From contig NZ_AEDD01000001.1 of assembly GCF_000179615.1 (NCBI RefSeq), forward strand, positions 1 to 64,000: a DNA stretch of 64,000 bases, read 5' to 3'. Position numbers and translations under genes: made by a program. Shown here piece by piece: positions 1 to 64,000 of the stretch. Position 1 is the first letter of the stretch. Each line of letters opens with the position of its first letter. The notes beneath the pieces are model-generated. The model was not told the origin of the DNA. It saw only the letters and a list, made by a program, of their open reading frames with translations, and did not search any database. Source of the stretch: Paenibacillus curdlanolyticus YK9. GTDB lineage: Bacteria > Bacillota > Bacilli > Paenibacillales > Paenibacillaceae.

Positions 1-114
1 GATAGTAGTAGGTTGACCGAGGCACCTGGCAGATCCGTAGCACCGTTCGAGCGGGATACCCTTTTCCAATCCAGTGAATCGCTACTTCAAGTCTTTCAGC
101 GCGGCTGGGTTCGT
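1..114 (-). CDS. IS3-family transposase OrfB, N-terminal fragment
   Basis: In the -1 frame relative to OrfA the minus strand stays open from the A8 run to the window edge. It reads KNEPSRAERLEVAIHWIGKG followed by YPARTVLRICQVPRSTYYY, the conserved N-terminus of IS3 OrfB (integrase-type subunit). It has no good ribosome site of its own. Expression by programmed -1 frameshifting from OrfA is therefore expected from family knowledge. The DDE catalytic core lies outside the window. Confidence 0.8.
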
Positions 115-417
115 TTTTTTTAAAAGGTCTTTCAGAATGTTGTTTTCCAGTTCTTTCTCACCCAGCAGCTTCAAAGCTTCCTTGTATTTATGCTCTAATT
201 CATGGAAGTTTGCTGCATCTTGTTTCATCTGCTTCGCTTCATCCTGTTTGCGTACCACTATATCACCCACCTCATCCTGGTATTGACGAACCCACGTGCT
301 TAGTGTACTCGGAGACATACCTTGCTGACGGGCAACTACCTCTACCCTGTACCCGGCTAGCACTTCGGCTACCAGCTCCTTCTTCACCATTACAGGGCAT
401 CGAAACCTTCTTTTCAT
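82..417 (-). CDS. IS3-family transposase OrfA (HTH protein)
   Basis: This is the 111-residue DNA-binding subunit of an IS3-type transposase. Residues 1-50 form a helix-turn-helix (GYRVEVVARQQGMSPSTLSTW), and residues 60-105 form a heptad-rich helix like the leucine zipper of OrfA proteins. I chose ATG 417 because GGAGGAA lies 6 nt upstream; a GTG at 432 is in frame but overlaps that site. The last codons read through an A8 run (minus strand, 121-114), so a -1 slip would join OrfA to OrfB. Length and composition fit the family. Confidence 0.9.
   Translation of the reverse strand: MKRRFRCPVMVKKELVAEVLAGYRVEVVARQQGMSPSTLSTWVRQYQDEVGDIVVRKQDEAKQMKQDAANFHELEHKYKEALKLLGEKELENNILKDLLKKTNPAALKDLK
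114..121 (-). other. Programmed -1 frameshift site (A8 slippery run)
   Basis: On the minus strand, TTTT is followed by eight A residues and CG. OrfA reads TTA AAA AAA ACG. Slipping back one base gives AAA AAA AAC, which opens directly into OrfB. An A-run slippery site at the OrfA/OrfB junction is the standard arrangement for IS3-family transposases. I did not model the stimulatory downstream structure. Confidence 0.7.
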
Positions 418-494
418 GGACAATTCCTCCACTTCTTCTAAGTTTATATGAAGTGGTGAAAGTGTCCAAGTTGATTAGGGGGCTATAAAGCTCG

Positions 495-866
495 GTCCGT
501 TAGAGCGCCAAGTCCTCTCACTAACGCTAGATTACACACTAATCGTCCCTGCTCGGATGGAATAGATACCGCCCGAAGCGGGGAGAACCAGTCGTCGAAT
601 TCTAACGGACTCCAGAGCCGCTAACCCCCGCGAAACGCGCCGATTGCAACTGTAACGGACCTCACAGCCTTTATTTAGCACAATCTGGGCTGCGAAGGGG
701 CAATTTTGGCCCAATAAGGTCTCCTGAGTCCGTTACAGCAAAAAAGTGCCCGATTTGGGCTGAATAAGGTCTCCTCGGTCCGTTAGAATCCCCGTCCATG
801 CTCGGATTGATTGAATAGATACCGCCCGACAACTGGGGAAAGCCAGTAGTCGCATTTCTAACGGAC
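495..866. repeat. Intergenic repeat cluster built on GTCCGTTA / TAACGGAC
   Basis: Six copies of an 8-bp core occur: GTCCGTTA at 495, 728 and 778, and its complement TAACGGAC at 603, 653 and 859. Two same-orientation neighbours are 50 bp apart in each case (603/653 and 728/778). The 728 and 778 copies share the longer segment AATAAGGTCTCCT just upstream. Blocks 551-650 and 798-898 are a second, longer imperfect repeat with common pieces GAATAGATACCGCCCGA and CCCGCGAAACGCGCCG. I see no gene between 486 and 903; the short open frames here arise from the repeats. Confidence 0.75.
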
Positions 867-903
867 CGCAGAGCTCTATTTCCCGCGAAACGCGCCGTTG
901 CAG

Positions 904-1554
904 CTAATCCAGACGCAAACGGTAAAGGCGATACCTCGTTTTCCCGCTCGTCGCAATCAATACGCCCAGATGAACAAGTTTGTGCAGCAGCCTCCGTGCA
1001 TGGCGGTCCGTAATACGCAAATGGCCTGCAAGCTCAGATGGGGCGAACGGACGAAGCAGGCGCCGAGCAAAGCGGACCGCTTCTGCCTCCAACCAGGACC
1101 ATTCGGAAGGCAGTTCCTTCGAAATGAATTTGCCGATGAACGAGAGCACGAGCTGCTGACAGCGCTGGGGCTCATCTTTGATCGAGAGGTAGGCGATCGG
1201 CAAGAAAATCCAGTCATCCAGCGCTAATAAACAATGCCGCCAGCATAAGTCTTTGAATCGTTTGACATCCAAATCTCGGGCGTGAGGACCGTATCCTTGA
1301 ATCTCGATGCCGCCTTTCATGCCTCCTGGCATATAAGCAAGATCCACATAACGGTAGCCATTATGAAAATCACGCACCTCCCACTCCGGATATAGATGGT
1401 CGAAGCTTCGGACGGCAGGAAACCACACCTCTCGCAAAAACTCCACGGTACCATGACCGAGTCCTTTTTCCAACAATTCACGCCGCCTAGGGTTCGTCTC
1501 CTGCACAATTTGCGTTTGTATCCATTCCTCGTACCTTTGCTCAAATCTGGACAT
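904..1554 (-). CDS. VSR/DUF559-like nuclease-fold protein with C-terminal winged helix
   Basis: This 216-residue protein has two parts. Residues 70-135 show the pattern YVDLAYMPGGMKGGIEIQGY, then a conserved HARDLDVKRF and LPIAYLSI. This resembles the PD-(D/E)xK restriction-like core of VSR/DUF559 proteins (Asp, then Glu-x-Gln). Residues 160-216 look like a winged helix (SELAGHLRITDRHARRLLHKL). Function is unknown; similar proteins in related bacteria are often labelled regulators. A minus-strand terminator-like hairpin lies about 37 bp upstream of the start, in its leader. It could be a DNA-binding regulator that kept a nuclease scaffold, or a repair nuclease. Confidence 0.6.
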   Translation of the reverse strand: MSRFEQRYEEWIQTQIVQETNPRRRELLEKGLGHGTVEFLREVWFPAVRSFDHLYPEWEVRDFHNGYRYVDLAYMPGGMKGGIEIQGYGPHARDLDVKRFKDLCWRHCLLALDDWIFLPIAYLSIKDEPQRCQQLVLSFIGKFISKELPSEWSWLEAEAVRFARRLLRPFAPSELAGHLRITDRHARRLLHKLVHLGVLIATSGKTRYRLYRLRLD

Positions 1555-1593
1555 GCGCGCTCTCTCCTTTCAATCACCACGGGATTTAAACAG

Positions 1594-1629
1594 AAAAAAG
1601 CCGCCCCGATACAAAAGTATCGAAGCGGC
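1594..1629 (-). terminator. Minus-strand intrinsic terminator or attenuator upstream of the 904-1554 gene
   Basis: The arms are at 1600-1612 and 1617-1629 around an AAAA loop, with two mismatches. On the minus strand they are followed by six T residues; on the plus strand there is no T tract. It sits upstream of a minus-strand start codon at 1554, and the next gene to the right is on the plus strand, so no obvious upstream gene needs it. A leader attenuator is the simplest reading. Confidence 0.55.
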
Positions 1630-1794
1630 GTGTGCTTCACGACCGAATTGTTAATAGTTTACATCGAAAAAGGCTTGACGGCAATAACAGGTTGCATAAA
1701 GGATTTATTAGGTTTGATGCGAACAAACCCGTTTGGACATAAAGGAAATTGTGGTAAAGTAAGGGTGGACTGCTTAATTAGGAGGGGCTTCAGC

Positions 1795-1983
1795 ATGTAC
1801 GAATATACGTTTGTCGAGACATCTCTCGGCGGTTTTTTCAGCTCGGCTACGCATCGGGAAACAATCGAAGAGTATGCGAAGGAAGGGTGGCGACTCGTAC
1901 AAGTGCTGCCTACGAATTATAACGGGCATGGCAAACCGGCGGCTTACGAGATTATTTTTGAGCGGCTCATCCAAGAAGGGTAG
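1795..1983 (+). CDS. DUF4177-family small protein
   Basis: The 62-residue product starts at ATG 1795, with AGGAGGGG about 8 nt upstream. The sequence (MYEYTFVETSLGG, then EGWRLVQVLPTNYNG and AAYEIIFER) matches the compact beta-alpha-beta layout of DUF4177 proteins, in which an EGW motif is typical. The role is unknown. It ends 3 bp before the GNAT gene and is probably co-transcribed with it. A possible sigma-A promoter (TTGGAC 1733, TAAAGT 1755, spacer 16) lies upstream. Confidence 0.75.
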   Translation: MYEYTFVETSLGGFFSSATHRETIEEYAKEGWRLVQVLPTNYNGHGKPAAYEIIFERLIQEG

Positions 1984-1986
1984 AAG

Positions 1987-2484
1987 ATGATCAGACAATT
2001 GCTGCATACAGATGTTGAAGATTATTGGAAACTAAGGCTTGCCGCTCTCCAAGGGTTCCCTGAAGCTTTCGGTGCTTCTTATGAGGAGGTAAAGGACAAT
2101 TCAATTGCTGCCGTGAGAGAACGAATTGGCATTACGGAAGAAAATTTCATTTTAGGCGCATTTCAAGAGGGGCAATTGATCGGTATGGTCGGGTTTAGAA
2201 GAGAGCATCAGGTGAAGGTGAAGCATAAAGGAATCCTATGGGGCATGTATGTGAAGCAAGATTTTCAAGGTAGAGGAATTGGAAAAGAGTTGGTGCAAGA
2301 ATTGATCAGCAGGGCAAAGCAACTACAGGGGTTAGAGCAGATCAATCTAATGGTGGCTGATCACAATGATCGTGCAATTGCGTTGTACCACACAATTGGA
2401 TTTACGAAATATGGTAAAGAAATGAATGCGATGAAGCTAGGAAACTCATACGTGCATGAAGATTTAATGGTTTATCGATTATAA
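1987..2484 (+). CDS. GNAT-family N-acetyltransferase
   Basis: A 165-residue GCN5-related acetyltransferase that would transfer an acetyl group from acetyl-CoA to an amine; the substrate is unknown. The acetyl-CoA pyrophosphate loop is visible as QGRGIGK (residues 94-100) after the beta-4 strand GILWGMYVK. The C-terminal NDRAIALYHTIGFTKYG is motif B. Length is normal. It follows the DUF4177 gene by 3 bp and precedes a nucleotidyltransferase by 6 bp, so the three probably form one transcript. Confidence 0.88.
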   Translation: MIRQLLHTDVEDYWKLRLAALQGFPEAFGASYEEVKDNSIAAVRERIGITEENFILGAFQEGQLIGMVGFRREHQVKVKHKGILWGMYVKQDFQGRGIGKELVQELISRAKQLQGLEQINLMVADHNDRAIALYHTIGFTKYGKEMNAMKLGNSYVHEDLMVYRL

Positions 2485-2490
2485 GCGAAG

Positions 2491-3054
2491 GTGAGGTTTT
2501 TAATCATTTTCGAAGAACAGCTTAAAGACTATATCAACAATGAACCGTATTTAATAGAAGATTTGAAGCTAGTAAGCGAATTAAACCTGCCTGACTGTTA
2601 CATCGCCGCGGGTTACATTCGGAGTATGGTGTGGGATCGGCTTCAGGGGCTGGAGTCTCGCGGCAAGCATAGCGATATTGACGTGGTGTTTTTCGACCCT
2701 ACGAATCTATCGGAAGCTCGAGATCATGCCATTGAAGCTGAGCTGATCGCTCGAACTGGCAACGAAAAGTGGTCGGTTAAAAATCAAGCAAGGATGCATA
2801 TTCAAAATGGCGACGCGCCATATCAGAATACGACGGACGCGATCTCGTATTGGCCGGAGACGGCAACTGCGATTGGAGTTAGGCTCGATCCTGACAATGA
2901 AATCGAGATCATTGCGCCGTATGGACTCGATGATTTATTTCAGATGGTCGTTCGAAGGGCTCCGTTATTTCTGGATAAGGCTTATTACATGCGAAGAGTA
3001 GCTGGTAAGAATTGGAAGAATCAGTGGAGCGGTATAAAGATAATTGAGGAGTAA
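2491..3054 (+). CDS. Nucleotidyltransferase-fold protein (COG3575 / DUF925 type)
   Basis: This 187-residue protein carries AAGYIRSMVWD (residues 39-49) and HSDIDVVFFD (60-69), the G-x-x-R and D-x-D pattern of the minimal nucleotidyltransferase fold. The family is conserved in many bacteria, with no established substrate. The start is GTG 2491 with only a weak purine-rich ribosome site. It is 6 bp after the GNAT gene. The following gene is about 60 bp away and may belong to the same transcript. Confidence 0.72.
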   Translation: MRFLIIFEEQLKDYINNEPYLIEDLKLVSELNLPDCYIAAGYIRSMVWDRLQGLESRGKHSDIDVVFFDPTNLSEARDHAIEAELIARTGNEKWSVKNQARMHIQNGDAPYQNTTDAISYWPETATAIGVRLDPDNEIEIIAPYGLDDLFQMVVRRAPLFLDKAYYMRRVAGKNWKNQWSGIKIIEE

Positions 3055-3114
3055 CGAACATGCGTAGCGTCATCCAAGGGATAAATCTTTTAAGAGAGGG
3101 GCTACACAACGAAG

Positions 3115-3495
3115 ATGAATCAAGAATATGAGCAAGCGAGCTTAGATGTATACAAAAGCTTTATCGACGATCTGGTCGATATTCGTCCAGGCGTATTGAC
3201 GTTGTGGGCGGAATCGAAAGGCTGGCCTAAAACCGAAGAAAATGCAAAATTCAATTCGTTTTTGAGCGAGCTAACGCAAGAGCAAAGAGCAATATTGGCC
3301 ATGATGATCCAGCAGTCTAGAGACGGCGGGATTCATGATGTGTTGGCTTATTTGTCCGAGGAAACGAATTTGAACGGGCTGAAGATTATGAAAAATGACG
3401 TGGAAATGTCAGTAGAGCCTTTTGGCACCCAGCTTTATTTTGACTGGGTTTGCAGAAGAGAGGGAGACGATTGGCCGGATTCCCGCCACGACTAG
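3115..3495 (+). CDS. Uncharacterised 126-residue protein (DUF6547-like)
   Basis: An acidic soluble protein with no signal peptide or membrane segment. The first 90 residues look helical (YKSFIDDLVDIRPGVLTLWA, then LTQEQRAILAMMIQQSRDGG). The second half ends in a Trp-rich acidic tail (YFDWVCRREGDDWPD). The pattern resembles small Bacillales proteins grouped as DUF6547, from memory and without a search. A ribosome site GAGAGGGG lies some 15 nt upstream. No function can be assigned. Confidence 0.6.
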   Translation: MNQEYEQASLDVYKSFIDDLVDIRPGVLTLWAESKGWPKTEENAKFNSFLSELTQEQRAILAMMIQQSRDGGIHDVLAYLSEETNLNGLKIMKNDVEMSVEPFGTQLYFDWVCRREGDDWPDSRHD

Positions 3496-3506
3496 GAGAC
3501 GATGGA

Positions 3507-3581
3507 GTGAACCAGATCGATGAGCGGTTTAATAAAATATCGGAGGTTATAGGCCACACAGGGACTGGAATCAATATGTAA
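3507..3581 (+). CDS. Possible 24-residue peptide or gene remnant
   Basis: A GTG at 3507 opens a short frame reading NQIDERFNKISEVIGHTGTG and ending at 3581. It follows AGGAGACGATGGA, an acceptable ribosome site. The sequence looks protein-like rather than random, and could be the start of a gene whose remainder was deleted before the DinB gene at 3611. I cannot tell a genuine small peptide from a remnant. Confidence 0.3.
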   Translation: MNQIDERFNKISEVIGHTGTGINM

Positions 3582-3610
3582 TTTAATTCCATAAGGAGGT
3601 GAATTTACGA

Positions 3611-4105
3611 ATGAGTGAATCGAGCTTAATTGCCATCTACCAAAATGGTCTGCACAAGTATTCGATGGAGCAACTCCGATCGATACCTGAACCGGGCGTA
3701 TGGTCCCTTGGTCAAATGTATGACCATGTCATCCTCACTGCGCTTGATTACTTGGACCAAGTGGAAAATTGCTCATCTGCGAATGAAGAGCAATCGCTCG
3801 GGAAGACAGAGGCGGGCGAGCATATTCTCCGGCAAGGCGGCTTTCCGCCGATCAAAATCAAGCTGCCGAACGGTCCCGAAAACTCGCCCAGCAACACTGA
3901 AACGAAAGAGGAGCTGCTTCGAGGTTTTGATTTGATTATTCATCGCATGGAACAATGGGAAACGAAGCTTGATGCGATCAATCCGAACTATAAAATTCAG
4001 CATGGCGGCTTTGGTTGGCTGAACGCGCGCGAATGGTTTGGCCTGATCGATATGCATTTCCGTCATCATTTGCGGCAGAAGAACGAACTGGAACAACGAT
4101 TATAA
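3611..4105 (+). CDS. DinB-family protein (putative metal-dependent thiol hydrolase/transferase fold)
   Basis: The 164-residue protein has the DinB four-helix-bundle layout: an N-terminal helix, WSLGQMYDHVILTALDYL with the first metal-type His (H39), and C-terminal MHFRHHLRQK with H149 and H153. Those three His residues are the usual metal ligands of the fold. ATG 3611 is preferred over GTG 3599 because AAGGAGGT (3593-3600) lies 10 nt before it and overlaps the GTG. Substrate is unknown. It is followed 19 bp later by the next gene in the same direction. Confidence 0.8.
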   Translation: MSESSLIAIYQNGLHKYSMEQLRSIPEPGVWSLGQMYDHVILTALDYLDQVENCSSANEEQSLGKTEAGEHILRQGGFPPIKIKLPNGPENSPSNTETKEELLRGFDLIIHRMEQWETKLDAINPNYKIQHGGFGWLNAREWFGLIDMHFRHHLRQKNELEQRL

Positions 4106-4124
4106 TTAGGGGGGTAAACCTACA

Positions 4125-5180
4125 ATGGCAATCTTACCAATTAATCCAGCGCCACTCATTAACTGTCGCATGCACTATGCGCTCATGCTTTCGATCATCA
4201 CGAAAATGGACAATCATGAGCCGTGGCTTTATAGCAACTTTGCTAATTTACAATGCAATAAAGAGGGGTATCAAGGCAATCTCAATAATGATTTACGGTT
4301 TTGCAAAAGTGATAATCCGGCCTATTATACTTCGATCATTGATTTGGAAATCGTAAAAGCGCCGACTTTTCAAAAGCTGAATTGCTCGCTGCTCGATGTG
4401 CTTCGACAAGCGATTGCTGCTAACAAATACGTGTATATGTTTGCTAACAAATATTACATTCCTTCGACGCCATTTTATCAGGAATCATCAATGACGCAGG
4501 ATTTATTGGTGTATGGCGTGGATGAAGATAACGAACTGTTCTACATTCTTTGTTATGATAAAAATAAACTGCTATCCTCCATTCCTGTCAGCTTTGAAAA
4601 TATGGAATTGGCAATCCAGCATAGCCATTACGAATTTTGGAATGAAACGATGTCCTTCATTCAGTGTCCGGATGAATCGTTTGCTTTCCGGGCTCGCTCG
4701 AATGAGGTTGATATCCGGCAATTGCTGAATGATTTGGTCGATTATATGGAGTCAACCTGCCGATCTGAAGTTGTTCGTCAAACGATTAACGCTGAGCTTT
4801 ATGATTTTGGCATATCGACGTACGATACTTTCAAACGATGGATTGCGGATGAATATGTGAGATACAAAGATTTTGATCCGTTGATTGGGCTTACGACGAT
4901 TTGGGAGCATAAGAAGCTGATGCACGCTCGGGTTCGCTACTTGCATCACTTGCAGCTGATCGATATGCCTTCATCCCTGCTAGAGGAATTCGAACAATTG
5001 GAAATCAAAGCGTTAGGCTTGCGAAATCTAGCAATCAAAATGAAGTACCATAATCGATTAGACTTTGAACAATTTTATGCGAAGATGGATGAAGTGCGCG
5101 ATGCGGAAGTCGCAATACTGCCGGAGCTGATTCATCGGTTGGAAATGAAGCTTGCTGGGCATATCGAACAGACGGTATAG
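4125..5180 (+). CDS. BtrH-N-like cysteine-peptidase-fold protein
   Basis: This 351-residue protein has no signal peptide. An early NCRMHYALMLSIITKMD and a later LLVYGVDEDNELFYILCYDKN resemble the papain-like BtrH N-terminal domain, found in natural-product acyltransferases such as BtrH and in NRPS-linked genes. The C-terminal 200 residues are helical and charged. The assignment is from pattern only, and the expected Cys/His/Asp set is not proven. The ribosome site AGGGGGG precedes ATG 4125. It lies between the DinB gene and a membrane-anchored HTH-like protein with short gaps, suggesting an operon. Confidence 0.5.
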   Translation: MAILPINPAPLINCRMHYALMLSIITKMDNHEPWLYSNFANLQCNKEGYQGNLNNDLRFCKSDNPAYYTSIIDLEIVKAPTFQKLNCSLLDVLRQAIAANKYVYMFANKYYIPSTPFYQESSMTQDLLVYGVDEDNELFYILCYDKNKLLSSIPVSFENMELAIQHSHYEFWNETMSFIQCPDESFAFRARSNEVDIRQLLNDLVDYMESTCRSEVVRQTINAELYDFGISTYDTFKRWIADEYVRYKDFDPLIGLTTIWEHKKLMHARVRYLHHLQLIDMPSSLLEEFEQLEIKALGLRNLAIKMKYHNRLDFEQFYAKMDEVRDAEVAILPELIHRLEMKLAGHIEQTV

Positions 5181-5191
5181 GAGGATCACTT

Positions 5192-5554
5192 TTGAAATCA
5201 ATCAATTTCACGCATGTCATTAGCTCAACGATCTTAGGCGTCGCACTTATCATAGGGTGCTTGATCTTCGCGGGGAACGATAAGAGCGCGTCAGGAAGCG
5301 GGCCACAAGAAATTGCGGCGGTCAGCCTAACCAAGCCGCTGTTGACCATTCCAGAAACGGCTGCTTACTTGCATATTCCTGAGTCGAAGGTTAGAACGAT
5401 CATCCAGTGGGAAGTAACGATGTCGAATACGACCGGCACATCCGTAGGTATGGCGCTTCCGGTTATCGAAATAGATGGTGACATGTATGTCATTACCAAA
5501 GGCCTTGAGGAATGGTTACAGGATGCGGTGCACAACAGGAAAGAGTACTTTTAA
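5192..5554 (+). CDS. Membrane-anchored protein with excisionase-type helix-turn-helix
   Basis: The start is TTG 5192, supported by GGAGG 8 nt upstream. Of 120 residues, 8-28 form one hydrophobic segment (ISSTILGVALIIGCLIFAG). After a short linker, LTIPETAAYLHIPESKVRTI resembles the MerR/excisionase HTH, and VIEIDGDMYVITKGLEEWL fits the wing and C-terminal helix seen in such proteins. A DNA-binding domain behind a single membrane segment is uncommon; the topology may instead place this domain outside the cell. Confidence 0.55.
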   Translation: MKSINFTHVISSTILGVALIIGCLIFAGNDKSASGSGPQEIAAVSLTKPLLTIPETAAYLHIPESKVRTIIQWEVTMSNTTGTSVGMALPVIEIDGDMYVITKGLEEWLQDAVHNRKEYF

Positions 5555-5564
5555 GAAATTTTGA

Positions 5565-5593
5565 TTTTGATGAGTATGCCGATGTCATCAAAA
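5565..5593 (+). terminator. Weak intrinsic terminator
   Basis: Arms TTTTGATGA (5565-5573) and TCATCAAAA (5585-5593) form a 9-bp stem about 10 bp after the stop codon. A T-rich stretch CTATTTTTTAT follows 6 bp later. It would end the small-gene cluster before the TetR promoter. Confidence 0.4.
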
Positions 5594-5644
5594 GCACCTA
5601 TTTTTTATAGGTTCAGGCCCTATCTATAAGAGAGAAAAAAAGTC

Positions 5645-5693
5645 TTGACGTCCTTCTTTAATGACCATATTATGGTTACATACCGATGAGTAC
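5645..5693 (+). promoter_or_regulatory. TetR promoter with candidate autoregulatory operator
   Basis: TTGACG (5645-5650) and TATTAT (5668-5673) are 17 bp apart, a near-consensus sigma-A promoter. Transcription would begin near 5680, so the upstream in-frame ATG at 5661 cannot be the start. At 5680-5693 lies ATACCGATGAGTAC. Its complement, GTACTCATCGGTAT, matches 12 of 14 bases of GTACTGAACGGTAT at 6316-6329, in front of the SDR gene. A shared operator for the TetR protein is inferred. Confidence 0.65.
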
Positions 5694-5711
5694 AGAAAGT
5701 TGGATGTAACA

Positions 5712-6293
5712 ATGGTAAGACCGCGGGAGTTTGATGAACAACAAGCATTGTCGGCCGCAATGCAGGTGTTTTGGGAGAAGGGCTATGAGGCAACCTCGAT
5801 CAGCGACCTTACGACGCGTATGGGCATTCAACGTCCAAGCCTGTATGCGGCATTCGGAGGAAAGAAGGAGCTGTTCGAAACGGTTCTTCACAAATACACG
5901 CAAATCAGTTTAACCTACATCGAGAACCTGCTTTCTCGAGCGCCTTCAGCAAGAGAGGCTGTGCGTATTTACTTGCAGGGGATTATCGAAGGAGGCGGCG
6001 GGAGACAAACGAACTTAGGCTGCTTATGCATAAACACGATGGTAGAGCTGGCGCCGCATGACCAGAGCTTTGCTCATCTCACCAAAGACTATCAGCTGCG
6101 AATTACCGAGCTGCTTCGGCAGACGATAGAGGATGGTATTCGTAAAGGCGAGCTTGCAAGCGGCTTGAACGCTGTCGCCATTGCACGGGCATTAACGGTT
6201 TCGGCCGTCGGGCTTGCCGTTACGATGAAGTCGGCTCCCGAGCACGCGTATGTTGAAAATGCTGTAACTGAACTGCTTACTTTGCTCGTATGA
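5712..6293 (+). CDS. TetR/AcrR-family transcriptional repressor
   Basis: A 193-residue regulator. Residues 20-50 hold the HTH (ATSISDLTTRMGIQRPSLYA, then AFGGKKELFETVL), and the rest is an all-helical ligand domain. The layout is that of the TetR proteins often paired with short-chain dehydrogenases. ATG 5712 is chosen because the promoter at 5645-5673 excludes ATG 5661. The SDR gene begins 62 bp downstream with its own promoter and a copy of the putative operator, so the SDR is the likely target. Confidence 0.85.
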   Translation: MVRPREFDEQQALSAAMQVFWEKGYEATSISDLTTRMGIQRPSLYAAFGGKKELFETVLHKYTQISLTYIENLLSRAPSAREAVRIYLQGIIEGGGGRQTNLGCLCINTMVELAPHDQSFAHLTKDYQLRITELLRQTIEDGIRKGELASGLNAVAIARALTVSAVGLAVTMKSAPEHAYVENAVTELLTLLV

Positions 6294-6304
6294 GCACTTT
6301 TTTT

Positions 6305-6332
6305 TTGCCAGTTATGTACTGAACGGTATTAA
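6305..6332 (+). promoter_or_regulatory. SDR gene promoter with candidate TetR operator in the spacer
   Basis: TTGCCA (6305-6310) and TATTAA (6327-6332) are separated by 16 bp. The 14-bp motif GTACTGAACGGTAT (6316-6329) fills most of the spacer and is an inverted near-copy of the site next to the TetR promoter. Repressor binding here would block RNA polymerase. Confidence 0.6.
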
Positions 6333-6355
6333 ATGAAAACAGGAGGTTATGGACG

Positions 6356-7072
6356 TTGAACTCGAATACGACCATTGCATTGATAACAGGAGCGAATAAA
6401 GGGATTGGCTTGGAAATTGGAAGGCAGCTGGGACGGCAGGGGGCAATCGTGATTCTAGGAGCAAGAGCAATAGAGAAAGCTGAGCGCGCGGCTGCGCGGC
6501 TGCAAGAAGAGAATATTCAAGCTTTCCCGATTGAACTCGACGTGACCAGCAGCGAGCATATCCAAGCAGCTGCAGCGAAGATCGAGGCGGAATACGGCAA
6601 GCTGGACATTCTTGTGAACAATGCGGGCACTTTTTTGGATCATGAAGGCAATAACACAGATGTTATGCAGCGGTCACTTGAAGTGAACCTGTTAGGGCCG
6701 CATGCTTTGACAGAAGCGCTCCTCCCCCTCATCGAAGCAAGCCCGGCAGGACGAATCGTGAATCAATCGAGCATTCTTGGATCGGTTGGCACCATCTTAT
6801 CCGACGAGTTTCTTGGAAGAGCGTCCGCTCCCGCTTATACGGTTTCGAAAGCTGCGTTGAACGCTTGGACTGCGCAGTTATCCATCAGGCTGGGCGGAAC
6901 GAACGTGAAGGTAAACGCCTGCCACCCGGGTTGGGTGAAGACGGATATGGGCGGGCCGAATGCGGTCATGGAGATCGAGGAAGGAGCCGAAACGGCGGTA
7001 TGGTTAGCTACGCTTCCGAGTGACGGACCGACCGGAGGCTTCTACCACAAACAAGAGAAATTGCCTTGGTAA
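6356..7072 (+). CDS. SDR-family NAD(P)-dependent oxidoreductase
   Basis: This 238-residue short-chain dehydrogenase reduces or oxidises a carbonyl/alcohol with NAD(P). The cofactor loop TGANKGIG is near residues 12-19, NNAG is near 88, and the catalytic Tyr-x3-Lys is Y161-x3-K165 in PAYTVSKAAL. The layout resembles carbonyl reductase-type SDRs. The start is TTG 6356, 9 nt after AGGAGG; no in-frame ATG is available. Control by the adjacent TetR gene is inferred from the shared operator motif. The substrate is unknown. Confidence 0.88.
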   Translation: MNSNTTIALITGANKGIGLEIGRQLGRQGAIVILGARAIEKAERAAARLQEENIQAFPIELDVTSSEHIQAAAAKIEAEYGKLDILVNNAGTFLDHEGNNTDVMQRSLEVNLLGPHALTEALLPLIEASPAGRIVNQSSILGSVGTILSDEFLGRASAPAYTVSKAALNAWTAQLSIRLGGTNVKVNACHPGWVKTDMGGPNAVMEIEEGAETAVWLATLPSDGPTGGFYHKQEKLPW

Positions 7073-7085
7073 TGACGATAAGCAA

Positions 7086-7118
7086 GGGCTCCTGCTCGAT
7101 GAGCAGAAGTCCTTTTTT
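7086..7118 (+). terminator. Intrinsic terminator after the SDR gene
   Basis: GGGCTCCTGCTC and GAGCAGAAGTCC pair around a 3-nt loop with one mismatch and are followed by six T residues. Confidence 0.85.
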
Positions 7119-7217
7119 CCATATTTAAGGAGGTGATTCCCTTTAAAGGTTCGAATATCTATATACGATGGTATTCTGAAGAACCAGCATTTGGGGGGCG
7201 GGAGGTTAGAGGATCAC

Positions 7218-7721
7218 ATGTTTCGATTAGCCAGCACGATTACAATTATTCGACGAGTACTTCTTGTCGTACTCATCCTGTTGCTATTGCCTCATTATAT
7301 CGGGCGATGGAGCACAAACAAGGGATGGGGAATTAATGATCCGTTGCAGGCTCTGAAAGCGGATGGCGGTATTATGACGGAAATTCCGATCGGCCAGTCA
7401 TTCAAGATTGATGACGATACGTTTACCGCCGAAACCGTCTACGTAACGTCTAAGCAGATATTGATGACATATACGTACCGCGTCAAGCAGACGCACAATG
7501 CGTGGTCATTTCCGGCGATGAGCCTGAAGCTCGTAACGCCTGACGGTCAGCAACTAGACAGCCGTGATGCAGGAAGTCATGGTACCTCAAGCGGATCACG
7601 AGGTTACATTGCTTACAGCTTACCGGACTTACCAGTCGATCATGCGACGATCGTCTACGATTGGTACGACCGGAAGGCTCAGCTTGATATTTCCCTCGTG
7701 AAAGCAGGTGAGGGAGAATGA
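7218..7721 (+). CDS. Membrane-anchored hypothetical protein, beta-rich exterior
   Basis: The 167-residue product starts at ATG 7218, after GAGGATCAC. Residues 5-28 form a single transmembrane segment (ITIIRRVLLVVLILLLLPHY). The rest looks extracellular and beta-rich (FTAETVYVTSKQILMTYTYR, then SLKLVTPDGQQLDSRD). It resembles the exported beta domains of DUF4179/DUF5643-type proteins but is not assigned to a family. It overlaps the next gene by 4 bp, so the two are translationally coupled. Confidence 0.7.
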   Translation: MFRLASTITIIRRVLLVVLILLLLPHYIGRWSTNKGWGINDPLQALKADGGIMTEIPIGQSFKIDDDTFTAETVYVTSKQILMTYTYRVKQTHNAWSFPAMSLKLVTPDGQQLDSRDAGSHGTSSGSRGYIAYSLPDLPVDHATIVYDWYDRKAQLDISLVKAGEGE

Positions 7722-8296
7722 ACAAAAAAACGATCTTCTCGATCATCGAGTGGCTTATCGTTGTTCTCTTGCTTTGGCTATGTTTCGAAACGTACTACAT
7801 TTCGATTGGCAGTTCTTCGCCTGAGCAGGCGCATCAGCTGTCAGAGCGCAGCTTCCACTATGGTCCTTCCAACGTTGTGCGTAAAGTAGAGGTTCCATTT
7901 GATCGCGATCAGGTGATTTTCCTGGGCAAGTACAAAGATTGGTTCTCTGCAGACACTGTACAGCGTAAAAGGGGCAGATGGGTCCCAGGCGGAAGCGTTG
8001 CGGGCGTCCCTATCGATCGCGATAAGGCGATTTCATACAGTTGGCAAGGCGATTCCCCTAAAGATTCACGGATGTCGTATAAATTTTACGGTTACGTATC
8101 CGATGAGCGTATCACTGCTGTCGAACTGCTCATGACAGATAAGAAATCTGGTAAGGCAGCGCCGCTGCGCGAAGAGATCAAGGAAGACCGCATGTTTCTA
8201 TTCCTGTGGGAAGCAAAACAAGGTAGTCTTCAATGGCAAGCTATTCGCGGGCTTGATAAGGATGGGAAGGTCATCGATGAGCAGAAGCTAGGGTAA
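7718..8296 (+). CDS. Membrane-anchored hypothetical protein
   Basis: The 192-residue protein has one N-terminal hydrophobic segment (FSIIEWLIVVLLLWLCFETY). Its soluble exterior contains short beta-type stretches such as RITAVELLMTDKKSG and MFLFLWEAKQG. The start ATG overlaps the upstream stop codon (ATGA). I do not recognise the family. The pair probably works together at the membrane surface. A strong terminator follows immediately, so this is the end of a two-gene operon. Confidence 0.7.
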   Translation: MNKKTIFSIIEWLIVVLLLWLCFETYYISIGSSSPEQAHQLSERSFHYGPSNVVRKVEVPFDRDQVIFLGKYKDWFSADTVQRKRGRWVPGGSVAGVPIDRDKAISYSWQGDSPKDSRMSYKFYGYVSDERITAVELLMTDKKSGKAAPLREEIKEDRMFLFLWEAKQGSLQWQAIRGLDKDGKVIDEQKLG

Positions 8297-8302
8297 ATGT
8301 TG

Positions 8303-8331
8303 AAAGCAGTCGGACGACGACTGCTTTTTTT
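8303..8331 (+). terminator. Intrinsic terminator
   Basis: AAGCAGTCG and CGACTGCTT form a 9-bp perfect stem with a 5-nt loop, followed by a T tract. Confidence 0.9.
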
Positions 8332-8382
8332 GTCATCATTTACATTTGATAGCTAGTTTGCTATTATAAGAATGCCATTGAT

Positions 8383-8432
8383 GCAAACGTTTGCGCAATT
8401 TGATTGAACTAAATTAACAGCGTTGTTATAAC
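8383..8432 (+). promoter_or_regulatory. Promoter with LacI-type operator before the fused synthase
   Basis: GCAAACGTTTGC (8383-8394) is a perfect 12-bp palindrome of the LacI/GalR type, resembling MalR or degenerate cre sites. It lies just upstream of TTGAAC (8404-8409). TATAAC (8427-8432) is 17 bp downstream of that hexamer. Carbon-source control of the fusion gene is inferred. Confidence 0.6.
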
Positions 8433-8480
8433 GGAGGTTTTAAGGACAAAGAACATGATAAATACTAAGGGGGATTATTA

Positions 8481-10943
8481 ATGTCAAGAACAGTAGATCC
8501 GATCGACCATTTATACCAAATGGTGAAGGACGGTATTTCCTATGGGATCGTGCATCAGGTAGCAGAAGATGAGTACCATTCCGGTAGAACGATTCGGATT
8601 CATGACCAGCAATTAATTAATTTTGGGCTTTGCAGCTATTTGGGAATCGAAGCGGATGAGCGGTTGAAGCAAGGCGTAATCGATGCCGTGAATCAGTTCG
8701 GCGTCCAATACTCGGTTTCCCGTGCCTATGTTTCCAATCGCTTGTATACGGAGCTGGAAGATTTGCTGGGGCAAATGTTTGACGGCAAGCATGTTCTCGT
8801 TACGCAAAACACGACGTTAGGCCATCTTGCTGCACTGCCGGTCATTATTGAACCGAATGATGCAGTCCTTGTTGATTTTCAAGTGCATAACAGTGTTCAG
8901 ACGACCTTAAGCCAATTGCGGACGAAGAAGGTTCACATCGAGTACATTCGCAATGATGACATGGCGCAGCTGGAGGAACGGATTGTTGCACTGCAGGAGC
9001 AGCACCGCAGAATCTGGTATCTGTGCGACGGCATCTACAGCATGTACGGTAATGCGGCTTCAATAACAACGTTGGAATCGCTGTTGAACCGGTATGAGCA
9101 ATTCCATCTCTATATTGACGACGCTCACGGCATGAGCTGGAGCGGCAAGCATGGAAGAGGCTTCGTATTGAATCAAATCGAACAGCACGAGCGCATGATT
9201 GTCGTTGTTTCTTTGAGTAAGTCATTTTCGGCCGGAGGGGGCGCGATCGTTTTTCCTAACTTCGACCTCTATCACAAAGTAAAATCATGCGGCGGCCCGA
9301 TGATTTTCTCAATTCCGATTAATCCGCCGACGCTGGGCGCAGCGGTTGCATCAGCGAAGCTGCATCTCTCGGACGAGCTTCCTGCCCTGCAAAATCAATT
9401 GATGGCGAACATCCGATACTTCAATCAGATGGCGGAAGCGTATCAGCTGCCGTTAGTGAACGCGACGGAAAATCCGATCCGATTCATCGGGGTAGGACTG
9501 CCCAAACTGGCATACGCGGTCGTTAGCCGTCTGCAAGAGCTGGGTTTCTATACGAATATTGCAGCGTATCCTGCAGTTCCGATGCGTCGTTCCGGTATTC
9601 GGATCACGGTGACCAATCATCACACCAAGGAAGATATTTTGGCGCTGATCCAAGCAATTGCACAGGTGCTTCCCGTCCTGCTGCGCGAAGGCGGCAGCTC
9701 GATGGACAAGCTGTACAAAACGTTCAAAATGTCGAATCCGGACAGCTTGACCATGCCTGCAAACGAAGAAGGCCGTTCAAGTTCGGCTGCATTAAAGCTT
9801 GAGCATCATACGAGCATTCAAGAAATACAATCAAAAGAATGGAATCAGCTGCTTGGAGGGCGCGGATTCGAATGGGATTTCCTTCACTGTCTGGAGCGGA
9901 CATTCGAGAATCAGCCATTGCCGGAAAACAACTGGGCGTTCCATTACTATATCGTTCGGGATTCCAACGGTGTACCTGTACTGGCTACGTTTTGTACGAA
10001 GGTATTGTTGAAGGATGATATTTTGGAATCGGGTGAAGTATCGAAGGCAGTGGAGCAGCTTAGAGTCGATAATCCGTACTATTTAACCTCCAACTATCTG
10101 GTGATGGGCTCGCTTCTGACGGAGGGCGACCATCTCTATCTGGACCGCCAAGGAAATTGGCAGGAAGCGCTTTCTATGTTTATTGAGGAGCTTCAAGCAG
10201 AGCAAGCGAGATGCCACGCGAATACGATTATGCTTCGTGACTTCTCGATTCATGATGAAGAGCTGGCAGAGTGGATGAAACAGCACGGCTATCTTAGCAG
10301 AGCAATGCCGGAAAGCAATGTCTTGATTTTGCAATGCGAGGATGAACAAGATTATGTGAGCCAGCTATCGAGAAGCGCGCGCGCTTTGATTCGGAAGGAA
10401 GTGCTGGCGTTCGAGCATATGTTTGAGGTGGACATTGTTACATGCGACAGCCCGACGCCATCTGAGGCATTGATCGAAGATCTTCATAACTTGTACCTCA
10501 ACGTACAGCGAAGAAAGCATGATATCAATTTGTTCGCGCTCCCGCAAAATCTGTGGTCCGAGATGCTGAAGCATCCCGGATGGGAATTGCTCGTATTCCG
10601 AATCGCTCCTGAGCATGGCGGAGATCCGGAGGGTCGGCCAGTCGGTTTCATGAGCTGCTATAAAGGGGAAAACCATTACGTTATGTCGATGGTGGGCATC
10701 AATTCGCAATATACGGAGAGCCATCATCTCTATCGTCAAACGTTCTATCAATCGATCAAGAGAGCGATTCAATTAAAGCTGCCGGTTGTCCATCTGGGCA
10801 TTGATGCGAATAAAGAGAAGCAGCGTTTTGGGGCGGCAACGCATGCTACTAATGTCTATTATCAGACCTCGGATCATTACGCTTATCAGGTTCTGGACAA
10901 TATTAAAGCGAACTTGGGCAGTGCGTTGGCAGTTACGAGATAA
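8481..10943 (+). CDS. Fusion of PLP alpha-oxoamine synthase with GNAT-like acyltransferase
   Basis: This 820-residue two-part enzyme has two halves. Residues 1-405 are a fold-type I PLP enzyme of the KBL/BioF/serine palmitoyltransferase group: INFGLCSYLG, the DDAHG element (YIDDAHGMSWSG) and the Schiff-base lysine K247 in SLSKSFSAGGGA. Such enzymes condense an amino acid with an acyl-CoA and release CO2. Residues 430-815 resemble tandem BioF2/FemAB-type GNAT folds (ARALIRKEVLAFEHMF, then FYQSIKRAIQLKLPVVHLGI). The fusion suggests that the amino-ketone is acylated on nitrogen by the same polypeptide. Substrates are unknown. The gene stands alone, with its own promoter, AAGGGGG ribosome site and terminator. 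Confidence 0.8.
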   Translation: MSRTVDPIDHLYQMVKDGISYGIVHQVAEDEYHSGRTIRIHDQQLINFGLCSYLGIEADERLKQGVIDAVNQFGVQYSVSRAYVSNRLYTELEDLLGQMFDGKHVLVTQNTTLGHLAALPVIIEPNDAVLVDFQVHNSVQTTLSQLRTKKVHIEYIRNDDMAQLEERIVALQEQHRRIWYLCDGIYSMYGNAASITTLESLLNRYEQFHLYIDDAHGMSWSGKHGRGFVLNQIEQHERMIVVVSLSKSFSAGGGAIVFPNFDLYHKVKSCGGPMIFSIPINPPTLGAAVASAKLHLSDELPALQNQLMANIRYFNQMAEAYQLPLVNATENPIRFIGVGLPKLAYAVVSRLQELGFYTNIAAYPAVPMRRSGIRITVTNHHTKEDILALIQAIAQVLPVLLREGGSSMDKLYKTFKMSNPDSLTMPANEEGRSSSAALKLEHHTSIQEIQSKEWNQLLGGRGFEWDFLHCLERTFENQPLPENNWAFHYYIVRDSNGVPVLATFCTKVLLKDDILESGEVSKAVEQLRVDNPYYLTSNYLVMGSLLTEGDHLYLDRQGNWQEALSMFIEELQAEQARCHANTIMLRDFSIHDEELAEWMKQHGYLSRAMPESNVLILQCEDEQDYVSQLSRSARALIRKEVLAFEHMFEVDIVTCDSPTPSEALIEDLHNLYLNVQRRKHDINLFALPQNLWSEMLKHPGWELLVFRIAPEHGGDPEGRPVGFMSCYKGENHYVMSMVGINSQYTESHHLYRQTFYQSIKRAIQLKLPVVHLGIDANKEKQRFGAATHATNVYYQTSDHYAYQVLDNIKANLGSALAVTR

Positions 10944-11061
10944 CAACGTAATAAGAATGGGAACATCGCCTACGAGCAAAAGCCCAATGGAATTTATCGA
11001 AACAGCCGGTTGCGGCGACGATGTCATGGAAACTCGTACGCGTCGACTAAGCGCCAAGCAG

Positions 11062-11106
11062 ACAGCCTTCTTTCGCCATTTCAATAGGCCGAATGAAGGC
11101 TGTTTT
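11062..11106 (+). terminator. Intrinsic terminator after the fused synthase
   Basis: ACAGCCTTC (11062-11070) and GAAGGCTGT (11095-11103) form a 9-bp stem with a 24-nt loop, followed by TTTT. It lies just before the operator array. Confidence 0.65.
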
Positions 11107-11116
11107 AAAATTTTAG

Positions 11117-11225
11117 ACGAACGATGTTCTTTACGAACAGTGTTCGTTATGTTATAACTGAACTATCAACGAACGTAAACCGCTTTACTCTATGACGAAT
11201 ACTGTTCCTTACGAATATTGTTCGT
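11117..11225 (+). promoter_or_regulatory. Four-site operator array upstream of the flavin monooxygenase
   Basis: Four near-palindromic 15-bp sites start at 11117 (ACGAACGATGTTCTT), 11133 (ACGAACAGTGTTCGT, perfect), 11195 (ACGAATACTGTTCCT) and 11211 (ACGAATATTGTTCGT). They form two tandem pairs, each with a 16-bp offset; the pairs are 78 bp apart. TTTACG (11130) and TATAAC (11153) are 17 bp apart and straddle the second site, so binding there should block the promoter. The likely binder is the TetR protein encoded at 12512. Confidence 0.75.
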
Positions 11226-11277
11226 CTGCATGATGAATAGCTGGATATTCACAAACTACCTTCGAGGAGCTGGTCTT

Positions 11278-12450
11278 ATGGTAACAACAAAAAGCAACGT
11301 GCATGGTCAACAGCAACGGATTGCGATCATAGGCGGTGGACCCGGCGGTCTGACGCTCGCTCTTATTTTGCAGCGTAACGGCATGGAGGCAGTCGTCTAT
11401 GAGCGTGCGGAATCAGATACGAGCAGCCAGCAAGGCGGGTCTTTGGACATCCATGAGGATTCTGGGCAATTCGCACTAAAAGAAGCGGGATTGCATGAGC
11501 AGTTTCAAGCTCTGGCGCGTTATGAGGGAGAAGATTTCCGTCTATTCGACAAAACGGGGAAGATCTATATGGACGAGGTTGCTGGCGTCGACGAGTCTGG
11601 CGACCGTCCGGAGATTGATCGGGGCACGCTGTGCGGGCTATTGCTCAGCGCTATTGCGCCGGGGACGATCCGATACGGCCACAAGCTGATCGAAGCGATT
11701 CCGCTTGGCAACGGGAAGCATGAGCTTCATTTTGACAATGGCTTCGTCGATACGGTCGATCTTGTCGTAGGCGCTGACGGCGCGTTTTCCCGCATTCGTC
11801 CGCTGCTCACCGATGCAGAAGCCGCTTATACCGGGCTAAGCATGATCGAGCTCAACGTACTGAATGCCGCGGTTGATCATCCTGAGGTGGCGGCGTTGAA
11901 CGGGCGGGGCAAAATGTTCGCATTAGCCGATCATAAAGCGATTCTGGGACAGCTGAACGGCGATGGGCGAATTCGCGTCTATTTGAGCTTTGAGACGGAG
12001 CGCGAATGGCTCGATGCATGCGGCATTCCGTTCGATCAGCCCGAGGAAGCGAAGAAGCAGCTTCTGGATTATTTCAACGATTGGGACGAGTCGCTGAAAC
12101 GGTACATTCATGCTGCTGATGGGGCGATCGTACCAAGACGTATTTACATGCTGCCTGTTGGGCTGCGGTGGGAGCGCAAGCCTGGCGTTACCCTTATCGG
12201 CGATGCGGCCCATCTGATGTCACCCTTTGCAGGCGAGGGCGTGAACTTGGCGATGCTGGATGCGGCGGAGCTTGCGAAGGCAATCGTCGCCAAATCCGAT
12301 TTGAACGAAGCGATTGCCGCGTATGAGGAGAAGATGTACGCGTATTCGTCCCGCTCGGCGCAAATGTCGGATGACAATTTGAAGCTGACGTTCGGCGAGA
12401 ATGCGGCTGCGAAGCTTCAGGCGCTGATGGCGTCGTTCCATGCGCAATAA
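11278..12450 (+). CDS. TetX-like FAD-dependent monooxygenase
   Basis: The 390-residue product starts at ATG 11278, preceded by CGAGGAG. It is a class A flavoprotein monooxygenase: the dinucleotide fold IAIIGGGPGGLTLAL is at the N-terminus, VVGADGAFSRIRP sits mid-protein, and the FAD site GVTLIGDAAHLMSPFAGEG is near residue 300. Length and motifs match the TetX/tetracycline-destructase-like branch, which also contains many enzymes with other aromatic substrates. Resistance should therefore not be assumed. A four-copy operator array precedes it and a TetR-type gene follows 61 bp later. Confidence 0.82.
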   Translation: MVTTKSNVHGQQQRIAIIGGGPGGLTLALILQRNGMEAVVYERAESDTSSQQGGSLDIHEDSGQFALKEAGLHEQFQALARYEGEDFRLFDKTGKIYMDEVAGVDESGDRPEIDRGTLCGLLLSAIAPGTIRYGHKLIEAIPLGNGKHELHFDNGFVDTVDLVVGADGAFSRIRPLLTDAEAAYTGLSMIELNVLNAAVDHPEVAALNGRGKMFALADHKAILGQLNGDGRIRVYLSFETEREWLDACGIPFDQPEEAKKQLLDYFNDWDESLKRYIHAADGAIVPRRIYMLPVGLRWERKPGVTLIGDAAHLMSPFAGEGVNLAMLDAAELAKAIVAKSDLNEAIAAYEEKMYAYSSRSAQMSDDNLKLTFGENAAAKLQALMASFHAQ

Positions 12451-12511
12451 GCGCAAAGCAAGCCATGTCCCTATGATTTACTAATGATTAGCCATATGTT
12501 ATAAGGGAATT

Positions 12512-13195
12512 ATGAAAAATACTACTCGAACCGTCATTAGCCGCCGGGCGCGGCCAGCTAAAGAGCCGCTAAGCAAAGCGCTCATCGTAAACACGGCATG
12601 GGAGCTATTGAGAAACGAAGGGTCGTCCGGCATGAGCATGCGCAAAATTGCTAAGGCGCTGGACACCGGACCTGCATCGCTCTATGTGTATGTGAAAAAC
12701 TTGCAAGAGCTGAACGCTTACGTGCTGGATCATGGGCTGGATAAGGTTGTGCTGCCGGATCCGCAATCGGCGGATTGGCGAACGAATTTATTTGAGGCGC
12801 TGCACAACTACCAGCAGGTGCTGTTTGAAGCGCCGGGAGTCGCGGAGCTTGCGCTCACCACGATTCCGATCGGACCGCATTCTCTAGTCATAACGGAGTA
12901 TATTCTTGCGAGGCTGCATGAGGGGGGAATGTCTGCGAGAACGGCTGCGTGGGGATTGGATATGCTATTGCTTTATGCGACTTCCGTCGCATTCGAGCAA
13001 GCCTCCCGCAATGAAAGAGGGAATGAGCTGGATGCGCTCTCGGCTTCCTATCTATCCTTGGATGCAGCGCAATATCCGATGCTTGCCGGCGCTAGAGAAG
13101 AAATGACCTCTGGCAGCATGACGCCGGAGGGACACGAGCGGTTCCGATGGGGGCTCGACGTCATATTGCAAGGCATGATGCAGAAGCAAGCCTAG
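12512..13195 (+). CDS. TetR-family regulator with TetR_C-type domain
   Basis: A 227-residue repressor. An Arg-rich arm is followed by the HTH at residues 35-60 (GMSMRKIAKALDTGPASLYV), which resembles the TetR(A/B) DNA-binding domain. The C-terminal helices fit the TetR_C ligand fold. It lies downstream of and parallel to the monooxygenase gene and is the obvious candidate to bind the 15-bp palindromes at 11117-11225. The spacer 12451-12511 holds a TATGTTATAAG element that could be its own -10 region. No copy of the palindrome is seen there. Confidence 0.85.
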   Translation: MKNTTRTVISRRARPAKEPLSKALIVNTAWELLRNEGSSGMSMRKIAKALDTGPASLYVYVKNLQELNAYVLDHGLDKVVLPDPQSADWRTNLFEALHNYQQVLFEAPGVAELALTTIPIGPHSLVITEYILARLHEGGMSARTAAWGLDMLLLYATSVAFEQASRNERGNELDALSASYLSLDAAQYPMLAGAREEMTSGSMTPEGHERFRWGLDVILQGMMQKQA

Positions 13196-13227
13196 CGCTC
13201 GCAAGCCTTACTAGGAAAGAGGAGCGG

Positions 13228-13264
13228 AACAAGCCAAGCTGACTTTCAGTTAGCTTGGCTTGTT
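13228..13264. terminator. Long bidirectional hairpin
   Basis: AACAAGCCAAGCT and AGCTTGGCTTGTT are perfect 13-nt complements around an 11-nt loop. No long T tract follows on either strand. Confidence 0.65.
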
Positions 13265-13304
13265 CTGCTGTTGTCGAAACAAACAGATCTATAGCGATCA
13301 GCAG

Positions 13305-13326
13305 GAGCCCGCAAGGGCTCTTTTTT
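13305..13326 (+). terminator. Intrinsic terminator after the TetR gene
   Basis: GAGCCC, the loop GCAA and GGGCTC are followed by six T residues. It ends the monooxygenase/TetR transcript or read-through past the hairpin at 13228-13264. Confidence 0.85.
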
Positions 13327-13452
13327 GCGTAATTCGAAAGTCCCACCAGTGGTTCTAGCAGTCGGGACTCGCTGTTTTTTTGCCCCTTCAAAGCGGAAAA
13401 GTACCCCTTCTCAATTCCCCGATTCAGCCTTCAAAATGAGAAATGTAACCAA

Positions 13453-13473
13453 TTCGTAAATGTCATTTACGAA
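13453..13473. promoter_or_regulatory. 21-bp perfect palindrome upstream of the chitinase gene
   Basis: Arms TTCGTAAATG (13453-13462) and CATTTACGAA (13464-13473) flank a single T. It lies 71 bp upstream of the chitinase start, where a repressor or activator would act. No regulator is encoded next to the gene. The half-site is not one I can name. Confidence 0.7.
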
Positions 13474-13544
13474 AATGAATGGAGGGTTGTCGCGAGTTTT
13501 GCCGATTTCTATCATCACATATACAAGACGAGAGGAGATTTTGG

Positions 13545-15851
13545 ATGAAGACATTATTTGCTCATACGAAAAGGTCTGTATTGGTTATGTTAGCGGTATT
13601 GCTGGCGGCGACTTTAGGTACGATTGCGTCACCGGCGCAGCAATCAGAGGCAGCGGCTGCCAATTATAAAGTAGTCGGGTACTTCCCGGCTTGGGGGGCA
13701 TACGGCCGCACGTATAATGTGTCGGATATCGACGGCTCCAAGCTGACGCATATCAATTATGCTTTTGCAGATATTTGCTGGAACGGCACGCACGGCAACC
13801 CGGACCCGACGGGACCGAATCCGGTCACGTGGTCTTGCCAGGACGAGGTGGGCAACATTAGCGTGCCTAACGGAACGATTGTGCTCGGCGATCCTTGGAT
13901 TGATGCGCAGAAAGCGTATCCCGGCGATACGTGGGATCAGCCGCTTAAAGGCAATATCAATCAGCTGAATAAGCTGAAGCAGCAGTATACGCATTTGAAA
14001 ACGATTATCTCCGTTGGCGGCTGGTCATGGTCGAACCGCTTCTCTGATGTAGCGGCAACGGCTGCGACGCGTTCTACCTTTGCGAAATCGGCGGTTGCGT
14101 TCATTCGTCATTATGGCTTCGACGGCGTCGATCTGGACTGGGAGTATCCAGTTGGCGGGGGATTGGCTGGCAATAGCGTTCGCCCTGACGACAAGCATAA
14201 CTACACGCTTCTGCTGCAGGAGATCCGCAAGGAGCTTAATACAGCAGGCGCAGCGGACGGCAAATCATATTCGCTGACGATCGCATCCGGCGCGTCGCCG
14301 GCGTACGCGTCCAACACCGAGCTTGGCGAGATTGCGAAGTCGGTCGATTGGATCAACATTATGACCTACGATTTCAACGGCGCCTTTAATCCGAAGAGCG
14401 CGCATAACGCGCCGCTGTATGCCGACCCGGCTGCTGTTGCGGCGAACATTCCTGATGCGAGCACCTTTAATATTGCAAGTGCTGTACAAGGGCATTTGAA
14501 TGCTGGCGTTCCGGCAAGCAAAGTCGTGCTTGGTCTGCCATTCTACGGCCGCGGCTGGAAAGGCTGCGCAGCAGGGCCGAATGGCGACGGGCAATATCAG
14601 ACCTGCAATGGCGCGCCTGCCGGCACTTGGGAGGCGGGAAGCTTCGACTACGGCGATCTCGCAGCCAAGTATGTGAACAAGAACGGCTTCGTCCGCTATT
14701 GGAACGATGCGTCGAAGGTGCCTTATCTGTATCAGGCATCCACAGGGACGTATATCAGCTATGACGACGAGCAGTCGTTCGGCTACAAGATCAATTATAT
14801 CAAGTCGCTGGGCTTGGGCGGCGGCATGTTCTGGGAGCTGTCGTCAGACTGTCGCGTCAGCCCGAACTACTCGTGCAGCGGCACGAAGCTGCTTGACGTT
14901 CTGGCTAACGGATTAAACGGCGGGGGCATTACGCCGCCGGCAGATCAAACGGCGCCAACTGCACCGGGCACGCCTTCTGCAACGAATGTAGGGTCGACGA
15001 GCGTAACGATTGCTTGGGGCGCTTCGACGGATAATGTCGGCGTAACCAGCTATGACGTTTATAGAGGCACTACATTGGCCACGACGGTTGGCGGAGCAAG
15101 CGCGACAATCAGCGGTTTGACGGCGGACACCACCTACACATTTACGGTAAAAGCTAAAGACGCCGCAGGCAATGTCTCCGCAGCAAGCGCTCCATTGACA
15201 GTTAAGACTGCGACTTCTGGCGGCGGAACGACGGGCTGCAGCGATCCGGCATGGTCAGCGACAACTGTCTATACAGTCGGCCAACGCGCCGTTTATAACG
15301 GCATCGTTTATGAAGCCAAATGGTGGACGCAAGGCGACCGCCCAGATCTGAGCGGCGCTAGCGGCGTATGGAAAACAATCGGTGCATGCGGTACGGGCGG
15401 CGGCGGGACGACCGATACGACGGCGCCAACGGCTCCATCCGGTCTAGCAGTAACGGCAGTAACGCAAACGAGCATTTCGCTTGCTTGGAACGCTTCCACA
15501 GATAACTCCGGCAGCGTGGCAGGCTATGATGTGTACAACGGAACCGCGTTAGTCGCTTCTGTAACCGGACTGAACGCAACGGTGTCGGGCTTGACGGCGG
15601 GCACGACGTACAGTTTTACCGTGAAAGCGAAGGATAGCGCAGGCAACGTCTCGGCTGCGAGCGCAGCGGTTTCCGGTAAAACATCCGATGCGGGCACGAC
15701 GAATCCATCGAATGCGTGGGTAGCGAATCATGCTTACAAAGTGGGCGATATCGTCACTTATAACGGCAAGTCGTATCAATGCCTGCAAGCGCACACGTCG
15801 CTGGTAGGCTGGGAGCCGGCAACGACAGCGGCGCTGTGGAAGCTGCTCTAA
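13545..15851 (+). CDS. Secreted modular GH18 chitinase
   Basis: This 768-residue endochitinase-type enzyme hydrolyses beta-1,4-GlcNAc linkages outside the cell. A signal peptide covers residues 1-37 (SVLVMLAVLLAATLGTIA, cleavage near SEAAA). The GH18 barrel spans about 40-450, with DGVDLDWEYP placing the catalytic acid at E200 (D193, D196 and D198 complete the motif). Then follow FnIII (about 470-555), a CBM5/12-like chitin-binding module (about 563-612, Trp-rich AKWWTQGDRPD), a second FnIII (about 622-705) and a second CBM5/12-like module at the C-terminus. ATG 13545 is preferred because GAGGAG lies 8 nt upstream. The 21-bp palindrome at 13453 is a likely control site. Confidence 0.95.
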   Translation: MKTLFAHTKRSVLVMLAVLLAATLGTIASPAQQSEAAAANYKVVGYFPAWGAYGRTYNVSDIDGSKLTHINYAFADICWNGTHGNPDPTGPNPVTWSCQDEVGNISVPNGTIVLGDPWIDAQKAYPGDTWDQPLKGNINQLNKLKQQYTHLKTIISVGGWSWSNRFSDVAATAATRSTFAKSAVAFIRHYGFDGVDLDWEYPVGGGLAGNSVRPDDKHNYTLLLQEIRKELNTAGAADGKSYSLTIASGASPAYASNTELGEIAKSVDWINIMTYDFNGAFNPKSAHNAPLYADPAAVAANIPDASTFNIASAVQGHLNAGVPASKVVLGLPFYGRGWKGCAAGPNGDGQYQTCNGAPAGTWEAGSFDYGDLAAKYVNKNGFVRYWNDASKVPYLYQASTGTYISYDDEQSFGYKINYIKSLGLGGGMFWELSSDCRVSPNYSCSGTKLLDVLANGLNGGGITPPADQTAPTAPGTPSATNVGSTSVTIAWGASTDNVGVTSYDVYRGTTLATTVGGASATISGLTADTTYTFTVKAKDAAGNVSAASAPLTVKTATSGGGTTGCSDPAWSATTVYTVGQRAVYNGIVYEAKWWTQGDRPDLSGASGVWKTIGACGTGGGGTTDTTAPTAPSGLAVTAVTQTSISLAWNASTDNSGSVAGYDVYNGTALVASVTGLNATVSGLTAGTTYSFTVKAKDSAGNVSAASAAVSGKTSDAGTTNPSNAWVANHAYKVGDIVTYNGKSYQCLQAHTSLVGWEPATTAALWKLL

Positions 15852-15889
15852 TCGCAGGGACAGATCAAACGTAACGTGTTCGATGGAGC

Positions 15890-15921
15890 AAAGCCAGACA
15901 GCCCTAGGCTGCCTGGCTTTT
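15890..15921 (+). terminator. Intrinsic terminator after chitinase
   Basis: AAAGCCAG(a)CAGCC and GGCTG(c)CTGGCTTTT form a long stem around CTA, with a short T tract. Confidence 0.85.
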
Positions 15922-15994
15922 GTGCATCTTTCAGGATAAACGAACATACGTAAGGAAATCTTAACAATCAAACTGGAAAAAGGTTGGCGCCCGG

Positions 15995-16216
15995 ATGAAA
16001 ATATTTGCTGTGTTCGCATTGCTGCTTTTGCTAAGCCTGGCTCTTTCACTCGTCATGGACAATGTGATTCACATTGGGCTTCCTATGTCTATCCGAAACT
16101 CATTGAGTTTTTTATGGTTCATGCGAGCACCTGAAACCATTATTCTGGCAGGGTTCGGATCCATTCCGATGCTGCTTGCGCTTTTTCGTTACGTACAGCG
16201 CCGACGTTTGCAGTAA
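15995..16216 (+). CDS. Small membrane protein, two transmembrane segments
   Basis: The 73-residue product has hydrophobic segments at about 3-22 (IFAVFALLLLLSLALSLV) and 48-66 (IILAGFGSIPMLLALF), with a basic C-terminal RRR. I do not recognise the family. It converges on the germination operon with a 16-bp gap. The ribosome site is weak (GAAAAAGG). Confidence 0.5.
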   Translation: MKIFAVFALLLLLSLALSLVMDNVIHIGLPMSIRNSLSFLWFMRAPETIILAGFGSIPMLLALFRYVQRRRLQ

Positions 16217-16232
16217 CTGGACGAATGGATGG

Positions 16233-17342
16233 CTATTGCCGTTCTGTATTTTTCTTAGCAAATTGTTTGCGCACAACGACCACGAGCAATAGCAGCAGAG
16301 GAATGCCGGCCGTCACAAACACTTGAAAATGACCAATGGAAAGCTGCCCTTCCCACAAATGCTCGTTCATGCTGCTTGCGATAAACATGGACAATAGAAG
16401 GATCACGATTCCAACTGGAAAAACGAGCGTTTTATGCGTTTGAAAACGAAACAAATCTGTCGCTCCGAGAACGGCTCCATAATAGAGCAGGGATACTTTA
16501 AAGAAATCAACGATAATTAATGTGAACAGCGCGACCGGATCTAAACGCTGCAGAAATTCGGCTATTTCGACTTTGCTGATCATAGTCAACAAAGCAAAGA
16601 CGGAGCGGCCCGCAATATCTGCTCCAAGCACAGCGATGTCAATTGCAATCGTGTAGCTGAGCAGCAGGCCGGCTAGAAGGATTGCGAACAAGCCGATCCG
16701 GGTTTGGTTTTTCGGCTGACGGAGATAAGGAAATACCATGCAGATGCAAATGAGCTCGCCGAATGGAAAGATGATCGTGTCTGGATAGGCCGTAGCGAAA
16801 ACAGGCTTCCAGCCGTACTCAAGGACGGGCTGAAGCTGATTCAAATCGATGATTCCGGAGCAATAGACTAGGAGGTTGCCTATAATCCCTAGACTGAAAA
16901 TAATAACGATGAAGATTTCCCCAATGCGCGCTAAAACTTCGATGCCAAGGTATAAGACATAGCCGGCAGTAGCCACCATTATGACATTGAGCACGAGGAG
17001 CGGCGTTTGGTGATAAAAGGAAATGTGCAAAAGCTCGCCAGCATCACGCACATCACGGGAAGCATCATAAATAAAATAAAGGACGAACAGAAGGCCGATT
17101 GGCCATCCCACTGCCTTGCCGACGATCAGTCGGGCATATCGGGTCAAGAGAATGCCTGGATATTGGCGAGACAAATAACTGAATATCGTAAATAACACGC
17201 AGCCATGGGCGGTGCCAAGCAGAATGGCCAGCCAAGCATCCTTTTTGGCACTCAGGCCATAATTGATGGCGATGGATGTCCCGAATACGAAAAGCACGAT
17301 CAGGGAAAACAATTGTTTGCCTGTCAGCTTGGCGTTTTCCAT
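16233..17342 (-). CDS. Spore germination receptor permease subunit (GerAB type)
   Basis: A 369-residue GerAB/ArcD/ProY-family membrane protein with about ten hydrophobic segments, for example FSLIVLFVFGTSIAINYGL and VLYFIYDASRDVRDAGELL. In germinant receptors the B subunit, in the spore inner membrane, binds the germinant with the A subunit. It is the last gene of the operon, 27 bp after the GerC-type lipoprotein, giving the order A-C-B rather than the classical A-B-C. The C-terminus is basic (RKQFAKKNTERQ). Expression is expected in the forespore, but I could not define a sigma-G promoter. Confidence 0.9.
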   Translation of the reverse strand: MENAKLTGKQLFSLIVLFVFGTSIAINYGLSAKKDAWLAILLGTAHGCVLFTIFSYLSRQYPGILLTRYARLIVGKAVGWPIGLLFVLYFIYDASRDVRDAGELLHISFYHQTPLLVLNVIMVATAGYVLYLGIEVLARIGEIFIVIIFSLGIIGNLLVYCSGIIDLNQLQPVLEYGWKPVFATAYPDTIIFPFGELICICMVFPYLRQPKNQTRIGLFAILLAGLLLSYTIAIDIAVLGADIAGRSVFALLTMISKVEIAEFLQRLDPVALFTLIIVDFFKVSLLYYGAVLGATDLFRFQTHKTLVFPVGIVILLLSMFIASSMNEHLWEGQLSIGHFQVFVTAGIPLLLLLVVVVRKQFAKKNTERQ

Positions 17343-17369
17343 CTTGATCTCCCTCCTTCCGCAGTGGAG

Positions 17370-18578
17370 CTATTGTTCTGAGAATGCTGGCTTAATTCTC
17401 ATGCCGGAATGGCGTATGAACGAATTGACAGTTACCGTTACGTCACTTTCGGCAAATAAATTTCCCCAATCCTTTTGGATCTTTTTCCATTGCTTCGGAT
17501 GCTGGCGATTAAACGTTTCGCCGAGCCCGAAAATGTCGCTTTGCTCTTTCTGGGCGACCTGCACAGATCCGATGACCTCTTTTTTTACCAGCTCGCTCCA
17601 CTCTTTCTCCAGCTTCGCGATTTCCTCAGGTTTTTTTAGATTGATGCTGCATTTGACTTCGTTCAAGCTGCCCTCTTGTTTGACTGAGATTTGAAAATAC
17701 GGTTTCCCATTTCGAAATGCCGTTTTCACTTCCGTTTTGGCACGGAGGAGCTCGATCGCAATCGCCTTCTTTTCTGCTTTGCAAGGGAGCACATCGACGC
17801 TGCTTTTCATTTTGTTCTGCAGCAGGACGACGCCGCGCGCATCCTTGCCATCTAGCCAACGTGTCAGCTTTCCGTTTTTGAACAGAGCAATCCCGCTAAT
17901 TCGGGATCGTACGATCGGTACGGCTTGTTCCACATTTTTTTTCTTGCTTCCTAGCGCTGTATTCCCGAGCAAACGAATCCCGTTGATGATGGGCTCCGAT
18001 GCCGTGCTGCTGAGCGCCCGAATCACGTCATCGATTTGAATCTCCATTTGCTCCGATGTCAGCTTGGATGTGAATTTCAGTTTGCCGTTTAGCGCATTTG
18101 ACGGAATGCGTTCGATGGGCGTGAGTGTAGAGAGCACGGCCTCGGCGCTGCTGCCTCTTGCGATCAAGACCCTGGAGGTAAGGCGGGTTTCGCTGAATCG
18201 CTCGAACATATCGAAAATGTCTTCGATTCCTTCGCGGGCCAATTGCTCTCCGATGACGATAATGCGCGTGTGCGAAAAAAACAACTGGCGCGGCATTAGG
18301 CCAGACGATTCGCGTATGGCTTCGAAGAGCGTGTCGCCGCTCCCCGCGTATACGGTTATAGGCGTCGTTCTGCCCCCGCCTGACTCTGTAATGCCAGCGG
18401 ATATTTCGGATGGATTAATGACCTGGAACGAAACCCGGTAATGATTGTCCGTGGGCGCTTTATCAATTCCCATGGCGGAGACGATCGCGAGCTGAGGCAT
18501 TTCGCGCACATCCCAGCAGCCAGGCAGCAACCCGATGCCAACGAGGAGTAGAAGGAACCTGACTAGACGCACGAACAT
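17370..18578 (-). CDS. Spore germination lipoprotein (Ger(x)C family)
   Basis: The 402-residue lipoprotein starts at ATG 18578, with AAGGAGAAA about 8 nt upstream; the frame is open further upstream but overlaps GerA. The signal peptide ends in a lipobox LLPGC with Cys21. The mature protein has the GerC pattern: CWDVREMPQLAIVSAMGIDK, PRQLFFSHTRIIVIGEQLA and a C-terminal VTVNSFIRHSGMR. The C subunit is needed to assemble the germinant receptor at the inner spore membrane. Confidence 0.92.
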   Translation of the reverse strand: MFVRLVRFLLLLVGIGLLPGCWDVREMPQLAIVSAMGIDKAPTDNHYRVSFQVINPSEISAGITESGGGRTTPITVYAGSGDTLFEAIRESSGLMPRQLFFSHTRIIVIGEQLAREGIEDIFDMFERFSETRLTSRVLIARGSSAEAVLSTLTPIERIPSNALNGKLKFTSKLTSEQMEIQIDDVIRALSSTASEPIINGIRLLGNTALGSKKKNVEQAVPIVRSRISGIALFKNGKLTRWLDGKDARGVVLLQNKMKSSVDVLPCKAEKKAIAIELLRAKTEVKTAFRNGKPYFQISVKQEGSLNEVKCSINLKKPEEIAKLEKEWSELVKKEVIGSVQVAQKEQSDIFGLGETFNRQHPKQWKKIQKDWGNLFAESDVTVTVNSFIRHSGMRIKPAFSEQ

Positions 18579-18601
18579 GCGTGTTTCTCCTTTACGCAAG
18601 A

Positions 18602-20122
18602 TCAATTTGGTTTGACGGCCGATGCTTTCCTTCCCGAACGAGCCTTCTTAGGTGCGCCTGAGCGAAACGGTGTAAAGGAAGACAAATAAGGAACGCCTAT
18701 GGACCGAAGGCTGCTTAAGTGCGCCAGCATCACGATAAGGGTGATCACTATGCCATAGAAGCCTAAGGTGGCTGCCATAATCATAAATAACAGGCGAATC
18801 AAGCGAACCGCAATTGCCAGATTGTAAGCGGGCGTGGCAAAGCTCGCGATCCCTGTAATCGATACGACAATCAACATGGCCGTCGAGACGATCCCTGCTT
18901 GTACGGCAGCTTGGCCAAGCACCAATGCACCGACAATCGAGATGGCGGGCCCAAGCGCCCGGGGCATTCGAACCCCCGCTTCGCGCAGCACCTCGAAGCT
19001 TAACTCCATTAAGCTCGCTTCAACAAACGCCGGGAAGGGAATGCCTTCCCTCGCAGCGGCAGTATGAATGAGAAAGGTAGTCGGGATCATGTCCTGATGG
19101 AAGGTAATCGCGGCAATATAAAGGGACGGCAGCAATAAAGAAATAAAAAAGGTTATGTATCTTAGCGATCGTAAAAAAACACGAATATCCACACGATCGT
19201 AATAGTCCTCAGGCGTATAGAAAAATTGAGAGAAAACAGTAGGGACGATCAACGCAAACGGGGTCCCGTCTACGAGAACGGCCACTTTTCCGCTCAACAG
19301 ATACATAGAGACCGCATCCGGGCGCTCTGTATTGTAGATCGTGGGAAAAATCGTTGCGGTTTGATCCTCCAGCCACTTTTCTAGGAAGCCCGATTCAAGC
19401 ACGACCTCCATGTCGGCATCGAGCAGCCTGGTTTTGACTTCCTGAACAATCGACGGATCAGCTTTTCCTTGCATGTGGAGAATGCTGATATTCGTTTGGG
19501 TTGTTTTGCCGAGTTTGAAGGTTTCGATGATTAAATCAGGGTTTTTGATTCTGCGCCGAACAAGCGCAATATTCGTGATTAATGATTCATTAAAGCCGTC
19601 CTTTGGGCCGCGAATAGCCACTTGCGTGGAGGGCTCCGCAACGTCGCGCATCGCCCCTCCGACGGTGCAGCAGCTAATTGCTTGGTCACATCCGTCAACG
19701 AGGATCGCTGTTTTTCCCGATAGAATAGACATGATCAGTGAAGGCCAGTCGGCGATAAAGGACGCTTCACCAATCTTGAGCAGATGTTCATAAAGGAAGG
19801 TGAGCGAATCGTCTTGGCTTGGTCGGTCGGCATGGTTGGTCAGCCATTCCGCTGATTCATTCATGACGGAAGTCATAATGATCTCGTTGACCGTTTGCCT
19901 GTCCGTTAGCGTGCCAAAATAGATAGCTGCCGCATTCGAAGGAAGAGGAGCAGGCAGCTTGAATTTTCGCACGATCAGATCGGAAGAGGACCCCAGCTTA
20001 TCCTGGATTCTATTCAGCATTGCATCCAAGCTTGCATCCAGACAGCTGTCTTCAAGATCAGCTGGATCATTTGTATTTCGTTGATCGGGATTGTTAGGTT
20101 TGGTTGGTATCCATGATGGCAT
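18602..20122 (-). CDS. Spore germination receptor A subunit (GerA family)
   Basis: A 506-residue GerAA-type protein. Residues 30-290 form the soluble N-terminal domain with GPKDGFNESLITNIALVRRR and a DGTPFALIVPTVFSQFF segment. Residues 300-480 hold about five membrane segments (YITFFISLLLPSLYIAAITF; MLIVVSITGIASFATPAYNL). The Arg/Lys-rich tail (PKKARSGRKASAVK) is cytoplasmic. It is the first gene of the operon, 23 bp before the GerC start. The germinant is unknown. Confidence 0.93.
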   Translation of the reverse strand: MPSWIPTKPNNPDQRNTNDPADLEDSCLDASLDAMLNRIQDKLGSSSDLIVRKFKLPAPLPSNAAAIYFGTLTDRQTVNEIIMTSVMNESAEWLTNHADRPSQDDSLTFLYEHLLKIGEASFIADWPSLIMSILSGKTAILVDGCDQAISCCTVGGAMRDVAEPSTQVAIRGPKDGFNESLITNIALVRRRIKNPDLIIETFKLGKTTQTNISILHMQGKADPSIVQEVKTRLLDADMEVVLESGFLEKWLEDQTATIFPTIYNTERPDAVSMYLLSGKVAVLVDGTPFALIVPTVFSQFFYTPEDYYDRVDIRVFLRSLRYITFFISLLLPSLYIAAITFHQDMIPTTFLIHTAAAREGIPFPAFVEASLMELSFEVLREAGVRMPRALGPAISIVGALVLGQAAVQAGIVSTAMLIVVSITGIASFATPAYNLAIAVRLIRLLFMIMAATLGFYGIVITLIVMLAHLSSLRSIGVPYLSSFTPFRSGAPKKARSGRKASAVKPN

Positions 20123-20204
20123 ATTGGAGATCCCTTCTTTGGCGAATCAATACATCAAGTTATAAGCAAACCGATTGTCTTTTATACGTATTCGCAAGGA
20201 ACAG

Positions 20205-20246
20205 AACAAGCCCCAGCATGTGCACGGAAGTGCGCTGGGGCTTGTT
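20205..20246. terminator. Bidirectional hairpin between germination operon and small membrane gene
   Basis: ACAAGCCCCAGC and GCTGGGGCTTGT are perfect 12-nt complements. T-rich sequence follows on both strands, without a long T run. It ends the minus-strand gene at 20258-20545. Confidence 0.6.
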
Positions 20247-20257
20247 TCAGTATGCGT

Positions 20258-20545
20258 TTACAGTTTGCCTTTGAGCGAGGACAGGTACTTGAGCACAACG
20301 CCGAGTGCACCGACGTAATACAGGACGGACACCAGCCAACCCGTTGTATCGAGCAGCGAGATGTCGGCGAGCAGCAGCAGAGGCAGGACGTAATACAGCA
20401 TGTCTTTCAAATAGCCGAGCACCAATTCCGGAGAGAAGTCGCTAGCGCGAAGCGAGCGATAGAGGCTGACCAGAAAGTCAAGAGCCATAAAACCAAGCAC
20501 GATCCACAGTGCGTACAGCATCCAGCCAGAAAGCAGCAATGCCAT
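20258..20545 (-). CDS. Small integral membrane protein, possibly holin-like
   Basis: The 95-residue protein has three or four hydrophobic segments (LLLSGWMLYALWIVLGFMAL; YVLPLLLLADISLL; WLVSVLYYVGALGVVLKYL) and a basic C-terminus. The size and layout resemble holin-like proteins of Bacillales, but no specific family can be claimed. AGGAGGTGATTC is placed well before ATG 20545. It lies between the germination operon and the 51-bp repeat array. Confidence 0.6.
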   Translation of the reverse strand: MALLLSGWMLYALWIVLGFMALDFLVSLYRSLRASDFSPELVLGYLKDMLYYVLPLLLLADISLLDTTGWLVSVLYYVGALGVVLKYLSSLKGKL

Positions 20546-20663
20546 TATGAATCACCTCCTCATCCCAACCGTCATTGGTTGTATACGATATCATATGGGG
20601 GAGGACAACCGATTGAACTGGATGAAAATCCACTGCCATGTGCCTGATTCACGTGGGGAGGGC

Positions 20664-21170
20664 GGCCACGAGCGGGAATAGGGCACAGAAAAGTGCGCTA
20701 TCCGCTCGCGGGCTGCGCTAGAGTGAGGATAGGGAATAAAAATGTTCCCTATCCGTACGTGGGCTGCGCCAGAGTGAGGATAGGGAACAAAAATGTTCCC
20801 TGTTCGCTCGCGGGCTGCGCCAGAGCGAGAATAGGGAACAAAAATGTTCCCTGTTCTCTCGCGGGCATTGCTAGAGCGAGGATAGGGAACAAAAATGTTC
20901 CATATCCGTACGTGGGCTGCGCCAGAGTGAGGATAGGGAATAAAAATGTTCCCTACCCGTACGTGGGCTGCGCCAGAGTGAGAATAGGGAATAAAAATGT
21001 TCCCTATCCGTACGTGGGCAGTGCTAGAGTGATGAAAGGGAACAAAAAAGTGCGCTATCCGCTCGCGGGCGGTGCCAGAGTGAGGATAGGGAACAGGAAT
21101 GTTCCCTATCCGCTCGCAAGCTGCGCCAGAGCGAGAATAGGGAACAGAAATGTGCCCTATTCCCATGGAA
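20664..21170. repeat. Ten tandem 51-bp hairpin repeats
   Basis: The unit is GGGCTGCGCCAGAGTGAG plus GATAGGGAACA, an A-rich loop and TGTTCCCTATC, then CGTACGT or CGCTCGC; GGGCTGCGC starts at 20710 and 20761 show the 51-bp period. Each unit holds a 10-12 bp inverted repeat. Because 51 is 17 codons, both strands stay open across the array and create false ORFs (20693-21256 plus, 20591-21214 minus). Copies vary by a few bases, with compensating changes in some arms (GGGCACA with TGCGCTA or TGTGCCC). There is no spacer, so it is not CRISPR. Confidence 0.9.
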
Positions 21171-21178
21171 GCAGCAAA

Positions 21179-21199
21179 AAGAGGGGCATCGCCCCTCTT
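21179..21199 (-). terminator. Terminator at the IS256 downstream end
   Basis: AAGAGGGGC and GCCCCTCTT are a perfect 9-bp stem with an ATC loop. On the minus strand it is followed by TTTTTGC, suiting the IS256 transcript that ends at 21233. Confidence 0.75.
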
Positions 21200-21217
21200 A
21201 AACGTGACCAACAACTA

Positions 21218-22520
21218 TTCCATTTGGTAGCGTCAAGAAGTTTGTGTAAGCTCTAGGTTGGGGTGATTCGCGGCGTATCGTTCCAGATACATTTGTTCAA
21301 GCTTCGCCTTCGTATCAACGTCGACAAATCCCCGTATCGCTCTACCGCACCATTTTTCGTTGTAGTCGAGTGCTTGCAAATAAATAATCTTTTCAGCAGC
21401 TTCAATATTGGTCAAGCTATTCATTGGCTTAAGTCGTTTGCGAAGCTCTTTGTTCATCCGTTCGATCGGGTTAGAGGTGTAGATGGCCGGCCACGTGAGT
21501 ACAGGAAACTTATAAAAAGCGAGTAAGGTGGGGAGCTGTGCTTCCCACGACTTTACTTCTTTCGGGTATTGTTTGCTCCACTTGGCCTTGAAACCATCAA
21601 ATACAGCTAAAGCGACATCCCCATCCACCGCAGTATAAACGAGCTTTAGATCGTCGAGAAACGCGGTCTTGTCGGATACGCGGATTTTAGGAAACGTGCT
21701 ACGGACTTTGTGGACGATGCAGTGTTGCACATCGGCCTTTGGATAGATTTCTCTAAAGGCTTCTTCTAGTCCTGGAAGGCCATCGAAGACGCCAAGCAAC
21801 TCGTCTGTTGCTCCGCGATTTTTCAGGTCTTTGAGGACCTCTCTCCAGCCATTTGCGCTCTCATGCCCGCCTACGTAAAAGCCGAGGATTTGGCGGATGC
21901 CTTTTTCGTCAATCCCCATAGCCAAATAAACCGCCTCACTGCTGACCGTGTTACGCTTCAGCTTCACATACAAACCATCTAGGTAGATCACAGAGTAACG
22001 CTTCTCGAGCGGACGTTGTTGCCACTGTTCAATGTCTTCCATAACGGTTTGCGTAATGTTGCTGATCGTCGTTGGCGAGTACTGGGAACCAAACATACTC
22101 TCGATGAATTTTGCGACTTCTCGCGTGCTCTTGCCGCCTTTGTACATGTGGATGATGGCCTCTTCTAACCATCCCTCGCGGCGCTGATACGGCTGGAACA
22201 GACGGGTCTTGAAGTAACCTTTCCGATCTCTGGGCACTTGCAAGTCATTAATGGTTCCATAGCGTGTTTGGTAAGTGCGCGTGTAGTTCCCGTTAAGGCT
22301 GGTACGAGGGCCTTGATGCTCCGTGCTAATGTAATGTTTAATTTCTTCACGAAGCAGCAGCTCGAGCTTCCCCTGCACCAGCAGTTTAGTTACAGCATTT
22401 TCAAGTAGATTGTTGAAAGAATTTTCGGGTATATTAGTCATCGAGTAGGGCTCCTTCTTGGTGCGTGTGGTAACCCCGAGAATACCCTACTTTTTTGCTG
22501 CCTGTTAAGGCTCCAAATGT
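21218..22520 (-). mobile_element. IS256-family insertion sequence
   Basis: The element contains a single full-length transposase on the minus strand. Possible ends are CATTTGGTAGCGTCAA at about 21222 and, inverted, CATTTGGAGCCTTAA near 22504-22520; the match is imperfect. I cannot fix the exact termini or a target duplication. It sits directly beside the 51-bp repeat array, so the repeats may have been its target. Confidence 0.6.
21233..22441 (-). CDS. IS256-family transposase
   Basis: A 402-residue mutator-type DDE transposase. The N-terminal part carries LNGNYTRTYQTRYGTINDLQ, and the catalytic residues are seen in the usual contexts: YLDGLYVKLKR (first Asp), GVFDGLPGLEEAF (second Asp) and YTSNPIERMNKELRKR (Glu). 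HCIVHKVRS is the typical CxxH region. The length is normal and no frameshift is seen, so it is probably functional. Confidence 0.95.
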   Translation of the reverse strand: MTNIPENSFNNLLENAVTKLLVQGKLELLLREEIKHYISTEHQGPRTSLNGNYTRTYQTRYGTINDLQVPRDRKGYFKTRLFQPYQRREGWLEEAIIHMYKGGKSTREVAKFIESMFGSQYSPTTISNITQTVMEDIEQWQQRPLEKRYSVIYLDGLYVKLKRNTVSSEAVYLAMGIDEKGIRQILGFYVGGHESANGWREVLKDLKNRGATDELLGVFDGLPGLEEAFREIYPKADVQHCIVHKVRSTFPKIRVSDKTAFLDDLKLVYTAVDGDVALAVFDGFKAKWSKQYPKEVKSWEAQLPTLLAFYKFPVLTWPAIYTSNPIERMNKELRKRLKPMNSLTNIEAAEKIIYLQALDYNEKWCGRAIRGFVDVDTKAKLEQMYLERYAANHPNLELTQTS

Positions 22521-22601
22521 TGGTACACAAACAACTTTACATCATCTTCCATTTCGATAGAATAGCGAATTTCTTCGCTAACAACCGTTTACCCGACCTT
22601 C

Positions 22602-23429
22602 TCATAAAGTGATAGAGCGCTCTGGTTGGTTGTTGATTGGTTCAGGACCAATCCCTCTTCCAAAATAACGATTCAGCAGTTCCGCGTACTGCTCGCCTTC
22701 GATCTCCTCCTTGCTCATAACGCCATCCGTCCAGACCGTAAGCGAGGTGCTCGTTAAGGTTACGCTGCCAGCTGGCGTCAATCTTGTAATGAGGGGAGCC
22801 TTGTTGAAGCGGGAATCGGGATGCTCCACCACAATCCGCTGGATTTCGTTGCTGTCCACGAGGCCGGTGATGGCTCGCTCAGAATCAAAGGTATAGCCGG
22901 TCCGCCAGTCCTCGTCCTTGTGCTTCAGCTTTACCTCAAACACATAATCGCCAAGCGCGTGCTCCGCTCGCCGAATCCGAAACTCGCCGTTCGCCGAAAC
23001 GACCGTTTCGCCCGTTAGAGGAACAGGTTGCAACGGCAGGTTGCCGCCAAATCCCGAATCGATCAGATACGTCTGGCCTTCGTGGCGAAGCAAAATGCTA
23101 ATATGCGTCCGACCATGCGTGTTGTATGCATTTTTCTCCGCATCAAAAACAACGCCGCGCGTCATCACAACATCGAGCCCATTATCAAGCAGGAACAGGT
23201 AGAGCAGCGAATTGATTTCGTAGCATAAGCCGCCTTCCCGATTCAGGAGCACTTTGGTGACGAGATATTGCTCGGTTACAGCGGTTATGCTGCCATCCAT
23301 GATGCATAGGTTCTCAAAGGGGATCGCCACCGCCATCAAGGCAAGCGCTTCAGGCAATCGCTCGAACGTTAGCGCGTTCTGATCCGCGTATCCGATTCTG
23401 TCGCGAAATAATTGATTTAGTTCACTCAT
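22602..23429 (-). CDS. Arylamine N-acetyltransferase
   Basis: The 275-residue enzyme transfers acetyl from acetyl-CoA to aromatic amines or hydrazines. The Cys-His-Asp triad is visible as C69 (REGGLCYEIN), H109 (GRTHISILLR) and D124 (YLIDSGFGGN). ATG 23429 is chosen because GGAGGT lies 7 nt upstream; 26 upstream codons in the open frame look non-coding. It diverges from the MocR-type gene, and the 18-bp palindrome at 23510 lies between them, so it is probably under that regulator's control. Confidence 0.92.
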   Translation of the reverse strand: MSELNQLFRDRIGYADQNALTFERLPEALALMAVAIPFENLCIMDGSITAVTEQYLVTKVLLNREGGLCYEINSLLYLFLLDNGLDVVMTRGVVFDAEKNAYNTHGRTHISILLRHEGQTYLIDSGFGGNLPLQPVPLTGETVVSANGEFRIRRAEHALGDYVFEVKLKHKDEDWRTGYTFDSERAITGLVDSNEIQRIVVEHPDSRFNKAPLITRLTPAGSVTLTSTSLTVWTDGVMSKEEIEGEQYAELLNRYFGRGIGPEPINNQPERSITL

Positions 23430-23509
23430 CCAACATACCTCCATCTTCCATCGTTTCGTTAGCTCTATCGTAAATCGAAAGAAGAAACGCCACCATCCCC
23501 GATTCATGC

Positions 23510-23545
23510 AACTGTATCGATACAGTTCGACAGTTGGTTTATAAT
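23510..23545 (+). promoter_or_regulatory. 18-bp palindrome and promoter between the NAT and MocR genes
   Basis: AACTGTATCGATACAGTT (23510-23527) is a perfect palindrome. TATAAT (23540-23545) follows, but the -35 position falls inside the palindrome and is poor, so the MocR promoter probably depends on, or is blocked by, binding there. It lies 80 bp upstream of the divergent NAT start. Confidence 0.75.
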
Positions 23546-23569
23546 AGGGAAAGAAGAGGGGGAGCTACG

Positions 23570-24904
23570 ATGAAAAAATATGCAGCCATCCTTACCGATA
23601 TGGAGCAGAAGCTTAGCGAAGGGCATTATCGTCCTGGCGCGAAGCTGCCATCCGTTCGAAGCGCCGCGCAAGCCTATGGCTGCAGCACGAGCACGATTAT
23701 TCGTGCATACGGCGAGCTGGAGAAGCGTCACGCGATCTATTCGATTGCGCAGAGCGGCTATTATGCGGTTGATCGCGCGGGAGCCGATTCGCAGCAGGGA
23801 GAGAGTGCCCAGATTGATTTGTCCTCGGCATCGCCGGATTTGAATGTTTTTCCGTATCTCGATTTTCAGCATTGCTTAAACAAAGCGATTGACACCTATA
23901 AATACCATTTGTTCACCTACGGCGATTCGCTTGGGCTAGACAGGCTGCGCCAGACGCTGGCCTCGCATCTGGCGGGGGATCAGGTTTTTGCGAATCCGGA
24001 GCGGATCGTGGTCACGTCCGGCGCGCAGCAGGCGCTTGAGATTTTGGCCAAAATGCCATTCCCGAACGGCAAGAAGACGGTTCTGGTGGAACAGCCGAGC
24101 TACAAAATTTATTTGCGGTACCTGGAGGCGGAGGGAATTCCGGTAAGAGGAATTGCGCGTGGGACGGAGGGCGTTGACCTTAGAGAGCTGGAGGAGCGGT
24201 TCGAGCATGGCGATATCAAATTTTTTTATACGATGTCGCGGTACCATAACCCGCTCGGCACAACAACAAGCGTCGAAGAGCGGAAGGCCATTGCTGCATT
24301 GGCAAGCAAATATAATGTTTACATCGTCGAGGATGACTACATGGCGGACTTGGGCGAGGAGCGTAGCTTCGAGCCGATCTATGCGTATAACCGAACTTCG
24401 CATGTCGTGTATATTAAGAGCTTCTCGAAAATCATATTTCCAGGCTTGAGGCTTGGAGCGGCTGTTCTGCCGGAGCCATTGATGGAGACCTTTGGTTCGT
24501 TCAAAAGGTATGCGGACACGTCACTATTGTCGCAAGCGGCGCTTGAAATTTATATTAAGAACGGGATGTATGAGCGTCATAAAAGCAAAATTTATAACCA
24601 ATACGCAGCTCGAATGCGTGCTTTGCAGGAGGCGTTGAAGCGGCATAATGAAGCGGGGCTGATTACGATTGCTGGCACGAGCTCAGGCATCTATGTCCAG
24701 TTTAAACTGCCCCAAACCGTCAATCTGGACCGGCTGACGAAGCGGTTAGAGAAACGGAATATTATCGTTGTAACGAGCCAAGGCTGTTATCTGTCTGATT
24801 ACAGGGAGCGGGAGAAGTTTTTGCGTATTAGCATTTCCCGGGTAATGCTGGAGCAGATCGAGGACGGGGTGAAAGCGATTATCGAGGAAGTGAAGCGCAG
24901 CTGA
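23570..24904 (+). CDS. MocR/GntR-type regulator with aminotransferase domain
   Basis: This 444-residue protein has a winged helix at residues 1-70 (GAKLPSVRSAAQAYGCSTST, then IIRAYGELEKR) and a fold-type I aminotransferase domain from about 90. The PLP lysine is in YIKSFSKIIFPGLRLGA. MocR proteins use PLP or a PLP adduct to sense metabolites and usually control the neighbouring divergent gene. ATG 23570 follows GAGGGGGAG; upstream codons overlap the promoter. The likely target is the arylamine N-acetyltransferase gene and itself. Confidence 0.9.
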   Translation: MKKYAAILTDMEQKLSEGHYRPGAKLPSVRSAAQAYGCSTSTIIRAYGELEKRHAIYSIAQSGYYAVDRAGADSQQGESAQIDLSSASPDLNVFPYLDFQHCLNKAIDTYKYHLFTYGDSLGLDRLRQTLASHLAGDQVFANPERIVVTSGAQQALEILAKMPFPNGKKTVLVEQPSYKIYLRYLEAEGIPVRGIARGTEGVDLRELEERFEHGDIKFFYTMSRYHNPLGTTTSVEERKAIAALASKYNVYIVEDDYMADLGEERSFEPIYAYNRTSHVVYIKSFSKIIFPGLRLGAAVLPEPLMETFGSFKRYADTSLLSQAALEIYIKNGMYERHKSKIYNQYAARMRALQEALKRHNEAGLITIAGTSSGIYVQFKLPQTVNLDRLTKRLEKRNIIVVTSQGCYLSDYREREKFLRISISRVMLEQIEDGVKAIIEEVKRS

Positions 24905-24978
24905 GTTGCTCGAACCATTCGCGTGCGATAGACTTATCCATGTAACTAGCCAGATCCAACTTAACCCAAAGGACGTGG

Positions 24979-25398
24979 ATGATGATGGCAAAGCTGACCC
25001 CTTATTTTTATTCCGAGGATGCACGCGCGCAAGCGCAGTTTTATATCGATGCGTTGGGCGGCGAGATCGTCGACCTGATGACGTATGGGCAAGCGCCGGG
25101 CACGGATGAGGCGTTGAAGGACCGTATTATTCATATGGTGTTCCTGGCTGCTGGCGTGAAGTTTTACATCGCAGATTCACAGCATGAGCCGCCGGGCCGC
25201 AGCAGCGGTTTCGACATGAGCCTAGAATTCAAGACGGACGAGGAAGCGCAGCAAGCGTTCGCTAGCCTATCCGCAGGCGGGAATGTCATCATGCCGTTGG
25301 AGAAGCAATTTTGGGGAACCTTGTTCGGACGGCTGGAGGACAAGTTCGGCATCAAGTGGCAGGTAAGCACGGAAGCGCAGATGCCGCCGCAAAGTTAA
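24979..25398 (+). CDS. VOC-family protein (PhnB/YhdR-like glyoxalase fold)
   Basis: A 139-residue vicinal oxygen chelate protein of the PhnB type, with the opening LTPYFYSEDARAQAQFYIDA, a central FLAAGVKFYIADS and the closing FWGTLFGRLEDKFGIKWQV. Family members fold like glyoxalases, but the activity of this group is not established. Three consecutive ATG codons start it (24979-24987); AAGGACG lies just upstream, so the exact start is uncertain by two residues. It follows the MocR gene by 74 bp and is closed by a terminator. Confidence 0.85.
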   Translation: MMMAKLTPYFYSEDARAQAQFYIDALGGEIVDLMTYGQAPGTDEALKDRIIHMVFLAAGVKFYIADSQHEPPGRSSGFDMSLEFKTDEEAQQAFASLSAGGNVIMPLEKQFWGTLFGRLEDKFGIKWQVSTEAQMPPQS

Positions 25399-25434
25399 CG
25401 TATGAACGGTGCCGCTTAAGCGGCAAGCATAAAG

Positions 25435-25462
25435 AACCCGCGAATCGAATTCGCGGGTTTTT
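25435..25462 (+). terminator. Bidirectional intrinsic terminator
   Basis: AACCCGCGAAT and ATTCGCGGGTT pair perfectly around CGA and are followed by TTT. It separates the VOC gene from the convergent AraC gene. Confidence 0.85.
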
Positions 25463-25483
25463 CTGTGTCATTTGAATGACGTG

Positions 25484-26344
25484 TTACGGTCTGCCTACCG
25501 CTGAACGCATTTTACGATAGTCGAGCGGCGTCATGTGGAAGGCGCGCTTGAACAAGTGATGAAAGTGGCTGAGATTGTTGAAGCCCGCCGTAAAGGCGAT
25601 GTCCGTGATGCTGAGCGAAGACGTCACGAGCAGGTTTTTGGCGTAGCCGAGCTTCAGCTGATTAATATACGAGATAGGGGTCGTATGCAGCCATTCCTTG
25701 AACACGCGATTGATGTGTCCGGCGCTGCGTCCAGCTAATGCATAGAGACGAGGCAGCCCTGCGATAAAATGCTCCTCTCGCTGCATCTGGATGAGCAGCG
25801 TCTCCAGCCAGTCCGGCATCCGCTCCTCGTGCGCGATCGTTTGGCTGTAGAAATATCGAACGAGCAAGTCGGTGAGCAGTCCGCGCAGCTGCATCTCCTG
25901 CACTTTGCCGTCGAGCGACATGGCTCGAATCCGATCCAGCCGATGAATCAGCTCCTCCTTGTCCAATAAGGCAAGATGAGCCGTTGGAGGCGAGCCGGGC
26001 TGCAGCAGCCGACTGCTGTCGAAGGGTTCGCCAAGAAAGCCGAAAACGGCGTCCATGCCGCTCTGCGTATAACAGATGTTAATGAAAGCGCAGTCCGATT
26101 CGCCATCGTAATCATAGGCATGACGGTCATCTGGCCGGATGAAGACGAGCGTGCCTTCGGTTAATGGCTCGCGCTGGCCATTTACAAGATGAATGGCAGA
26201 GCCGGTTGTGATGAGGAACAGCTCGTAAAAGTCATGCGTATGGAGCGGCGAAGCGTAAGCCAGCGAGCTGACTGTGAAGAAATGAGACTCAACGCCGGGG
26301 CCAAGATGAGCTTCGGCTGTATATTTTATTAAACCCATGGACAT
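25484..26344 (-). CDS. AraC-family regulator with cupin sensor domain
   Basis: A 286-residue regulator. Residues 20-110 form a cupin (PLHTHDFYELFLITTGSAIH, then LVFIRPDDRHAYDYDGES), and the last 100 residues carry the two AraC HTH motifs (LYALAGRSAGHINRVFKEWL and ITDIAFTAGFNNLSHFHHLF). It diverges from the beta-mannosidase gene across a 140-bp intergenic region with a weak -35, so activation of that gene by mannosides is likely. The start at 26344 follows GAGAGGTGC; ATG 26338 is an alternative. Confidence 0.9.
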   Translation of the reverse strand: MSMGLIKYTAEAHLGPGVESHFFTVSSLAYASPLHTHDFYELFLITTGSAIHLVNGQREPLTEGTLVFIRPDDRHAYDYDGESDCAFINICYTQSGMDAVFGFLGEPFDSSRLLQPGSPPTAHLALLDKEELIHRLDRIRAMSLDGKVQEMQLRGLLTDLLVRYFYSQTIAHEERMPDWLETLLIQMQREEHFIAGLPRLYALAGRSAGHINRVFKEWLHTTPISYINQLKLGYAKNLLVTSSLSITDIAFTAGFNNLSHFHHLFKRAFHMTPLDYRKMRSAVGRP

Positions 26345-26484
26345 GCACCTCTCGATAATTCAGCGATAATGTCAAAATACCACATAAATGATGTTTCGAA
26401 AATACAAGTATTGACGGGGGGATGTCGTTAAAATGAGGTTAATCAACACGTGAATTATACAATAATGAAGTGAGGGATATAAAG

Positions 26485-28944
26485 ATGATGACGTTGGACT
26501 TATGCGGCCCTTGGCAGATGCGAAAGCTGGGGGAGCAGAAATGGATTCAAGCGACCGTGCCGGGCTCGGTTTATTTTGATTTGTTAAACGCAGGACGGAT
26601 GGAGGACCCCTATTACCGTGCTAACGATCTTGAGGCAATCGAGCTGTCGGAATTTGATTATGAATATCGACGAACGTTCGAGCTGGGTGAGGCGATCGTT
26701 AGCCAAGACCGTGTTCTGTTGCGATTTGAAGGGTTGGATACGCTTACGGAAATCGAATTAAACGGCAAAGCGATCGCGCACACCGACAATATGCACCGGA
26801 CTTACGAGTTTGATGTGAAAGGCTTGGTACAGTCTGGTGCAAACGAGCTGCGAGTCCTATTTCGCTCGCCATTGGCGTTCATCCGGGAGAAGCAGCAAGC
26901 CAATCCGATCTGGGGAGCGAATGGCGTAGAGGGCTTCCCTCATCTTCGCAAAGCCCACTATATGTTTGGCTGGGATTGGGGACCTGCGCTTCCGGATATG
27001 GGGATTTGGCGTGCGGTTTCCATTGTTGGCATGTCCGAGGCTCGCTTGGATGAGGTGTACGTGACCCAGCAGCATGAAGAGGATTTGGTTCAGCTCGATG
27101 TTCGGATCGGACTGGACAATTGGTCGGGCGACCTGCTGACCGTAGAGCTAGCGCTGCATGCGCCGAACGGGGACACGCTTGTGGAACGGACGATGATGGC
27201 AAGCGCAGTCGAGCATGTGCCGCTGACAGTCCACTATCCGGAGATTTGGTGGCCGAACGGCTTCGGCGAGCAGCCGCTGTATGCGTTTGAGGTCGTCGTA
27301 AAGGATGGAAGCGGGACGGAGCTCGATCGCAAGGACTTGCGGATTGGGCTTCGGACGATTACCGTTACGCAGCAGGCTGATCAGTGGGGGAGATCGTTCT
27401 CGTTCTGCGTGAATGGCTACGACATATTCGCGATGGGCGGCAACTACATTCCAGAGGACAATATGATTGCACGCGGAAGTCGGGAGCGGACCGAGCGGTT
27501 AATTCAGGATTGCGTCGCTGCAAATTTCAACTGCATCCGGGTATGGGGCGGCGGTTATTATGCCGATGATCATTTCTACGATTTGTGTGACGAATACGGA
27601 CTGATCGTCTGGCAGGATCTGATGTATGCTTGCGCGGTATATGATTTCACCGATGAATTCCGAGCGAACATAACGGAGGAAACGATTCAAAATATGAAGC
27701 GGATTCGCCATCACGCCTCGCTTGGCATGTGGTGCGGGAACAACGAGATGGAATGGGCTTGGGTGGATTGGGATTTGAACCAGAGCTTGAAGCTCAAAGC
27801 CGATTACATTAAGCAGTTCGAGGTTGTGCTGCCGGAGATTGCGAAGCAAGTCGATCCGAATACGTTTTACTGGCTCGCTTCTCCGTCGTCGATGGGCAGT
27901 TTCGATCAGCCGAACAGTGAAAATTACGGCGATATGCATGATTGGAGCATTTGGCACGGGCGCAAGCCGTTCACCGATTTCCGCAATCGCTATCCGCGAT
28001 TCATGTCCGAGTTCGGCCTGCAGTCCTTCCCGAGCATGAAGACGATCGACACGTTCGCGCTTCCGGAGGATCGCAACATTTTCTCCTATGTCATGGAGGA
28101 TCATCAGAAGCACCCGGACGGCTTGGCGCCGATGGTGCATTATATCTCGCAGTATTTTAAGCTTCCGAGCGGCTTCGAGCAATTTCCTTACGTGTCGCAG
28201 TTGATTCAAGCGGAAGGCGTTCGCTACGGCGTCGAGCATTGGCGCCGCAATCGCGGACGCTGCATGGGGGCGACCTATTGGCAATTGAATGATTCTTGGC
28301 CGGTTGCGTCATGGGCGAGCATCGATTATTACGGCAGATGGAAAGCGCTCCACTATGCGGCTAAACGGTTTTTCGCGCCTGTTCTCGTCTCTGCGTTCGA
28401 AGAGGGCGCAGCCGCCGAGCTTCATGTGAGCAATGAACAGCTGGGCAGCGTGGACGGAACGCTGGCCTGGTCGCTTCGCGATCGCCAATCGGCCATTGTC
28501 GCAAGCGGAGAAGTGAAGGTGAATGCCAAGGCGCTGTCATCGGCATCCATCGTTTCGCTTGATTTGACGGCATATCTGGATACGCTGGAAAAGAAGCGCA
28601 GCCATTACTTGGCATACGCGCTCATTGCCGACGGGGAGACGGTCAGCTCGAATGCGACGATTTTCGTGCCGGCGAAGCATTTTGAGCTGCTTCCGGCAAC
28701 GTTGACTAGCATAGTCGAGGACCGAGGGGAAACGTTCGAGATTCAACTGCGCGCAAGCGCGTTTGCTATGTTCGTTGAGCTGGAGCTGAGCGAGGCGGAC
28801 GGGGTGTTCAGCGATAATTACTTCCATTTGTCCGCGGGAGAGGTCCGGCTTGTTACGCTCGCCAAATCCTCGCTGTCGCAACCGCTAACGAAGGAGCAGG
28901 TAGAGCAGCAGCTTCACATGAGGAGCTTGGTCGATAGTTATTGA
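26485..28944 (+). CDS. Beta-mannosidase (GH2)
   Basis: The 819-residue enzyme removes beta-linked mannose from mannan or N-glycan fragments. It has the GH2 layout: a jelly-roll N-terminus ([28 protein letters not shown]), Ig-like domains, and a TIM barrel with acid/base E421 in WCGNNEMEW and nucleophile E509 in [11 protein letters not shown]. No signal peptide is seen, so it is cytoplasmic and acts on imported oligosaccharides. ATG 26485 is preferred over GTG 26470, which itself forms the ribosome site GTGAGGG. The divergent AraC gene is the likely activator. Confidence 0.93.
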
Positions 28945-28968
28945 GTAAGAATTAATTGATGGATGGAG

Positions 28969-29000
28969 ACGACCGTCACTTTATCGTGATGGTCGTTTTA
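28969..29000 (+). terminator. Intrinsic terminator after beta-mannosidase
   Basis: ACGACCGTCAC and GTGATGGTCGT form an 11-bp stem with one mismatch around a 6-nt loop, followed by TTTTAT. It also serves the convergent gene at 29028. Confidence 0.8.
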
Positions 29001-29027
29001 TATGTGGAGCTCATAGTAAGATTCATC

Positions 29028-29528
29028 TCATATGAATTCTAAATATCTATGATTCCAAATGTTTTCATAAAAATTTATCGTTTCTTGCGCGGACATAAAT
29101 GAATTGTTTAATGTGGAGGTTGCGTGTTTTACCATAAAGTTCTCGTAACCTAGTCCATGAGCGAATTTAATTGTCGCATCCATGCAGTATTCCGTTTGCG
29201 CACCGCAAAATTCTATACGTTGTACGTTTAGGTGATCTAATATTTCTTTTAAATTTGTTTTGTAAAAAGAGTTTGCATGTAATTTATTTACTAAAAAATC
29301 TTGGGCTTGAACATCAAGTTCAGCATGAATCGCCCAATCGCGTTCGCCAGGCACGAGATCCTCATCGCCGTGTTGAACAAAAATAATAGGTTTTTGCAGC
29401 TTTCTATACAAGGAGATTCTTTCATTTGCTTTCGCAAGCAATTGTTCTAATCCAAACAGATGCTCTTTGTTGTAACAAACCCCATTCTGTAGATCGATGA
29501 CGATTAATACATCTGCACGTATTCCCAT
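29028..29528 (-). CDS. Isochorismatase-family cysteine hydrolase
   Basis: A 166-residue hydrolase of the isochorismatase/nicotinamidase fold. The Asp-Lys-Cys triad is visible: D12 in VLIVIDLQNGV, K82 in VNKLHANSFY and C115 in CGAQTEYCMDATI. Substrate is unknown; nicotinamidase-specific metal His residues are not evident. ATG 29528 is chosen over ATG 29537 because GAGGTGG sits 6 nt before it. It stands alone and is convergent with the beta-mannosidase gene. Confidence 0.88.
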   Translation of the reverse strand: MGIRADVLIVIDLQNGVCYNKEHLFGLEQLLAKANERISLYRKLQKPIIFVQHGDEDLVPGERDWAIHAELDVQAQDFLVNKLHANSFYKTNLKEILDHLNVQRIEFCGAQTEYCMDATIKFAHGLGYENFMVKHATSTLNNSFMSAQETINFYENIWNHRYLEFI

Positions 29529-29730
29529 GATGTCCACCTCGAAGTATGGTTTAACTTTTAAATTGTTATTATATCATTCTTTACGGCGATCCTTACGTTA
29601 ACAAAAATAGGAATAACGAAAGCTGGCGAGATTTTCCCGACAGCCGAAGCCGCTTCTCCTTTATTGACAGCGGTTTCAAATTCCTATACATTCGGAATAG
29701 CTTGCACAACGCTCAGAGGATGTAGATGAA

Positions 29731-31446
29731 ATGACATTAAAATCCAGAATTTTTGTGATTTTTATATTAAGCTCCGTCGTCACGCTGTTAGGTATAAGCG
29801 TGATTTCTTATTATACGATTTATTCTATCCTGAACAACAAAATCCAGAAAGGGAATCAAAGCAATTTAAAGCAGGTGGAAGTGGCCTTAACGAATACGAT
29901 CGATAATTTGAATCATATTTCGCAGCAGTTGGCTTACAGCGGTATCCTCGGAAAAGAATTGTTTGCTTCCCTACAGAAGCAGGAACCGTTTGAACGGCAG
30001 GAGATCGTTAATGGGCTAAAAAAAGAGCTGAACCTCATCTCGTTTTCCAACCCTGACATTGGATTGATTATGTATTATTTCGATAATGACGACACGTACC
30101 AATTCGAAAATTATCCCGTCAAAGATCACTTTAATCCTCATGCTTTGCCGCTGCTCGGACAATATTACGACATCAGCTACTTCGGCCCCCATATGAGCTA
30201 TAACCGTTTATCTGACCAGCTTGCGCTGTCGGTTCTCCGTAAAGTTGACATGCCTATGCGGGATGATGTGTATATCTACATTGAATCCAATCTCGACCTC
30301 GCGTTATCGGGAGACGTGCTGAACAGCGAGAAAGCTGACCATTCCAATGCTCGCCTGATTCTGGACAACAACGGCAGAGTCGCTTACAGCGAGGCGCCGG
30401 ATTTATTTGCTGTGGATTCGGATGCATCAGCGTTAATGTCGGAGAAGTCCTTCGGCAGCTATCGAGGCTACCACTGGTTCAAGCAGACGAGCGCCCAAGG
30501 CTGGAGCGTTGCCTCCGTTATTCCCGATCGGGAGTACAATCGCGAGAAGAACAGATGGCTGATTCAAGTGCTGCTCGTCTCGCTGCTGTTCTTAGGGCTA
30601 ACGCTTCTCCTGGCATGGCTGCTGTGGAAAATGGTCTACCGGCCGCTGAATCGGTTTCATACGGAAATTAAGCATCTGTCTCAGAACGAAATCAAACCGC
30701 AGGAGCTCGAACCGATTCGAATACCTGAGTTTCAGGTTTTGTTGACGACCTTCCGGCAGATGAAGGAGCAGATATGGGAACTGTTCGAAGAGGTGGAGAA
30801 GAAGGAGAAGCTGCGCACCGATCTGGAGGTAGAGAAGCTGCTGCATCAGATCAATCCCCACTTCCTGATGAATACGCTGGACACGATCCATTGGCTGGCT
30901 GTGATGAACGATCAGGAGGAAATCGACAAGCTCGTCCTGTCTTTGAATAAATTGCTTTACTACAATTTGGGAAAACTAGGGGAAAACTCAACGATTTACG
31001 AGGAGATCGATGCGCTTAAGCAGTATCTTCAGCTGCAGCAGGTCCGTTATGATTTTCAGTTTGATGTCCGTCTCGATGTAGACGAAGCGGTTATGAACAG
31101 GAATGTGCCGAGATTCATCCTGCAGCCGATTGTCGAGAATGCGCTGTATCATGGGCTGAGAGACGACGGGCATATCGTGGTTGAAGTCAAAAACAAGCAT
31201 GACAACACGATCGAAATTATGATTCATGATAATGGAGTAGGCATGTCGGAGGAAATGATACATCGGTTGCTTCACGGGCAGCCAAGCGAGCAGCAAAAGG
31301 TCGGGATGGGAATTGGCATGAATTACGTCAAGCGTTTAATTGAAGCGCGTTACGGCGATCGAGGCAAGCTGGATATTAAGAGCGAGATGGGACAAGGAAC
31401 AAGCATCATGCTGACTTTGCCGGTGGAGAAGGGAGCGGCATTATGA
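29731..31446 (+). CDS. YesM-type sensor histidine kinase
   Basis: A 571-residue membrane sensor. TM1 is at about 8-30 (IFVIFILSSVVTLLGISVIS), an extracellular sensor follows to about 270, and TM2 is at about 277-300 (VLLVSLLFLGLTLLLAWLLW). Then come a HAMP region, the histidine-kinase motif LLHQINPHFLMNTLDTIHW with phospho-acceptor H377, and an ATPase domain (IVENALYHGLRDDG; GVGMGIGMNYVKRLIE). YesM kinases usually control carbohydrate uptake. Its stop overlaps the start of the response regulator by 4 bp, so they are coupled. Confidence 0.93.
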   Translation: MTLKSRIFVIFILSSVVTLLGISVISYYTIYSILNNKIQKGNQSNLKQVEVALTNTIDNLNHISQQLAYSGILGKELFASLQKQEPFERQEIVNGLKKELNLISFSNPDIGLIMYYFDNDDTYQFENYPVKDHFNPHALPLLGQYYDISYFGPHMSYNRLSDQLALSVLRKVDMPMRDDVYIYIESNLDLALSGDVLNSEKADHSNARLILDNNGRVAYSEAPDLFAVDSDASALMSEKSFGSYRGYHWFKQTSAQGWSVASVIPDREYNREKNRWLIQVLLVSLLFLGLTLLLAWLLWKMVYRPLNRFHTEIKHLSQNEIKPQELEPIRIPEFQVLLTTFRQMKEQIWELFEEVEKKEKLRTDLEVEKLLHQINPHFLMNTLDTIHWLAVMNDQEEIDKLVLSLNKLLYYNLGKLGENSTIYEEIDALKQYLQLQQVRYDFQFDVRLDVDEAVMNRNVPRFILQPIVENALYHGLRDDGHIVVEVKNKHDNTIEIMIHDNGVGMSEEMIHRLLHGQPSEQQKVGMGIGMNYVKRLIEARYGDRGKLDIKSEMGQGTSIMLTLPVEKGAAL

Positions 31447-32873
31447 TCAAAGTGCTTATCGTCGATGATGATAAATTGGTGCGAAAAGGGTTAATTTCCG
31501 CGATGCCTTGGCAGGATTTCAACATGCAAGTAGTCGGTGAAGCAAGCAATGGAGAGAAGGCGCTTGCGTTTCTGGAAGACAATGAGGTCGATCTGCTCTT
31601 AACCGACATCGCAATGCCTGTTATGACGGGAATGGAGCTGATGAAAATTGTCCGCACGCGGTATCCGCTGATGCATGTGGTCGTTCTCACGTTTCATAAG
31701 GACTTCGAGCATATCCAGGAAGCGCTTCGATTGGGCGCGATCGATTACATTGCGAAGGTTCAGCTGGAGAAAGAGCAGTTCGAGGTCGTGCTCGGCAGAA
31801 TCGCAAGCCGTATTCAGGAGCAGACGAGGGGCGTTGTTGCACCTCCGGCCTCCTTGCAGGAGCAATCGCCAATCGCGTGTACGGAAGGTTATTTGCTGTT
31901 GTCGTTAAACCGTACCGAAAAGCGCAATTGGGCGAATGCGCTGCCGTTTCCAGCGGTAGAGCAGATGAAGGAGCTGGACAGCAATTGTTGGCTTTGGCTT
32001 TCGCCTGCGTGCGGCGAAGAGCAGCTTGTTCAGCAGATGACGCAGCTATTGTCTGCCTTACCGGATAGCATGCTTGTCGTATTAACCGATATTAAGGGCA
32101 TGACGGATAAGGAAATCCAGCGCTGGGTACGCGATTATGGGTTAGAAATGGTGTGTTTCTACGACTATCATCCTGACCGCCCAATCGTCACGGCATCTAT
32201 TCGCCGTAACGATGCAACAACGTCCTCCGTGGATGCGGATGAGCGGCTTGAGAAGCTGAAAGAGGATTGGCTGTCGCCAAACTGGCTGTATCATGATTCG
32301 AATTTTCAACAAAGCCTGGAGTTGCTCAAGCAGCTGCGGTTGGCAAAGGCGAATTTGTTAGGGTTTCTGTTTGCGCTTGTCCATGAGTGGAACCGTTTGT
32401 TCTCGCCTAACGGACTGGAGAAATTGCAGCTGAGGCAGTCGTTTCATTCCTGGCTGCAGGTCGAGCAGTGGTTTCGTGAAGTGCGCAAGCAGATCGTGCA
32501 GTCTACGGTGAGATCGCATTTTTCACAAGAAATCGTAGATTGCATCATGCGGGGAACGCAAATCATGCAAGCGGATATGAAGCAGCAGCTCACTGCAGCT
32601 GAAGTTGCACAGCGGCTCAATATGAGCCGAAGCTATTTTAATCAATGCTTTAAAGAAATTATCGGTCATCCGTTCAACGAGTATTTGCGCAAACTCCGGA
32701 TGGACAAGGCAAAGGAGCATCTCTTGTTCACGAATCGCACGATATTGTGGATTGCAGAAGAAACGGGCTACATGGATGAGAAGTATTTTAGCCGGATATT
32801 CCGAGATCAGGTTGGGATGCTGCCTAGCGAATTCCGGCAATATCATCGCCATCAACCGAAGGAAGGCAGATGA
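31443..32873 (+). CDS. YesN-type response regulator with AraC-like output
   Basis: The 476-residue regulator has a receiver domain at 1-120 with acidic pocket LIVDDDKLVRKGL, phospho-acceptor D55 in LLLTDIAMPVMTG and a conserved Lys near DYIAKVQ. A middle linker of about 230 residues is followed by a C-terminal AraC HTH pair (TAAEVAQRLNMSRSYFNQCF and ILWIAEETGYMDEKYFSRIF). It works with the overlapping YesM gene. Its targets probably include the lipoprotein gene 6 bp downstream and other carbohydrate genes. Confidence 0.93.
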   Translation: MIKVLIVDDDKLVRKGLISAMPWQDFNMQVVGEASNGEKALAFLEDNEVDLLLTDIAMPVMTGMELMKIVRTRYPLMHVVVLTFHKDFEHIQEALRLGAIDYIAKVQLEKEQFEVVLGRIASRIQEQTRGVVAPPASLQEQSPIACTEGYLLLSLNRTEKRNWANALPFPAVEQMKELDSNCWLWLSPACGEEQLVQQMTQLLSALPDSMLVVLTDIKGMTDKEIQRWVRDYGLEMVCFYDYHPDRPIVTASIRRNDATTSSVDADERLEKLKEDWLSPNWLYHDSNFQQSLELLKQLRLAKANLLGFLFALVHEWNRLFSPNGLEKLQLRQSFHSWLQVEQWFREVRKQIVQSTVRSHFSQEIVDCIMRGTQIMQADMKQQLTAAEVAQRLNMSRSYFNQCFKEIIGHPFNEYLRKLRMDKAKEHLLFTNRTILWIAEETGYMDEKYFSRIFRDQVGMLPSEFRQYHRHQPKEGR

Positions 32874-32879
32874 GCGCCT

Positions 32880-34508
32880 ATGCTTAAACGATTCCAATAT
32901 GTTCTGCTGCTATCCGTTATCGGGTATGTGTGCGCGGGCTGCTCGAGCGCCGAAGACACACCGCCTTCCAGCGAGCGATCGGATGCGTTCGAACCGTATC
33001 CAACGCCCGTTGCTCTGCGTGTCGGCATCGGCATCGATCCGAATTTTCGTTCCGATCAAGGAGAAACTCCGATCAACAATGTGTGGACGAGAGCACTGAA
33101 AGAGTCATTAAATATCGAAACACAAGCGGCCTGGCAGGTCGTAAATCCGAATTTGGATCAAAAGGTGAACCTGGCGATTGCCACGAATGAATTGCCGGAC
33201 GCGCTCGTCGTGAATCGCGGCCAGTTTAACCAGATGATCGAGGCCGATGAAATTGCCGATTTGACGGATGCTTATCATAAATTCGCTTCGCCAGTTATGA
33301 AAAAAATTATCGACAGCACGAACGGATTGTCCGAAAACAATGTCATCATCGATGGCAAAATCATGGCTATCCCATCTATCGATGCGGAAGATATGAGCAT
33401 GCTGTGGATTCGGAAAGATTGGCTGGATGAGCTGGGCTTAAAGCCGCCTCAGACGATGGAGGAGCTGGAGCGGGTAGCCGAGGCTTTCGTCACGAAGGAT
33501 CCTGATCGCAATGGGGAAGCCGATACGATCGGCATCACAGCCGGGCAAACCATTTTTGATGATATTCGGGTCGGCCCTTCTGCTTTTACGTTTGATCCGA
33601 TCTTCTCAGCCCATCATGCTTACCCCGGCTTCTGGCTGCAAGGCTCGGACGGGAAGCCGGTATATGGCTCGATATTGCCGGAAACCAAGGCGGCGTTATC
33701 CAAGCTGCGCGATTTGTACGCCAGAGGCTTGATCGACAAGGACATGGGGGCCTATGAGAGCGATGCAGAGCCGGTTATTCAAGGCAAAGCGGGCATTTTC
33801 TTCGCGCCCTTCTTTGTGGGCTACTGGCCGCTGCCGGATGCGCTAAGAAATAATCCGCGAGCCAACTGGCAAGCCTATGCGCTGCCGCTGGATGCAGGAG
33901 AGAAATTTAACGCGAAAGTGTTTCATTATTCCAAATCGTTTCTAGTCGTCCGTAAAGGCTACGAGCATCCGGAAGCTGCGATCAAAGTGCTAAGCCTCGC
34001 CTTACGAGACGAGAACAAGTACGGGATTGATTTTCAGCCGCTTAGGCAGGTGCTCGCTCCGCGCGACGAGATTTCCTATTCGGTGAAGGCGCTTCGAGAA
34101 GTGCTCGATGGGACGAAAACGCCAGAGGATTACGCGGACGGCATCGAATACAAGCTTTTGTATCATGATCTACAGGCGATTCGAACAACGAAGTTAGCGC
34201 CTTTCGCGAATACGGATATCCAGTATTGGAATACGCAAGATCCGAATTTCAGCCGCGCGTATGCTTTGCTTGTAGGAGGACGAAACCTCCTCGATCCGCA
34301 TGTGCATCGCATGGCCAGCATGTCGAATGACATCTCGCCATCCATGGAAAATTTGTGGGTCAACTTATCGGAGATGGAGAGGTATGTGTTTAAAAAAATT
34401 ATTATGGGAGCCGCGCCGCTGAGCGCCTTTGATGATTTCGTAAGCGATTGGAAAGCGCAGGGCGGAGATCTTCTCACAGCGGATAAGGCTAACCATAGTC
34501 GCCAATAA
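32880..34508 (+). CDS. Extracellular solute-binding lipoprotein (LplA-like)
   Basis: A 542-residue substrate-binding protein of the ABC sugar-uptake type. The signal peptide ends in lipobox VCAGC with Cys21. The mature part has family landmarks NEYPDA-like NELPDALVVNRGQFNQM, MSMLWIRKDWLDELGLKPPQ and DPDRNGEADTIGIT. It begins 6 bp after the response-regulator stop. No permease genes follow, and a terminator comes directly after it. It may deliver sugar to a permease encoded elsewhere, or act as the ligand-binding partner of the neighbouring kinase. Confidence 0.9.
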   Translation: MLKRFQYVLLLSVIGYVCAGCSSAEDTPPSSERSDAFEPYPTPVALRVGIGIDPNFRSDQGETPINNVWTRALKESLNIETQAAWQVVNPNLDQKVNLAIATNELPDALVVNRGQFNQMIEADEIADLTDAYHKFASPVMKKIIDSTNGLSENNVIIDGKIMAIPSIDAEDMSMLWIRKDWLDELGLKPPQTMEELERVAEAFVTKDPDRNGEADTIGITAGQTIFDDIRVGPSAFTFDPIFSAHHAYPGFWLQGSDGKPVYGSILPETKAALSKLRDLYARGLIDKDMGAYESDAEPVIQGKAGIFFAPFFVGYWPLPDALRNNPRANWQAYALPLDAGEKFNAKVFHYSKSFLVVRKGYEHPEAAIKVLSLALRDENKYGIDFQPLRQVLAPRDEISYSVKALREVLDGTKTPEDYADGIEYKLLYHDLQAIRTTKLAPFANTDIQYWNTQDPNFSRAYALLVGGRNLLDPHVHRMASMSNDISPSMENLWVNLSEMERYVFKKIIMGAAPLSAFDDFVSDWKAQGGDLLTADKANHSRQ

Positions 34509-34519
34509 TCGCAAGCAGG

Positions 34520-34548
34520 AGCTGTCCCATTTGGGACGGCTTTTTTTT
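34520..34548 (+). terminator. Intrinsic terminator after the lipoprotein gene
   Basis: AGCTGTCCC and GGGACGGCT pair around ATTT with one G-T pair, followed by eight T residues. Confidence 0.88.
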
Positions 34549-34598
34549 GCTTTGAATATGGAGATGGTGTGCGCGTATCAGATCAGATCGCTACGCCC

Positions 34599-34791
34599 GT
34601 TGCAGTTTGTACAACAGGAACGGCAAGAATGGCCAGCCCGTGGATTCCCATTGCAGTTTATGCAACGAGTTACGCTCCAGAAGAACCATAATGTACCCAA
34701 AACCTAGCGCGGCTGGAGGTGCCATTGCACGATATGCAATGACACCTCTCCAATTCCGCATTCGCGTGGATTTCATTGTACGAACTGCAAT
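34599..34791. repeat. Intergenic repeats with a TTGCAGTTTGTACAA core
   Basis: Four 17-bp dyads start at 34599 (GTTGCAGTTTGTACAAC), 34650 (ATTGCAGTTTATGCAAC), 34724 (ATTGCACGATATGCAAT) and 34775 (ATTGTACGAACTGCAAT). The first two are direct copies 51 bp apart. The last two are inverted copies, also 51 bp apart, so the block is an inverted pair of 51-bp repeats. The third is extended by flanking complements GAGGTG and CACCTC. I see no gene between 34509 and 35054. Confidence 0.8.
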
Positions 34792-34831
34792 GAGCATGCT
34801 GCTGCACGCGATAGCGCTAAGTTATGGCATG

Positions 34832-34859
34832 AAAAGTGTCGACTTTGTCGGCGCTTTTT
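34832..34859 (+). terminator. Orphan intrinsic terminator after the repeats
   Basis: AAAGTGTCGAC and GTCGGCGCTTT pair over 11 positions (two G-T) around TTT, followed by T residues. The lipoprotein gene already has a terminator at 34520-34548, so this one probably ends a separate short transcript across the repeats. Confidence 0.7.
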
Positions 34860-34897
34860 TCGTTTGTGGACCTATGGGCAACGCCAATCCGGTAAAT

Positions 34898-35007
34898 AGG
34901 TAGACAAATGAGCGCTCAGGTCGCGGCAGGCGCTAATCTGGCATCACTTATCGGCGGTAAATGGCGACATCTTTCTATCGTAGGCGTTCGGAATTTCGCC
35001 GTATACT
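34898..35007 (+). promoter_or_regulatory. Alpha-amylase control region
   Basis: AGGTAGACAAATGA starts at 34898, AATCTGGCATCA at 34935, CTATC at 34975 and TATACT (-10) at 35002. The region upstream of the pullulanase gene repeats all four. The last three keep the same spacing to the -10, and the first is displaced by 11 bp. The -35 is poor, which suggests an activator. Confidence 0.65.
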
Positions 35008-35042
35008 GGGCAAGTATTGCGATTGGTCAAAACGAATCATAA

Positions 35043-36611
<1,569 letters not shown>

Positions 36612-36639
36612 TTGATCGTATGCTGGAGCTGACAGGAAC

Positions 36640-36675
36640 AAGCTTGCTTCGAATTAAGCGGAGCAGGCTTTTTTT
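36640..36675 (+). terminator. Intrinsic terminator after alpha-amylase
   Basis: AAGCTTGCTTCG and CGGAGCAGGCTT pair with small bulges, followed by five T residues. Confidence 0.75.
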
Positions 36676-36703
36676 ACGGCAGTAAGATGAATGTACGTTA
36701 ATG

Positions 36704-36802
36704 AGGTAGACAAATGATCAATCCATGACAATCTGGGATCATATGCCCGCCTGAACTCGCATCATATCTCTATCATGGATGGCGGGCAGCGTGTCTTATA
36801 CT
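36704..36802 (+). promoter_or_regulatory. Pullulanase control region
   Basis: AGGTAGACAAATGA starts at 36704, AATCTGGGATCA at 36730, CTATC at 36770 and TATACT at 36797. From the second motif to the -10 is 67 bp, exactly as upstream of the amylase gene. The first motif is 26 bp away from the second here and 37 bp away there. Confidence 0.65.
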
Positions 36803-36843
36803 AATCGCAGAGAGAAAAAAAGAGTTTGGCATAGGAGTTCTAT

Positions 36844-39800
36844 ATGGAAGCGGTCTCATCAAAAATCGTAAGACGGAGGAAGGTCATGAATCAATCATCA
36901 GGTAGAAAGCGCAGAAGCTGGCTGGCAATCGTGGTAGCGTTCTCCATGCTTGTTCAGCTGGCGGTAGTCATGCAGCCGCGGACAGCCCTAGCTGCTAGCG
37001 GCGGCGCATCAGCAGGTGTCCCTTCATTAGCTGACATCGTTCAAGTCAAGTTGGACGGAGGGGCTGCACAGCTCATGAAGCTGTATGCCAATGGCATGTA
37101 TGAAGCCGCTTTCACGAGTGTGGCAGCTGGCAATCATACGTATTCGGTCTATGTTAACGGCAATGCGGTTGAGGAGAATACAGCGATTGCTCTTCCATTA
37201 GCCCAAAATGTGTATGTACGGTACAGTCCAATTCAAAGCGATAAGGTAATAGATTCGGTTAACGAAAGCACGTCGTTTCAAGCTCCGGCAGCTTGGGTTG
37301 GCAATTTCTCCGCGGGGCTTGGCAGTTACTTGGCCGCTTCGATCAGCGATTGGGCGCCGGGCGATGCCAACGCCTTCCTAACCTATCAAGGCGGAGGAAT
37401 TTATAGCCGGACATTCCCATTCAATCAACCACTGAGCACGGATGTGGCGCTCCAATATAAAGTTGCCTTTGGCGGCGATTGGAGCCATCCGAATATTGGG
37501 GATAACGGCGGCAATATTGCCGTGACGATCCCGGCAGGAACGCCAAGCTTGACGATTTGGGCTGACGCCGTAAATGGTGTTGCCTTTGACTCGGTCAGAG
37601 GAGCGCGTTTTAGCGCTAATCAAGGTGCAGGAAATCCGCGTTACGAGGCGGATGCAGGAACGGTTCAAGCAACGCTTGGTTTATCGGAGAATGGCGCGCC
37701 GTTCATCTACAACAATTTTACGCAGCTCAGCGAATCGCTTTACGCGTATACCGTTCTGTTGCCGGCGGGCAATTATACCTTCGACGCCGTTTTCGATGCG
37801 GTTCATTCTTATCAAAATGGAGCGACTCAGCCGATCAGCCTTGCTGCGGACACGACAGTTACGTTCTTGTACGATGCCTCGCAAGACAAGCTCATGGACA
37901 GCGTCCATGATGAAAGCGCCGTAGCGGAGAAGCTGAATTTCCCGCTGCCGCCTGCGCCGCCGCCTGTTTCTTCTGGCATTGCGATTGATTCGAATATTGC
38001 GGATCGCGTAGAAGCTAGCGTGGATGGCGGGAGCAAGCAGCTGCTCAAGCTGTACTATAACGGTGTATATGAGGTGACGCTGGGCCATCTGGCGAAGGGG
38101 AACCATACGTACACGGTCTATTATAACGATCAGGTGTTAGAGAACGGCACGATAAGCGTTCCGAATGCGCAGGACGTATTCCTGCAATTCAGGCCGTTTC
38201 TAAGCAATAATGTGATGGATTCGATTAATGATCGCGCTTCATTCCGTTCTCCTGCCGCATGGGTAGGCGATTTCTCATCCGGGCTGAACAACTACTTGCC
38301 GACGGCATTAAACGATTGGTCGCCGGGCGATGCTAATTCGTTCCTCACGTATCAAGGCGGGGGAATATACAGCAGAACCTTTACTTTCAATCAGCCATTG
38401 GCAGCGGATGTGGCGCTAAATTACAAAGTAGCCTTTGGCGGCGATTGGAGTCATGGCAATATCGGGAATAATGGCGCCAATATTACCGTTACGATTCCAG
38501 CAGGGACGCAAAGCATGACGGTCTGGGCGGATTCGGTCAATATGACGGCCTTTGATTCCATCAGCGGCACGCCTTTTCATTCCTATCAAGGAGCGGGAAA
38601 TCCGCGTTACGAGAAGCCTGCTGGAACAGTGAATGCAGCACTTGCATTAGCGTTGAACGGGGGTCCTGCCACGTCGAGCAACCTTGCACAGGTAGGGCCA
38701 TCGCTGTACGCCTATACAGCTTTGCTAGCGCCAGGCGTTTATTCGTATCAAGCCATTTTTGATTCCCTGCATCCTTATCAAAATGGCGGCACGCCGACGT
38801 TCACGCTTTCACAAGATACGGTCGTGACCTTCTTGTACGATGCTTCGAACGATCAATTGGTCGACAGCGTGAATTCGCCTGAGCTGGCGACGGCGATGAT
38901 CGGACTGACAGCGCCGATTGATTTGAATGCGCTTGACCAACAAGCCTACAAGGGCAACGACTTAGGAGCAGTTTATACCCCGGATCATACGCAATTTAAA
39001 GTTTGGGCGCCTACGGCATCCAAGGTTCAATTGAAGCTTTACAGCACCGGCGATGCGAATGATAACAGCGTCCTATCGACGGAAAATATGCAGAAGCAAG
39101 ACAATGGCATCTGGGTTTTGAACAAAGCAGGGAATTTGAAAGGCGCGTTCTACACCTATTTCGTTACAGTAGGGCTAAAAACGAATGAAACCGTAGATCT
39201 GTACGCCAAAGCAGTCGGCATCAACGGCAACAGGGCGATGGTTGTTGATCTTAACGACACGAACCCCGATGGCTGGAATAGCGATCAACACGTTGCGCAG
39301 AAGAAGATTACAGACGCCGTGATTTGGGAAACGCATGTCAGAGACTTTTCCAGTGATCGCAACTCTGGCATTAGCGACGCAAACCGGGGAAAATATCTTG
39401 CCTTCACCGAAACAGGAACGACGTTAAAAGGGGAAGGGAAGGTCGCCACAGGCGTAGACCACCTGAAACAGCTAGGCGTGAACTATATACAGCTGCTTCC
39501 TGTGTTCGATTATGATAATTTTAACGGTGGCGAAGCTTCGGATGTGTACAACTGGGGCTACAATCCGAAAAATTATAACGTGCCGGAAGGCTCTTATTCT
39601 TCGGACCCTGCTAATGGAATTACGCGAATCAAAGAGTTTAAGCAAATGGTGCAAGGGCTGCATAAGGCCGATATTGGCGTCATTATGGATGTCGTATATA
39701 ACCATACGGGCCTCTCGAGCGGCTCGTGGTTCAACCTGACCGTACCGGATTACTACTATCGTCATAACGAGGATGGCAGCTTCTCCAACGGATCGGGTAC

Positions 39801-42141
39801 GGATAACGAAACCGCAAGCGAGAGAGCGATGTTTCGAAAATTCATGGTCGAATCGGTTTTATATTGGGCGCAGCAGTATCATGTGGATGGCTTCCGCTTC
39901 GACTTGATGGCGCTGCATGATGTCGATACGATGAATGCGATTCGTAAGGCGCTGAATGAAGCGGGGCTATCGAATGTCCTCATGTACGGAGAGCCGTGGA
40001 AGGGCGGGCCGTCGGCAATGGCTGCAAACGTGCTGCCTGCGAATAAAGCGAATGCCAAACATTTGGATAACGGAATAGCCGTGTTTAATGATGATTTACG
40101 GGATGTCATCAAAGGGTATGTGTTCGACCCGGCAGGCAAAGGCTTTGCGCAAGGCGGCAATGTCAGCAGCCCAATAGGCACGGAGTTGGTATCGAGGGAG
40201 TATGCCGATTCGGATCTCATAGCGGGCATCCAGTCGAATTCGAATCCGGCGACCGCGAGCAATAGCTCATGGACGAAGGAAGCGTGGCTCCAAAATCCGT
40301 CGCAATCGATTAACTATATTTCGGTGCACGACGATCTCAGTCTATGGGATAAGCTCGTAGGCTCTGTAAACGGCATTCCGTCAGACCATCAGCAATATGC
40401 CGACCGAGACGATAACCTGGTAGCGATTAATAAAATCGCTGCAGCGGCGAATCTGACTTCTCAGGGCGTCGCGTTCTTCCAAGCGGGTGAAGAGTTTGCG
40501 CGCACGAAGCTGGGTGACCATAACAGCTATCAATCGCCGATCGCAATCAACCAGATTGATTGGTCCAGACTCGAGACGTTTGCTGATTTGAATCGCTACT
40601 ATGAAGGTTTGATTCAGATCCGGAAGCAATATGACCTGTTCCGGGATGCAACGGGCGCTTCGGTGCAAAATATGGTGTTCTCGGAGGATGGCAAAGAAAA
40701 CGTAGTCGCTTACACGGTACAAGATGCAACGAACACGATCGCAGTGCTCTTGAACGCCACAACCGAGGAGCAGACCGTCACCTTGAAGACAAAAAATGGC
40801 CGATTGCCAGCTGACTGGACAATCTTGGCCAATAAGGATAACGCAGGCCTTGCAAGCCTTGGGCTTGTATCCGGCGGAGACATTACGATTCCGGCTCAGA
40901 GTGCGATGGTGCTCGCTGGGAAGCAGCAAAGCGGCGGTGGCACGATAGAAGGAGGCTCGGCGGGCGGCGGTTTAATTAATCCGAATGCTTCCCAAGTCGC
41001 AAATGGCAAAATCATCGTTGCCTCCAAGCTCGACGGCCAGTCCAATCAAGCGACAGCAATCGTGAGCAGCGAGGATATCAAGCAAGCAGCAAGCGATGTG
41101 TCTTCCGGCGCATATGGCACCAAACGGATTCCGATTGAGGTGCTGAAGGCAGAGGGCGCAACGGCTTATGCGGTGGAGCTGCCCGTCTCGACCTTGACGG
41201 AAGCTTCGGCAGCAAGCGAGTACGCGATTGCGACTGCGCTCGGCACGGTCGTCGTACCTTCCAATCTGCTGATTTCCGCAAACCTTGCAAATGCCGATCA
41301 TGTTTCGTTGTTCATTGGCATTGGCGATAAGAGCTCGAACAGCGACAAGCCTTCGATTGTTGTCGATGTGAAGGTAAATGGCGCAGCACGAGGTTGGAGC
41401 AATCCAGACGCTCGCGTGACCATTGCCATTCCTTATGAGCCGACTGATGAGGAGAAAGCAGATCCCGAGCATATCGTAATATGGCAGCTGGTTCGCACAG
41501 GCAAGGCGGTGCCTGTTCCTACCGGGAAATATGATGCTGCATCAGGTAAAGTCGTGTTCACAACGCCCCAGCCGGGCCAGTATGTCGTAGCCTATGTCCA
41601 TAAAACATTTGAAGATATTGAGCAGTATGCTTGGGCCAAGCAGGCCATTGAAGTGATGGCTTCCAAAGGCGTGATTAACGGAACATCTGCGACGACGTTC
41701 AGTCCTTCTGCGGCTGTGAAGAGAGCCGACTTCATCCTTCTATTGGTGAAAGCATTGGGCCTTAGCGGCAAAGCAGAGGGCAACTTTGCCGATGTCGGCG
41801 ATGAAGCTTACTATGCTGAAGCGGTTGCTGTCGCGAGAAAGCTAGGCATTGCAACTGGGATTGGCAATAACCAATTCGATCCTGACGGGGAAATTTCCAG
41901 GCAGGAAATGATGACGATGGTGACGCGGGCGATGCATGCGGCGAACAAGGAGCTAGCAACCGGCACGGATGCGGAGCTGACGCCATTTGCAGATAAGGAT
42001 AGCATTGCGGCTTATGCGGTTCAAAGTGCTGCAACGCTTGTTAAGAACGGCATTGTCACAGGCGATGGCCTGAAAATTAATCCGCTTGGCCATACAACGA
42101 GAGCGGAAGCGGCCGTTTTAATTTATCGGATTTACAATTAA
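36844..42141 (+). CDS. SLH-anchored type I pullulanase (GH13_14-like) with duplicated N-terminal modules
   Basis: This 1765-residue exoenzyme debranches alpha-1,6 links in pullulan or starch. A signal peptide (LAIVVAFSMLVQLAVVMQ) is followed by two homologous modules of about 320 residues (about 58-375 and 385-690), each containing FLTYQGGGIYSRTF and VAFGGDWSH. Then comes a CBM48-like part (TQFKVWAPTASKVQLKLY) and the type I signature YNWGYNPKNYN. Catalytic residues are D1020 (GFRFDLMALHD), E1050 (MYGEPW) and D1163/D1164 (SVHDDLSLWD). Three SLH domains close the protein (about 1589-1765), attaching it to the cell wall. ATG 36844 and ATG 36886 both have ribosome sites. Confidence 0.93.
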   Translation: MEAVSSKIVRRRKVMNQSSGRKRRSWLAIVVAFSMLVQLAVVMQPRTALAASGGASAGVPSLADIVQVKLDGGAAQLMKLYANGMYEAAFTSVAAGNHTYSVYVNGNAVEENTAIALPLAQNVYVRYSPIQSDKVIDSVNESTSFQAPAAWVGNFSAGLGSYLAASISDWAPGDANAFLTYQGGGIYSRTFPFNQPLSTDVALQYKVAFGGDWSHPNIGDNGGNIAVTIPAGTPSLTIWADAVNGVAFDSVRGARFSANQGAGNPRYEADAGTVQATLGLSENGAPFIYNNFTQLSESLYAYTVLLPAGNYTFDAVFDAVHSYQNGATQPISLAADTTVTFLYDASQDKLMDSVHDESAVAEKLNFPLPPAPPPVSSGIAIDSNIADRVEASVDGGSKQLLKLYYNGVYEVTLGHLAKGNHTYTVYYNDQVLENGTISVPNAQDVFLQFRPFLSNNVMDSINDRASFRSPAAWVGDFSSGLNNYLPTALNDWSPGDANSFLTYQGGGIYSRTFTFNQPLAADVALNYKVAFGGDWSHGNIGNNGANITVTIPAGTQSMTVWADSVNMTAFDSISGTPFHSYQGAGNPRYEKPAGTVNAALALALNGGPATSSNLAQVGPSLYAYTALLAPGVYSYQAIFDSLHPYQNGGTPTFTLSQDTVVTFLYDASNDQLVDSVNSPELATAMIGLTAPIDLNALDQQAYKGNDLGAVYTPDHTQFKVWAPTASKVQLKLYSTGDANDNSVLSTENMQKQDNGIWVLNKAGNLKGAFYTYFVTVGLKTNETVDLYAKAVGINGNRAMVVDLNDTNPDGWNSDQHVAQKKITDAVIWETHVRDFSSDRNSGISDANRGKYLAFTETGTTLKGEGKVATGVDHLKQLGVNYIQLLPVFDYDNFNGGEASDVYNWGYNPKNYNVPEGSYSSDPANGITRIKEFKQMVQGLHKADIGVIMDVVYNHTGLSSGSWFNLTVPDYYYRHNEDGSFSNGSGTDNETASERAMFRKFMVESVLYWAQQYHVDGFRFDLMALHDVDTMNAIRKALNEAGLSNVLMYGEPWKGGPSAMAANVLPANKANAKHLDNGIAVFNDDLRDVIKGYVFDPAGKGFAQGGNVSSPIGTELVSREYADSDLIAGIQSNSNPATASNSSWTKEAWLQNPSQSINYISVHDDLSLWDKLVGSVNGIPSDHQQYADRDDNLVAINKIAAAANLTSQGVAFFQAGEEFARTKLGDHNSYQSPIAINQIDWSRLETFADLNRYYEGLIQIRKQYDLFRDATGASVQNMVFSEDGKENVVAYTVQDATNTIAVLLNATTEEQTVTLKTKNGRLPADWTILANKDNAGLASLGLVSGGDITIPAQSAMVLAGKQQSGGGTIEGGSAGGGLINPNASQVANGKIIVASKLDGQSNQATAIVSSEDIKQAASDVSSGAYGTKRIPIEVLKAEGATAYAVELPVSTLTEASAASEYAIATALGTVVVPSNLLISANLANADHVSLFIGIGDKSSNSDKPSIVVDVKVNGAARGWSNPDARVTIAIPYEPTDEEKADPEHIVIWQLVRTGKAVPVPTGKYDAASGKVVFTTPQPGQYVVAYVHKTFEDIEQYAWAKQAIEVMASKGVINGTSATTFSPSAAVKRADFILLLVKALGLSGKAEGNFADVGDEAYYAEAVAVARKLGIATGIGNNQFDPDGEISRQEMMTMVTRAMHAANKELATGTDAELTPFADKDSIAAYAVQSAATLVKNGIVTGDGLKINPLGHTTRAEAAVLIYRIYN

Positions 42142-42153
42142 GCTGATTTCGCA

Positions 42154-42191
42154 GCCAATTTGGTATATTCTATGAAAGAGAATACCAATTG
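42154..42191. promoter_or_regulatory. Long imperfect palindrome before the AHSA1-like gene
   Basis: CCAATTTGGTATATTCT (42154-42170) and AGAGAATACCAATTGG (42176-42191) are complementary apart from single-base bulges. It ends next to the ribosome site GGAGAGGAAG, so it could be an operator or an mRNA hairpin affecting translation. Confidence 0.55.
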
Positions 42192-42214
42192 GAGAGGAAG
42201 CGTGATCCGATCAT

Positions 42215-42646
42215 ATGGAACGTAATGTGAACGAGACAGCAGCCCAAGTCGTTGGCCAGACGGCCTCCGCCGGCTTCCAGATTGGCGTACGCCGGACGCT
42301 GCCACTTACAGCGGAGGAAGCGTGGGCATACTTGACCTCTTCGGAGGGGCTGTCGTTATGGCTGGGCGACGCGCCTCCGCCTGCTTTTCAGCAAGGGGAG
42401 AGCTTTGGCTCTTCGGACGGGATTTCCGGACAGCTGCGCGTCGTGAAGGAAAACCAGCAGCTGCGTCTGAAATGGAAGCTGCCAAGGTGGGAGCGGGAGT
42501 CGACGCTTCAAATCCGGTTGATCCCGGCCAAGACGGGAACGACGATCAGCTTTCATCAGGAAAACCTGGACAATGCTCATACCCGCGAGGAAATGAAGCA
42601 GCATTGGGAGGACGTAATCAGCAAGATCGCGAAGCACGCCATTTGA
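42215..42646 (+). CDS. SRPBCC-domain protein, AHSA1-like
   Basis: A 143-residue START-like fold protein. RRTLPLTAEEAWAYLTSSEG opens the helix-grip fold, LRLKWKLPRWERESTLQIRL forms the central strands, and EEMKQHWEDVISKIAKHAI is the long C-terminal helix. The AHSA1 group binds hydrophobic ligands or co-chaperone partners; the ligand here is unknown. ATG 42215 lies 15 nt after GGAGAGGAAG, a long spacing, and next to the palindrome at 42154. A terminator overlaps the stop codon. Confidence 0.8.
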   Translation: MERNVNETAAQVVGQTASAGFQIGVRRTLPLTAEEAWAYLTSSEGLSLWLGDAPPPAFQQGESFGSSDGISGQLRVVKENQQLRLKWKLPRWERESTLQIRLIPAKTGTTISFHQENLDNAHTREEMKQHWEDVISKIAKHAI

Positions 42647-42661
42647 TGGCGTGCTTTTTTA
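42632..42661 (+). terminator. Intrinsic terminator overlapping the end of the AHSA1-like gene
   Basis: AAGCACGCC and GGCGTGCTT form a perfect 9-bp stem around ATTTGAT, followed by T residues. Confidence 0.88.
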
Positions 42662-42787
42662 TTTTGACTAAGCAAAAAATAAACGTCGTATGGAATAGGC
42701 TGAGCCGCGAGTTGAGGCTATAATGATACATAGCAGTGTTCAAAGCATCGTAATGTTTATTAAGCTTCTGGAGAATGGAGTCCTAAC

Positions 42788-44629
42788 ATGATCTACCGCA
42801 ATATGGAAGAATGCGTCAATGATTTGGAGAAACACGGACATCTCGTTCGGATTCATGAAGAGGTCGATCCCCATCTGGAGATGGCGGCGATTCACTTGAA
42901 GGTGTTCGAGGCAGGCGGTCCGGCTTTACTGTTCGAAAAGGTGAAAGGGTCGAAGTTCCGCGCGGTGTCCAACCTGTTCGGAACGGTGGAGCGCAGCAAG
43001 TTTATTTTCCGGCAGACGTGGGATTCGGTTCAGGACGTAATCGCGCTCCGCAACGACCCCGTCAAAGCGATGAAAAATCCGTTCAAGCATGTTCGTACAG
43101 GACTTGCAGCCAGACATGCGCTTCCTATGAAGCAGAGCGGCAAGCCTGCGGAGATGCAGGAAATCAACATTTCGGATCTGCCGCTCATCAAGCATTGGCA
43201 GGGGGACGGTGGCGCTTTCGTCACGCTTCCGCAGGTCTATTCCGAAGATCCGGACAAGCCGGGCATCATGAATTCCAACCTCGGGATGTACCGCGTCCAG
43301 CTCAGCGGCAACGACTATGAGATGGACAAGGAAGTCGGCATCCATTATCAGATCCATCGCGGCATTGGCATCCATCAGGATCGAGCGAACCGTCAGGGTA
43401 TGCCGCTAAAAGTGAGCATTTTTGCAGGCGGGCCTCCGGCGCATACGTTATCGGCCGTGATGCCGCTGCCGGAAGGGATGAGCGAGCTGACGTTCGCGGG
43501 CTTGCTATCCGGGCGCCGGTTCCGTTACAGCTATGTCGACGGCTTCTGCATTAGCAACGATGCGGATTTCGTCATCACGGGCGAAATCCATCAGGGCGAG
43601 ACGAAGCCGGAAGGGCCGTTCGGCGATCACTTGGGCTATTATAGTCTGACGCATCCGTTCCCGGTCATGCGCGTGCATAAGGTGTACGCGAGGCCGAACG
43701 CGATTTTCCCGTTCACCGTCGTCGGACGTCCGCCGCAGGAGGACACGGCATTCGGCGCGCTCATCCATGAGCTGACTGGGGATGCGATCAAGCAGGAAAT
43801 TCCGGGCGTCAAAGAGGTGCATGCGGTCGACGCCGCAGGCGTTCATCCGCTATTGTTTGCCATTGGCAGCGAGCGTTATACCCCATACGAGCAAGTGAAG
43901 CAGCCGGCGGAAATTCTCACGATCGCCAACCGCATTCTCGGAACGGGCCAGCTCAGCTTGGCCAAGTACCTGTTTATGACGGCTGAGGAAAGTCAGCCAT
44001 TGGATACGCATGACGTTGAAGGGTTCCTTGGCTATATTTTGGAACGGATCAATTTGAAGCGGGACATTCATTTTTACACGAATACGACCATCGACACGCT
44101 CGATTATTCCGGTACTGGCTTGAATACGGGCAGCAAGGTTATATTCGCAGCGGTTGGAGAGAAGAAGCGGGAGCTGTGCCGCGAGGTGCCCGCGCAGCTA
44201 ACGGAATTGCCTGCGGGCTTCGGGCAAGCACGGCTTGTCATGCCGGGAATCGTTGCGATTCAAGGCTCAGCGTTCGCAAGTTACGAGGAAGCGCAGCAGG
44301 AGATCGACGGCTTGTGCAAGGCTATCGCAGCGAAGGGGCCGCTTGATTCGGCTCCGATGATGATCCTGTGCGATGACAGCGAATTTATGAGCGAGACGAC
44401 GAACAATTTCCTGTGGGCCACCTTCACGCGCAGCAACCCATCGCATGATATTTATGGCGTGAACAGCGGTTATGCGTTCAAGCATTGGGCTTGCGATAAT
44501 GTGATCATTGATGCGCGGGTTAAGCCGCATCAGGCGCCGCCGCTTATTCCTGACCCTGTAGTCGAGAAAAACATCGAGCGATTGTTTGCCGAAGGCGGAA
44601 GCTTGAGCGGGTTGGGGCTGTCGAAGTAA
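42788..44629 (+). CDS. UbiD-family prenyl-FMN-dependent decarboxylase
   Basis: A 613-residue enzyme of the UbiD superfamily, which decarboxylates aromatic or alpha,beta-unsaturated acids using prenylated FMN. Landmarks are SNLGMYRVQLSGNDYEMDKE, VGIHYQIHRGIGIH and EGPFGDHLGYYSLTHPFPVM, the cofactor/catalytic region. It is longer than canonical UbiD (about 490-500 residues) but comparable long members exist. No UbiX-type flavin prenyltransferase gene is adjacent. ATG 42788 follows GGAGTCC. The substrate is unknown. Confidence 0.88.
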   Translation: MIYRNMEECVNDLEKHGHLVRIHEEVDPHLEMAAIHLKVFEAGGPALLFEKVKGSKFRAVSNLFGTVERSKFIFRQTWDSVQDVIALRNDPVKAMKNPFKHVRTGLAARHALPMKQSGKPAEMQEINISDLPLIKHWQGDGGAFVTLPQVYSEDPDKPGIMNSNLGMYRVQLSGNDYEMDKEVGIHYQIHRGIGIHQDRANRQGMPLKVSIFAGGPPAHTLSAVMPLPEGMSELTFAGLLSGRRFRYSYVDGFCISNDADFVITGEIHQGETKPEGPFGDHLGYYSLTHPFPVMRVHKVYARPNAIFPFTVVGRPPQEDTAFGALIHELTGDAIKQEIPGVKEVHAVDAAGVHPLLFAIGSERYTPYEQVKQPAEILTIANRILGTGQLSLAKYLFMTAEESQPLDTHDVEGFLGYILERINLKRDIHFYTNTTIDTLDYSGTGLNTGSKVIFAAVGEKKRELCREVPAQLTELPAGFGQARLVMPGIVAIQGSAFASYEEAQQEIDGLCKAIAAKGPLDSAPMMILCDDSEFMSETTNNFLWATFTRSNPSHDIYGVNSGYAFKHWACDNVIIDARVKPHQAPPLIPDPVVEKNIERLFAEGGSLSGLGLSK

Positions 44630-44660
44630 TTCGCTGCAGCAGCGTGGGCGTCCCATTGGA

Positions 44661-44715
44661 AAAGAGAACCGTAACGAGACGGCTTGCTGCCTGATGTTAC
44701 GGTTCTCTTTTTGGT
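44661..44715. terminator. Bidirectional intrinsic terminator
   Basis: AAAGAGAACCGTAAC and GTTACGGTTCTCTTT are perfect 15-nt complements with a 20-nt loop, and T-rich tails occur on both strands. It lies between the UbiD gene and the convergent thioesterase gene. Confidence 0.88.
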
Positions 44716-44722
44716 TAGGGGA

Positions 44723-45115
44723 TTATTCAAACCTTGCACGAAGGGCATCCGGTACAGCATGGCTTTTGCGCGTTTCGATATTCATGGTGACGCTCGTTAC
44801 TAATGCATCCGCACAAAGCTCGCCATGCTCGTTCACGATCTCTTGCTTCAGCACATAGCTGCTTCGCCCGATCGATTGCGGCTCTGTCGTTACGATAAGC
44901 CGGTCGCCTTGTCTGCATTCCTTGCGATAGCTGATGTTGATGTTCACCGTAACCGTCTGGACGCCCAGCGTCTTGAATACGTCATAGTGCAGCGCATTCG
45001 CGTCGTACCATTCCTCGCGGCCCCATTCGAGGTATTCGAGATATTTGGCATTATTGACATGCCCGTTCACATCGATTTCTGTCGAACGGACAATGAGATC
45101 AAGACTTACTTTCAT
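44723..45115 (-). CDS. Acyl-CoA thioesterase (4HBT hot-dog fold)
   Basis: A 130-residue hot-dog protein with the 4-hydroxybenzoyl-CoA thioesterase pattern VNGHVNNAKYLEYLEWGREE, then VTVNINISYRKECRQGDRLI. In this family, the Asp/Glu near the HVNN motif activates water to hydrolyse acyl-CoA thioesters. AAGGAGTG is placed before ATG 45115. The acyl chain preference is unknown. Confidence 0.88.
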   Translation of the reverse strand: MKVSLDLIVRSTEIDVNGHVNNAKYLEYLEWGREEWYDANALHYDVFKTLGVQTVTVNINISYRKECRQGDRLIVTTEPQSIGRSSYVLKQEIVNEHGELCADALVTSVTMNIETRKSHAVPDALRARFE

Positions 45116-45272
45116 ACGAGTTCACTCCTTCAATAAGGGCATTCGAGCACCGTCTTTACTGATTGTATCGAGCAAACGAACGAATTGTCAAAACTTTGGC
45201 AGTCGAGTTTTTGCTGTCGGACTAGACTGCGCAATCCGTCGAATGATATGATGGTCTAGGGTGAATTAGACG

Positions 45273-45893
45273 ATGAACAACGAGACGATGAATGAACTAA
45301 ATGGCATGAATGATGCCGAGGCCCAACAAAAATGGGATGAGCTTGTGAAGGGCGTCCTTCACAATGGCCAAGTTGCATTGCAATCAAACTTCGGCAAAGT
45401 CGAAGGTCAAGTACTCCACCACGATAACTACGGTCCGATCTTTATCTACCAAGTACAGGACAGCTCTGACAATGGATATGTATGCGGTTTCTTCCTTCGT
45501 GAGCTGCTTACACGCTTCCAGTCCAATGAGGACCCGTCCGATTGGATGGCATCGTTCTACTTCGAGCTGATGAAAACCGAAGGCGGCAGACCGCTTCCGG
45601 AACCGCCGTCGACGGAAGAAGAAGCGAAAGCGCTCATCGACAAGGCGCTTGTTCCGCATTGCATCTCTGTCGTTAAGGAAGAGTTTGCTCCTGAAGAAGT
45701 GCATGCCGGCCTGGCCATGAATGAAGAGTACGGCCCAGTCTTCGAAACGGGATTCCCATCGATCGTGGACGGCAACAACGTATGCGCGTTCCCGCTGCAT
45801 CTGTTGTTCACGCAATTGCTGCTGAACCGCGACCCGGCTGACGTGCTGCTGCAAGGCTTGTACAAGATCCGGGAAGAGCATGGTCTGGAGTAA
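45273..45893 (+). CDS. Hypothetical protein with an internal domain duplication
   Basis: The 206-residue protein has no signal peptide. It is built from two similar halves: residues about 23-100 (NYGPIFIYQVQ, NGYVCGFFLRELLTRFQSNE, DPSDWM) and about 124-203 (EYGPVFETGFP, NNVCAFPLHLLFTQLLLNRD, PADVLL). A Pro/Glu-rich hinge joins them. The repeated core suggests a two-domain fold or a fused dimer. I do not recognise the family. AGGGTG precedes ATG 45273; ATG 45288 is an alternative. Confidence 0.75.
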   Translation: MNNETMNELNGMNDAEAQQKWDELVKGVLHNGQVALQSNFGKVEGQVLHHDNYGPIFIYQVQDSSDNGYVCGFFLRELLTRFQSNEDPSDWMASFYFELMKTEGGRPLPEPPSTEEEAKALIDKALVPHCISVVKEEFAPEEVHAGLAMNEEYGPVFETGFPSIVDGNNVCAFPLHLLFTQLLLNRDPADVLLQGLYKIREEHGLE

Positions 45894-45920
45894 GCAGGAA
45901 ATGGATTGTAATTCGTGATG

Positions 45921-45954
45921 ACAAGGCTGCCCGAAGGGCGGCCTTGTTTTTTTT
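45921..45954 (+). terminator. Intrinsic terminator
   Basis: ACAAGGCtGCCC and GGGCgGCCTTGT pair with one mismatch around GAA, followed by eight T residues. Confidence 0.9.
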
Positions 45955-46087
45955 GTGTTTTCTTTGTAAGGTTAGCCGCTGGCATTTGGTAAGATAAGGG
46001 AGAGTTACATGGCGGACAATATTCGCTGCCTGAGAGCAGCAGGCAATTGAGTGCATTGGGAATCTGTTAAGGGGAGAGTTGGACGTG

Positions 46088-46411
46088 ATGAGAAAGATAT
46101 ATCCGTTTGATTTCAAATCAGGTGACGTCATTCTAAACGATTTTGACTTCGATCCTTCCATTCCTTATACCGAACAAAAGTGGTCGTTCAAGGAGGATAT
46201 ATTTCAAGTACGTTACCACCAAGAGAAGTATATCATTGACCTGGGATGGTACCCTGAGTTCAATTTTGATGAAGGAAGATTTAAACTTATGGTTGTCGAG
46301 GTGCACGGTACTGAATGGCATCCTTTGAAAATAAGAGAAACAACCTCAATCGAAGAGATTATTGCGTATGTTAATGAAGCTATTGAATTTGTAGAATCGA
46401 TAGTGAAATAG
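46088..46411 (+). CDS. Hypothetical 107-residue protein
   Basis: A small soluble protein with a beta-rich middle (KEDIFQVRYHQEKYIIDLGW, FKLMVVEVHGTEWHPLKIRE) and a C-terminal helix (IEEIIAYVNEAIEFVESIV). No family is recognised; it may be an immunity-like or stress protein by size only. GGGGAGAG lies 11 nt before ATG 46088 and 8 nt before an in-frame GTG 46085. Base composition is more AT-rich than upstream genes, marking the approach to the accessory region. Confidence 0.6.
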   Translation: MRKIYPFDFKSGDVILNDFDFDPSIPYTEQKWSFKEDIFQVRYHQEKYIIDLGWYPEFNFDEGRFKLMVVEVHGTEWHPLKIRETTSIEEIIAYVNEAIEFVESIVK

Positions 46412-46428
46412 TGAAATGATCAATGAAA

Positions 46429-46450
46429 AAGCCACTCCAAGGAGCGGCTT
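46429..46450. terminator. Terminator overlapping the end of the YdeI-like gene
   Basis: AAGCCACTCC and GGAGCGGCTT pair around AA with one mismatch. On the minus strand a TTTTTC tract follows, so it mainly serves the gene at 46449. Confidence 0.75.
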
Positions 46451-47066
46451 AAATCTCTTCTTTTTCTTTTTCTCTATCATTTAATCCTTTGCCATCGAGA
46501 ATCTGCTGCATACACTTCTCAACTCGCGACGCTCGCGTCTTGGATTGTTTCGGTTGAGAGAAATGAAGAAGGTATGCGCGTTGCCGTCCGGGCGTCAATG
46601 CTTCGAAAGCCGTTTTCAGATCGGGAACCTCATCGAACTTGTGCTGCAGCTCTTCAGGTGTGCTGTATTCGGAATGCGGTTTAAAACTCACTTCCAAGCC
46701 GGCAATCTCAACTTCAACGGCTTCATGGATATAGGCTTTCAGGATGGATTCCATCTCAACGATCTCCTGAACATTCGTGAACCGAATTTGGCGCGCCGCT
46801 TGAACGTTCTCCGTTTGTTGGATTAGGACGCCATGGGGGTCTTTTAATAAAGAGCCTTTGTGAAACAGAAGCGCGCAGTACTCCTTAAATCCATGGATCA
46901 GCACGATGTTCTTGTCCTGAAACGTGTAACAAGGATGCATCCACTTATATTCCTCGGTTAAATTGCAGTCAAGAACGATTGCTCTTAACTTCTCGTATTC
47001 GGCTTTCCACTTGGATGATTTACTGAAAAATTGATCGATCTTAGGATTCAGTTCGTTTGTTTTCAA
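46449..47066 (-). CDS. YdeI-like DUF1801/OmdA-type protein
   Basis: The 205-residue protein has an N-terminal DUF1801-like half (FFSKSSKWKAEYEKLRAIVL, then YKWMHPCYTFQDKNIVLIHG, ALLFHKGSLLKDP). The C-terminal half has the OmdA pattern (VPDLKTAFEALTPGRQRAYL, LHFSQPKQSKTRASRVEKCM). This combination is typical of YdeI-type proteins of Bacillales; one member has been linked to peptide-resistance phenotypes, but function is not established. The start is at 47066; the ribosome site AAAGAAGGATG is moderate. Confidence 0.8.
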   Translation of the reverse strand: MKTNELNPKIDQFFSKSSKWKAEYEKLRAIVLDCNLTEEYKWMHPCYTFQDKNIVLIHGFKEYCALLFHKGSLLKDPHGVLIQQTENVQAARQIRFTNVQEIVEMESILKAYIHEAVEVEIAGLEVSFKPHSEYSTPEELQHKFDEVPDLKTAFEALTPGRQRAYLLHFSQPKQSKTRASRVEKCMQQILDGKGLNDREKEKEEI

Positions 47067-47557
47067 GGTTCATCCTTCTTTTCTATAAGAATATTGTTTA
47101 TATTGACGTTTTTATATTTGCTTCATTAGGTTCAATTGTACGGATTTTTTAGCGATTGTATACAGTTGGGCGTAGACTTTAGCGAGAATTTTAATAAAAT
47201 GGCTCCTGTGAAATAAGATACATAAAAAATATATAAAAAATTAAATTCAACTCTTGCTGTAAAATAGAAAATGATGATACAGTAAATGGGAAATGAGTGT
47301 GTTCTTAGTTCTAATAAAGTAAAGAATATGCGAATTTGAATCAGAGAGGGGTTAAACAACACTAACAGAAAGGAGAGGTAGAATCATTTCGATGATGTGA
47401 AGTTGTAAGCGCTATTAAATAAACATAAGGGCGATGCATTTTGAAACCAAGCGGTTTACAAAACAACCCCGGTACTTTATTCCGTGAAATGTGACTAGCA
47501 ATGAGTCATTTTCATAGAAAAAGGCCGGGGTTTTATTTATTTGAGAGGAGAATAGAC
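47067..47557 (+). promoter_or_regulatory. AT-rich intergenic region with structured leader
   Basis: This 490-bp gap holds no gene. From 47461 the sequence forms a long fold. AACCCCGG (47465-47472) pairs with CCGGGGTT (47525-47532), which is followed by TTATTTATT. Inside, GTGAAATG-GACT and AGTCATTTTCA make a second hairpin, and AAACC/GGTTT another just upstream. A terminator-like stem before the ribosome site at 47542-47550 suggests an attenuator or riboswitch. I cannot match it to a known riboswitch class by eye. Confidence 0.45.
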
Positions 47558-49972
47558 GTGAAATTCAGGAAGCTTAGAGCACTATTAATCATCTTAGTTT
47601 CGATTGGCATGCTTTGGAACATGGACCATGTAGCAACTGCAAGTCAACAAACAGAGGTTGCTGCGACGAATAATCTGGAAGAGGAAGTCGTACCAGAGGC
47701 GCCAGGGGTTATTAATGAAAAGTCGGTCAATGCTTCGTTGGAGAAGAAAGGCAAGAAAGTGGTCAGAGAGCTCGGTGAGAAGCGAACACGAAACAGTAAA
47801 CAGTTTTTGTTATCAGACGGAACGGTCGAATATATCAGTTCTCTAACAGATATTCACTATGAAGATAATCGTGGCGGACTGCGAAATATTAACACGGTGC
47901 TTCAGGACGGGGCGACTATTGATATCAATAAAGCGCCAATGTCAAAAGAAAATGCCAAACGAATGAAAGGCAATAAAAATAAAACAGGTGCAAAGCATGC
48001 AGAAAATGAATACTTCCGTGCACTGGAAGTTCCCTATGAAATTCAAGTGCCGAAGAAATTCAATACAGGATATCGGATTGGCTATGGGGATGACGAGCTA
48101 ACCTTTATTCCAATAGGCGCACAAGCGAGTAAAGGGAAGCTGGACCCAGCAACGAAAGACACGGTTTTATATAAGGATGTTTGGAAAGAAACCGATGTGG
48201 AGTTGATCGCAACTAGCAACGGCATTAAGGAAAACATTTATTTGAACAGCGATGCAGCGCCTGATTCTTTCTCGTTCGAGGTTATAGGGAACCTTGCCAA
48301 TAATATGACTGCTGGTGAACTCGTGTTAATGCCAGCGTGGCTGCAGGATAAGAGCGGAGCAAAGCGGGATGTCACATTGACCAAAAGAAAAAACGGGAAT
48401 AAGACTTTTGTGGATGTGAAGTGGGACAATAAGGGGCTGGTTTATCCTATTGTTATTGATCCTACGACGACGATTAGTATGGAGAACTGCATGTATGTGG
48501 ATAGTATGAATCCAAATAAATCCTTCCCGTACAATTCCCCTGTCAAAGTACAAGGGATGTATTTCTATAATAACTACTTCAGTAAAATCACCTTATTTAA
48601 ATATAATTTATCGGCAATTCCTGCAGGAAGCCAGATTATTAGCAGTTCCCTGGATCTAGGTACAGTTCAAAAAGTCTATAATTTTTACCCGCAGACCTCA
48701 AACCCTGGATATATGGATGTAATCGCCCGAAGACTCACAGGTAGTTGGAATATACAGACAACATATAGCACGATGCCTGCTTACACGACTGATCAAGCAA
48801 GCCCTGTCGTTAGAGTGGCCAGTTGGGGGCAAAGACTTCTTTTTGATTTAAAAGATATGACGCAGTTCGCTGTGAATAACAGCAACGGCCAACTGAACTT
48901 TGGGGTTTATAGAGAAGCCGCTGATCAATTTGACGAAATTACATTTAATGGATTAGCTTCTACTATGACGATTACTTACGCAACTACAACCCCGTATGTG
49001 ATCAATGGAACTATTAGTAATGATAAGAACGTCGTAAACCTTGCGTGGCAAGTTCAGTCAGTGTCTCCTCAGGTGAAATATCAAATTATTGGGACTAAAA
49101 ATAATCTCTGGGAGGCTTATGATTCAGGAATCGTCAGCAATGCTTCTTCAACTCATACGGTTGCGCTTACTAATGGTACATGGAGCTTTGCAGTGAGGGT
49201 ATTAAACAGTACGACATGGGGGCCATGGCACATCTTAAACAGTTCTATAACAATTAACAGTGGACCAGGGGTTACGTACAGCTACAGCAACAACCTGCTC
49301 ACGCAAATATTTAACAATGATACCGGTGAAAAAATGAATCTGGAGTATGACCTGAACGGCAACCTAAAGAAAAAAGTGAAGGCGGGTATTTCACAAAAGA
49401 AGCTCATAATGGATGGAAATCCGGTCGAATGGACATCTAGAACGAGAAAAATAGAAGATGGATACGACGATTTTCTGGATACAACCATTAAACAACCGGA
49501 GAGGGATATTAGAAGCGTGTACACGGAGAGTGATGGAACATACTTCTATATCATGATCGAGCTAGGGAGATTGCAGAATTACGATATGCTGTTGCCGCAT
49601 GGCTATAATGACGACAGTTATTTCGTTTATTTAGGAGCGCCCAATGGTACAGCTACGCTGACAAGATTCGGAACAAGTCTTGCATCAATGCATGCCTATT
49701 ATGAGATTGGAAGTTGGGAACAAACTAACCATAATACAACCGTACATGAATATAGGAACGGAGCTTGGCAATTGACATGGTCGAGCTTGTATGTAAATAA
49801 TGCCACAAGTTCGAGACGAATCATTATAGATACAGGTGCAGGGAAGGTTTTTGGAGTTAGTGCCATTCTGGAATTTAAAATTCCTCTTGACAAAATACCT
49901 AATGCTGATTTAAGTAAGGTATTTGTTGTGGCGGGAAGTGACACGAAAGATGTAGATATTGCTTCGAATTAA
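47558..49972 (+). CDS. Secreted DNRLRE-domain protein of the Rhs/WapA locus
   Basis: The 804-residue exported protein starts at GTG 47558, with AGAGGAG 7 nt upstream; the frame further upstream overlaps the leader hairpin. It has a signal peptide (LRALLIILVSIGMLWNM) and an N-terminal domain seen in Firmicute Rhs/WapA proteins (RNSKQFLLSDGTVEYISSL). A DNRLRE-type module follows (RRLTGSWNIQTTYSTMPAY), then an FnIII-like segment, one YD-type repeat (MNLEYDLNGNLKKKVK) and a C-terminal DOMON/CBM9-like domain. It lies 41 bp before the toxin gene and is probably co-exported with it as a surface partner. Confidence 0.75.
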   Translation: MKFRKLRALLIILVSIGMLWNMDHVATASQQTEVAATNNLEEEVVPEAPGVINEKSVNASLEKKGKKVVRELGEKRTRNSKQFLLSDGTVEYISSLTDIHYEDNRGGLRNINTVLQDGATIDINKAPMSKENAKRMKGNKNKTGAKHAENEYFRALEVPYEIQVPKKFNTGYRIGYGDDELTFIPIGAQASKGKLDPATKDTVLYKDVWKETDVELIATSNGIKENIYLNSDAAPDSFSFEVIGNLANNMTAGELVLMPAWLQDKSGAKRDVTLTKRKNGNKTFVDVKWDNKGLVYPIVIDPTTTISMENCMYVDSMNPNKSFPYNSPVKVQGMYFYNNYFSKITLFKYNLSAIPAGSQIISSSLDLGTVQKVYNFYPQTSNPGYMDVIARRLTGSWNIQTTYSTMPAYTTDQASPVVRVASWGQRLLFDLKDMTQFAVNNSNGQLNFGVYREAADQFDEITFNGLASTMTITYATTTPYVINGTISNDKNVVNLAWQVQSVSPQVKYQIIGTKNNLWEAYDSGIVSNASSTHTVALTNGTWSFAVRVLNSTTWGPWHILNSSITINSGPGVTYSYSNNLLTQIFNNDTGEKMNLEYDLNGNLKKKVKAGISQKKLIMDGNPVEWTSRTRKIEDGYDDFLDTTIKQPERDIRSVYTESDGTYFYIMIELGRLQNYDMLLPHGYNDDSYFVYLGAPNGTATLTRFGTSLASMHAYYEIGSWEQTNHNTTVHEYRNGAWQLTWSSLYVNNATSSRRIIIDTGAGKVFGVSAILEFKIPLDKIPNADLSKVFVVAGSDTKDVDIASN

Positions 49973-50013
49973 GTTTTTTAATACCTATCACTAAATAAAA
50001 GAGAGGTAATAGC

Positions 50014-53000
50014 ATGAGGTTTCGAAACTGGAGCATGGTACTCCTAGCAGTCTTATTATTATGGACGGCAGTCGTGCCGCAAGTTCAAGCTGAGAATGAG
50101 CCAGCGCCTGTAGAGCGTCAACCATATGTCATTGGATTCATCGATAAAGAAATGGGCGTCGCTTCATTAGGGAGTAATGTCAAGAAATCATATCATCAGT
50201 TTCCTATTGTTCTTGCGGAACTAACGCTGGAGGAAGTTGTAAAATTGCAGGCAGATCCGAATCTGTCCTTTATTGAAGAAGATGGAGAAGTTACGAAATC
50301 TTCTATTGCAGCCTCGCAGAAAATAACGAAAAAACAAACGGAAAAAACTAGACTGGTCACAACTCCTCAAGTGACTGCTGCCACTTCCACAGCCACGGGC
50401 AAGGGAATTAAAGTTGCTGTATTGGACAGCGGTAGTTGGTCGGGGGATTCACTGACGATTAAAGGCGGTACTAATATCGTCAACGAAGGAGAAGGCTTTA
50501 GTGATGATAATGGCCACGGCACATATGTGGCTAGTTTGGTGAAGAAGCTGGCGCCGGACTCTGATGTTTATGCTGTGAAAGTATTGGATGATCAAGGCAA
50601 AGGTAAGCTGAGCCAAGTGTTGGGCGGGCTCGATTGGGCGATTGCAAACCAGATGCAAGTGGTTACGATGAGTTTTGGTACGAGAATATACTCTCAAGCA
50701 TTAGCAGCAGCGACTAGTACGGCATCAGATAAAGGTCTGCTTATGTTAGCGGCGGCAGGCAATGCGAGCTTAGATAGTCTGGATTTCCCGGCACAGTATA
50801 ACAGCGTAATGGCTGTTGGTGCAGTGGATGCTGATCAAAAGAGGTTACCAAGCTCGAACAAAGATTCTAAGCTTGAGCTATCGGCGGTGGCAACTGGGCT
50901 CGAAGGGCTTGACGCACAAGGGAAGCCTTTGACTCTTGAAGGGACATCAGCAGCGGTGCCACAGGCTGCAGCAGTTGCTGCGCTGTACTGGTCGACGTTC
51001 CCGACATTGAAAGCTAGTGAAATTAGAGAAATGATGAACGTCAATGCCGTGAATCTCGGCAGCATGGAAGAATACGGGCATGGCTTGGTTCAATATAAAT
51101 TAAATGATGTTAACACTAATACAGATTTAAACCCGAATTCGACTGAAGATCAACCAGAACAAGAAGTAGAAAAGGCAGAGGAAGGGACAGAAGCGCCAAA
51201 GATTGTTCCAACTGAAAAGAGTGATCTTACAGGAGCTCAATCAGAAGACTTAACTGCTCTCGGCGATAGTCGTCTTGAGATCGAACGTCAGCGGATGGAA
51301 TCCGCTCGTGAGTTACAGAAACAGAAGGATGATTACGCTGCTGCAGAAGGTCGTCTTACTGCTGGGGATCTAGTAAGTGAATTCGGAGTTACTCAGGAGT
51401 GGGTAGATAACAAACTATCTGAAGGTTCTACCCTTTCTGAATTGTTCACATCACTTTGGCAAGCAAATGGCGATGGATTCGGAAATAAAAGTAGTCAATC
51501 CGAAACTGAAAACATTGAAGTGATCTCGCCAGAAACCGTGAATAATTCTAACGATCAGCAAAGCACAGTGGACGCCAGTGGCGCTGAGGCTTTGAAGCCT
51601 GCGAGAGAAGCAACAGCAACAGATGCTGTATATGGGAACACGAGCAACATTCCTGCTCATTCAGTGAATAACAAACTTATGAATAAGTTTGCTATCAAGC
51701 CAACCCTATATAGTAAAGTTACAAATCAATTGAATGGTGCAGGGGCTACGAAAGCAACAGCATCGCTGATGAGCGATCCTAACACGCTGCCTACACCTGA
51801 GAAGATCGTGAAACCTTACGCTAAGACAAGCGAAGCGCCATATACGGTTGGCTTGCATCAAGAAAATGTATCCTTATTATCAGGGAGCCTTTCAATCTCG
51901 GAGAATGATCTAACATTGCCAGGCAGGAATGGACTTTCCTTCACTCTAGGGCGTACCTATAATAGCTCAAGCGCTCAATGGGACGAGATGGATGTTTCGT
52001 ATTCCTATGATTATAACTATGTCTATGATTATAACGTAAGTACTAGATCCCGTAACCTAGTATATGACATAAGCGGGAGCTTCAGCGAAATGCTGGTCAA
52101 GTACCCGTGCTCAGGAACGAATAATACACCTACTGGATCATCGGTATATTCAGCAGGAACAGGATCTGTAACGCCAATTGATTCCCAAACTTTCGTGACT
52201 AAAAGCTCAGCGGATGCTTATAAAGCAACCATACCAACAAAACCTAGAGTGGTAGAACATCCGTGTGGGTATGAACCGAATCGCGTTTATTACAAAGAAT
52301 ATTCATTTAGCAGCTGGAGTACGTTGGAGCGTTATGGATCGTGGAGTAATGCCGTTCAAGCCCCAAACCCGTTTACTAGTCAACCATTCACCACTTCGGA
52401 TCAAGCGAATGCGGATCGTGCAATTCTTAACGCTGGTGCATATAATGCGATCGTGAAAGGCGGCACATATGATGACGGCTATTATGATCAGGAATATACC
52501 TTTACTGTTAATGCGAATCAGATAGTATATGCGGTAATAGCTAACCAGAATGCGGTTAATACAACTACGAAGGATATGATGGAGTCCAAGTTTCCGATTG
52601 GAAAGGGCTGGTCATGGGATATCCCTTACCTGAAATTTGACAATGGCAGAACCTATGTCAGTCTCGGTGATGGCGGGACGTATGCAATTGAAGGCAACCA
52701 ACTGAAAAATTACCCTTGGTCGGATCTAACATTTACATCAGATTCATCGGTAATATCGGGTGGGCGCACCTCCTCATATGCATTGAAGTCAGTATATGGC
52801 ATTGATCAATATTTTGACATCAGAGGAAATATACTCCTGATTAGAGATAATCATAACAATACAATCTCGTTCCAATACAGCGCGGTAGCTCCATATGGTG
52901 ATGTATTAACTGGTGTTACGGATGCAATTGGCAACACCATGAACATTGCTTACAGCAGTGCTAGCGTAGAGATTTCAATTGGCAGCCGTAAGGTTATTTA

Positions 53001-56000
53001 CAGCAAGTCTGTTGTTAATGGCAAAGAAATGCTAAGCCAGGTTATAGATCCGCAAGGACGGCAAACAACGTATAGTTATGCGGTTAAACCTGCAAAGTTT
53101 AGCCTTGTCGGATCAACACCAACGTATGATAACGCATATGCTCTATTAACTGAGGTAGTACATCCTACCGGTGTGAAGACGAAATATGAGTATGAGATTA
53201 ATCCCGTTACCCGCATGCTTGGCGACAATCAATCCGCACAGGCTTATCGTGTTGCAAATCGCCAAGATGTAGAAACGCTATCTGATGGATCAATCAGAAC
53301 CTATAATTACTCCAGCATCGTCTATCAAGGAGATATGGGAAGCAATTATCGTGGCGACACAACTTTCTCTGCGACTTTATTCGATGGCTTGTTGGAGCAC
53401 ACGCACACTTATTTGAAACACTACAGTGGCGATGAAGTTGGGAATGATTATTATGAGACAGAGAGCAAGGTAAGTGACGGTACCATTGTTCGCAAGACGA
53501 CGAATACTTATGATCAAGCTAAACGGCGTACTGTGCCGATTAGTGTAACAAACGTTACGCAAAATATCGTGACAGGAGCAACCTCAACACCGGTCACTTC
53601 GTCTCAAACATTTGATGATTACCAGAATACATTAACTTCAGTCAGTCCGTTAGGTGTAACAGCAACTAATGTATTTGATCCGAATACGCATTTGTTGAAA
53701 ACCTCTATTGTGCCGGTTCAAGCGGGACAGAGCATTTATACCGAAATTACCTCGCGTAATGCACAGGGAGATATTCTGGAAGCAATAGTGAAGGATACAA
53801 CTGCTTCAGGAGCTGTGCTGCAGCATTCTCAATTCCAGTATGATAGTTATGGCAATGTTACGCTTATTCGGAATAAGGAAGAGAATCGTGATTTAGACAC
53901 TTTAATCACATACGACGAAAGCAAATATCAAGGGGCATACCCTACCAGTATCAATCAGCCTTACACAGATGCGGATGGAATCGCGCAAATTTTTACTAAT
54001 AGTATGGAGTACGATAAAACTTCCGGATTGATCACCAGTTATCGAACAGGCAAAGGCGATACGACAAGCTACACCTATGATAAGCTAGGTCGCATTATCC
54101 AAGTATTACAGCCAGATCAGACTACAGTTAGCTACTCGATTGATGATGCCCATAACGAAATACGTGTTACGGATGAAGAAGGACGCATGCAGTACATGCA
54201 ATGGAACGCCTTAGGCATGTCAACGGAGCAAGGGATTGTTTCTGGTGCAAGCAAGTTGAGAAAGGCAACTCAGCACTATGATAGCTATTCACGTCCTGAT
54301 TGGACTGAAGATGCATTGGGGCGGAGAACGACAAGCGAATACGACAAATGGGGAAGGGCTATTGCAGTTACAGCGCCAGGTGCTGGCTTATCGACCGTAC
54401 AATACGATGATATTGCAAGGTCGATAACATCTATGGATGCTGATGGTACACGCTCTCGCACATGGGGCGATATTCTTGGACGTGTGGTTAAGCAAGAAGT
54501 AGGACAAGGTAGCGGCTATCTTGTTGTTGGGACGCAGACCTATACGTATACCGGTGAAGTGTTAACAGCACAAGATGCGAAGAATGCGCTCACGCAATAT
54601 AGTTATGATCCACTAGGCCGGGTCATTCAAGTGACGGGAGCAGATGGGAATATCTACAAATATAGCTATGATCGTGCTGGGAATATGACGAAGATAACCT
54701 ATCCTGATCTCCAGGTCCTTACGCGCAGTTACGACCAGCTCGGAAGACTTATTTCCAGCACAGATGCTATCCAACAGCAAACGCGTCAGTATTATGATGC
54801 AAATGGTAATGTGAGTCGAACAGTCGATAAGAGCGGCAAGAGTTTTACGTTCACTTATAACAATCGTGACCAATTGCTTTCAAAGCAAGGGCCAACTGAT
54901 ACCATTAGTTACACGTATGATAAAACAGGCGCTCGCAAGTCGTTGACGGATAGTGGGAATTTGGTTACACAGTATAACTATGACCCGGTTACCAGCCTGT
55001 TGACTTCCGTAATCTATCCGGATGGCAAAACTATCGCTTATCAGTATAATACGGACGGCAGCAGGAGTGAAATGCATACGCCATTCAATGATACAGTAAA
55101 CTATGGGTATAACAGCTTTGGCCAATTGGATCAGGTCAAGTGGAATGGTGCAATGCAGGGGCAGTATGCATACACGCCAGCGGGACGCGTCCAAAGCATT
55201 AGTAAAGCTAATAATATTGTTGAAAACCTCACGTTTACAGATGGCAGCCTTACTAGTCTGACGCATAAGACAGTTGGCAGTGCAAATCCCTTGCGAAGCT
55301 ATCAATATGGTTACGATAATAACCGGAATATAACATCAATAAGTGAAAGTGCCGCGGGAATCCAGACGAAGAACAATCAGTTTGCGTATGATTCCATGAA
55401 TCGGATTAGTACATCGACGTTGAACAATGAAAGCTATAGCTATGATTCTCGTGGTAATCGTAAGGCACTCAACTCAACATCATCCATTTATGAAACATCG
55501 GATGATGTGAACTATGAATATGATGAATGGGATCGGCTAAAGCGTGTAACGCGTAGCGGAGGAAACGTTGTTGAATACACATACAATGGAGATAATCTAT
55601 TAGCGACACGTAAAGAGAATAATGTTACAACGCGCTACTATTACGATGGAGACCGAGTTATCGGTGAGGGAATCGTTCAGGCGGACGGTTCAGTTACAGA
55701 GAAGGCTAGCTATCTATACGGAGAAGGTCTAATTATGCGAGAGGATAGTACCAATGCCAGAGGCTATTACTTGCATAATGGACATGGGGATGTCGTTGAG
55801 ATCCGTTCTGATGCCGGAAGTATTCTTAACAGTTACGACTACGATTTATGGGGAAATACAATTGCTAGTAATGAGACGGTAGACAACCTATTCCGCTATT
55901 CCGGCGAAATGTGGGATGAGGGTGCTAAGCTTCAGTATCTGAGGGCAAGATGGTATGACCCGTCCATGGGAAGGTTTATTAATAAGGATACGTATGAAGG

Positions 56001-56712
56001 GGATATTACGAATCCTCTGAGTTTGAATTTGTATACGTATGTTAACAACAATCCTTTAATTTATTTTGATCCGACAGGTCATTGGAATGAAAAATTAGGA
56101 TTTAATTATGTTATTAATGAAATGAAGAACATGTGGGCGATAGCACCCACACAAGCTGAAAAAGATTATTGGGCTCAACAAGCTGAAAATGAAAGAAAAA
56201 AGGTTAGACAAACGAAATACTATAAAAACGGTTACTATTCTGAATCCGATATTATGCAGACATCTGACCCCATGATTCCAATGGATGAGATCATGAAACA
56301 AGCGCATGCAATGTATCCCACACTCAGTGCAATTCAAGGCTTTACTGAAGCGACTGCACAATATCTTGAAAATCATCCAGGGGAAGGTATAGCAATAGGT
56401 GCAGGAGGTTTATTCGTCAAGGGAAGTAGGATAGCAAAACTTGAAGAAGGGTTGAATTTTGCTGTAAAACCAGCTGAACATATGGCTAATAGCGCAAGAT
56501 TTGTACCTGTACAAACCTTAATATCTGCGATAAAGTATGGCAAGGGTCTACCAGATCCAAGAGGGAGTTCAGCTACTATGTTTTATACTGTAATGTATAG
56601 AAATGGAGCAAAGTACAACCTTGAGGTTCTTTATGACGCTACTAATAACATGGTTCTTCACTTTGAGTATACTCGAAAAGCGATAGGTGATCTTCCGGCA
56701 ATTAGCAAATAA
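50014..56712 (+). CDS. Subtilase-Rhs polymorphic toxin
   Basis: The 2232-residue secreted toxin has a signal peptide (1-26), an inhibitor-I9-like propeptide (37-95), and an S8 protease domain with intact triad D138 (VAVLDSGSW), H168 (NGHGTYVAS) and S312 (LEGTSAAVP), plus oxyanion N250. An acidic linker (about 370-570) precedes the Rhs/YD-repeat shell (about 610-1985). The Rhs core LQYLRARWYDPSMGRF ends in DPTGH (2019-2023). The last 210 residues are the variable toxin: a pre-toxin helical linker, a glycine-rich segment, and a tip containing RFVPVQTLISAIKYGKG and LHFEYTRKAIG. The tip resembles small RNase-type toxin folds, but I cannot name the family. The immunity gene follows 14 bp later. 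Confidence 0.88.
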   Translation: MRFRNWSMVLLAVLLLWTAVVPQVQAENEPAPVERQPYVIGFIDKEMGVASLGSNVKKSYHQFPIVLAELTLEEVVKLQADPNLSFIEEDGEVTKSSIAASQKITKKQTEKTRLVTTPQVTAATSTATGKGIKVAVLDSGSWSGDSLTIKGGTNIVNEGEGFSDDNGHGTYVASLVKKLAPDSDVYAVKVLDDQGKGKLSQVLGGLDWAIANQMQVVTMSFGTRIYSQALAAATSTASDKGLLMLAAAGNASLDSLDFPAQYNSVMAVGAVDADQKRLPSSNKDSKLELSAVATGLEGLDAQGKPLTLEGTSAAVPQAAAVAALYWSTFPTLKASEIREMMNVNAVNLGSMEEYGHGLVQYKLNDVNTNTDLNPNSTEDQPEQEVEKAEEGTEAPKIVPTEKSDLTGAQSEDLTALGDSRLEIERQRMESARELQKQKDDYAAAEGRLTAGDLVSEFGVTQEWVDNKLSEGSTLSELFTSLWQANGDGFGNKSSQSETENIEVISPETVNNSNDQQSTVDASGAEALKPAREATATDAVYGNTSNIPAHSVNNKLMNKFAIKPTLYSKVTNQLNGAGATKATASLMSDPNTLPTPEKIVKPYAKTSEAPYTVGLHQENVSLLSGSLSISENDLTLPGRNGLSFTLGRTYNSSSAQWDEMDVSYSYDYNYVYDYNVSTRSRNLVYDISGSFSEMLVKYPCSGTNNTPTGSSVYSAGTGSVTPIDSQTFVTKSSADAYKATIPTKPRVVEHPCGYEPNRVYYKEYSFSSWSTLERYGSWSNAVQAPNPFTSQPFTTSDQANADRAILNAGAYNAIVKGGTYDDGYYDQEYTFTVNANQIVYAVIANQNAVNTTTKDMMESKFPIGKGWSWDIPYLKFDNGRTYVSLGDGGTYAIEGNQLKNYPWSDLTFTSDSSVISGGRTSSYALKSVYGIDQYFDIRGNILLIRDNHNNTISFQYSAVAPYGDVLTGVTDAIGNTMNIAYSSASVEISIGSRKVIYSKSVVNGKEMLSQVIDPQGRQTTYSYAVKPAKFSLVGSTPTYDNAYALLTEVVHPTGVKTKYEYEINPVTRMLGDNQSAQAYRVANRQDVETLSDGSIRTYNYSSIVYQGDMGSNYRGDTTFSATLFDGLLEHTHTYLKHYSGDEVGNDYYETESKVSDGTIVRKTTNTYDQAKRRTVPISVTNVTQNIVTGATSTPVTSSQTFDDYQNTLTSVSPLGVTATNVFDPNTHLLKTSIVPVQAGQSIYTEITSRNAQGDILEAIVKDTTASGAVLQHSQFQYDSYGNVTLIRNKEENRDLDTLITYDESKYQGAYPTSINQPYTDADGIAQIFTNSMEYDKTSGLITSYRTGKGDTTSYTYDKLGRIIQVLQPDQTTVSYSIDDAHNEIRVTDEEGRMQYMQWNALGMSTEQGIVSGASKLRKATQHYDSYSRPDWTEDALGRRTTSEYDKWGRAIAVTAPGAGLSTVQYDDIARSITSMDADGTRSRTWGDILGRVVKQEVGQGSGYLVVGTQTYTYTGEVLTAQDAKNALTQYSYDPLGRVIQVTGADGNIYKYSYDRAGNMTKITYPDLQVLTRSYDQLGRLISSTDAIQQQTRQYYDANGNVSRTVDKSGKSFTFTYNNRDQLLSKQGPTDTISYTYDKTGARKSLTDSGNLVTQYNYDPVTSLLTSVIYPDGKTIAYQYNTDGSRSEMHTPFNDTVNYGYNSFGQLDQVKWNGAMQGQYAYTPAGRVQSISKANNIVENLTFTDGSLTSLTHKTVGSANPLRSYQYGYDNNRNITSISESAAGIQTKNNQFAYDSMNRISTSTLNNESYSYDSRGNRKALNSTSSIYETSDDVNYEYDEWDRLKRVTRSGGNVVEYTYNGDNLLATRKENNVTTRYYYDGDRVIGEGIVQADGSVTEKASYLYGEGLIMREDSTNARGYYLHNGHGDVVEIRSDAGSILNSYDYDLWGNTIASNETVDNLFRYSGEMWDEGAKLQYLRARWYDPSMGRFINKDTYEGDITNPLSLNLYTYVNNNPLIYFDPTGHWNEKLGFNYVINEMKNMWAIAPTQAEKDYWAQQAENERKKVRQTKYYKNGYYSESDIMQTSDPMIPMDEIMKQAHAMYPTLSAIQGFTEATAQYLENHPGEGIAIGAGGLFVKGSRIAKLEEGLNFAVKPAEHMANSARFVPVQTLISAIKYGKGLPDPRGSSATMFYTVMYRNGAKYNLEVLYDATNNMVLHFEYTRKAIGDLPAISK

Positions 56713-56726
56713 GGTGGAGGTAATAA

Positions 56727-57014
56727 ATGAAAGAGCGTACACCTAAAGAACGCCTATACTGGCTTCTAAAGTTATTTAAAAGTCGCCTTATAGATATGGA
56801 TTATTTTTGTAATGAATTTCATATCACATTTGATCATGATACAGATTATGACGAATTAACAAGTAAAGAAAACTTATTATTCGAAGACCTTGCTAGAAGT
56901 GCCGCAAGATTCTCAGGAAGTCTTGAGGACCATTTAAATTATCCTAAGGTATACGCTACCCAAGATGAAATTAATAACAAGGTCACTGCTATACTAGAAG
57001 AGTTGAATATATAA
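56727..57014 (+). CDS. Probable immunity protein for the Rhs toxin
   Basis: The 95-residue helical protein starts 14 bp after the toxin stop, with GGTGGAGG well placed. It is acidic in its central part (FDHDTDYDELTSKENLLFED) and has the size and position of a cognate immunity protein. The pattern, with helices ending in ARFSGSLEDHLNYPKVYATQ, resembles colicin-D-immunity-like bundles. This comparison is from memory. A terminator follows, so toxin and immunity gene share a transcript. Confidence 0.75.
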   Translation: MKERTPKERLYWLLKLFKSRLIDMDYFCNEFHITFDHDTDYDELTSKENLLFEDLARSAARFSGSLEDHLNYPKVYATQDEINNKVTAILEELNI

Positions 57015-57022
57015 AATTATAC

Positions 57023-57059
57023 AACCACATGCGAGTGTAACAACTCCATGTGGTTTTTT
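57023..57059 (+). terminator. Intrinsic terminator of the toxin-immunity operon
   Basis: AACCACATG and CATGTGGTT form a perfect 9-bp stem with a 15-nt loop, followed by TTTT. It marks the end of the Rhs transcript and the likely left side of the inserted element. Confidence 0.88.
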
Positions 57060-57097
57060 CTTACAATCGACAGGTGCTAGAGAAGAAAGAAAATGAA

Positions 57098-57312
57098 TTT
57101 TACGAAGTACTCATGATGGCCATATTTTAATGTCACATTAAATTCTACGACGAACTCATGAATATGAAAATTTAACATGAAGAATGCAAGGGCTATATCC
57201 TTAGGAAAGCGCATTGTAAGTAGGGATTTACGACGGACTTATGATGGTGAAATTTATATGTGAACAGTAAATTTTACGAATGACTCATGAATGTGAAAAT
57301 TTAATGTGAATT
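57098..57312 (+). repeat. Iteron-like direct repeats upstream of rep
   Basis: Four copies of TTTACGA..GACTCATGAATG plus GAAAATTTAATGTGAA start near 57098, 57144, 57227 and 57273. They form two pairs with a 46-bp internal period; pair starts are 129 bp apart. Two pairs end in ATGCAAG/TTGCAAG, so the larger unit is itself duplicated. Their AT-rich nature and location upstream of an initiator gene suggest a replication origin or transfer control region. Confidence 0.7.
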
Positions 57313-57364
57313 TTGCAAGAAATCCAACCGAAGATACAGGTATCATCGAAGTGGGGAATCATGT

Positions 57365-57529
57365 ATGCAAACGTTGACCAGACATATAAAATCGTGCGAC
57401 TATGACGAGTTGATAGAACTAGCACTTGCGATAAAGGATAAGCATTGGTTTCTTGATCTTACTCAGAGGAAGAAGGAGCTTGAAGCGGCGGAGGGAGAAT
57501 TTCGTCGGGACTTCGCGTATGTAGATTAG
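57365..57529 (+). CDS. Small hypothetical protein of the integrative element
   Basis: A 54-residue product reading MQTLTRHIKSCDYDELIELA and continuing with LAIKDKHWFLDLTQRKKELE, ending FRRDFAYVD. It is charged and helical. It starts at ATG 57365, with GTGGGG some 11 nt upstream. Too short for family assignment, but the amino-acid pattern is protein-like, and small genes of this kind are common between iterons and rep in mobile elements. Confidence 0.55.
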   Translation: MQTLTRHIKSCDYDELIELALAIKDKHWFLDLTQRKKELEAAEGEFRRDFAYVD

Positions 57530-57743
57530 GTGTAGCCTTACGAGAAACCAGCGAGCCAACCTGTCAAGTCTAACGAGGCAAGAATATACCGACCAAGCGA
57601 TTAGAGCGCCATAGATGCAAAGCTCGTTGGTACAACCGTTAGTTGAAGGTTGCCAATGGGAAAAGTTTCTGTCATAATAACTACTGCCAAGGACAAGGAG
57701 AGTATTGTCCGCAGAGCAACTTGAAAATAACTTCCAATCACTT

Positions 57744-57791
57744 AGAGCGCTTAGAAAATTCTACTACGTAGGATTCTTCGCGCTCTTTTTG
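57744..57791 (+). terminator. Leader terminator/attenuator upstream of rep
   Basis: AGAGCGC (57744-57750) and GCGCTCT (57780-57786) enclose an inner stem (CTAC/GTAG) and are followed by TTTTT. It lies about 120 bp before the rep ribosome site, where attenuation commonly controls initiator level in rolling-circle replicons. Confidence 0.6.
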
Positions 57792-57912
57792 CGTTCGGCG
57801 TTTCAAAAGGCGCGGTCGGTGGCGACCTCTATAATACTACGTATTAGTCACCTAAGTGTTAAATTTTGTTCGCTGCGCGAGAAGAATAGGAAGCTAAAGG
57901 AGACTGTTAGCA

Positions 57913-58764
57913 CTGGAAGTTAACGTATCAACAGACAAATTGGTCGTTGAGTATAAGGATATACCGCAGTGGTATTTCCTACGCTGGTATATGGGATTAA
58001 TGTATGGAGGTAAGTATCAAATAAAGGAGACCTACGGAAAACTGTACTGCTATCAGCTACATATCGAGCGAACCGACGGAGCCTACCTGCATCTTTTTTA
58101 CCGCAATCCTAGTGAGAAGGGTAGTGGCTGGTATACGTTACGGCTTGAGACACGTCCCGAATATTATGAGCAATTTACCGATGAGCTTGAGGAGATACGC
58201 CGCCAAACAAGTGGAGTCTATTTTGTTAGCTGCGACATCGCCTACGATATTACCATTTCATTGGATAATGTATTTGTAGGAAGCAAGGATATGCGGCGAG
58301 AACTGAACCTATACAAAGGGACGCGGTACTTCGGCGAGGCTCATCAACGGAAGCAGGATGGTTATTGTCGAGTTTACGATAAGCAGCTTGAACTATGGGA
58401 GCGGCATCGTATTCAAACGGATGGTGAACTGACTCGCATTGAGATCGTATACAAGCCAGAGTCACGCATACCGCTAACGGACATCATCAATCATCCTCCG
58501 ACTCAGAACCGCCAATATTTTGCTAGCATCATTGAGGACTGGACAGTGCTCCCTGCTAAACAAGTCGAACGAGTGCGGAACTGGCAGATAGGTGAGAACA
58601 CGTATACACGTTACATCCGAGAGACAATCAAACAGTTACTTGCCGACAGGTCTATCGACTTCGATCAATTGGCAAGTGAACAATGGGAAGCTATGTTAGC
58701 AAAACCTTGTGCGGCGTTACTTGGAAAAGAAACCGTTCTGCGTGATTCAATAAGCATGAAGTAG
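57913..58764 (+). CDS. Replication initiation protein (Rep_trans-like, PF02486 type)
   Basis: A roughly 283-residue relaxase-like initiator related to the Tn916/ICE and rolling-circle Rep_trans family. Landmarks are QWYFLRWYMGLMYGGKYQIK, YFVSCDIAYDITISLDNVFV, GTRYFGEAHQRKQDGYCRVY (DKQLELWER follows) and ELTRIEIVYKPESR. The start is unusual. AAAGGAGA (57896-57903) is followed 9 nt later by CTG 57913, with no ATG, GTG or TTG between; the first such codon in frame is TTG 57940, which lacks a ribosome site. I take CTG as the start, tentatively. Confidence 0.78.
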   Translation: MEVNVSTDKLVVEYKDIPQWYFLRWYMGLMYGGKYQIKETYGKLYCYQLHIERTDGAYLHLFYRNPSEKGSGWYTLRLETRPEYYEQFTDELEEIRRQTSGVYFVSCDIAYDITISLDNVFVGSKDMRRELNLYKGTRYFGEAHQRKQDGYCRVYDKQLELWERHRIQTDGELTRIEIVYKPESRIPLTDIINHPPTQNRQYFASIIEDWTVLPAKQVERVRNWQIGENTYTRYIRETIKQLLADRSIDFDQLASEQWEAMLAKPCAALLGKETVLRDSISMK

Positions 58765-58855
58765 GAAAGTTACCGAGAAGCAACTTGAACAGGCGCATAA
58801 TCCAAGCGCGAATGCGAGAATGGGCAATAAATACAACCCAATGGAGGAATATACG

Positions 58856-59014
58856 ATGATGAACGATACGACACACAACAAACAATCACGTAAAGGAAAA
58901 GAGGAACCCGTCAAGCGGCGATTCAGGCAGCTTGCATTGTTTCCAGAATTTCAGGAGTACGTTGATCAGATAAAGGTGTTCAAAAGCCGTAGTCGCAGAC
59001 GCAGACGGTGGTAA
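58856..59014 (+). CDS. Small basic protein of the integrative element
   Basis: The 52-residue product starts at ATG 58856 (or 58859), with GGAGG 7 nt upstream. It is strongly basic (KQSRKGKEEPVKRRFRQLAL, then FKSRSRRRRRW) and could bind nucleic acid. It sits 91 bp after rep and is closed by a hairpin. No family is recognised. Confidence 0.6.
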   Translation: MMNDTTHNKQSRKGKEEPVKRRFRQLALFPEFQEYVDQIKVFKSRSRRRRRW

Positions 59015-59025
59015 TAAATTGAAGT

Positions 59026-59063
59026 TTAAAAAAAGACTCTGCATACCGAAAGGCAACAGAGTC
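59026..59063 (-). terminator. Intrinsic terminator of the XRE gene
   Basis: GACTCTG and CAGAGTC (59035-59041, 59057-59063) form the stem. On the minus strand it is followed by seven T residues. It ends the regulator transcribed from 59412. Confidence 0.75.
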
Positions 59064-59412
59064 ACTCTTCCCTATTAAGGGGAAGTTGATCAAATATCTC
59101 TAGCATAATGTTTTTGACCATGCGAATTTGTTTCACGTCACGCTTGGAGAGTAAGTAGATGATTTCGTCTAGTTCGCTGTCCACAGCGCTGGATTTGGGT
59201 TCTTCATAGTCGAAGAAAAGACTAAGTTTGACCTGTAACGCGTCAGCGATTTTCGCCAAGTTTTCAAGAGAGACGTTGCGTTCTCCTCGTTCTACTCCCC
59301 CTATGTACGAATAATGAAACTGGCTAATTTCGGCAAGCTGATCTTGCGTAAGCCCTTTAGATTTGCGAATTTCCCTGATTCGGGCTCCTACCAACTCTAG
59401 CACATTGGACAT
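59062..59412 (-). CDS. XRE/Cro-CI-type repressor
   Basis: A 116-residue regulator with an N-terminal helix-turn-helix (IREIRKSKGLTQDQLAEISQ, FHYSYIGGVERGERNVSLEN) and a short acidic C-terminal tail. ATG 59412 follows AGAGGTG; the longer frame is not supported. It diverges from the 59559 gene. The 147-bp gap contains spaced AGTACT/AATACT motifs (59473-59501), which are candidate operators. It probably keeps the element quiescent. Confidence 0.85.
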   Translation of the reverse strand: MSNVLELVGARIREIRKSKGLTQDQLAEISQFHYSYIGGVERGERNVSLENLAKIADALQVKLSLFFDYEEPKSSAVDSELDEIIYLLSKRDVKQIRMVKNIMLEIFDQLPLNREE

Positions 59413-59472
59413 TCTGCTACACCTCTTATGAAAAGTGTAGTCAATGCTAGAAGTTACGGTAACAAGCACAAA

Positions 59473-59502
59473 AGTACTAAAAAATAATACTAAAAAGTAC
59501 TG
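59473..59502. promoter_or_regulatory. Repeated AGTACT motifs between XRE and exported-protein genes
   Basis: AGTACT at 59473 and at 59496, with AATACT between them, are separated by A-rich spacers. They lie in the divergent gap between the XRE gene and the 59559 gene. Palindromic 6-mers at regular spacing suit an XRE dimer. Confidence 0.4.
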
Positions 59503-59558
59503 TTGTCATGTACAATATTCGGTATTACAACATTTACCGAATAAGGAGAGTTATCAAC

Positions 59559-60215
59559 ATGGCTAACGGAATAAGTTCAGCGGCAGCAAAGTCTACCAAT
59601 GCGAAATCGGTAGGAAGTGGGAACGCAAAATCTAAGGGTAACAATGCCTTGTATGGCTGCATGGGATGTCTAGGCTTCTTAGTTTTCATCGGCATTGTAG
59701 TTATAGTCATCCTGAACGTTATGGATAGTGGCTCGGGGACAACTGCGCAAACAAGTACCGTTAACGAAACTATTGCAGAGCAATCGGGTACAGAAGCCAA
59801 CGATCAAGTTGAAGCGGCTATTGTCAATGCCATTGGAGACCGTACCAATAATGACGAACCGCGCATTATTAACCTAGAAGTCAATGACCATATGGGGACA
59901 GACTATGAAGGGGATAAAATAGTAATCGCTACCCTCCATGCCGACGATAATCTAACTGCAGCCTATATGAACGGCGGCATACAGCTAGACTCGATTAAGC
60001 TTTTCCCTGAGCTTTTCGCAATGCCTGACATTGCAGAGGTTGCGCTACTGTGGCAATTTGAAACAACGGACGAGTATGGAAATTCGAGTCTTTCAACGCT
60101 GTTGAAAATAGACTTAACGAAGCAGACGGCCAATAAAATCAACTGGGACAAATTTGATCGTAATAATTTCAAAGCTGTCGCGGATAGCTATTGGGAGTCG
60201 CCAGCGTTACGTTAA
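59559..60215 (+). CDS. Single-pass membrane/exported hypothetical protein
   Basis: The 218-residue protein starts at ATG 59559, 8 nt after AAGGAGAG. A Ser/Ala/Lys-rich N-terminus is followed by one membrane segment at about 33-55 (GCMGCLGFLVFIGIVVIVIL). The exterior is acidic, with a beta-rich region (DYEGDKIVIATLHADDNLTA, AEVALLWQFETTDEYGNSSL). Similar proteins of unknown function occur in Gram-positive phages and integrative elements. No specific family is claimed. Confidence 0.65.
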   Translation: MANGISSAAAKSTNAKSVGSGNAKSKGNNALYGCMGCLGFLVFIGIVVIVILNVMDSGSGTTAQTSTVNETIAEQSGTEANDQVEAAIVNAIGDRTNNDEPRIINLEVNDHMGTDYEGDKIVIATLHADDNLTAAYMNGGIQLDSIKLFPELFAMPDIAEVALLWQFETTDEYGNSSLSTLLKIDLTKQTANKINWDKFDRNNFKAVADSYWESPALR

Positions 60216-60237
60216 GCTGTGAAATAGATACAAACCT

Positions 60238-60280
60238 CAAAGAGCGTTCTCCCTTCGAAGGTAGTGGTGAACGCTCTTTG
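60238..60280. terminator. Bidirectional intrinsic terminator
   Basis: CAAAGAGCGTTC and GAACGCTCTTTG are perfect 12-nt complements. It separates the convergent 59559 and 60506 genes. Confidence 0.8.
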
Positions 60281-60296
60281 TATTTGTGTTGGCTGC

Positions 60297-60506
60297 TTAT
60301 GTTTCAAGAACAATAAGTTGATCTAGCGTAATATCTAGCGTCTGACATAGGTTCGCCAAAGTGCTGAGATAGACGCGCTGAACAGTTGGCTTGCATAGGT
60401 CGCTAATGGTAGATGGTCGCAGTCCAGTTAAAGCGGCTAGCTGCTGTTTGGTCATGCGGCGCTCTAGCAAAATTTCGTTTACTCGTATGCGGATGGCAGG
60501 TGTCAT
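60297..60506 (-). CDS. Small XRE-type HTH regulator (YozG-like)
   Basis: A 69-residue protein that is almost entirely a helix-turn-helix domain (RVNEILLERRMTKQQLAALT, GLRPSTISDLCKPTVQRVYL), ending in a helix TLDITLDQLIVLE. GGGGGGAACACCTC precedes ATG 60506 on the minus strand. It diverges from the serine recombinase and may control it. Confidence 0.82.
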   Translation of the reverse strand: MTPAIRIRVNEILLERRMTKQQLAALTGLRPSTISDLCKPTVQRVYLSTLANLCQTLDITLDQLIVLET

Positions 60507-60712
60507 GAGGTGTTCCCCCCTTCAGATCGTTGTGAGTAGTTTACGATCTTCTGCGGCTCGAATACGAGCACAAAAATGTGGGTTGTGCAGAAATTGGAAG
60601 AGGTCGTATACTACGCATCAACGTTTAACCGTTAACGAAAGAAAGTTATCCGCAGAAAATCGGGGAAGCGTTACACGGACTACAATCACTGTAACGGGAG
60701 GGGCATTTCATC

Positions 60713-61492
60713 GTGACAAAAGTCGTCGGATACGTCCGCGTTTCAACTTATGGACAAGCAAAGGATGGCTATAGTTTATTCTACCAACTGGAAGAAATCG
60801 AAAGGTACTGTCAACAGAACGGCATGGAACTGCTTCGTGTATATGAGGACAAGGGCATAAGCGGTGCGGCAGTCGACGAAGAAGGGTTAACCGTCGAACG
60901 TGAAGGTTTGCAGGAGCTACTAGCCGATCTGCAAAGTCTTGAAGTGTCGGCAGTCATCGTCCTCAATACTTCTAGGCTATGGCGCTCGGATATGGCGAAA
61001 GTGCTTATCCAGCGTGAGCTAAAACGATACAAGGTAGATGTAACGGCGATTGAACAGCCGAGCTATAGTATCTACAATCACGACCCGAACGACTTTCTTG
61101 TGAACGGATTGCTGGAGTTGCTAGACCAGTACCAGCGGCTAGAAATTACATTGAAGTTAAGTCGTGGACGCAAGAAAAAAGCGCAACAGGGCGGCTATGC
61201 TGGCGGCGGTGTACCATATGGTTATCGAGTGGTCAAAGGCGAGAAGGTATTGCAAATTGACGATACTGGTGCAGTCGTCGTACATCGCCTGTTTGAACTG
61301 AAGGCGTTATTCTCGCACTGGTCACTTTCTCAGCTTGCAATGCAGCTCAACAATGACGGCTACCGAACAGCACAAGGTGCGGCTTTTACAAAGGTGCAGG
61401 TTAAGCGAATGTTAGATCGTGCTGAATTCTACAGCGGCATGTATAGCTACGGCGAAGTGACGGCTCCAGGTCATTATCACGCCATTATCTAA
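60713..61492 (+). CDS. Serine recombinase, C-terminally truncated
   Basis: The 259-residue remnant of a large serine integrase starts at GTG 60713 with GGGAGGGG upstream. The catalytic domain is complete (VVGYVRVSTYGQ with Ser11; AVIVLNTSRLWRSD), and the recombinase domain begins (GGVPYGYRVVKGEK; LNNDGYRTAQGAAFTKVQVK). The protein stops at GHYHAII, where family members continue for another 200-300 residues with the zinc ribbon and coiled coil. The break coincides with the left end of the IS110 element at about 61490, so the enzyme is probably dead. Confidence 0.85.
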   Translation: MTKVVGYVRVSTYGQAKDGYSLFYQLEEIERYCQQNGMELLRVYEDKGISGAAVDEEGLTVEREGLQELLADLQSLEVSAVIVLNTSRLWRSDMAKVLIQRELKRYKVDVTAIEQPSYSIYNHDPNDFLVNGLLELLDQYQRLEITLKLSRGRKKKAQQGGYAGGGVPYGYRVVKGEKVLQIDDTGAVVVHRLFELKALFSHWSLSQLAMQLNNDGYRTAQGAAFTKVQVKRMLDRAEFYSGMYSYGEVTAPGHYHAII

Positions 61493-61578
61493 GAGAGAAA
61501 CGGATGCTTAGATCGATGACATAAAACTATTTTTCGCATAGCACTTAAAAAATGACCTTATTTTGATTTATATTACCA

Positions 61579-61774
61579 CAGGTGGCGCAAGGTAGGTTTT
61601 TGCTAACGTGTCATTGCGGCGTAGTTCGCTCGAACTGAGGATGCAAACCTTACTAGTAGTACCACCTGCATAAATAATTGAATGGTTACTCATGGGCTGA
61701 AGCTATGCTATGTGTCGTTGTGGCAACGTCCATTTGGGCTCGGGATGCAGTTCAGCCTAGCAGTCACCATTCAA
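61579..61774 (+). ncRNA. Candidate IS110 bridge RNA
   Basis: Two adjacent stem-loops fill the gap before the transposase. Hairpin 1 has outer stem CAGGTGG/CCACCTG (61579-61585, 61662-61668), inner stem AGGTTT/AAACCT, and an apical GTTCG/CGAAC. Hairpin 2 has TTGAATGGTTACT/AGTCACCATTCAA (61678-61690, 61762-61774), inner GGCTGAA/TTCAGCC, and an apical GTTG/CAAC. Both have large internal loops, and both carry GGATGCA on the 3' side (61639, 61743) just before the inner stem closes. Paired loops of this kind are the target- and donor-binding loops of bridge RNAs. Confidence 0.7.
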
Positions 61775-61800
61775 TCAGCACATAAGGAGTGAAACTAGCC

Positions 61801-63039
61801 ATGAACTTGAAACCGGATCAACTGGTATATGTAGGCGTAGACCTGCACAAGCAACATCATACGGCTGTAATAATCGACTGCTGGAACAAGAAGCTAGGAG
61901 AGATCAAGTTTGACAACAAGCCGACCGTATTCCCACAGCTAGAAAAAGAGGTGAAGAAATACGTTAAGAAAGGTATGTCCGTCGTTTACGGCTTAGAGGA
62001 CGTCGGCGGCTTCGGCAGGGCATTAGCCGTTTACTTGACAGAGAAAGGTTGTTGGGTAAAGGAAGTCAATGCAAAGCTTGCCAATGCTAGACGCAAGAGC
62101 CATGTCACGATACAGAAATCGGACAGTTGGGATGCAGAATGTGTAGCCAAAGTTTTACGCGATGAATTGCTGAATCTTCCCGATGCCAAACCGATTGACC
62201 TGTACTGGGCGATTAGCCAGCTAGTCACGCAACGAAAATGGCAAGCTAGAACGCTGACGGGTATGGTCAAACGGCTTCATCAGCAGTTAGGCTACCATTA
62301 TCCAAGCTATAAGAAATTTTTCTCAGAGGTTGACGGTAAGACTGCTCTAGCATTCTGGCATAAATATCCTTCACCGTCCCGACTATCAGGTGTGGATGTG
62401 GATGAACTAGCGACGTATCTCCGAAAGCTAAGTAATTACGCCCTATCGACCAAGAAGGCGATGCAGATTCTAATGCTGATTGTCGATGATGGTGATACAA
62501 CAAGAGACTTCCAAGACAAGCGTGATTTTATTGTCAGGGATCTTGTCCGTAATATCCGATTCTACGAGCATGGATTGACCCGAATTGAGAGAGAAATCGC
62601 AAGCCTAATGAATCAGCTAGGTTTTCAACTAGAAACCATGACAGGCATAGAATTGGTTACAGCGGCAGAGCTGGTAGCAGAGATAGGCGATATTCACCGT
62701 TTTGCATCGGCTGATAAACTGGCACGATTCGCAGGTGTTGCTCCCATTGCAGTTGGTTCAGGTGACAAGCATCGGAACTATAAGAGTAAGCAAGGCAACC
62801 GAGAGCTGCATGACATTATTAAAGCTCTTGCAATCCGTCAGATTGCCGTTACACGAACGAAAAAAGAGCCACGTAATCCCTATTTTTACGCTTACTATGA
62901 GCAAAAGATGGCGGCAGGTAAAACGAAGCAACAAGCCATTGTGTGCATCATGAGGAAGCTCGTCAACGTCATTCATTACTTGATGCGAACGAAAGCAGCA
63001 TACGTCATTCCAGCAGTATCTAGCAATGAAGCGGCATGA
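61801..63039 (+). CDS. IS110-family DEDD transposase
   Basis: A 412-residue recombinase. The N-terminal RuvC-like DEDD domain is seen in VYVGVDLHKQHHTAVIIDCW, VVYGLEDVGGFGRALA and SDSWDAECVAKVLRDE. The C-terminal Tnp_20 domain is seen in LETMTGIELVTAAELVAEIG, RFASADKLARFAGVAPIAVG and SGDKHRNYKSKQGNRELHD, with the family's catalytic Ser expected in this region. ATG 61801 lies 12 nt after AAGGAG; GTG 61789 abuts the ribosome site and is rejected. It appears intact. Confidence 0.92.
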   Translation: MNLKPDQLVYVGVDLHKQHHTAVIIDCWNKKLGEIKFDNKPTVFPQLEKEVKKYVKKGMSVVYGLEDVGGFGRALAVYLTEKGCWVKEVNAKLANARRKSHVTIQKSDSWDAECVAKVLRDELLNLPDAKPIDLYWAISQLVTQRKWQARTLTGMVKRLHQQLGYHYPSYKKFFSEVDGKTALAFWHKYPSPSRLSGVDVDELATYLRKLSNYALSTKKAMQILMLIVDDGDTTRDFQDKRDFIVRDLVRNIRFYEHGLTRIEREIASLMNQLGFQLETMTGIELVTAAELVAEIGDIHRFASADKLARFAGVAPIAVGSGDKHRNYKSKQGNRELHDIIKALAIRQIAVTRTKKEPRNPYFYAYYEQKMAAGKTKQQAIVCIMRKLVNVIHYLMRTKAAYVIPAVSSNEAA

Positions 63040-63054
63040 TAAAATCATAGTATC

Positions 63055-63089
63055 GGGCGGCGATTGTAGCGACAGTCTCCGTCCTTTTT
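63055..63089 (+). terminator. Intrinsic terminator of the IS110 transposase
   Basis: GGGCGGCGATTGT and ACAGTCTCCGTCC pair over 13 positions with one mismatch and two G-T pairs around AGCG, followed by TTTTT. Confidence 0.8.
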
Positions 63090-63117
63090 ATCAGAAATAT
63101 GAGGGTTTATAAACTAG

Positions 63118-63837
63118 GATACGTTTGAAGGGGATATAAAGAATCCGTTAACATTGAATCTGTACACGTACGTGGAAAATAATCCTTTACGTTATTTTGA
63201 TCCCACAGGTAATTGGGCTACAGAGGTAACTGCTAACTGGACACTTAATGAGATGAAATGGAAATGGCAAGATGCACGTGATAAAAATGACACTAAGGCC
63301 ATGTATTATTGGGCTGGAGAAGCTAATAAGTTGCGTGCGGAAATGAGAAAGGCAGGACGTACGGAAGATCAAATCATGCAATCGGATGATGCGATGATAT
63401 CTGAAGATATTGTAATGGACATTGCTTGGGCTAGTACATTTAGTTGGATTGAAAATGACCCCACAGGTTTTGGGTTCTTGACATGGTCAGCCGATAAGAT
63501 GTTTTATATATCGGGAGGTGCAGGAGGAGCAGCACTCACCATTAAAGAAATAAGTGCGGGATTCATTAAGCATTCGATTTGGAATACTGCTTACAAAAAA
63601 ATTGGTGAAAAAGGCATGTCGACATTCATCAAGGCATTAGGTAAAGGGTTTGTTCGAAGTGAGGGTGAAGCGGGCATTAAGAGACTGACAGGTCAAGGGG
63701 TAAAGATAGGAAAGCAATGGTATCAATATGAATTAAAAGATATTTCTAAAGAATTTGGAGATTATCGATTTTATGGGAATTGGGATGATGAATTAGGACA
63801 AGTTGTGTTTACTTACTTTGGCAAGCATGTCAAATGA
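63118..63837 (+). pseudogene. Orphan Rhs C-terminal toxin cassette
   Basis: Homology to the Rhs core starts exactly at GAT 63118, right after an in-frame TAG: DTFEGDIKNPLTLNLYTYVE, then NNPLRYFDPTGN. The main toxin reads DTYEGDITNPLSLNLYTYVN at the same place (from 55986). The pre-toxin linker is also shared (LNEMKWKWQDARD, YYWAGEANKLRAEM, DQIMQSDDAMISED), but the C-terminal tip differs (LTGQGVKIGKQWYQYELKDI, SKEFGDYRFYGNWDDELGQV). It lacks a signal, protease, shell and a convincing start (only TTG 63154), so it is a displaced, silent toxin module. The toxin family is not named. Confidence 0.82.
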
Positions 63838-63852
63838 CGAGGTGGTTGTGTC

Positions 63853-64000
63853 TTGGATATATCAGTTCAAGAAATTAAGGATTTTGTGCTCGAATATAAT
63901 CTTGAGGAAAGGACTATTTCAGGGTTTTGGAATTACTTTAATAATTACCAAACTGAATGTGAGGGTGAGTTCCTTTGTGATTTCCCTGACTATAGCAGTG
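63853..64000 (+). CDS. Probable immunity protein of the orphan cassette (runs off the window)
   Basis: A start TTG 63853, preceded by GAGGTGG, opens a frame reading MDISVQEIKDFVLEYNLEER, TISGFWNYFNNYQTECEGEF and LCDFPDYSS to the window edge. It begins 15 bp after the toxin stop, the same arrangement as the first toxin-immunity pair, and is acidic as expected. A second frame from GTG 63848 is also open over this short stretch, but its composition is less protein-like. Confidence 0.65.
   Translation, partial: MDISVQEIKDFVLEYNLEERTISGFWNYFNNYQTECEGEFLCDFPDYSS

Follow-up and report, generated by a model that had tools for sequence, protein, structure and literature searches.

A gene of Paenibacillus curdlanolyticus YK9 that fuses an alpha-oxoamine synthase to a FemX-like tandem-GNAT domain: a candidate two-headed synthase of N-acylated aminoketones

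Alb29 is an alpha-oxoamine synthase (AOS) that uses L-glutamate in albogrisin biosynthesis. DhpH, known from dehydrophos, has a PLP enzyme as its N-terminal part. FemX-like GNAT domains have been studied in several settings, and FemX K305 and DhpH K329 are proposed catalytic residues (PMC12945691). HfsK is also FemX-like, and its donor is unknown (PMC5362036). CqsA and CqsS are a synthase and a kinase that together make up a signal pair (PMC3376566). YghO has been identified as a bacterial ceramide synthase homologue (PMC9386255). Here, we describe a gene that joins an AOS half to a tandem-GNAT half, and we compare it with these systems.

The gene lies at positions 8481 to 10943 of the window, by which we mean the whole 64,000-nucleotide stretch of DNA that was analyzed; this stretch opens contig 39 of the sampled 5.45-Mb genome. 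All features given below are on the forward strand, except for a palindrome that carries no strand. The gene is a single open reading frame (ORF) with an ATG start and no internal stop, and it encodes 820 amino acids. Residues 1 to 422 (8481 to 9746) form an AOS domain of PLP fold type I, as revealed by Pfam, NCBIfam, and PDB searches and by a structural model. A flexible linker with low pLDDT (residues 423 to 436; 9747 to 9788) leads to the tandem-GNAT, FemX-like domain (residues 437 to 820; 9789 to 10940), which was delimited by Pfam, a model, and profile alignment. Pfam placed Aminotran_1_2 at residues 82 to 393 (E 4e-20). In the C-terminal half, the only matches above the cutoff were FemAB_like (PF04339; residues 445 to 797, E 3e-8) and Acetyltransf_6 (PF13480; residues 632 to 780, E 3e-6); FemAB (PF02388) was not matched. 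A chance ORF does not explain the fusion, because there are about 64 full-length homologues and a 91%-identical Paenibacillus copy. Therefore, the ORF, the Pfam matches, and the homologues bear out the initial annotation, which had read the gene as an AOS joined to a C-terminal GNAT region in one polypeptide. A PADLOC search gave no match.

The AOS half has kept its catalytic residues. K247, D213, H216, H136, S187, and R374 are invariant in an alignment of 39 of 39 fused homologues. K247 (codon at 9219 to 9221) is the internal-aldimine lysine, as the initial annotation had proposed. D213 (9117 to 9119) is the aspartate of the DDAHG motif that pairs with the PLP pyridine nitrogen, and R374 (9600 to 9602) is the substrate-carboxylate arginine, a role taken from R366 of ThAOS (PMC11906848). 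The loss of essential PLP residues, which would have spoken against an AOS, was thus not seen. The model of this half matched ThAOS, Alb29, KBL, SPT, and BioF as an AOS fold, with Z scores of 42 to 45. It superposed on Alb29 with an rmsd of 1.9 Å over 384 residues and on ThAOS with a Z of 44. By its fold and its PLP residues, the N-terminal half is a member of the AOS superfamily.

Within that superfamily, the protein stands apart from the well-known enzymes. Its scores fell below the curated thresholds for bioF (157 against 426 bits), glycine C-acetyltransferase (140 against 460), SPT (147 against 500), and CqsA (73 against 428). The best-scoring curated model was PRK07505, which has no assigned function, and here too the score fell short of the threshold (273 against 342). 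In a careful tree, the fused and stand-alone AOS domains form one clade (support 100/99) that is sister to Alb29-like proteins and lies apart from KBL/BioF, SPT, and CqsA; a quick tree was concordant. The CqsA sequences form a clade of their own that excludes the Paenibacillus protein (100/100). Trees and curated scores therefore rule out SPT, KBL, BioF, or CqsA as the identity of the AOS half. The initial annotation had placed it in the serine-palmitoyltransferase/KBL class. That assignment does not hold, and phylogeny against SPT, CqsA, BioF, and KBL leaves an intact AOS in a clade separate from all four and nearer to Alb29. One residue bears on the substrate. V79 of ThAOS is a position that alters the amino-acid range (PMC11906848). 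By a manual count on the alignment to ThAOS and Alb29, our protein has Val79 as in KBL and ThAOS, most relatives have Ser, and Alb29 has Leu. Valine at this position is a weak pointer to a small amino-acid substrate.

We modelled the C-terminal half with AlphaFold2 on a 48-sequence alignment. The model (pLDDT 94.2, pTM 0.90) showed two GNAT folds in tandem, so the double GNAT proposed earlier is upheld. In the fold comparison, the first 11 rows were all aminoacyl-tRNA-dependent enzymes (FemX, FemA, Sbb17, and Sba18), with Z scores of 20.2 to 22.7, rmsd of 3.1 to 4.9, and 271 to 306 residues aligned; they led the best of the remaining rows by 2 Z or more. MprF, N-myristoyltransferase (NMT), and tandem GNATs came next at a Z of about 17 to 18; NMT, an acyl-CoA tandem GNAT, matched the whole domain at a Z of about 17. 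The nearest folds are thus the aminoacyl-tRNA-dependent FemABX enzymes, ahead of those that use acyl-CoA. Profile-profile alignment agreed with the model, giving four FemX-type proteins at a probability of 90% (E 1.5e-6) and PF04339 proteins at 88%. The invariant residues of this half are W454, Y489, D494, D513, R528, R586, Y751, and K780. K780 (codon at 10818 to 10820) lies in the motif EKxxFGA and was placed by hhalign profile alignment at the catalytic-lysine region of FemX. The domain is acidic, with a pI of 5.4, and a basic tRNA-binding helix is not evident. Two weak matches of the C-terminal profile to alanyl-tRNA synthetase among PDB chains (E 0.03) were judged to be chance. The fold does not decide the donor of the second step, because HfsK is also FemX-like and has no known donor.

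We also compared this half with the bacterial ceramide synthase, using YghO of E. coli REL606, which is encoded beside the SPT gene of that strain. With this one YghO sequence, hhalign gave a probability of 0.2% and hmmsearch gave no match. Judged against E. coli YghO by sequence and profile, the C terminus is therefore not a bacterial ceramide synthase. Four alphaproteobacterial genomes have a PF04339 gene no more than about 4 kb from SPT. We dropped this gene as a candidate ceramide synthase because the published YghO/CC_1154 proteins have no Pfam match. A ceramide-like product, as first proposed, is one possible outcome, but it is not favoured because YghO is dissimilar and the nearest folds are those of FemABX.

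The region upstream of the gene suggests that it is transcribed on its own. A terminator-like stem-loop of the preceding gene lies at 8302 to 8328; such sites are no commoner than in shuffled sequence, which makes it weak evidence alone. It is followed by a sigma-70-like promoter (8339 to 8367; TTTACA-17-TATTAT with an extended TG) and, just 3' of the -10 element, by a perfect LacI-family-type palindrome, GCAAACGTTTGC (8383 to 8394). A ribosome-binding site, AAGGGGG (8467 to 8473), was read from the sequence 7 nt before the ATG. The promoter and the palindrome are both retained in the 91%-identical Paenibacillus orthologue (L044), where much of the flanking intergenic DNA has diverged. Upstream lie a TetR gene and genes for a short-chain dehydrogenase and two small proteins; downstream lie genes for an FAD-binding protein and another TetR-like regulator. 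No neighbour in the window resembles part of a shared pathway. The earlier picture of a solitary gene with a promoter of its own and a LacI-type palindrome, in no obvious biosynthetic cluster, is thus sustained.

The palindrome recurs in the genome. We found 10 sites of GCAAACGTTTGC in about 5.4 Mb, where a 12-mer would be expected about 0.3 times; the reversed control had 0. The nine other sites include ones that precede a starch-binding alpha-amylase, that lie close to a LacI-family regulator gene, and that fall at a fatty acyl-AMP ligase/NRPS-like cluster and at a cluster with BtrH_N and AMP-binding genes. Copies were located at L170:1974, L172:2065, L174:2014, and L176:2205 and 3639, besides the one in the window. 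The sites probably constitute a LacI-type regulon that includes secondary-metabolite genes. Their distribution would fit carbon-source control of secondary metabolism, with LacI as the candidate type of regulator.

A scan of 84,980 species genomes gave 80 loci, of which about 64 carry the full fusion, at 32 to 43% identity to the P. curdlanolyticus protein. Most are in Bacteroidota, and others are in Myxococcota, Pseudomonadota, Cyanobacteriota, and Acidobacteriota. The gene has a single close relative, in Paenibacillus sp. MMS18-CY102, with 91% identity along its whole length. The gene is rare in its own phylum. The C-terminal half was present in 1 of 398 genomes sampled across Bacillota (the genome that holds the window), and among 197 close relatives two, both Paenibacillus, had the full fusion. 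In the tree, the named outside proteins nearest to the Paenibacillus pair come from Proteobacteria and Myxococcota, an indication that the gene was acquired horizontally. Its GC content showed no telling difference from that of its neighbours. Fused copies were absent from the plasmid relatives and from the viral collection, which held one convincing stand-alone AOS. Because the fusion is kept across at least five phyla, the two halves are likely to act together. The stand-alone AOS members have no separate GNAT gene nearby, so N-acylation is not obligatory for the AOS clade. A literature search, thin on subscription journals, found no paper that describes the fused architecture; automated annotation may already have given the fusion a name, though no function.

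Several loci have arrangements of their own. A Pseudomonadales MAG has two tandem fused copies (L045:3824-6316 and 7890-10430) with one 223-aa ORF between them, and the next gene downstream encodes a TonB-dependent receptor. In Aureispira, genes for a papain-like protease and a short-chain dehydrogenase stand immediately before the fused gene (L060:5317-10412; L064:3612-7422). A Rhodococcus plasmid stretch (L042:5827-13038) holds two AOS-like genes, a 2OG-Fe dioxygenase, a PGM1-like peptide ligase, a carrier protein, an acyl-CoA dehydrogenase, and an AMP-binding enzyme, and is apparently a small, uncharacterized biosynthetic cluster.

To identify recurrent neighbours, we clustered the ORFs around the homologues. 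Two kinds emerged, neither of which is in the initial annotation: a protein of the DUF7793 family and a histidine kinase. The 131-aa DUF7793 protein (PF25056) lies within 700 nt of 27 of the 64 fused genes. In 11 Bacteroidota genomes, 17 of the 18 DUF7793 copies above the cutoff are at this locus, with coordinates matched by hand. The linkage of DUF7793 to the fused gene is far above chance. This family, which has no function assigned, occurs as one to three tandem copies (L096:10382-10777, L089:5117-6430, and L116:10389-11718).

Of the 64 fused genes, 26 have an ORF for a histidine kinase at a distance of at most 1.6 kb. Such genomes encode 20 to 150 kinase domains each, so about one gene in eight would be near a kinase by chance. 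When homologues were grouped into independent clusters at 60% identity, 8 of 24 had a kinase (p of about 0.009 at an assumed background of 13%, and 0.09 at 20%). By cluster count alone, the kinase linkage is modest. It is strengthened because the adjoining kinases are of recurring kinds. Four proteobacterial and myxococcal loci have hybrid kinases (L048:1063-3273, L050:5836-7686, L076:10434-12491, and L085:9146-11350), 0 to 171 nt from the synthase, whose common N-terminal sensor domain matches nothing in Pfam and has 24 invariant columns in the four sequences. Their synthases group with the Paenibacillus protein at 90/96, below the star threshold of the tree, which is weak support. In Chitinophaga, stand-alone AOS genes adjoin divergently oriented genes for multi-TM kinases, each followed by a response regulator. 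On a contig catalogued as viral (IMGVR_UViG_3300024336_000001; L180:4551-9902), a stand-alone AOS of 41% identity is followed after a 2-nt gap by a 955-aa multi-TM histidine kinase, forming an operon, and a response regulator lies convergent downstream of the kinase. A large second subclade (Kordia, Aureispira, Echinicola, and Cyanobacteriota) has neither kinase nor DUF7793 adjoining. Both are also absent beside the Paenibacillus gene in the window, and a search of the Paenibacillus genome for the proteobacterial sensor domain, run without a positive control, gave no match.

We suggest that the protein is a two-headed synthase that makes an N-(amino)acylated alpha-aminoketone, and that this product is likely a signal in many relatives; we give this reading an even chance. 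By homology, the AOS half would make an alpha-aminoketone by condensing a small amino acid and an acyl thioester. The FemX-like half would then transfer an acyl or aminoacyl group to the amine of that ketone. We infer both reactions, their order on one substrate, the second donor, and the role in signalling; the anatomy, residues, folds, phylogeny, and linkage are observed. Condensation followed by acylation was also the initial proposal, and it remains the natural reading of the AOS residues and fold and of the double GNAT, but the AOS is not of the SPT/KBL type assumed there. In many relatives, the product would likely be a small signal molecule sensed by the neighbouring histidine kinase, in a system that is CqsA/CqsS-like yet independently evolved. 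By this analogy, the family may produce signal molecules. In Paenibacillus, the gene would have been gained horizontally and would be under a LacI-type operator, with no neighbouring kinase.

Two donors for the second step have to be weighed. Tentatively, it may be an aminoacyl-tRNA, and the product would then be a peptidyl ketone able to cyclize to a pyrazinone-type compound. The top 11 folds all belong to aminoacyl-tRNA-dependent enzymes, well ahead of the others, and the invariant K780 aligns with the lysine region of FemX, in which K305 is the proposed catalytic residue, as is K329 in DhpH. A C-terminal GNAT that uses Leu-tRNA as part of a larger enzyme has a forerunner in DhpH (PMC12945691), and N-alanyl-aminoacetone is known to cyclize to the autoinducer DPO (PMC12930378). 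However, PF02388 is unmatched, the donors of PF04339 and PF13480 proteins are mixed or unknown, the donor of the FemX-like HfsK is unknown (PMC5362036), and the domain is acidic and lacks an evident basic tRNA-binding helix. A fatty acyl-CoA or acyl-ACP donor, giving an N-acyl-aminoketone or oxo-ceramide-like lipid, is nearly as likely. It would agree with the match of NMT to the whole domain and with the order of an AOS followed by an acyltransferase, since ceramide N-acylation in bacteria may precede reduction (PMC11087976), and a reductase-family (SDR) gene is immediately upstream in Aureispira. However, such SDR neighbours are rare (6 loci), the conserved neighbours include no ACP or acyl-ACP synthetase family, the C-terminal half is not similar to YghO, and the AOS is not an SPT. 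The probability that remains beyond these two donors falls to another donor or to an unrelated substrate.

It is improbable that the C-terminal half acts elsewhere, for example on an envelope amine, or is an idle scaffold, with the AOS alone making the final metabolite. Stand-alone AOS proteins of the same clade do exist without a GNAT partner, some of them paired with kinases, and the FemX-like HfsK can serve a polysaccharide (PMC5362036). However, the C-terminal half has invariant residues and the fusion has lasted in at least five phyla, both of which point to coupled catalysis. To return to the two-headed synthase, its most specific form is an aminoacyl-tRNA-fed, one-polypeptide N-aminoacyl aminoketone synthase whose pyrazinone-type signal would be read by the linked kinase and DUF7793 in relatives. 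Taken as a whole, that form is quite unlikely. It would add a third, independent way of making alpha-aminoketone-derived signals to CqsA and the non-dedicated DPO route. If the broader reading of a two-headed synthase is right, a widespread uncharacterized family in Bacteroidota, Myxococcota, and other phyla makes a two-step small molecule from one protein. Its receptor would probably be the next gene in many cases, so that a signal/receptor pair would be accessible in culturable Flavobacterium strains. The family would also show whether aminoacyl-aminoketone (pyrazinone-type) signals have an enzyme dedicated to them, or else bring to light a ceramide-like lipid pathway that needs neither SPT nor the known ceramide synthase.

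The architecture recombines known kinds of enzymes, and the DUF7793 and kinase linkage is new here. The closest solved sequence is Alb29 (PDB 8XHA and 8XHD; E 1e-36), which is 26% identical and has no C-terminal domain; Alb29-like plasmid proteins are the sister group. SPT with the bacterial ceramide synthase (YghO/CC_1154) shares the order of AOS condensation and then N-acylation, but SPT is in a separate clade, and YghO has no detectable similarity to the C-terminal half. FemX/FemA and Sbb17 share the tandem-GNAT fold (Z of 20 to 23) and an invariant lysine at the aligned place; unlike them, the C-terminal half is only about 13% identical, does not match PF02388, and is fused to an AOS. The likeness to DhpH covers its C-terminal domain, a FemX-like GNAT of a larger enzyme that takes an amine acceptor and Leu-tRNA (PMC12945691), whereas DhpH makes a phosphonate peptide. 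DPO (3,5-dimethylpyrazin-2-ol), made by Tdh and adenylate-forming enzymes, would share the N-aminoacyl aminoketone precursor of a signal. However, the DPO route has no dedicated synthase (PMC12930378), whereas the fused protein might carry out the two steps by itself, provided that the second donor is aminoacyl. Like CqsA/LqsA with CqsS/LqsS, relatives of the Paenibacillus gene have an AOS beside a histidine kinase. However, CqsA forms a separate clade (100/100) and has no fused GNAT, the kinases differ in their sensor regions, and the Paenibacillus gene itself has no adjacent kinase.

What the first reader, a model, noticed from the sequence alone, without database searches (positions are those of the whole stretch)
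50014..57014. Rhs toxin carrying its own intact subtilisin-like protease
The sequence shows a full S8 catalytic set (D138, H168, S312, N250), an I9-like propeptide and a secretion signal at the N-terminus of a protein whose remainder is an Rhs shell and a C-terminal toxin. Rhs proteins usually free their toxin through an aspartyl-type cleavage at the DPxG core. A built-in subtilase offers an extra or alternative processing step, or a way to open the target wall. The acidic linker between protease and shell is a plausible cleavage zone. That the protease acts on its own shell is inference.
Basis: partly seen in the sequence, partly recalled or inferred. Interest (0 to 1): 0.75.

Follow-up and report, generated by a model that had tools for sequence, protein, structure and literature searches.

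The report
Secreted Rhs toxin with N-terminal subtilisin
A soil bacterium makes a giant secreted antibacterial toxin that carries its own subtilisin-type protease at the front; relatives show the protease is a real but optional add-on that can sit on the toxin or on its partner protein, and the toxin end appears to have been fitted by a mobile element whose guide RNA points at that exact spot in the gene.

Summary
Confirmed: ORF 50014-56712 (2232 aa) is signal peptide + I9-like propeptide + S8 protease + linker + Rhs cage + variable toxin tip, followed by an immunity gene. D138/H168/N250/S312 align to subtilisin. The architecture recurs: seven more S8-Rhs fusions in the same family and one named Paenibacillus plasmid copy. 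In twelve further loci the S8 domain is on the secreted partner gene directly upstream of Rhs instead. Fused S8 domains form one lineage. 7 of 8 keep every catalytic residue at ~38% identity; one (L069) has lost Ser and Asn. Close S8-less relatives exist (L155), so the protease is an accessory. The Rhs aspartyl site (R1979, D1992, D2019) is intact and should release the toxin; the S8 most likely does envelope-side N-terminal processing (inferred). Subtilisin-Rhs fusion was noted once, as a footnote, in 2012 (PMC3482391), so this is a new variant of a known kind. Unexpected: downstream lies an IS110 (RNA-guided) unit whose relatives end at the Rhs core/tip junction, or at other pre-tip sites, with guide and target covarying. 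The toxin tip may be a mobile cassette.

The parts
47501..49972 (+). secreted partner gene (823 aa), 41 bp upstream of the Rhs gene; member of a partner family that carries an N-terminal S8 domain in other loci
   Evidence: 65 of 76 family Rhs genes have a same-strand ORF of 250 aa or more within 130 bp upstream, 11 of them with S8; window partner hits partners of 16 other loci down to 1e-68
50014..56712 (+). S8-Rhs polymorphic toxin gene, 2232 aa
50014..50091 (+). Sec signal peptide, residues 1-26
   Evidence: sequence, by eye; no signal predictor was available
50092..50313 (+). I9-like propeptide, about residues 27-100
   Evidence: weak Pfam I9 match E 0.11; aligns with pro-subtilisin E; conserved across relatives
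50398..51084 (+). S8 protease domain, residues 129-357; D138, H168, N250, S312
   Evidence: PF00082 9.6e-33; subtilisin BPN' alignment; conservation in fusions
51112..51831 (+). acidic linker then helical segment, residues 367-606; candidate cleavage zone
   Evidence: no Pfam match above cut-off
51862..52017 (+). DUF6531-like cage start, residues 617-668, with the plug motif APYTVGLHQENVSLLSGSL also found in S8-less Rhs
   Evidence: E 5.9e-5, just under cut-off
55840..56082 (+). Rhs-associated core, residues 1943-2023, with R1979, D1992, D2019 and predicted cut after DPTGH2023
   Evidence: TIGR03696 2.7e-20; compared with published autocleavage sites
55972..56001 (+). core/tip junction RFINKDTYEG; GATACG at 55987 is the equivalent of the IS110 target
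56083..56709 (+). C-terminal toxin tip, residues 2024-2232; last ~90 aa recur on other Rhs scaffolds
   Evidence: no Pfam or PDB match
56727..57014 (+). immunity gene, 95 aa
   Evidence: homologue lies directly after the homologous tip in 4 other genomes
57940..58764 (+). Rep_trans-like ORF of the downstream element
   Evidence: PF02486 E 2.7e-4, below cut-off
60713..61492 (+). serine recombinase of the element
   Evidence: PF00239 6.7e-24; adjacent to IS110 in most relatives
61579..61780 (+). putative bridge RNA, two hairpins with internal loops; right target guide within 61602-61618
   Evidence: covarying consensus fold; guide-target pairing; single-sequence fold z only -1.36
61789..63039 (+). 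IS110-family RNA-guided transposase, 416 aa
   Evidence: NF033542 3.4e-56, above cut-off
63106..63117 (+). conserved right-end sequence TTTATAAACTAG; target resumes with GATACG at 63118
63118..63837 (+). displaced orphan Rhs tip (right half of the core plus another C-terminal domain)

Best explanation
This is a Sec-exported, antibacterial Rhs polymorphic toxin that works in an operon with a secreted partner protein and an immunity protein. Its N-terminal subtilisin module is an optional accessory protease of this two-protein system. Most likely it matures outside the membrane by removing its own propeptide (as subtilisins do), then trims the exposed N-terminal region: its own charged linker (residues about 367-606) and/or the partner. 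That would free the Rhs cage, or change how it is held, at the cell envelope. Release of the toxin inside the cage is done separately by the Rhs-core aspartyl site (R1979, D1992, D2019), cutting after H2023. Shown: architecture, sequence-intact triad, recurrence, placement on either partner, intact aspartyl motif, toxin-immunity pairing. Inferred: enzymatic activity, the substrate, and the order of events.
For: Triad and propeptide. Eight fusions whose S8 domains form one side of a branch, support 99/95, separate from all other S8 proteins; seven keep D, H, N and S at a mean of 38% identity. In 12 loci the S8 is instead the N-terminal part of the partner directly upstream, and the rest of that protein is homologous to S8-less partners (for example L096 vs L145, 3.8e-122); L067 has S8 on both. 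S8-partner/Rhs pairs also occur in two other families of the class (L258-L261). S8 always sits just after the signal peptide, ahead of a charged, low-conservation linker. The aspartyl residues and the N-terminal plug motif are retained, and in S. suis WapA these are the cut sites that free cage and toxin.
Against: No direct evidence of activity or cleavage. S8-less relatives with the same cage work, presumably, without it (L155, L107). L069 keeps the module with Ser and Asn lost, so a non-catalytic role is possible in at least one. Linkers share no conserved cleavage sequence. Structure prediction of the S8 region failed (pLDDT 31, single sequence).
Confidence: 0.5

Rival explanations
1. The protease acts on the victim: it degrades S-layer or wall proteins, or secreted proteases and inhibitors, around the target so that the cage can reach the membrane.
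For: Secreted subtilases are usually broad extracellular proteases (general knowledge); S8 occurs on either component of the complex, which fits a shared activity delivered with the particle; some S8 partners are 1000-3700 aa surface-like proteins.
Against: No targeting domain identified; S8-less systems are the majority (54 of 73 scaffolds, a sample enriched for S8 loci).
Confidence: 0.25
2. The module is used as a folding or export chaperone or as a docking domain, and catalysis is dispensable.
For: L069 fusion has GTG in place of GTS and AAGD in place of AAGN on a long branch; I9 propeptides act as chaperones (general knowledge).
Against: Seven of eight fusions and all twelve partner-borne S8 domains keep all four residues despite 30-63% identity.
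Confidence: 0.15
3. The S8 itself frees the toxin tip from the cage, in place of the aspartyl site.
Against: R1979, D1992 and D2019 and the DPTGH motif are intact, as in S8-less Rhs; the tip is expected to be inside the cage, out of reach of an N-terminal domain (established Rhs structures).
Confidence: 0.05
4. Chance fusion or assembly artefact without function.
For: None found.
Against: Independent genomes of several genera share the architecture; open frames without stops; named plasmid copy L251.
Confidence: 0.02

Closest known systems
Sec-exported polymorphic toxins with subtilisin plus RHS (Zhang et al. 2012, PMC3482391, Table 1 footnote 3; also the Ntox32 entry)
   Same: S8 peptidase in a Sec-exported RHS polymorphic toxin, listed there as a processing protease
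   Different: There noted only for Acetivibrio cellulolyticus; here a Paenibacillaceae lineage with a different tip and its own immunity gene, and with S8 alternating between toxin and partner gene
WapA / Gram-positive Rhs (S. suis WapA-CT1, PMC12704120)
   Same: Sec signal, Rhs cage, DUF6531-like start, DPxG-type core, variable tip with immunity gene
   Different: WapA has an N-terminal wall-binding region with sortase/LysM; here that place is taken by the S8 module
Bacterial teneurin-like proteins (BiTLP, PMC13018210)
   Same: Rhs/YD cage with core aspartyl cleavage and an N-terminal break near the plug
   Different: No S8; different N-terminal domains
Subtilisin E / BPN' (S8A)
   Same: Signal, I9-type propeptide, D/H/S triad with oxyanion Asn
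   Different: About 30-39% identity level; Ala instead of Met after the catalytic Ser; fused to a 190-kDa toxin
IS110 bridge-RNA transposons (IS621, PMC11208160)
   Same: DEDD recombinase, structured RNA in the left end with target-complementary loop
   Different: Here the targets are junctions between toxin scaffold and toxin tip; the unit also carries a serine recombinase; the 2024 paper does not mention toxins or Rhs

Membership tests
Peptidase family S8A (subtilisin) | D-H-S triad in family motifs plus oxyanion Asn | tested here: met
Peptidase family S8A (subtilisin) | I9-type propeptide | tested here: inconclusive
   PF05922 13.6 bits, cut-off 21.2; conserved alignment in relatives
Peptidase family S8A (subtilisin) | proteolytic activity | not testable with these tools
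   needs protein
Rhs polymorphic toxin | YD/RHS repeats and Rhs-associated core | tested here: met
   PF05593, TIGR03696
Rhs polymorphic toxin | core aspartyl autoprotease residues (two Asp and an Arg) and DPxG | tested here: met
   R1979, D1992, D2019, DPTG at 2019 placed by comparison; spacing of the two Asp 27 against 24 in BiTLP
Rhs polymorphic toxin | variable C-terminal tip with adjacent cognate immunity gene | tested here: met
   unrelated tips on relatives; tip-immunity pair conserved in 5 genomes
Rhs polymorphic toxin | toxicity of the tip and neutralisation by the immunity protein | not testable with these tools
   needs expression
WapA-type wall-anchored Rhs | N-terminal wall-binding region | tested here: not met
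   no such Pfam domain in residues 1-620
IS110 bridge-RNA element | IS110 transposase | tested here: met
   NF033542 190.8 bits, cut-off 140
IS110 bridge-RNA element | structured RNA in the element end with guide pairing to the target | tested here: met
   donor loop and exact core dinucleotide not resolved
IS110 bridge-RNA element | both element ends defined, empty site known | tested here: inconclusive
   right end clear; left end only inferred at the main core site

The most novel reading that the evidence does not exclude
The toxin tip of this S8-Rhs protein was installed by a mobile unit (tip + immunity + Rep + serine recombinase + IS110) whose bridge RNA addresses the conserved Rhs core. 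A clade of IS110 recombinases would thus be an RNA-guided system that inserts at, and exchanges, the toxin tips of polymorphic toxins (Rhs core, pre-toxin GTG and HINT-start sites), building arrays of tips. A weaker version is that IS110 units merely use these sites as a home and displace tips as a by-product.
Probability: 0.5. Interest if true: 0.85.

Novelty: new variant of a known kind. Interest (0 to 1): 0.58.

Why it matters
Gram-positive Rhs toxins have no injection machine, and how they leave the wall and reach a target is open. A protease module that is present or absent, on the toxin or on its partner, in otherwise similar operons gives a natural experiment on which processing steps matter: one serine-to-alanine change tests it. 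The downstream IS110 unit, if the reading holds, gives a concrete mechanism (RNA-guided recombination) for how polymorphic toxins swap their tips, a long-standing question usually answered with 'homologous recombination'.

Tried and rejected
The tip alone gave pLDDT 49 with a helix-helix-three-strand pattern and no significant fold match (best E 0.33), so no toxin class is claimed. Idea that fusions lost the N-terminal self-cleavage motif because the S8 replaces it: rejected, the plug motif (APY..V...E[NS][IV]S..[SN]G) is the same in fused, partner-borne and S8-less Rhs. Idea of one fusion event inherited vertically with the cage: not supported; the fused S8 domains are one lineage but their Rhs cages are not one clade (6 label changes), so shuffling or repeated loss is needed. 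Long S8 proteins of 1500-3700 aa without Rhs (L073-L095, L252-L257) are not fusions. Lederbergia L036 is a 560-aa S8 protein without Rhs. Rfam found nothing in 56700-64000.
Full report
Observation. The ORF 50014-56712 is intact and codes for 2232 aa. S8 spans 129-357 (PF00082, 9.6e-33), Rhs repeats and the Rhs-associated core follow. The propeptide is I9-like: below Pfam's cut-off by itself but aligned with pro-subtilisin E and conserved in relatives. The reported span to 57014 includes a second gene, the 95-aa immunity gene.

Operon. A secreted 823-aa partner (47501-49972) ends 41 bp upstream. Among 76 Rhs ORFs of at least 1400 aa collected from the family, 65 have a same-strand ORF of at least 250 aa within 130 bp upstream. 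The set is not a random sample: 40 loci were fetched because of S8 or own-genome Rhs hits, and four of the later 60 were chosen knowing that an S8 gene lay near. In the 43 loci taken by rank of Rhs-core similarity (L105-L147), 3 have an S8 partner, against a rough expectation of 0.1-0.2 if S8 genes (10-25 first-look candidates per genome) were placed at random.

Recurrence. Fusions: window, L065, L066, L067, L068, L069, L071, L078, in several genera of the family, plus L251, a 2037-aa S8-Rhs protein on a Paenibacillus cellulosilyticus plasmid. L251 has the same length and domain limits as L071 and is probably the same gene, not an independent case. L091 is probably another fusion cut by a contig end. 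S8 on the upstream partner: L067 (which also has a fusion), L070, L072, L096, L101, L110, L123, L140, L151, L152, L153, L160; and, outside the family, L258-L261. The part of these partners after S8 is homologous to S8-less partners. So S8 behaves as an optional N-terminal module of either member of a two-protein secreted system.

Conservation. All fusions keep D, H, N and S except L069 (AAGD, GTG). Mean pairwise identity of fused S8 domains is 38% (30-63%), so retention of four specific residues is not expected without selection. Fused S8 domains fall on one side of a branch (support 99/95), partner-borne ones on several; the root is not known. The corresponding Rhs cages are not one clade, and L155, next to L066/L067, has no S8. 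Hence S8 was shuffled or lost repeatedly and is not essential.

Mechanism. In S. suis WapA the cage is cut at the DUF6531 start and after TDPSGH, by the Rhs itself (PMC12704120). The same features are present here: the plug motif at 608-626 and RWYDP...D1992...D2019PTGH2023. I therefore predict tip release after H2023 by the Rhs aspartyl site. The S8 lies where WapA has its wall-binding region; followed by a charged, poorly conserved linker in all fusions, it is best read as an envelope-side processing enzyme. That step is inference. Action on the target's surface and a non-catalytic role remain open.

Toxin and immunity. The last ~90 aa of the tip recur in G058, G315, G372 and G375, always followed directly by a homologue of 56727-57014, once on a different Rhs scaffold (G372) and once as an apparent orphan cassette (G315). 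No family or structure match identifies the activity.

What lies downstream. After the immunity gene come a Rep_trans-like ORF, a serine recombinase, an IS110 transposase (NF033542 'IS110 family RNA-guided transposase') and an orphan Rhs tip. L067 has the same order. In 47 non-redundant relatives of the IS110 (50-100% identity) the right end abuts a conserved sequence just before a toxin tip in nearly all: the Rhs core, '...TTTATAAACTAG|GATACGTATGAGGGG', reading RFIN*DTYEG; '...TTACAACWTAG|GGGACGGGT', reading GTG[EK], a pre-tip site, seen intact near the end of the 2088-aa toxin-like ORF of L219; or '...AACTAAC|GAAGGGGAG', reading TNEGEKPIEEIEVGDK, a HINT start. The HINT and GTG readings are by eye; no profile search was made on them. 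In the noncoding region before IS110 a loop GCTxx[6 nt]NTTGCG pairs with the six target bases: CGT[A/G]TC with GATACG, CGTCCC with GGGACG, CATCCC with GGGATG, CGCACC with GGTGCG. Over 36 units the mean is 5.89 of 6 (G-U allowed), against 5.13 for permuted targets, maximum 5.53 in 10,000 permutations. The units are related, so the permutation number is not an exact probability; the third target class lacks this anchored loop and was not in the test. The region folds into two hairpins with 16 of 44 consensus pairs showing compensatory change. This matches the right target guide of a bridge RNA (PMC11208160).

Between loci with 91-94% identical recombinase-IS110 segments the tip and immunity genes are unrelated, and some loci hold two or more tips separated by element copies (L205 vs L214 and L216, L202). 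The simplest reading is a tip-carrying unit that inserts at the core site of an Rhs gene and pushes the old tip downstream; in the window that would make the toxin end of the S8-Rhs protein an acquired part. The left end was not mapped base by base and no empty site was examined, so capture of tips by homologous recombination around a resident IS110 remains possible.

Novelty. Subtilisin in a Sec-exported RHS toxin is on record (PMC3482391); a lineage with S8 alternating between toxin and partner is not described in the papers I could search, which are open-access only. For IS110 at toxin tips, searches for IS110 with Rhs or polymorphic toxins returned no paper on the subject by title or abstract.

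Noticed in passing
61789-63117 and relatives L171-L240: IS110 relatives end at the Rhs core/tip junction (RFIN*DTYEG) or at other pre-tip sites of toxins, with a covarying guide in a structured upstream RNA: candidate RNA-guided insertion at, or exchange of, toxin tips.
   Followed up: yes
63118-63837: Orphan Rhs tip with a different C-terminal domain, preceded by an in-frame TAG created at the IS110 right end.
   Followed up: partly
L069 6483-12698 (-): S8-Rhs fusion whose S8 has lost the catalytic Ser (GTG) and the oxyanion Asn (AAGD): a pseudoprotease.
   Followed up: partly
all eight fusions, position after the catalytic Ser: The usual Met (GTSM) is replaced by A, G, S, V, F or I in every fusion, while 11 of 12 partner-borne S8 domains keep it.
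   Followed up: no
L067 5699-14907 (-): S8 on both members of one operon: an 867-aa S8 partner directly upstream of an S8-Rhs fusion.
   Followed up: no
L252-L257: S8 proteins of 2589-3731 aa without Rhs in another family of the class, some directly followed by another large ORF (L256: 2589 aa then 1451 aa, overlapping).
   Followed up: no
window residues 420-490 (51271-51483): Helical segment ('..LVSEFGVTQEWVDNKLSEGSTLSELFTSLW') with counterparts in S8-less Rhs N-termini (L155, L097, L101); no Pfam match.
   Followed up: no
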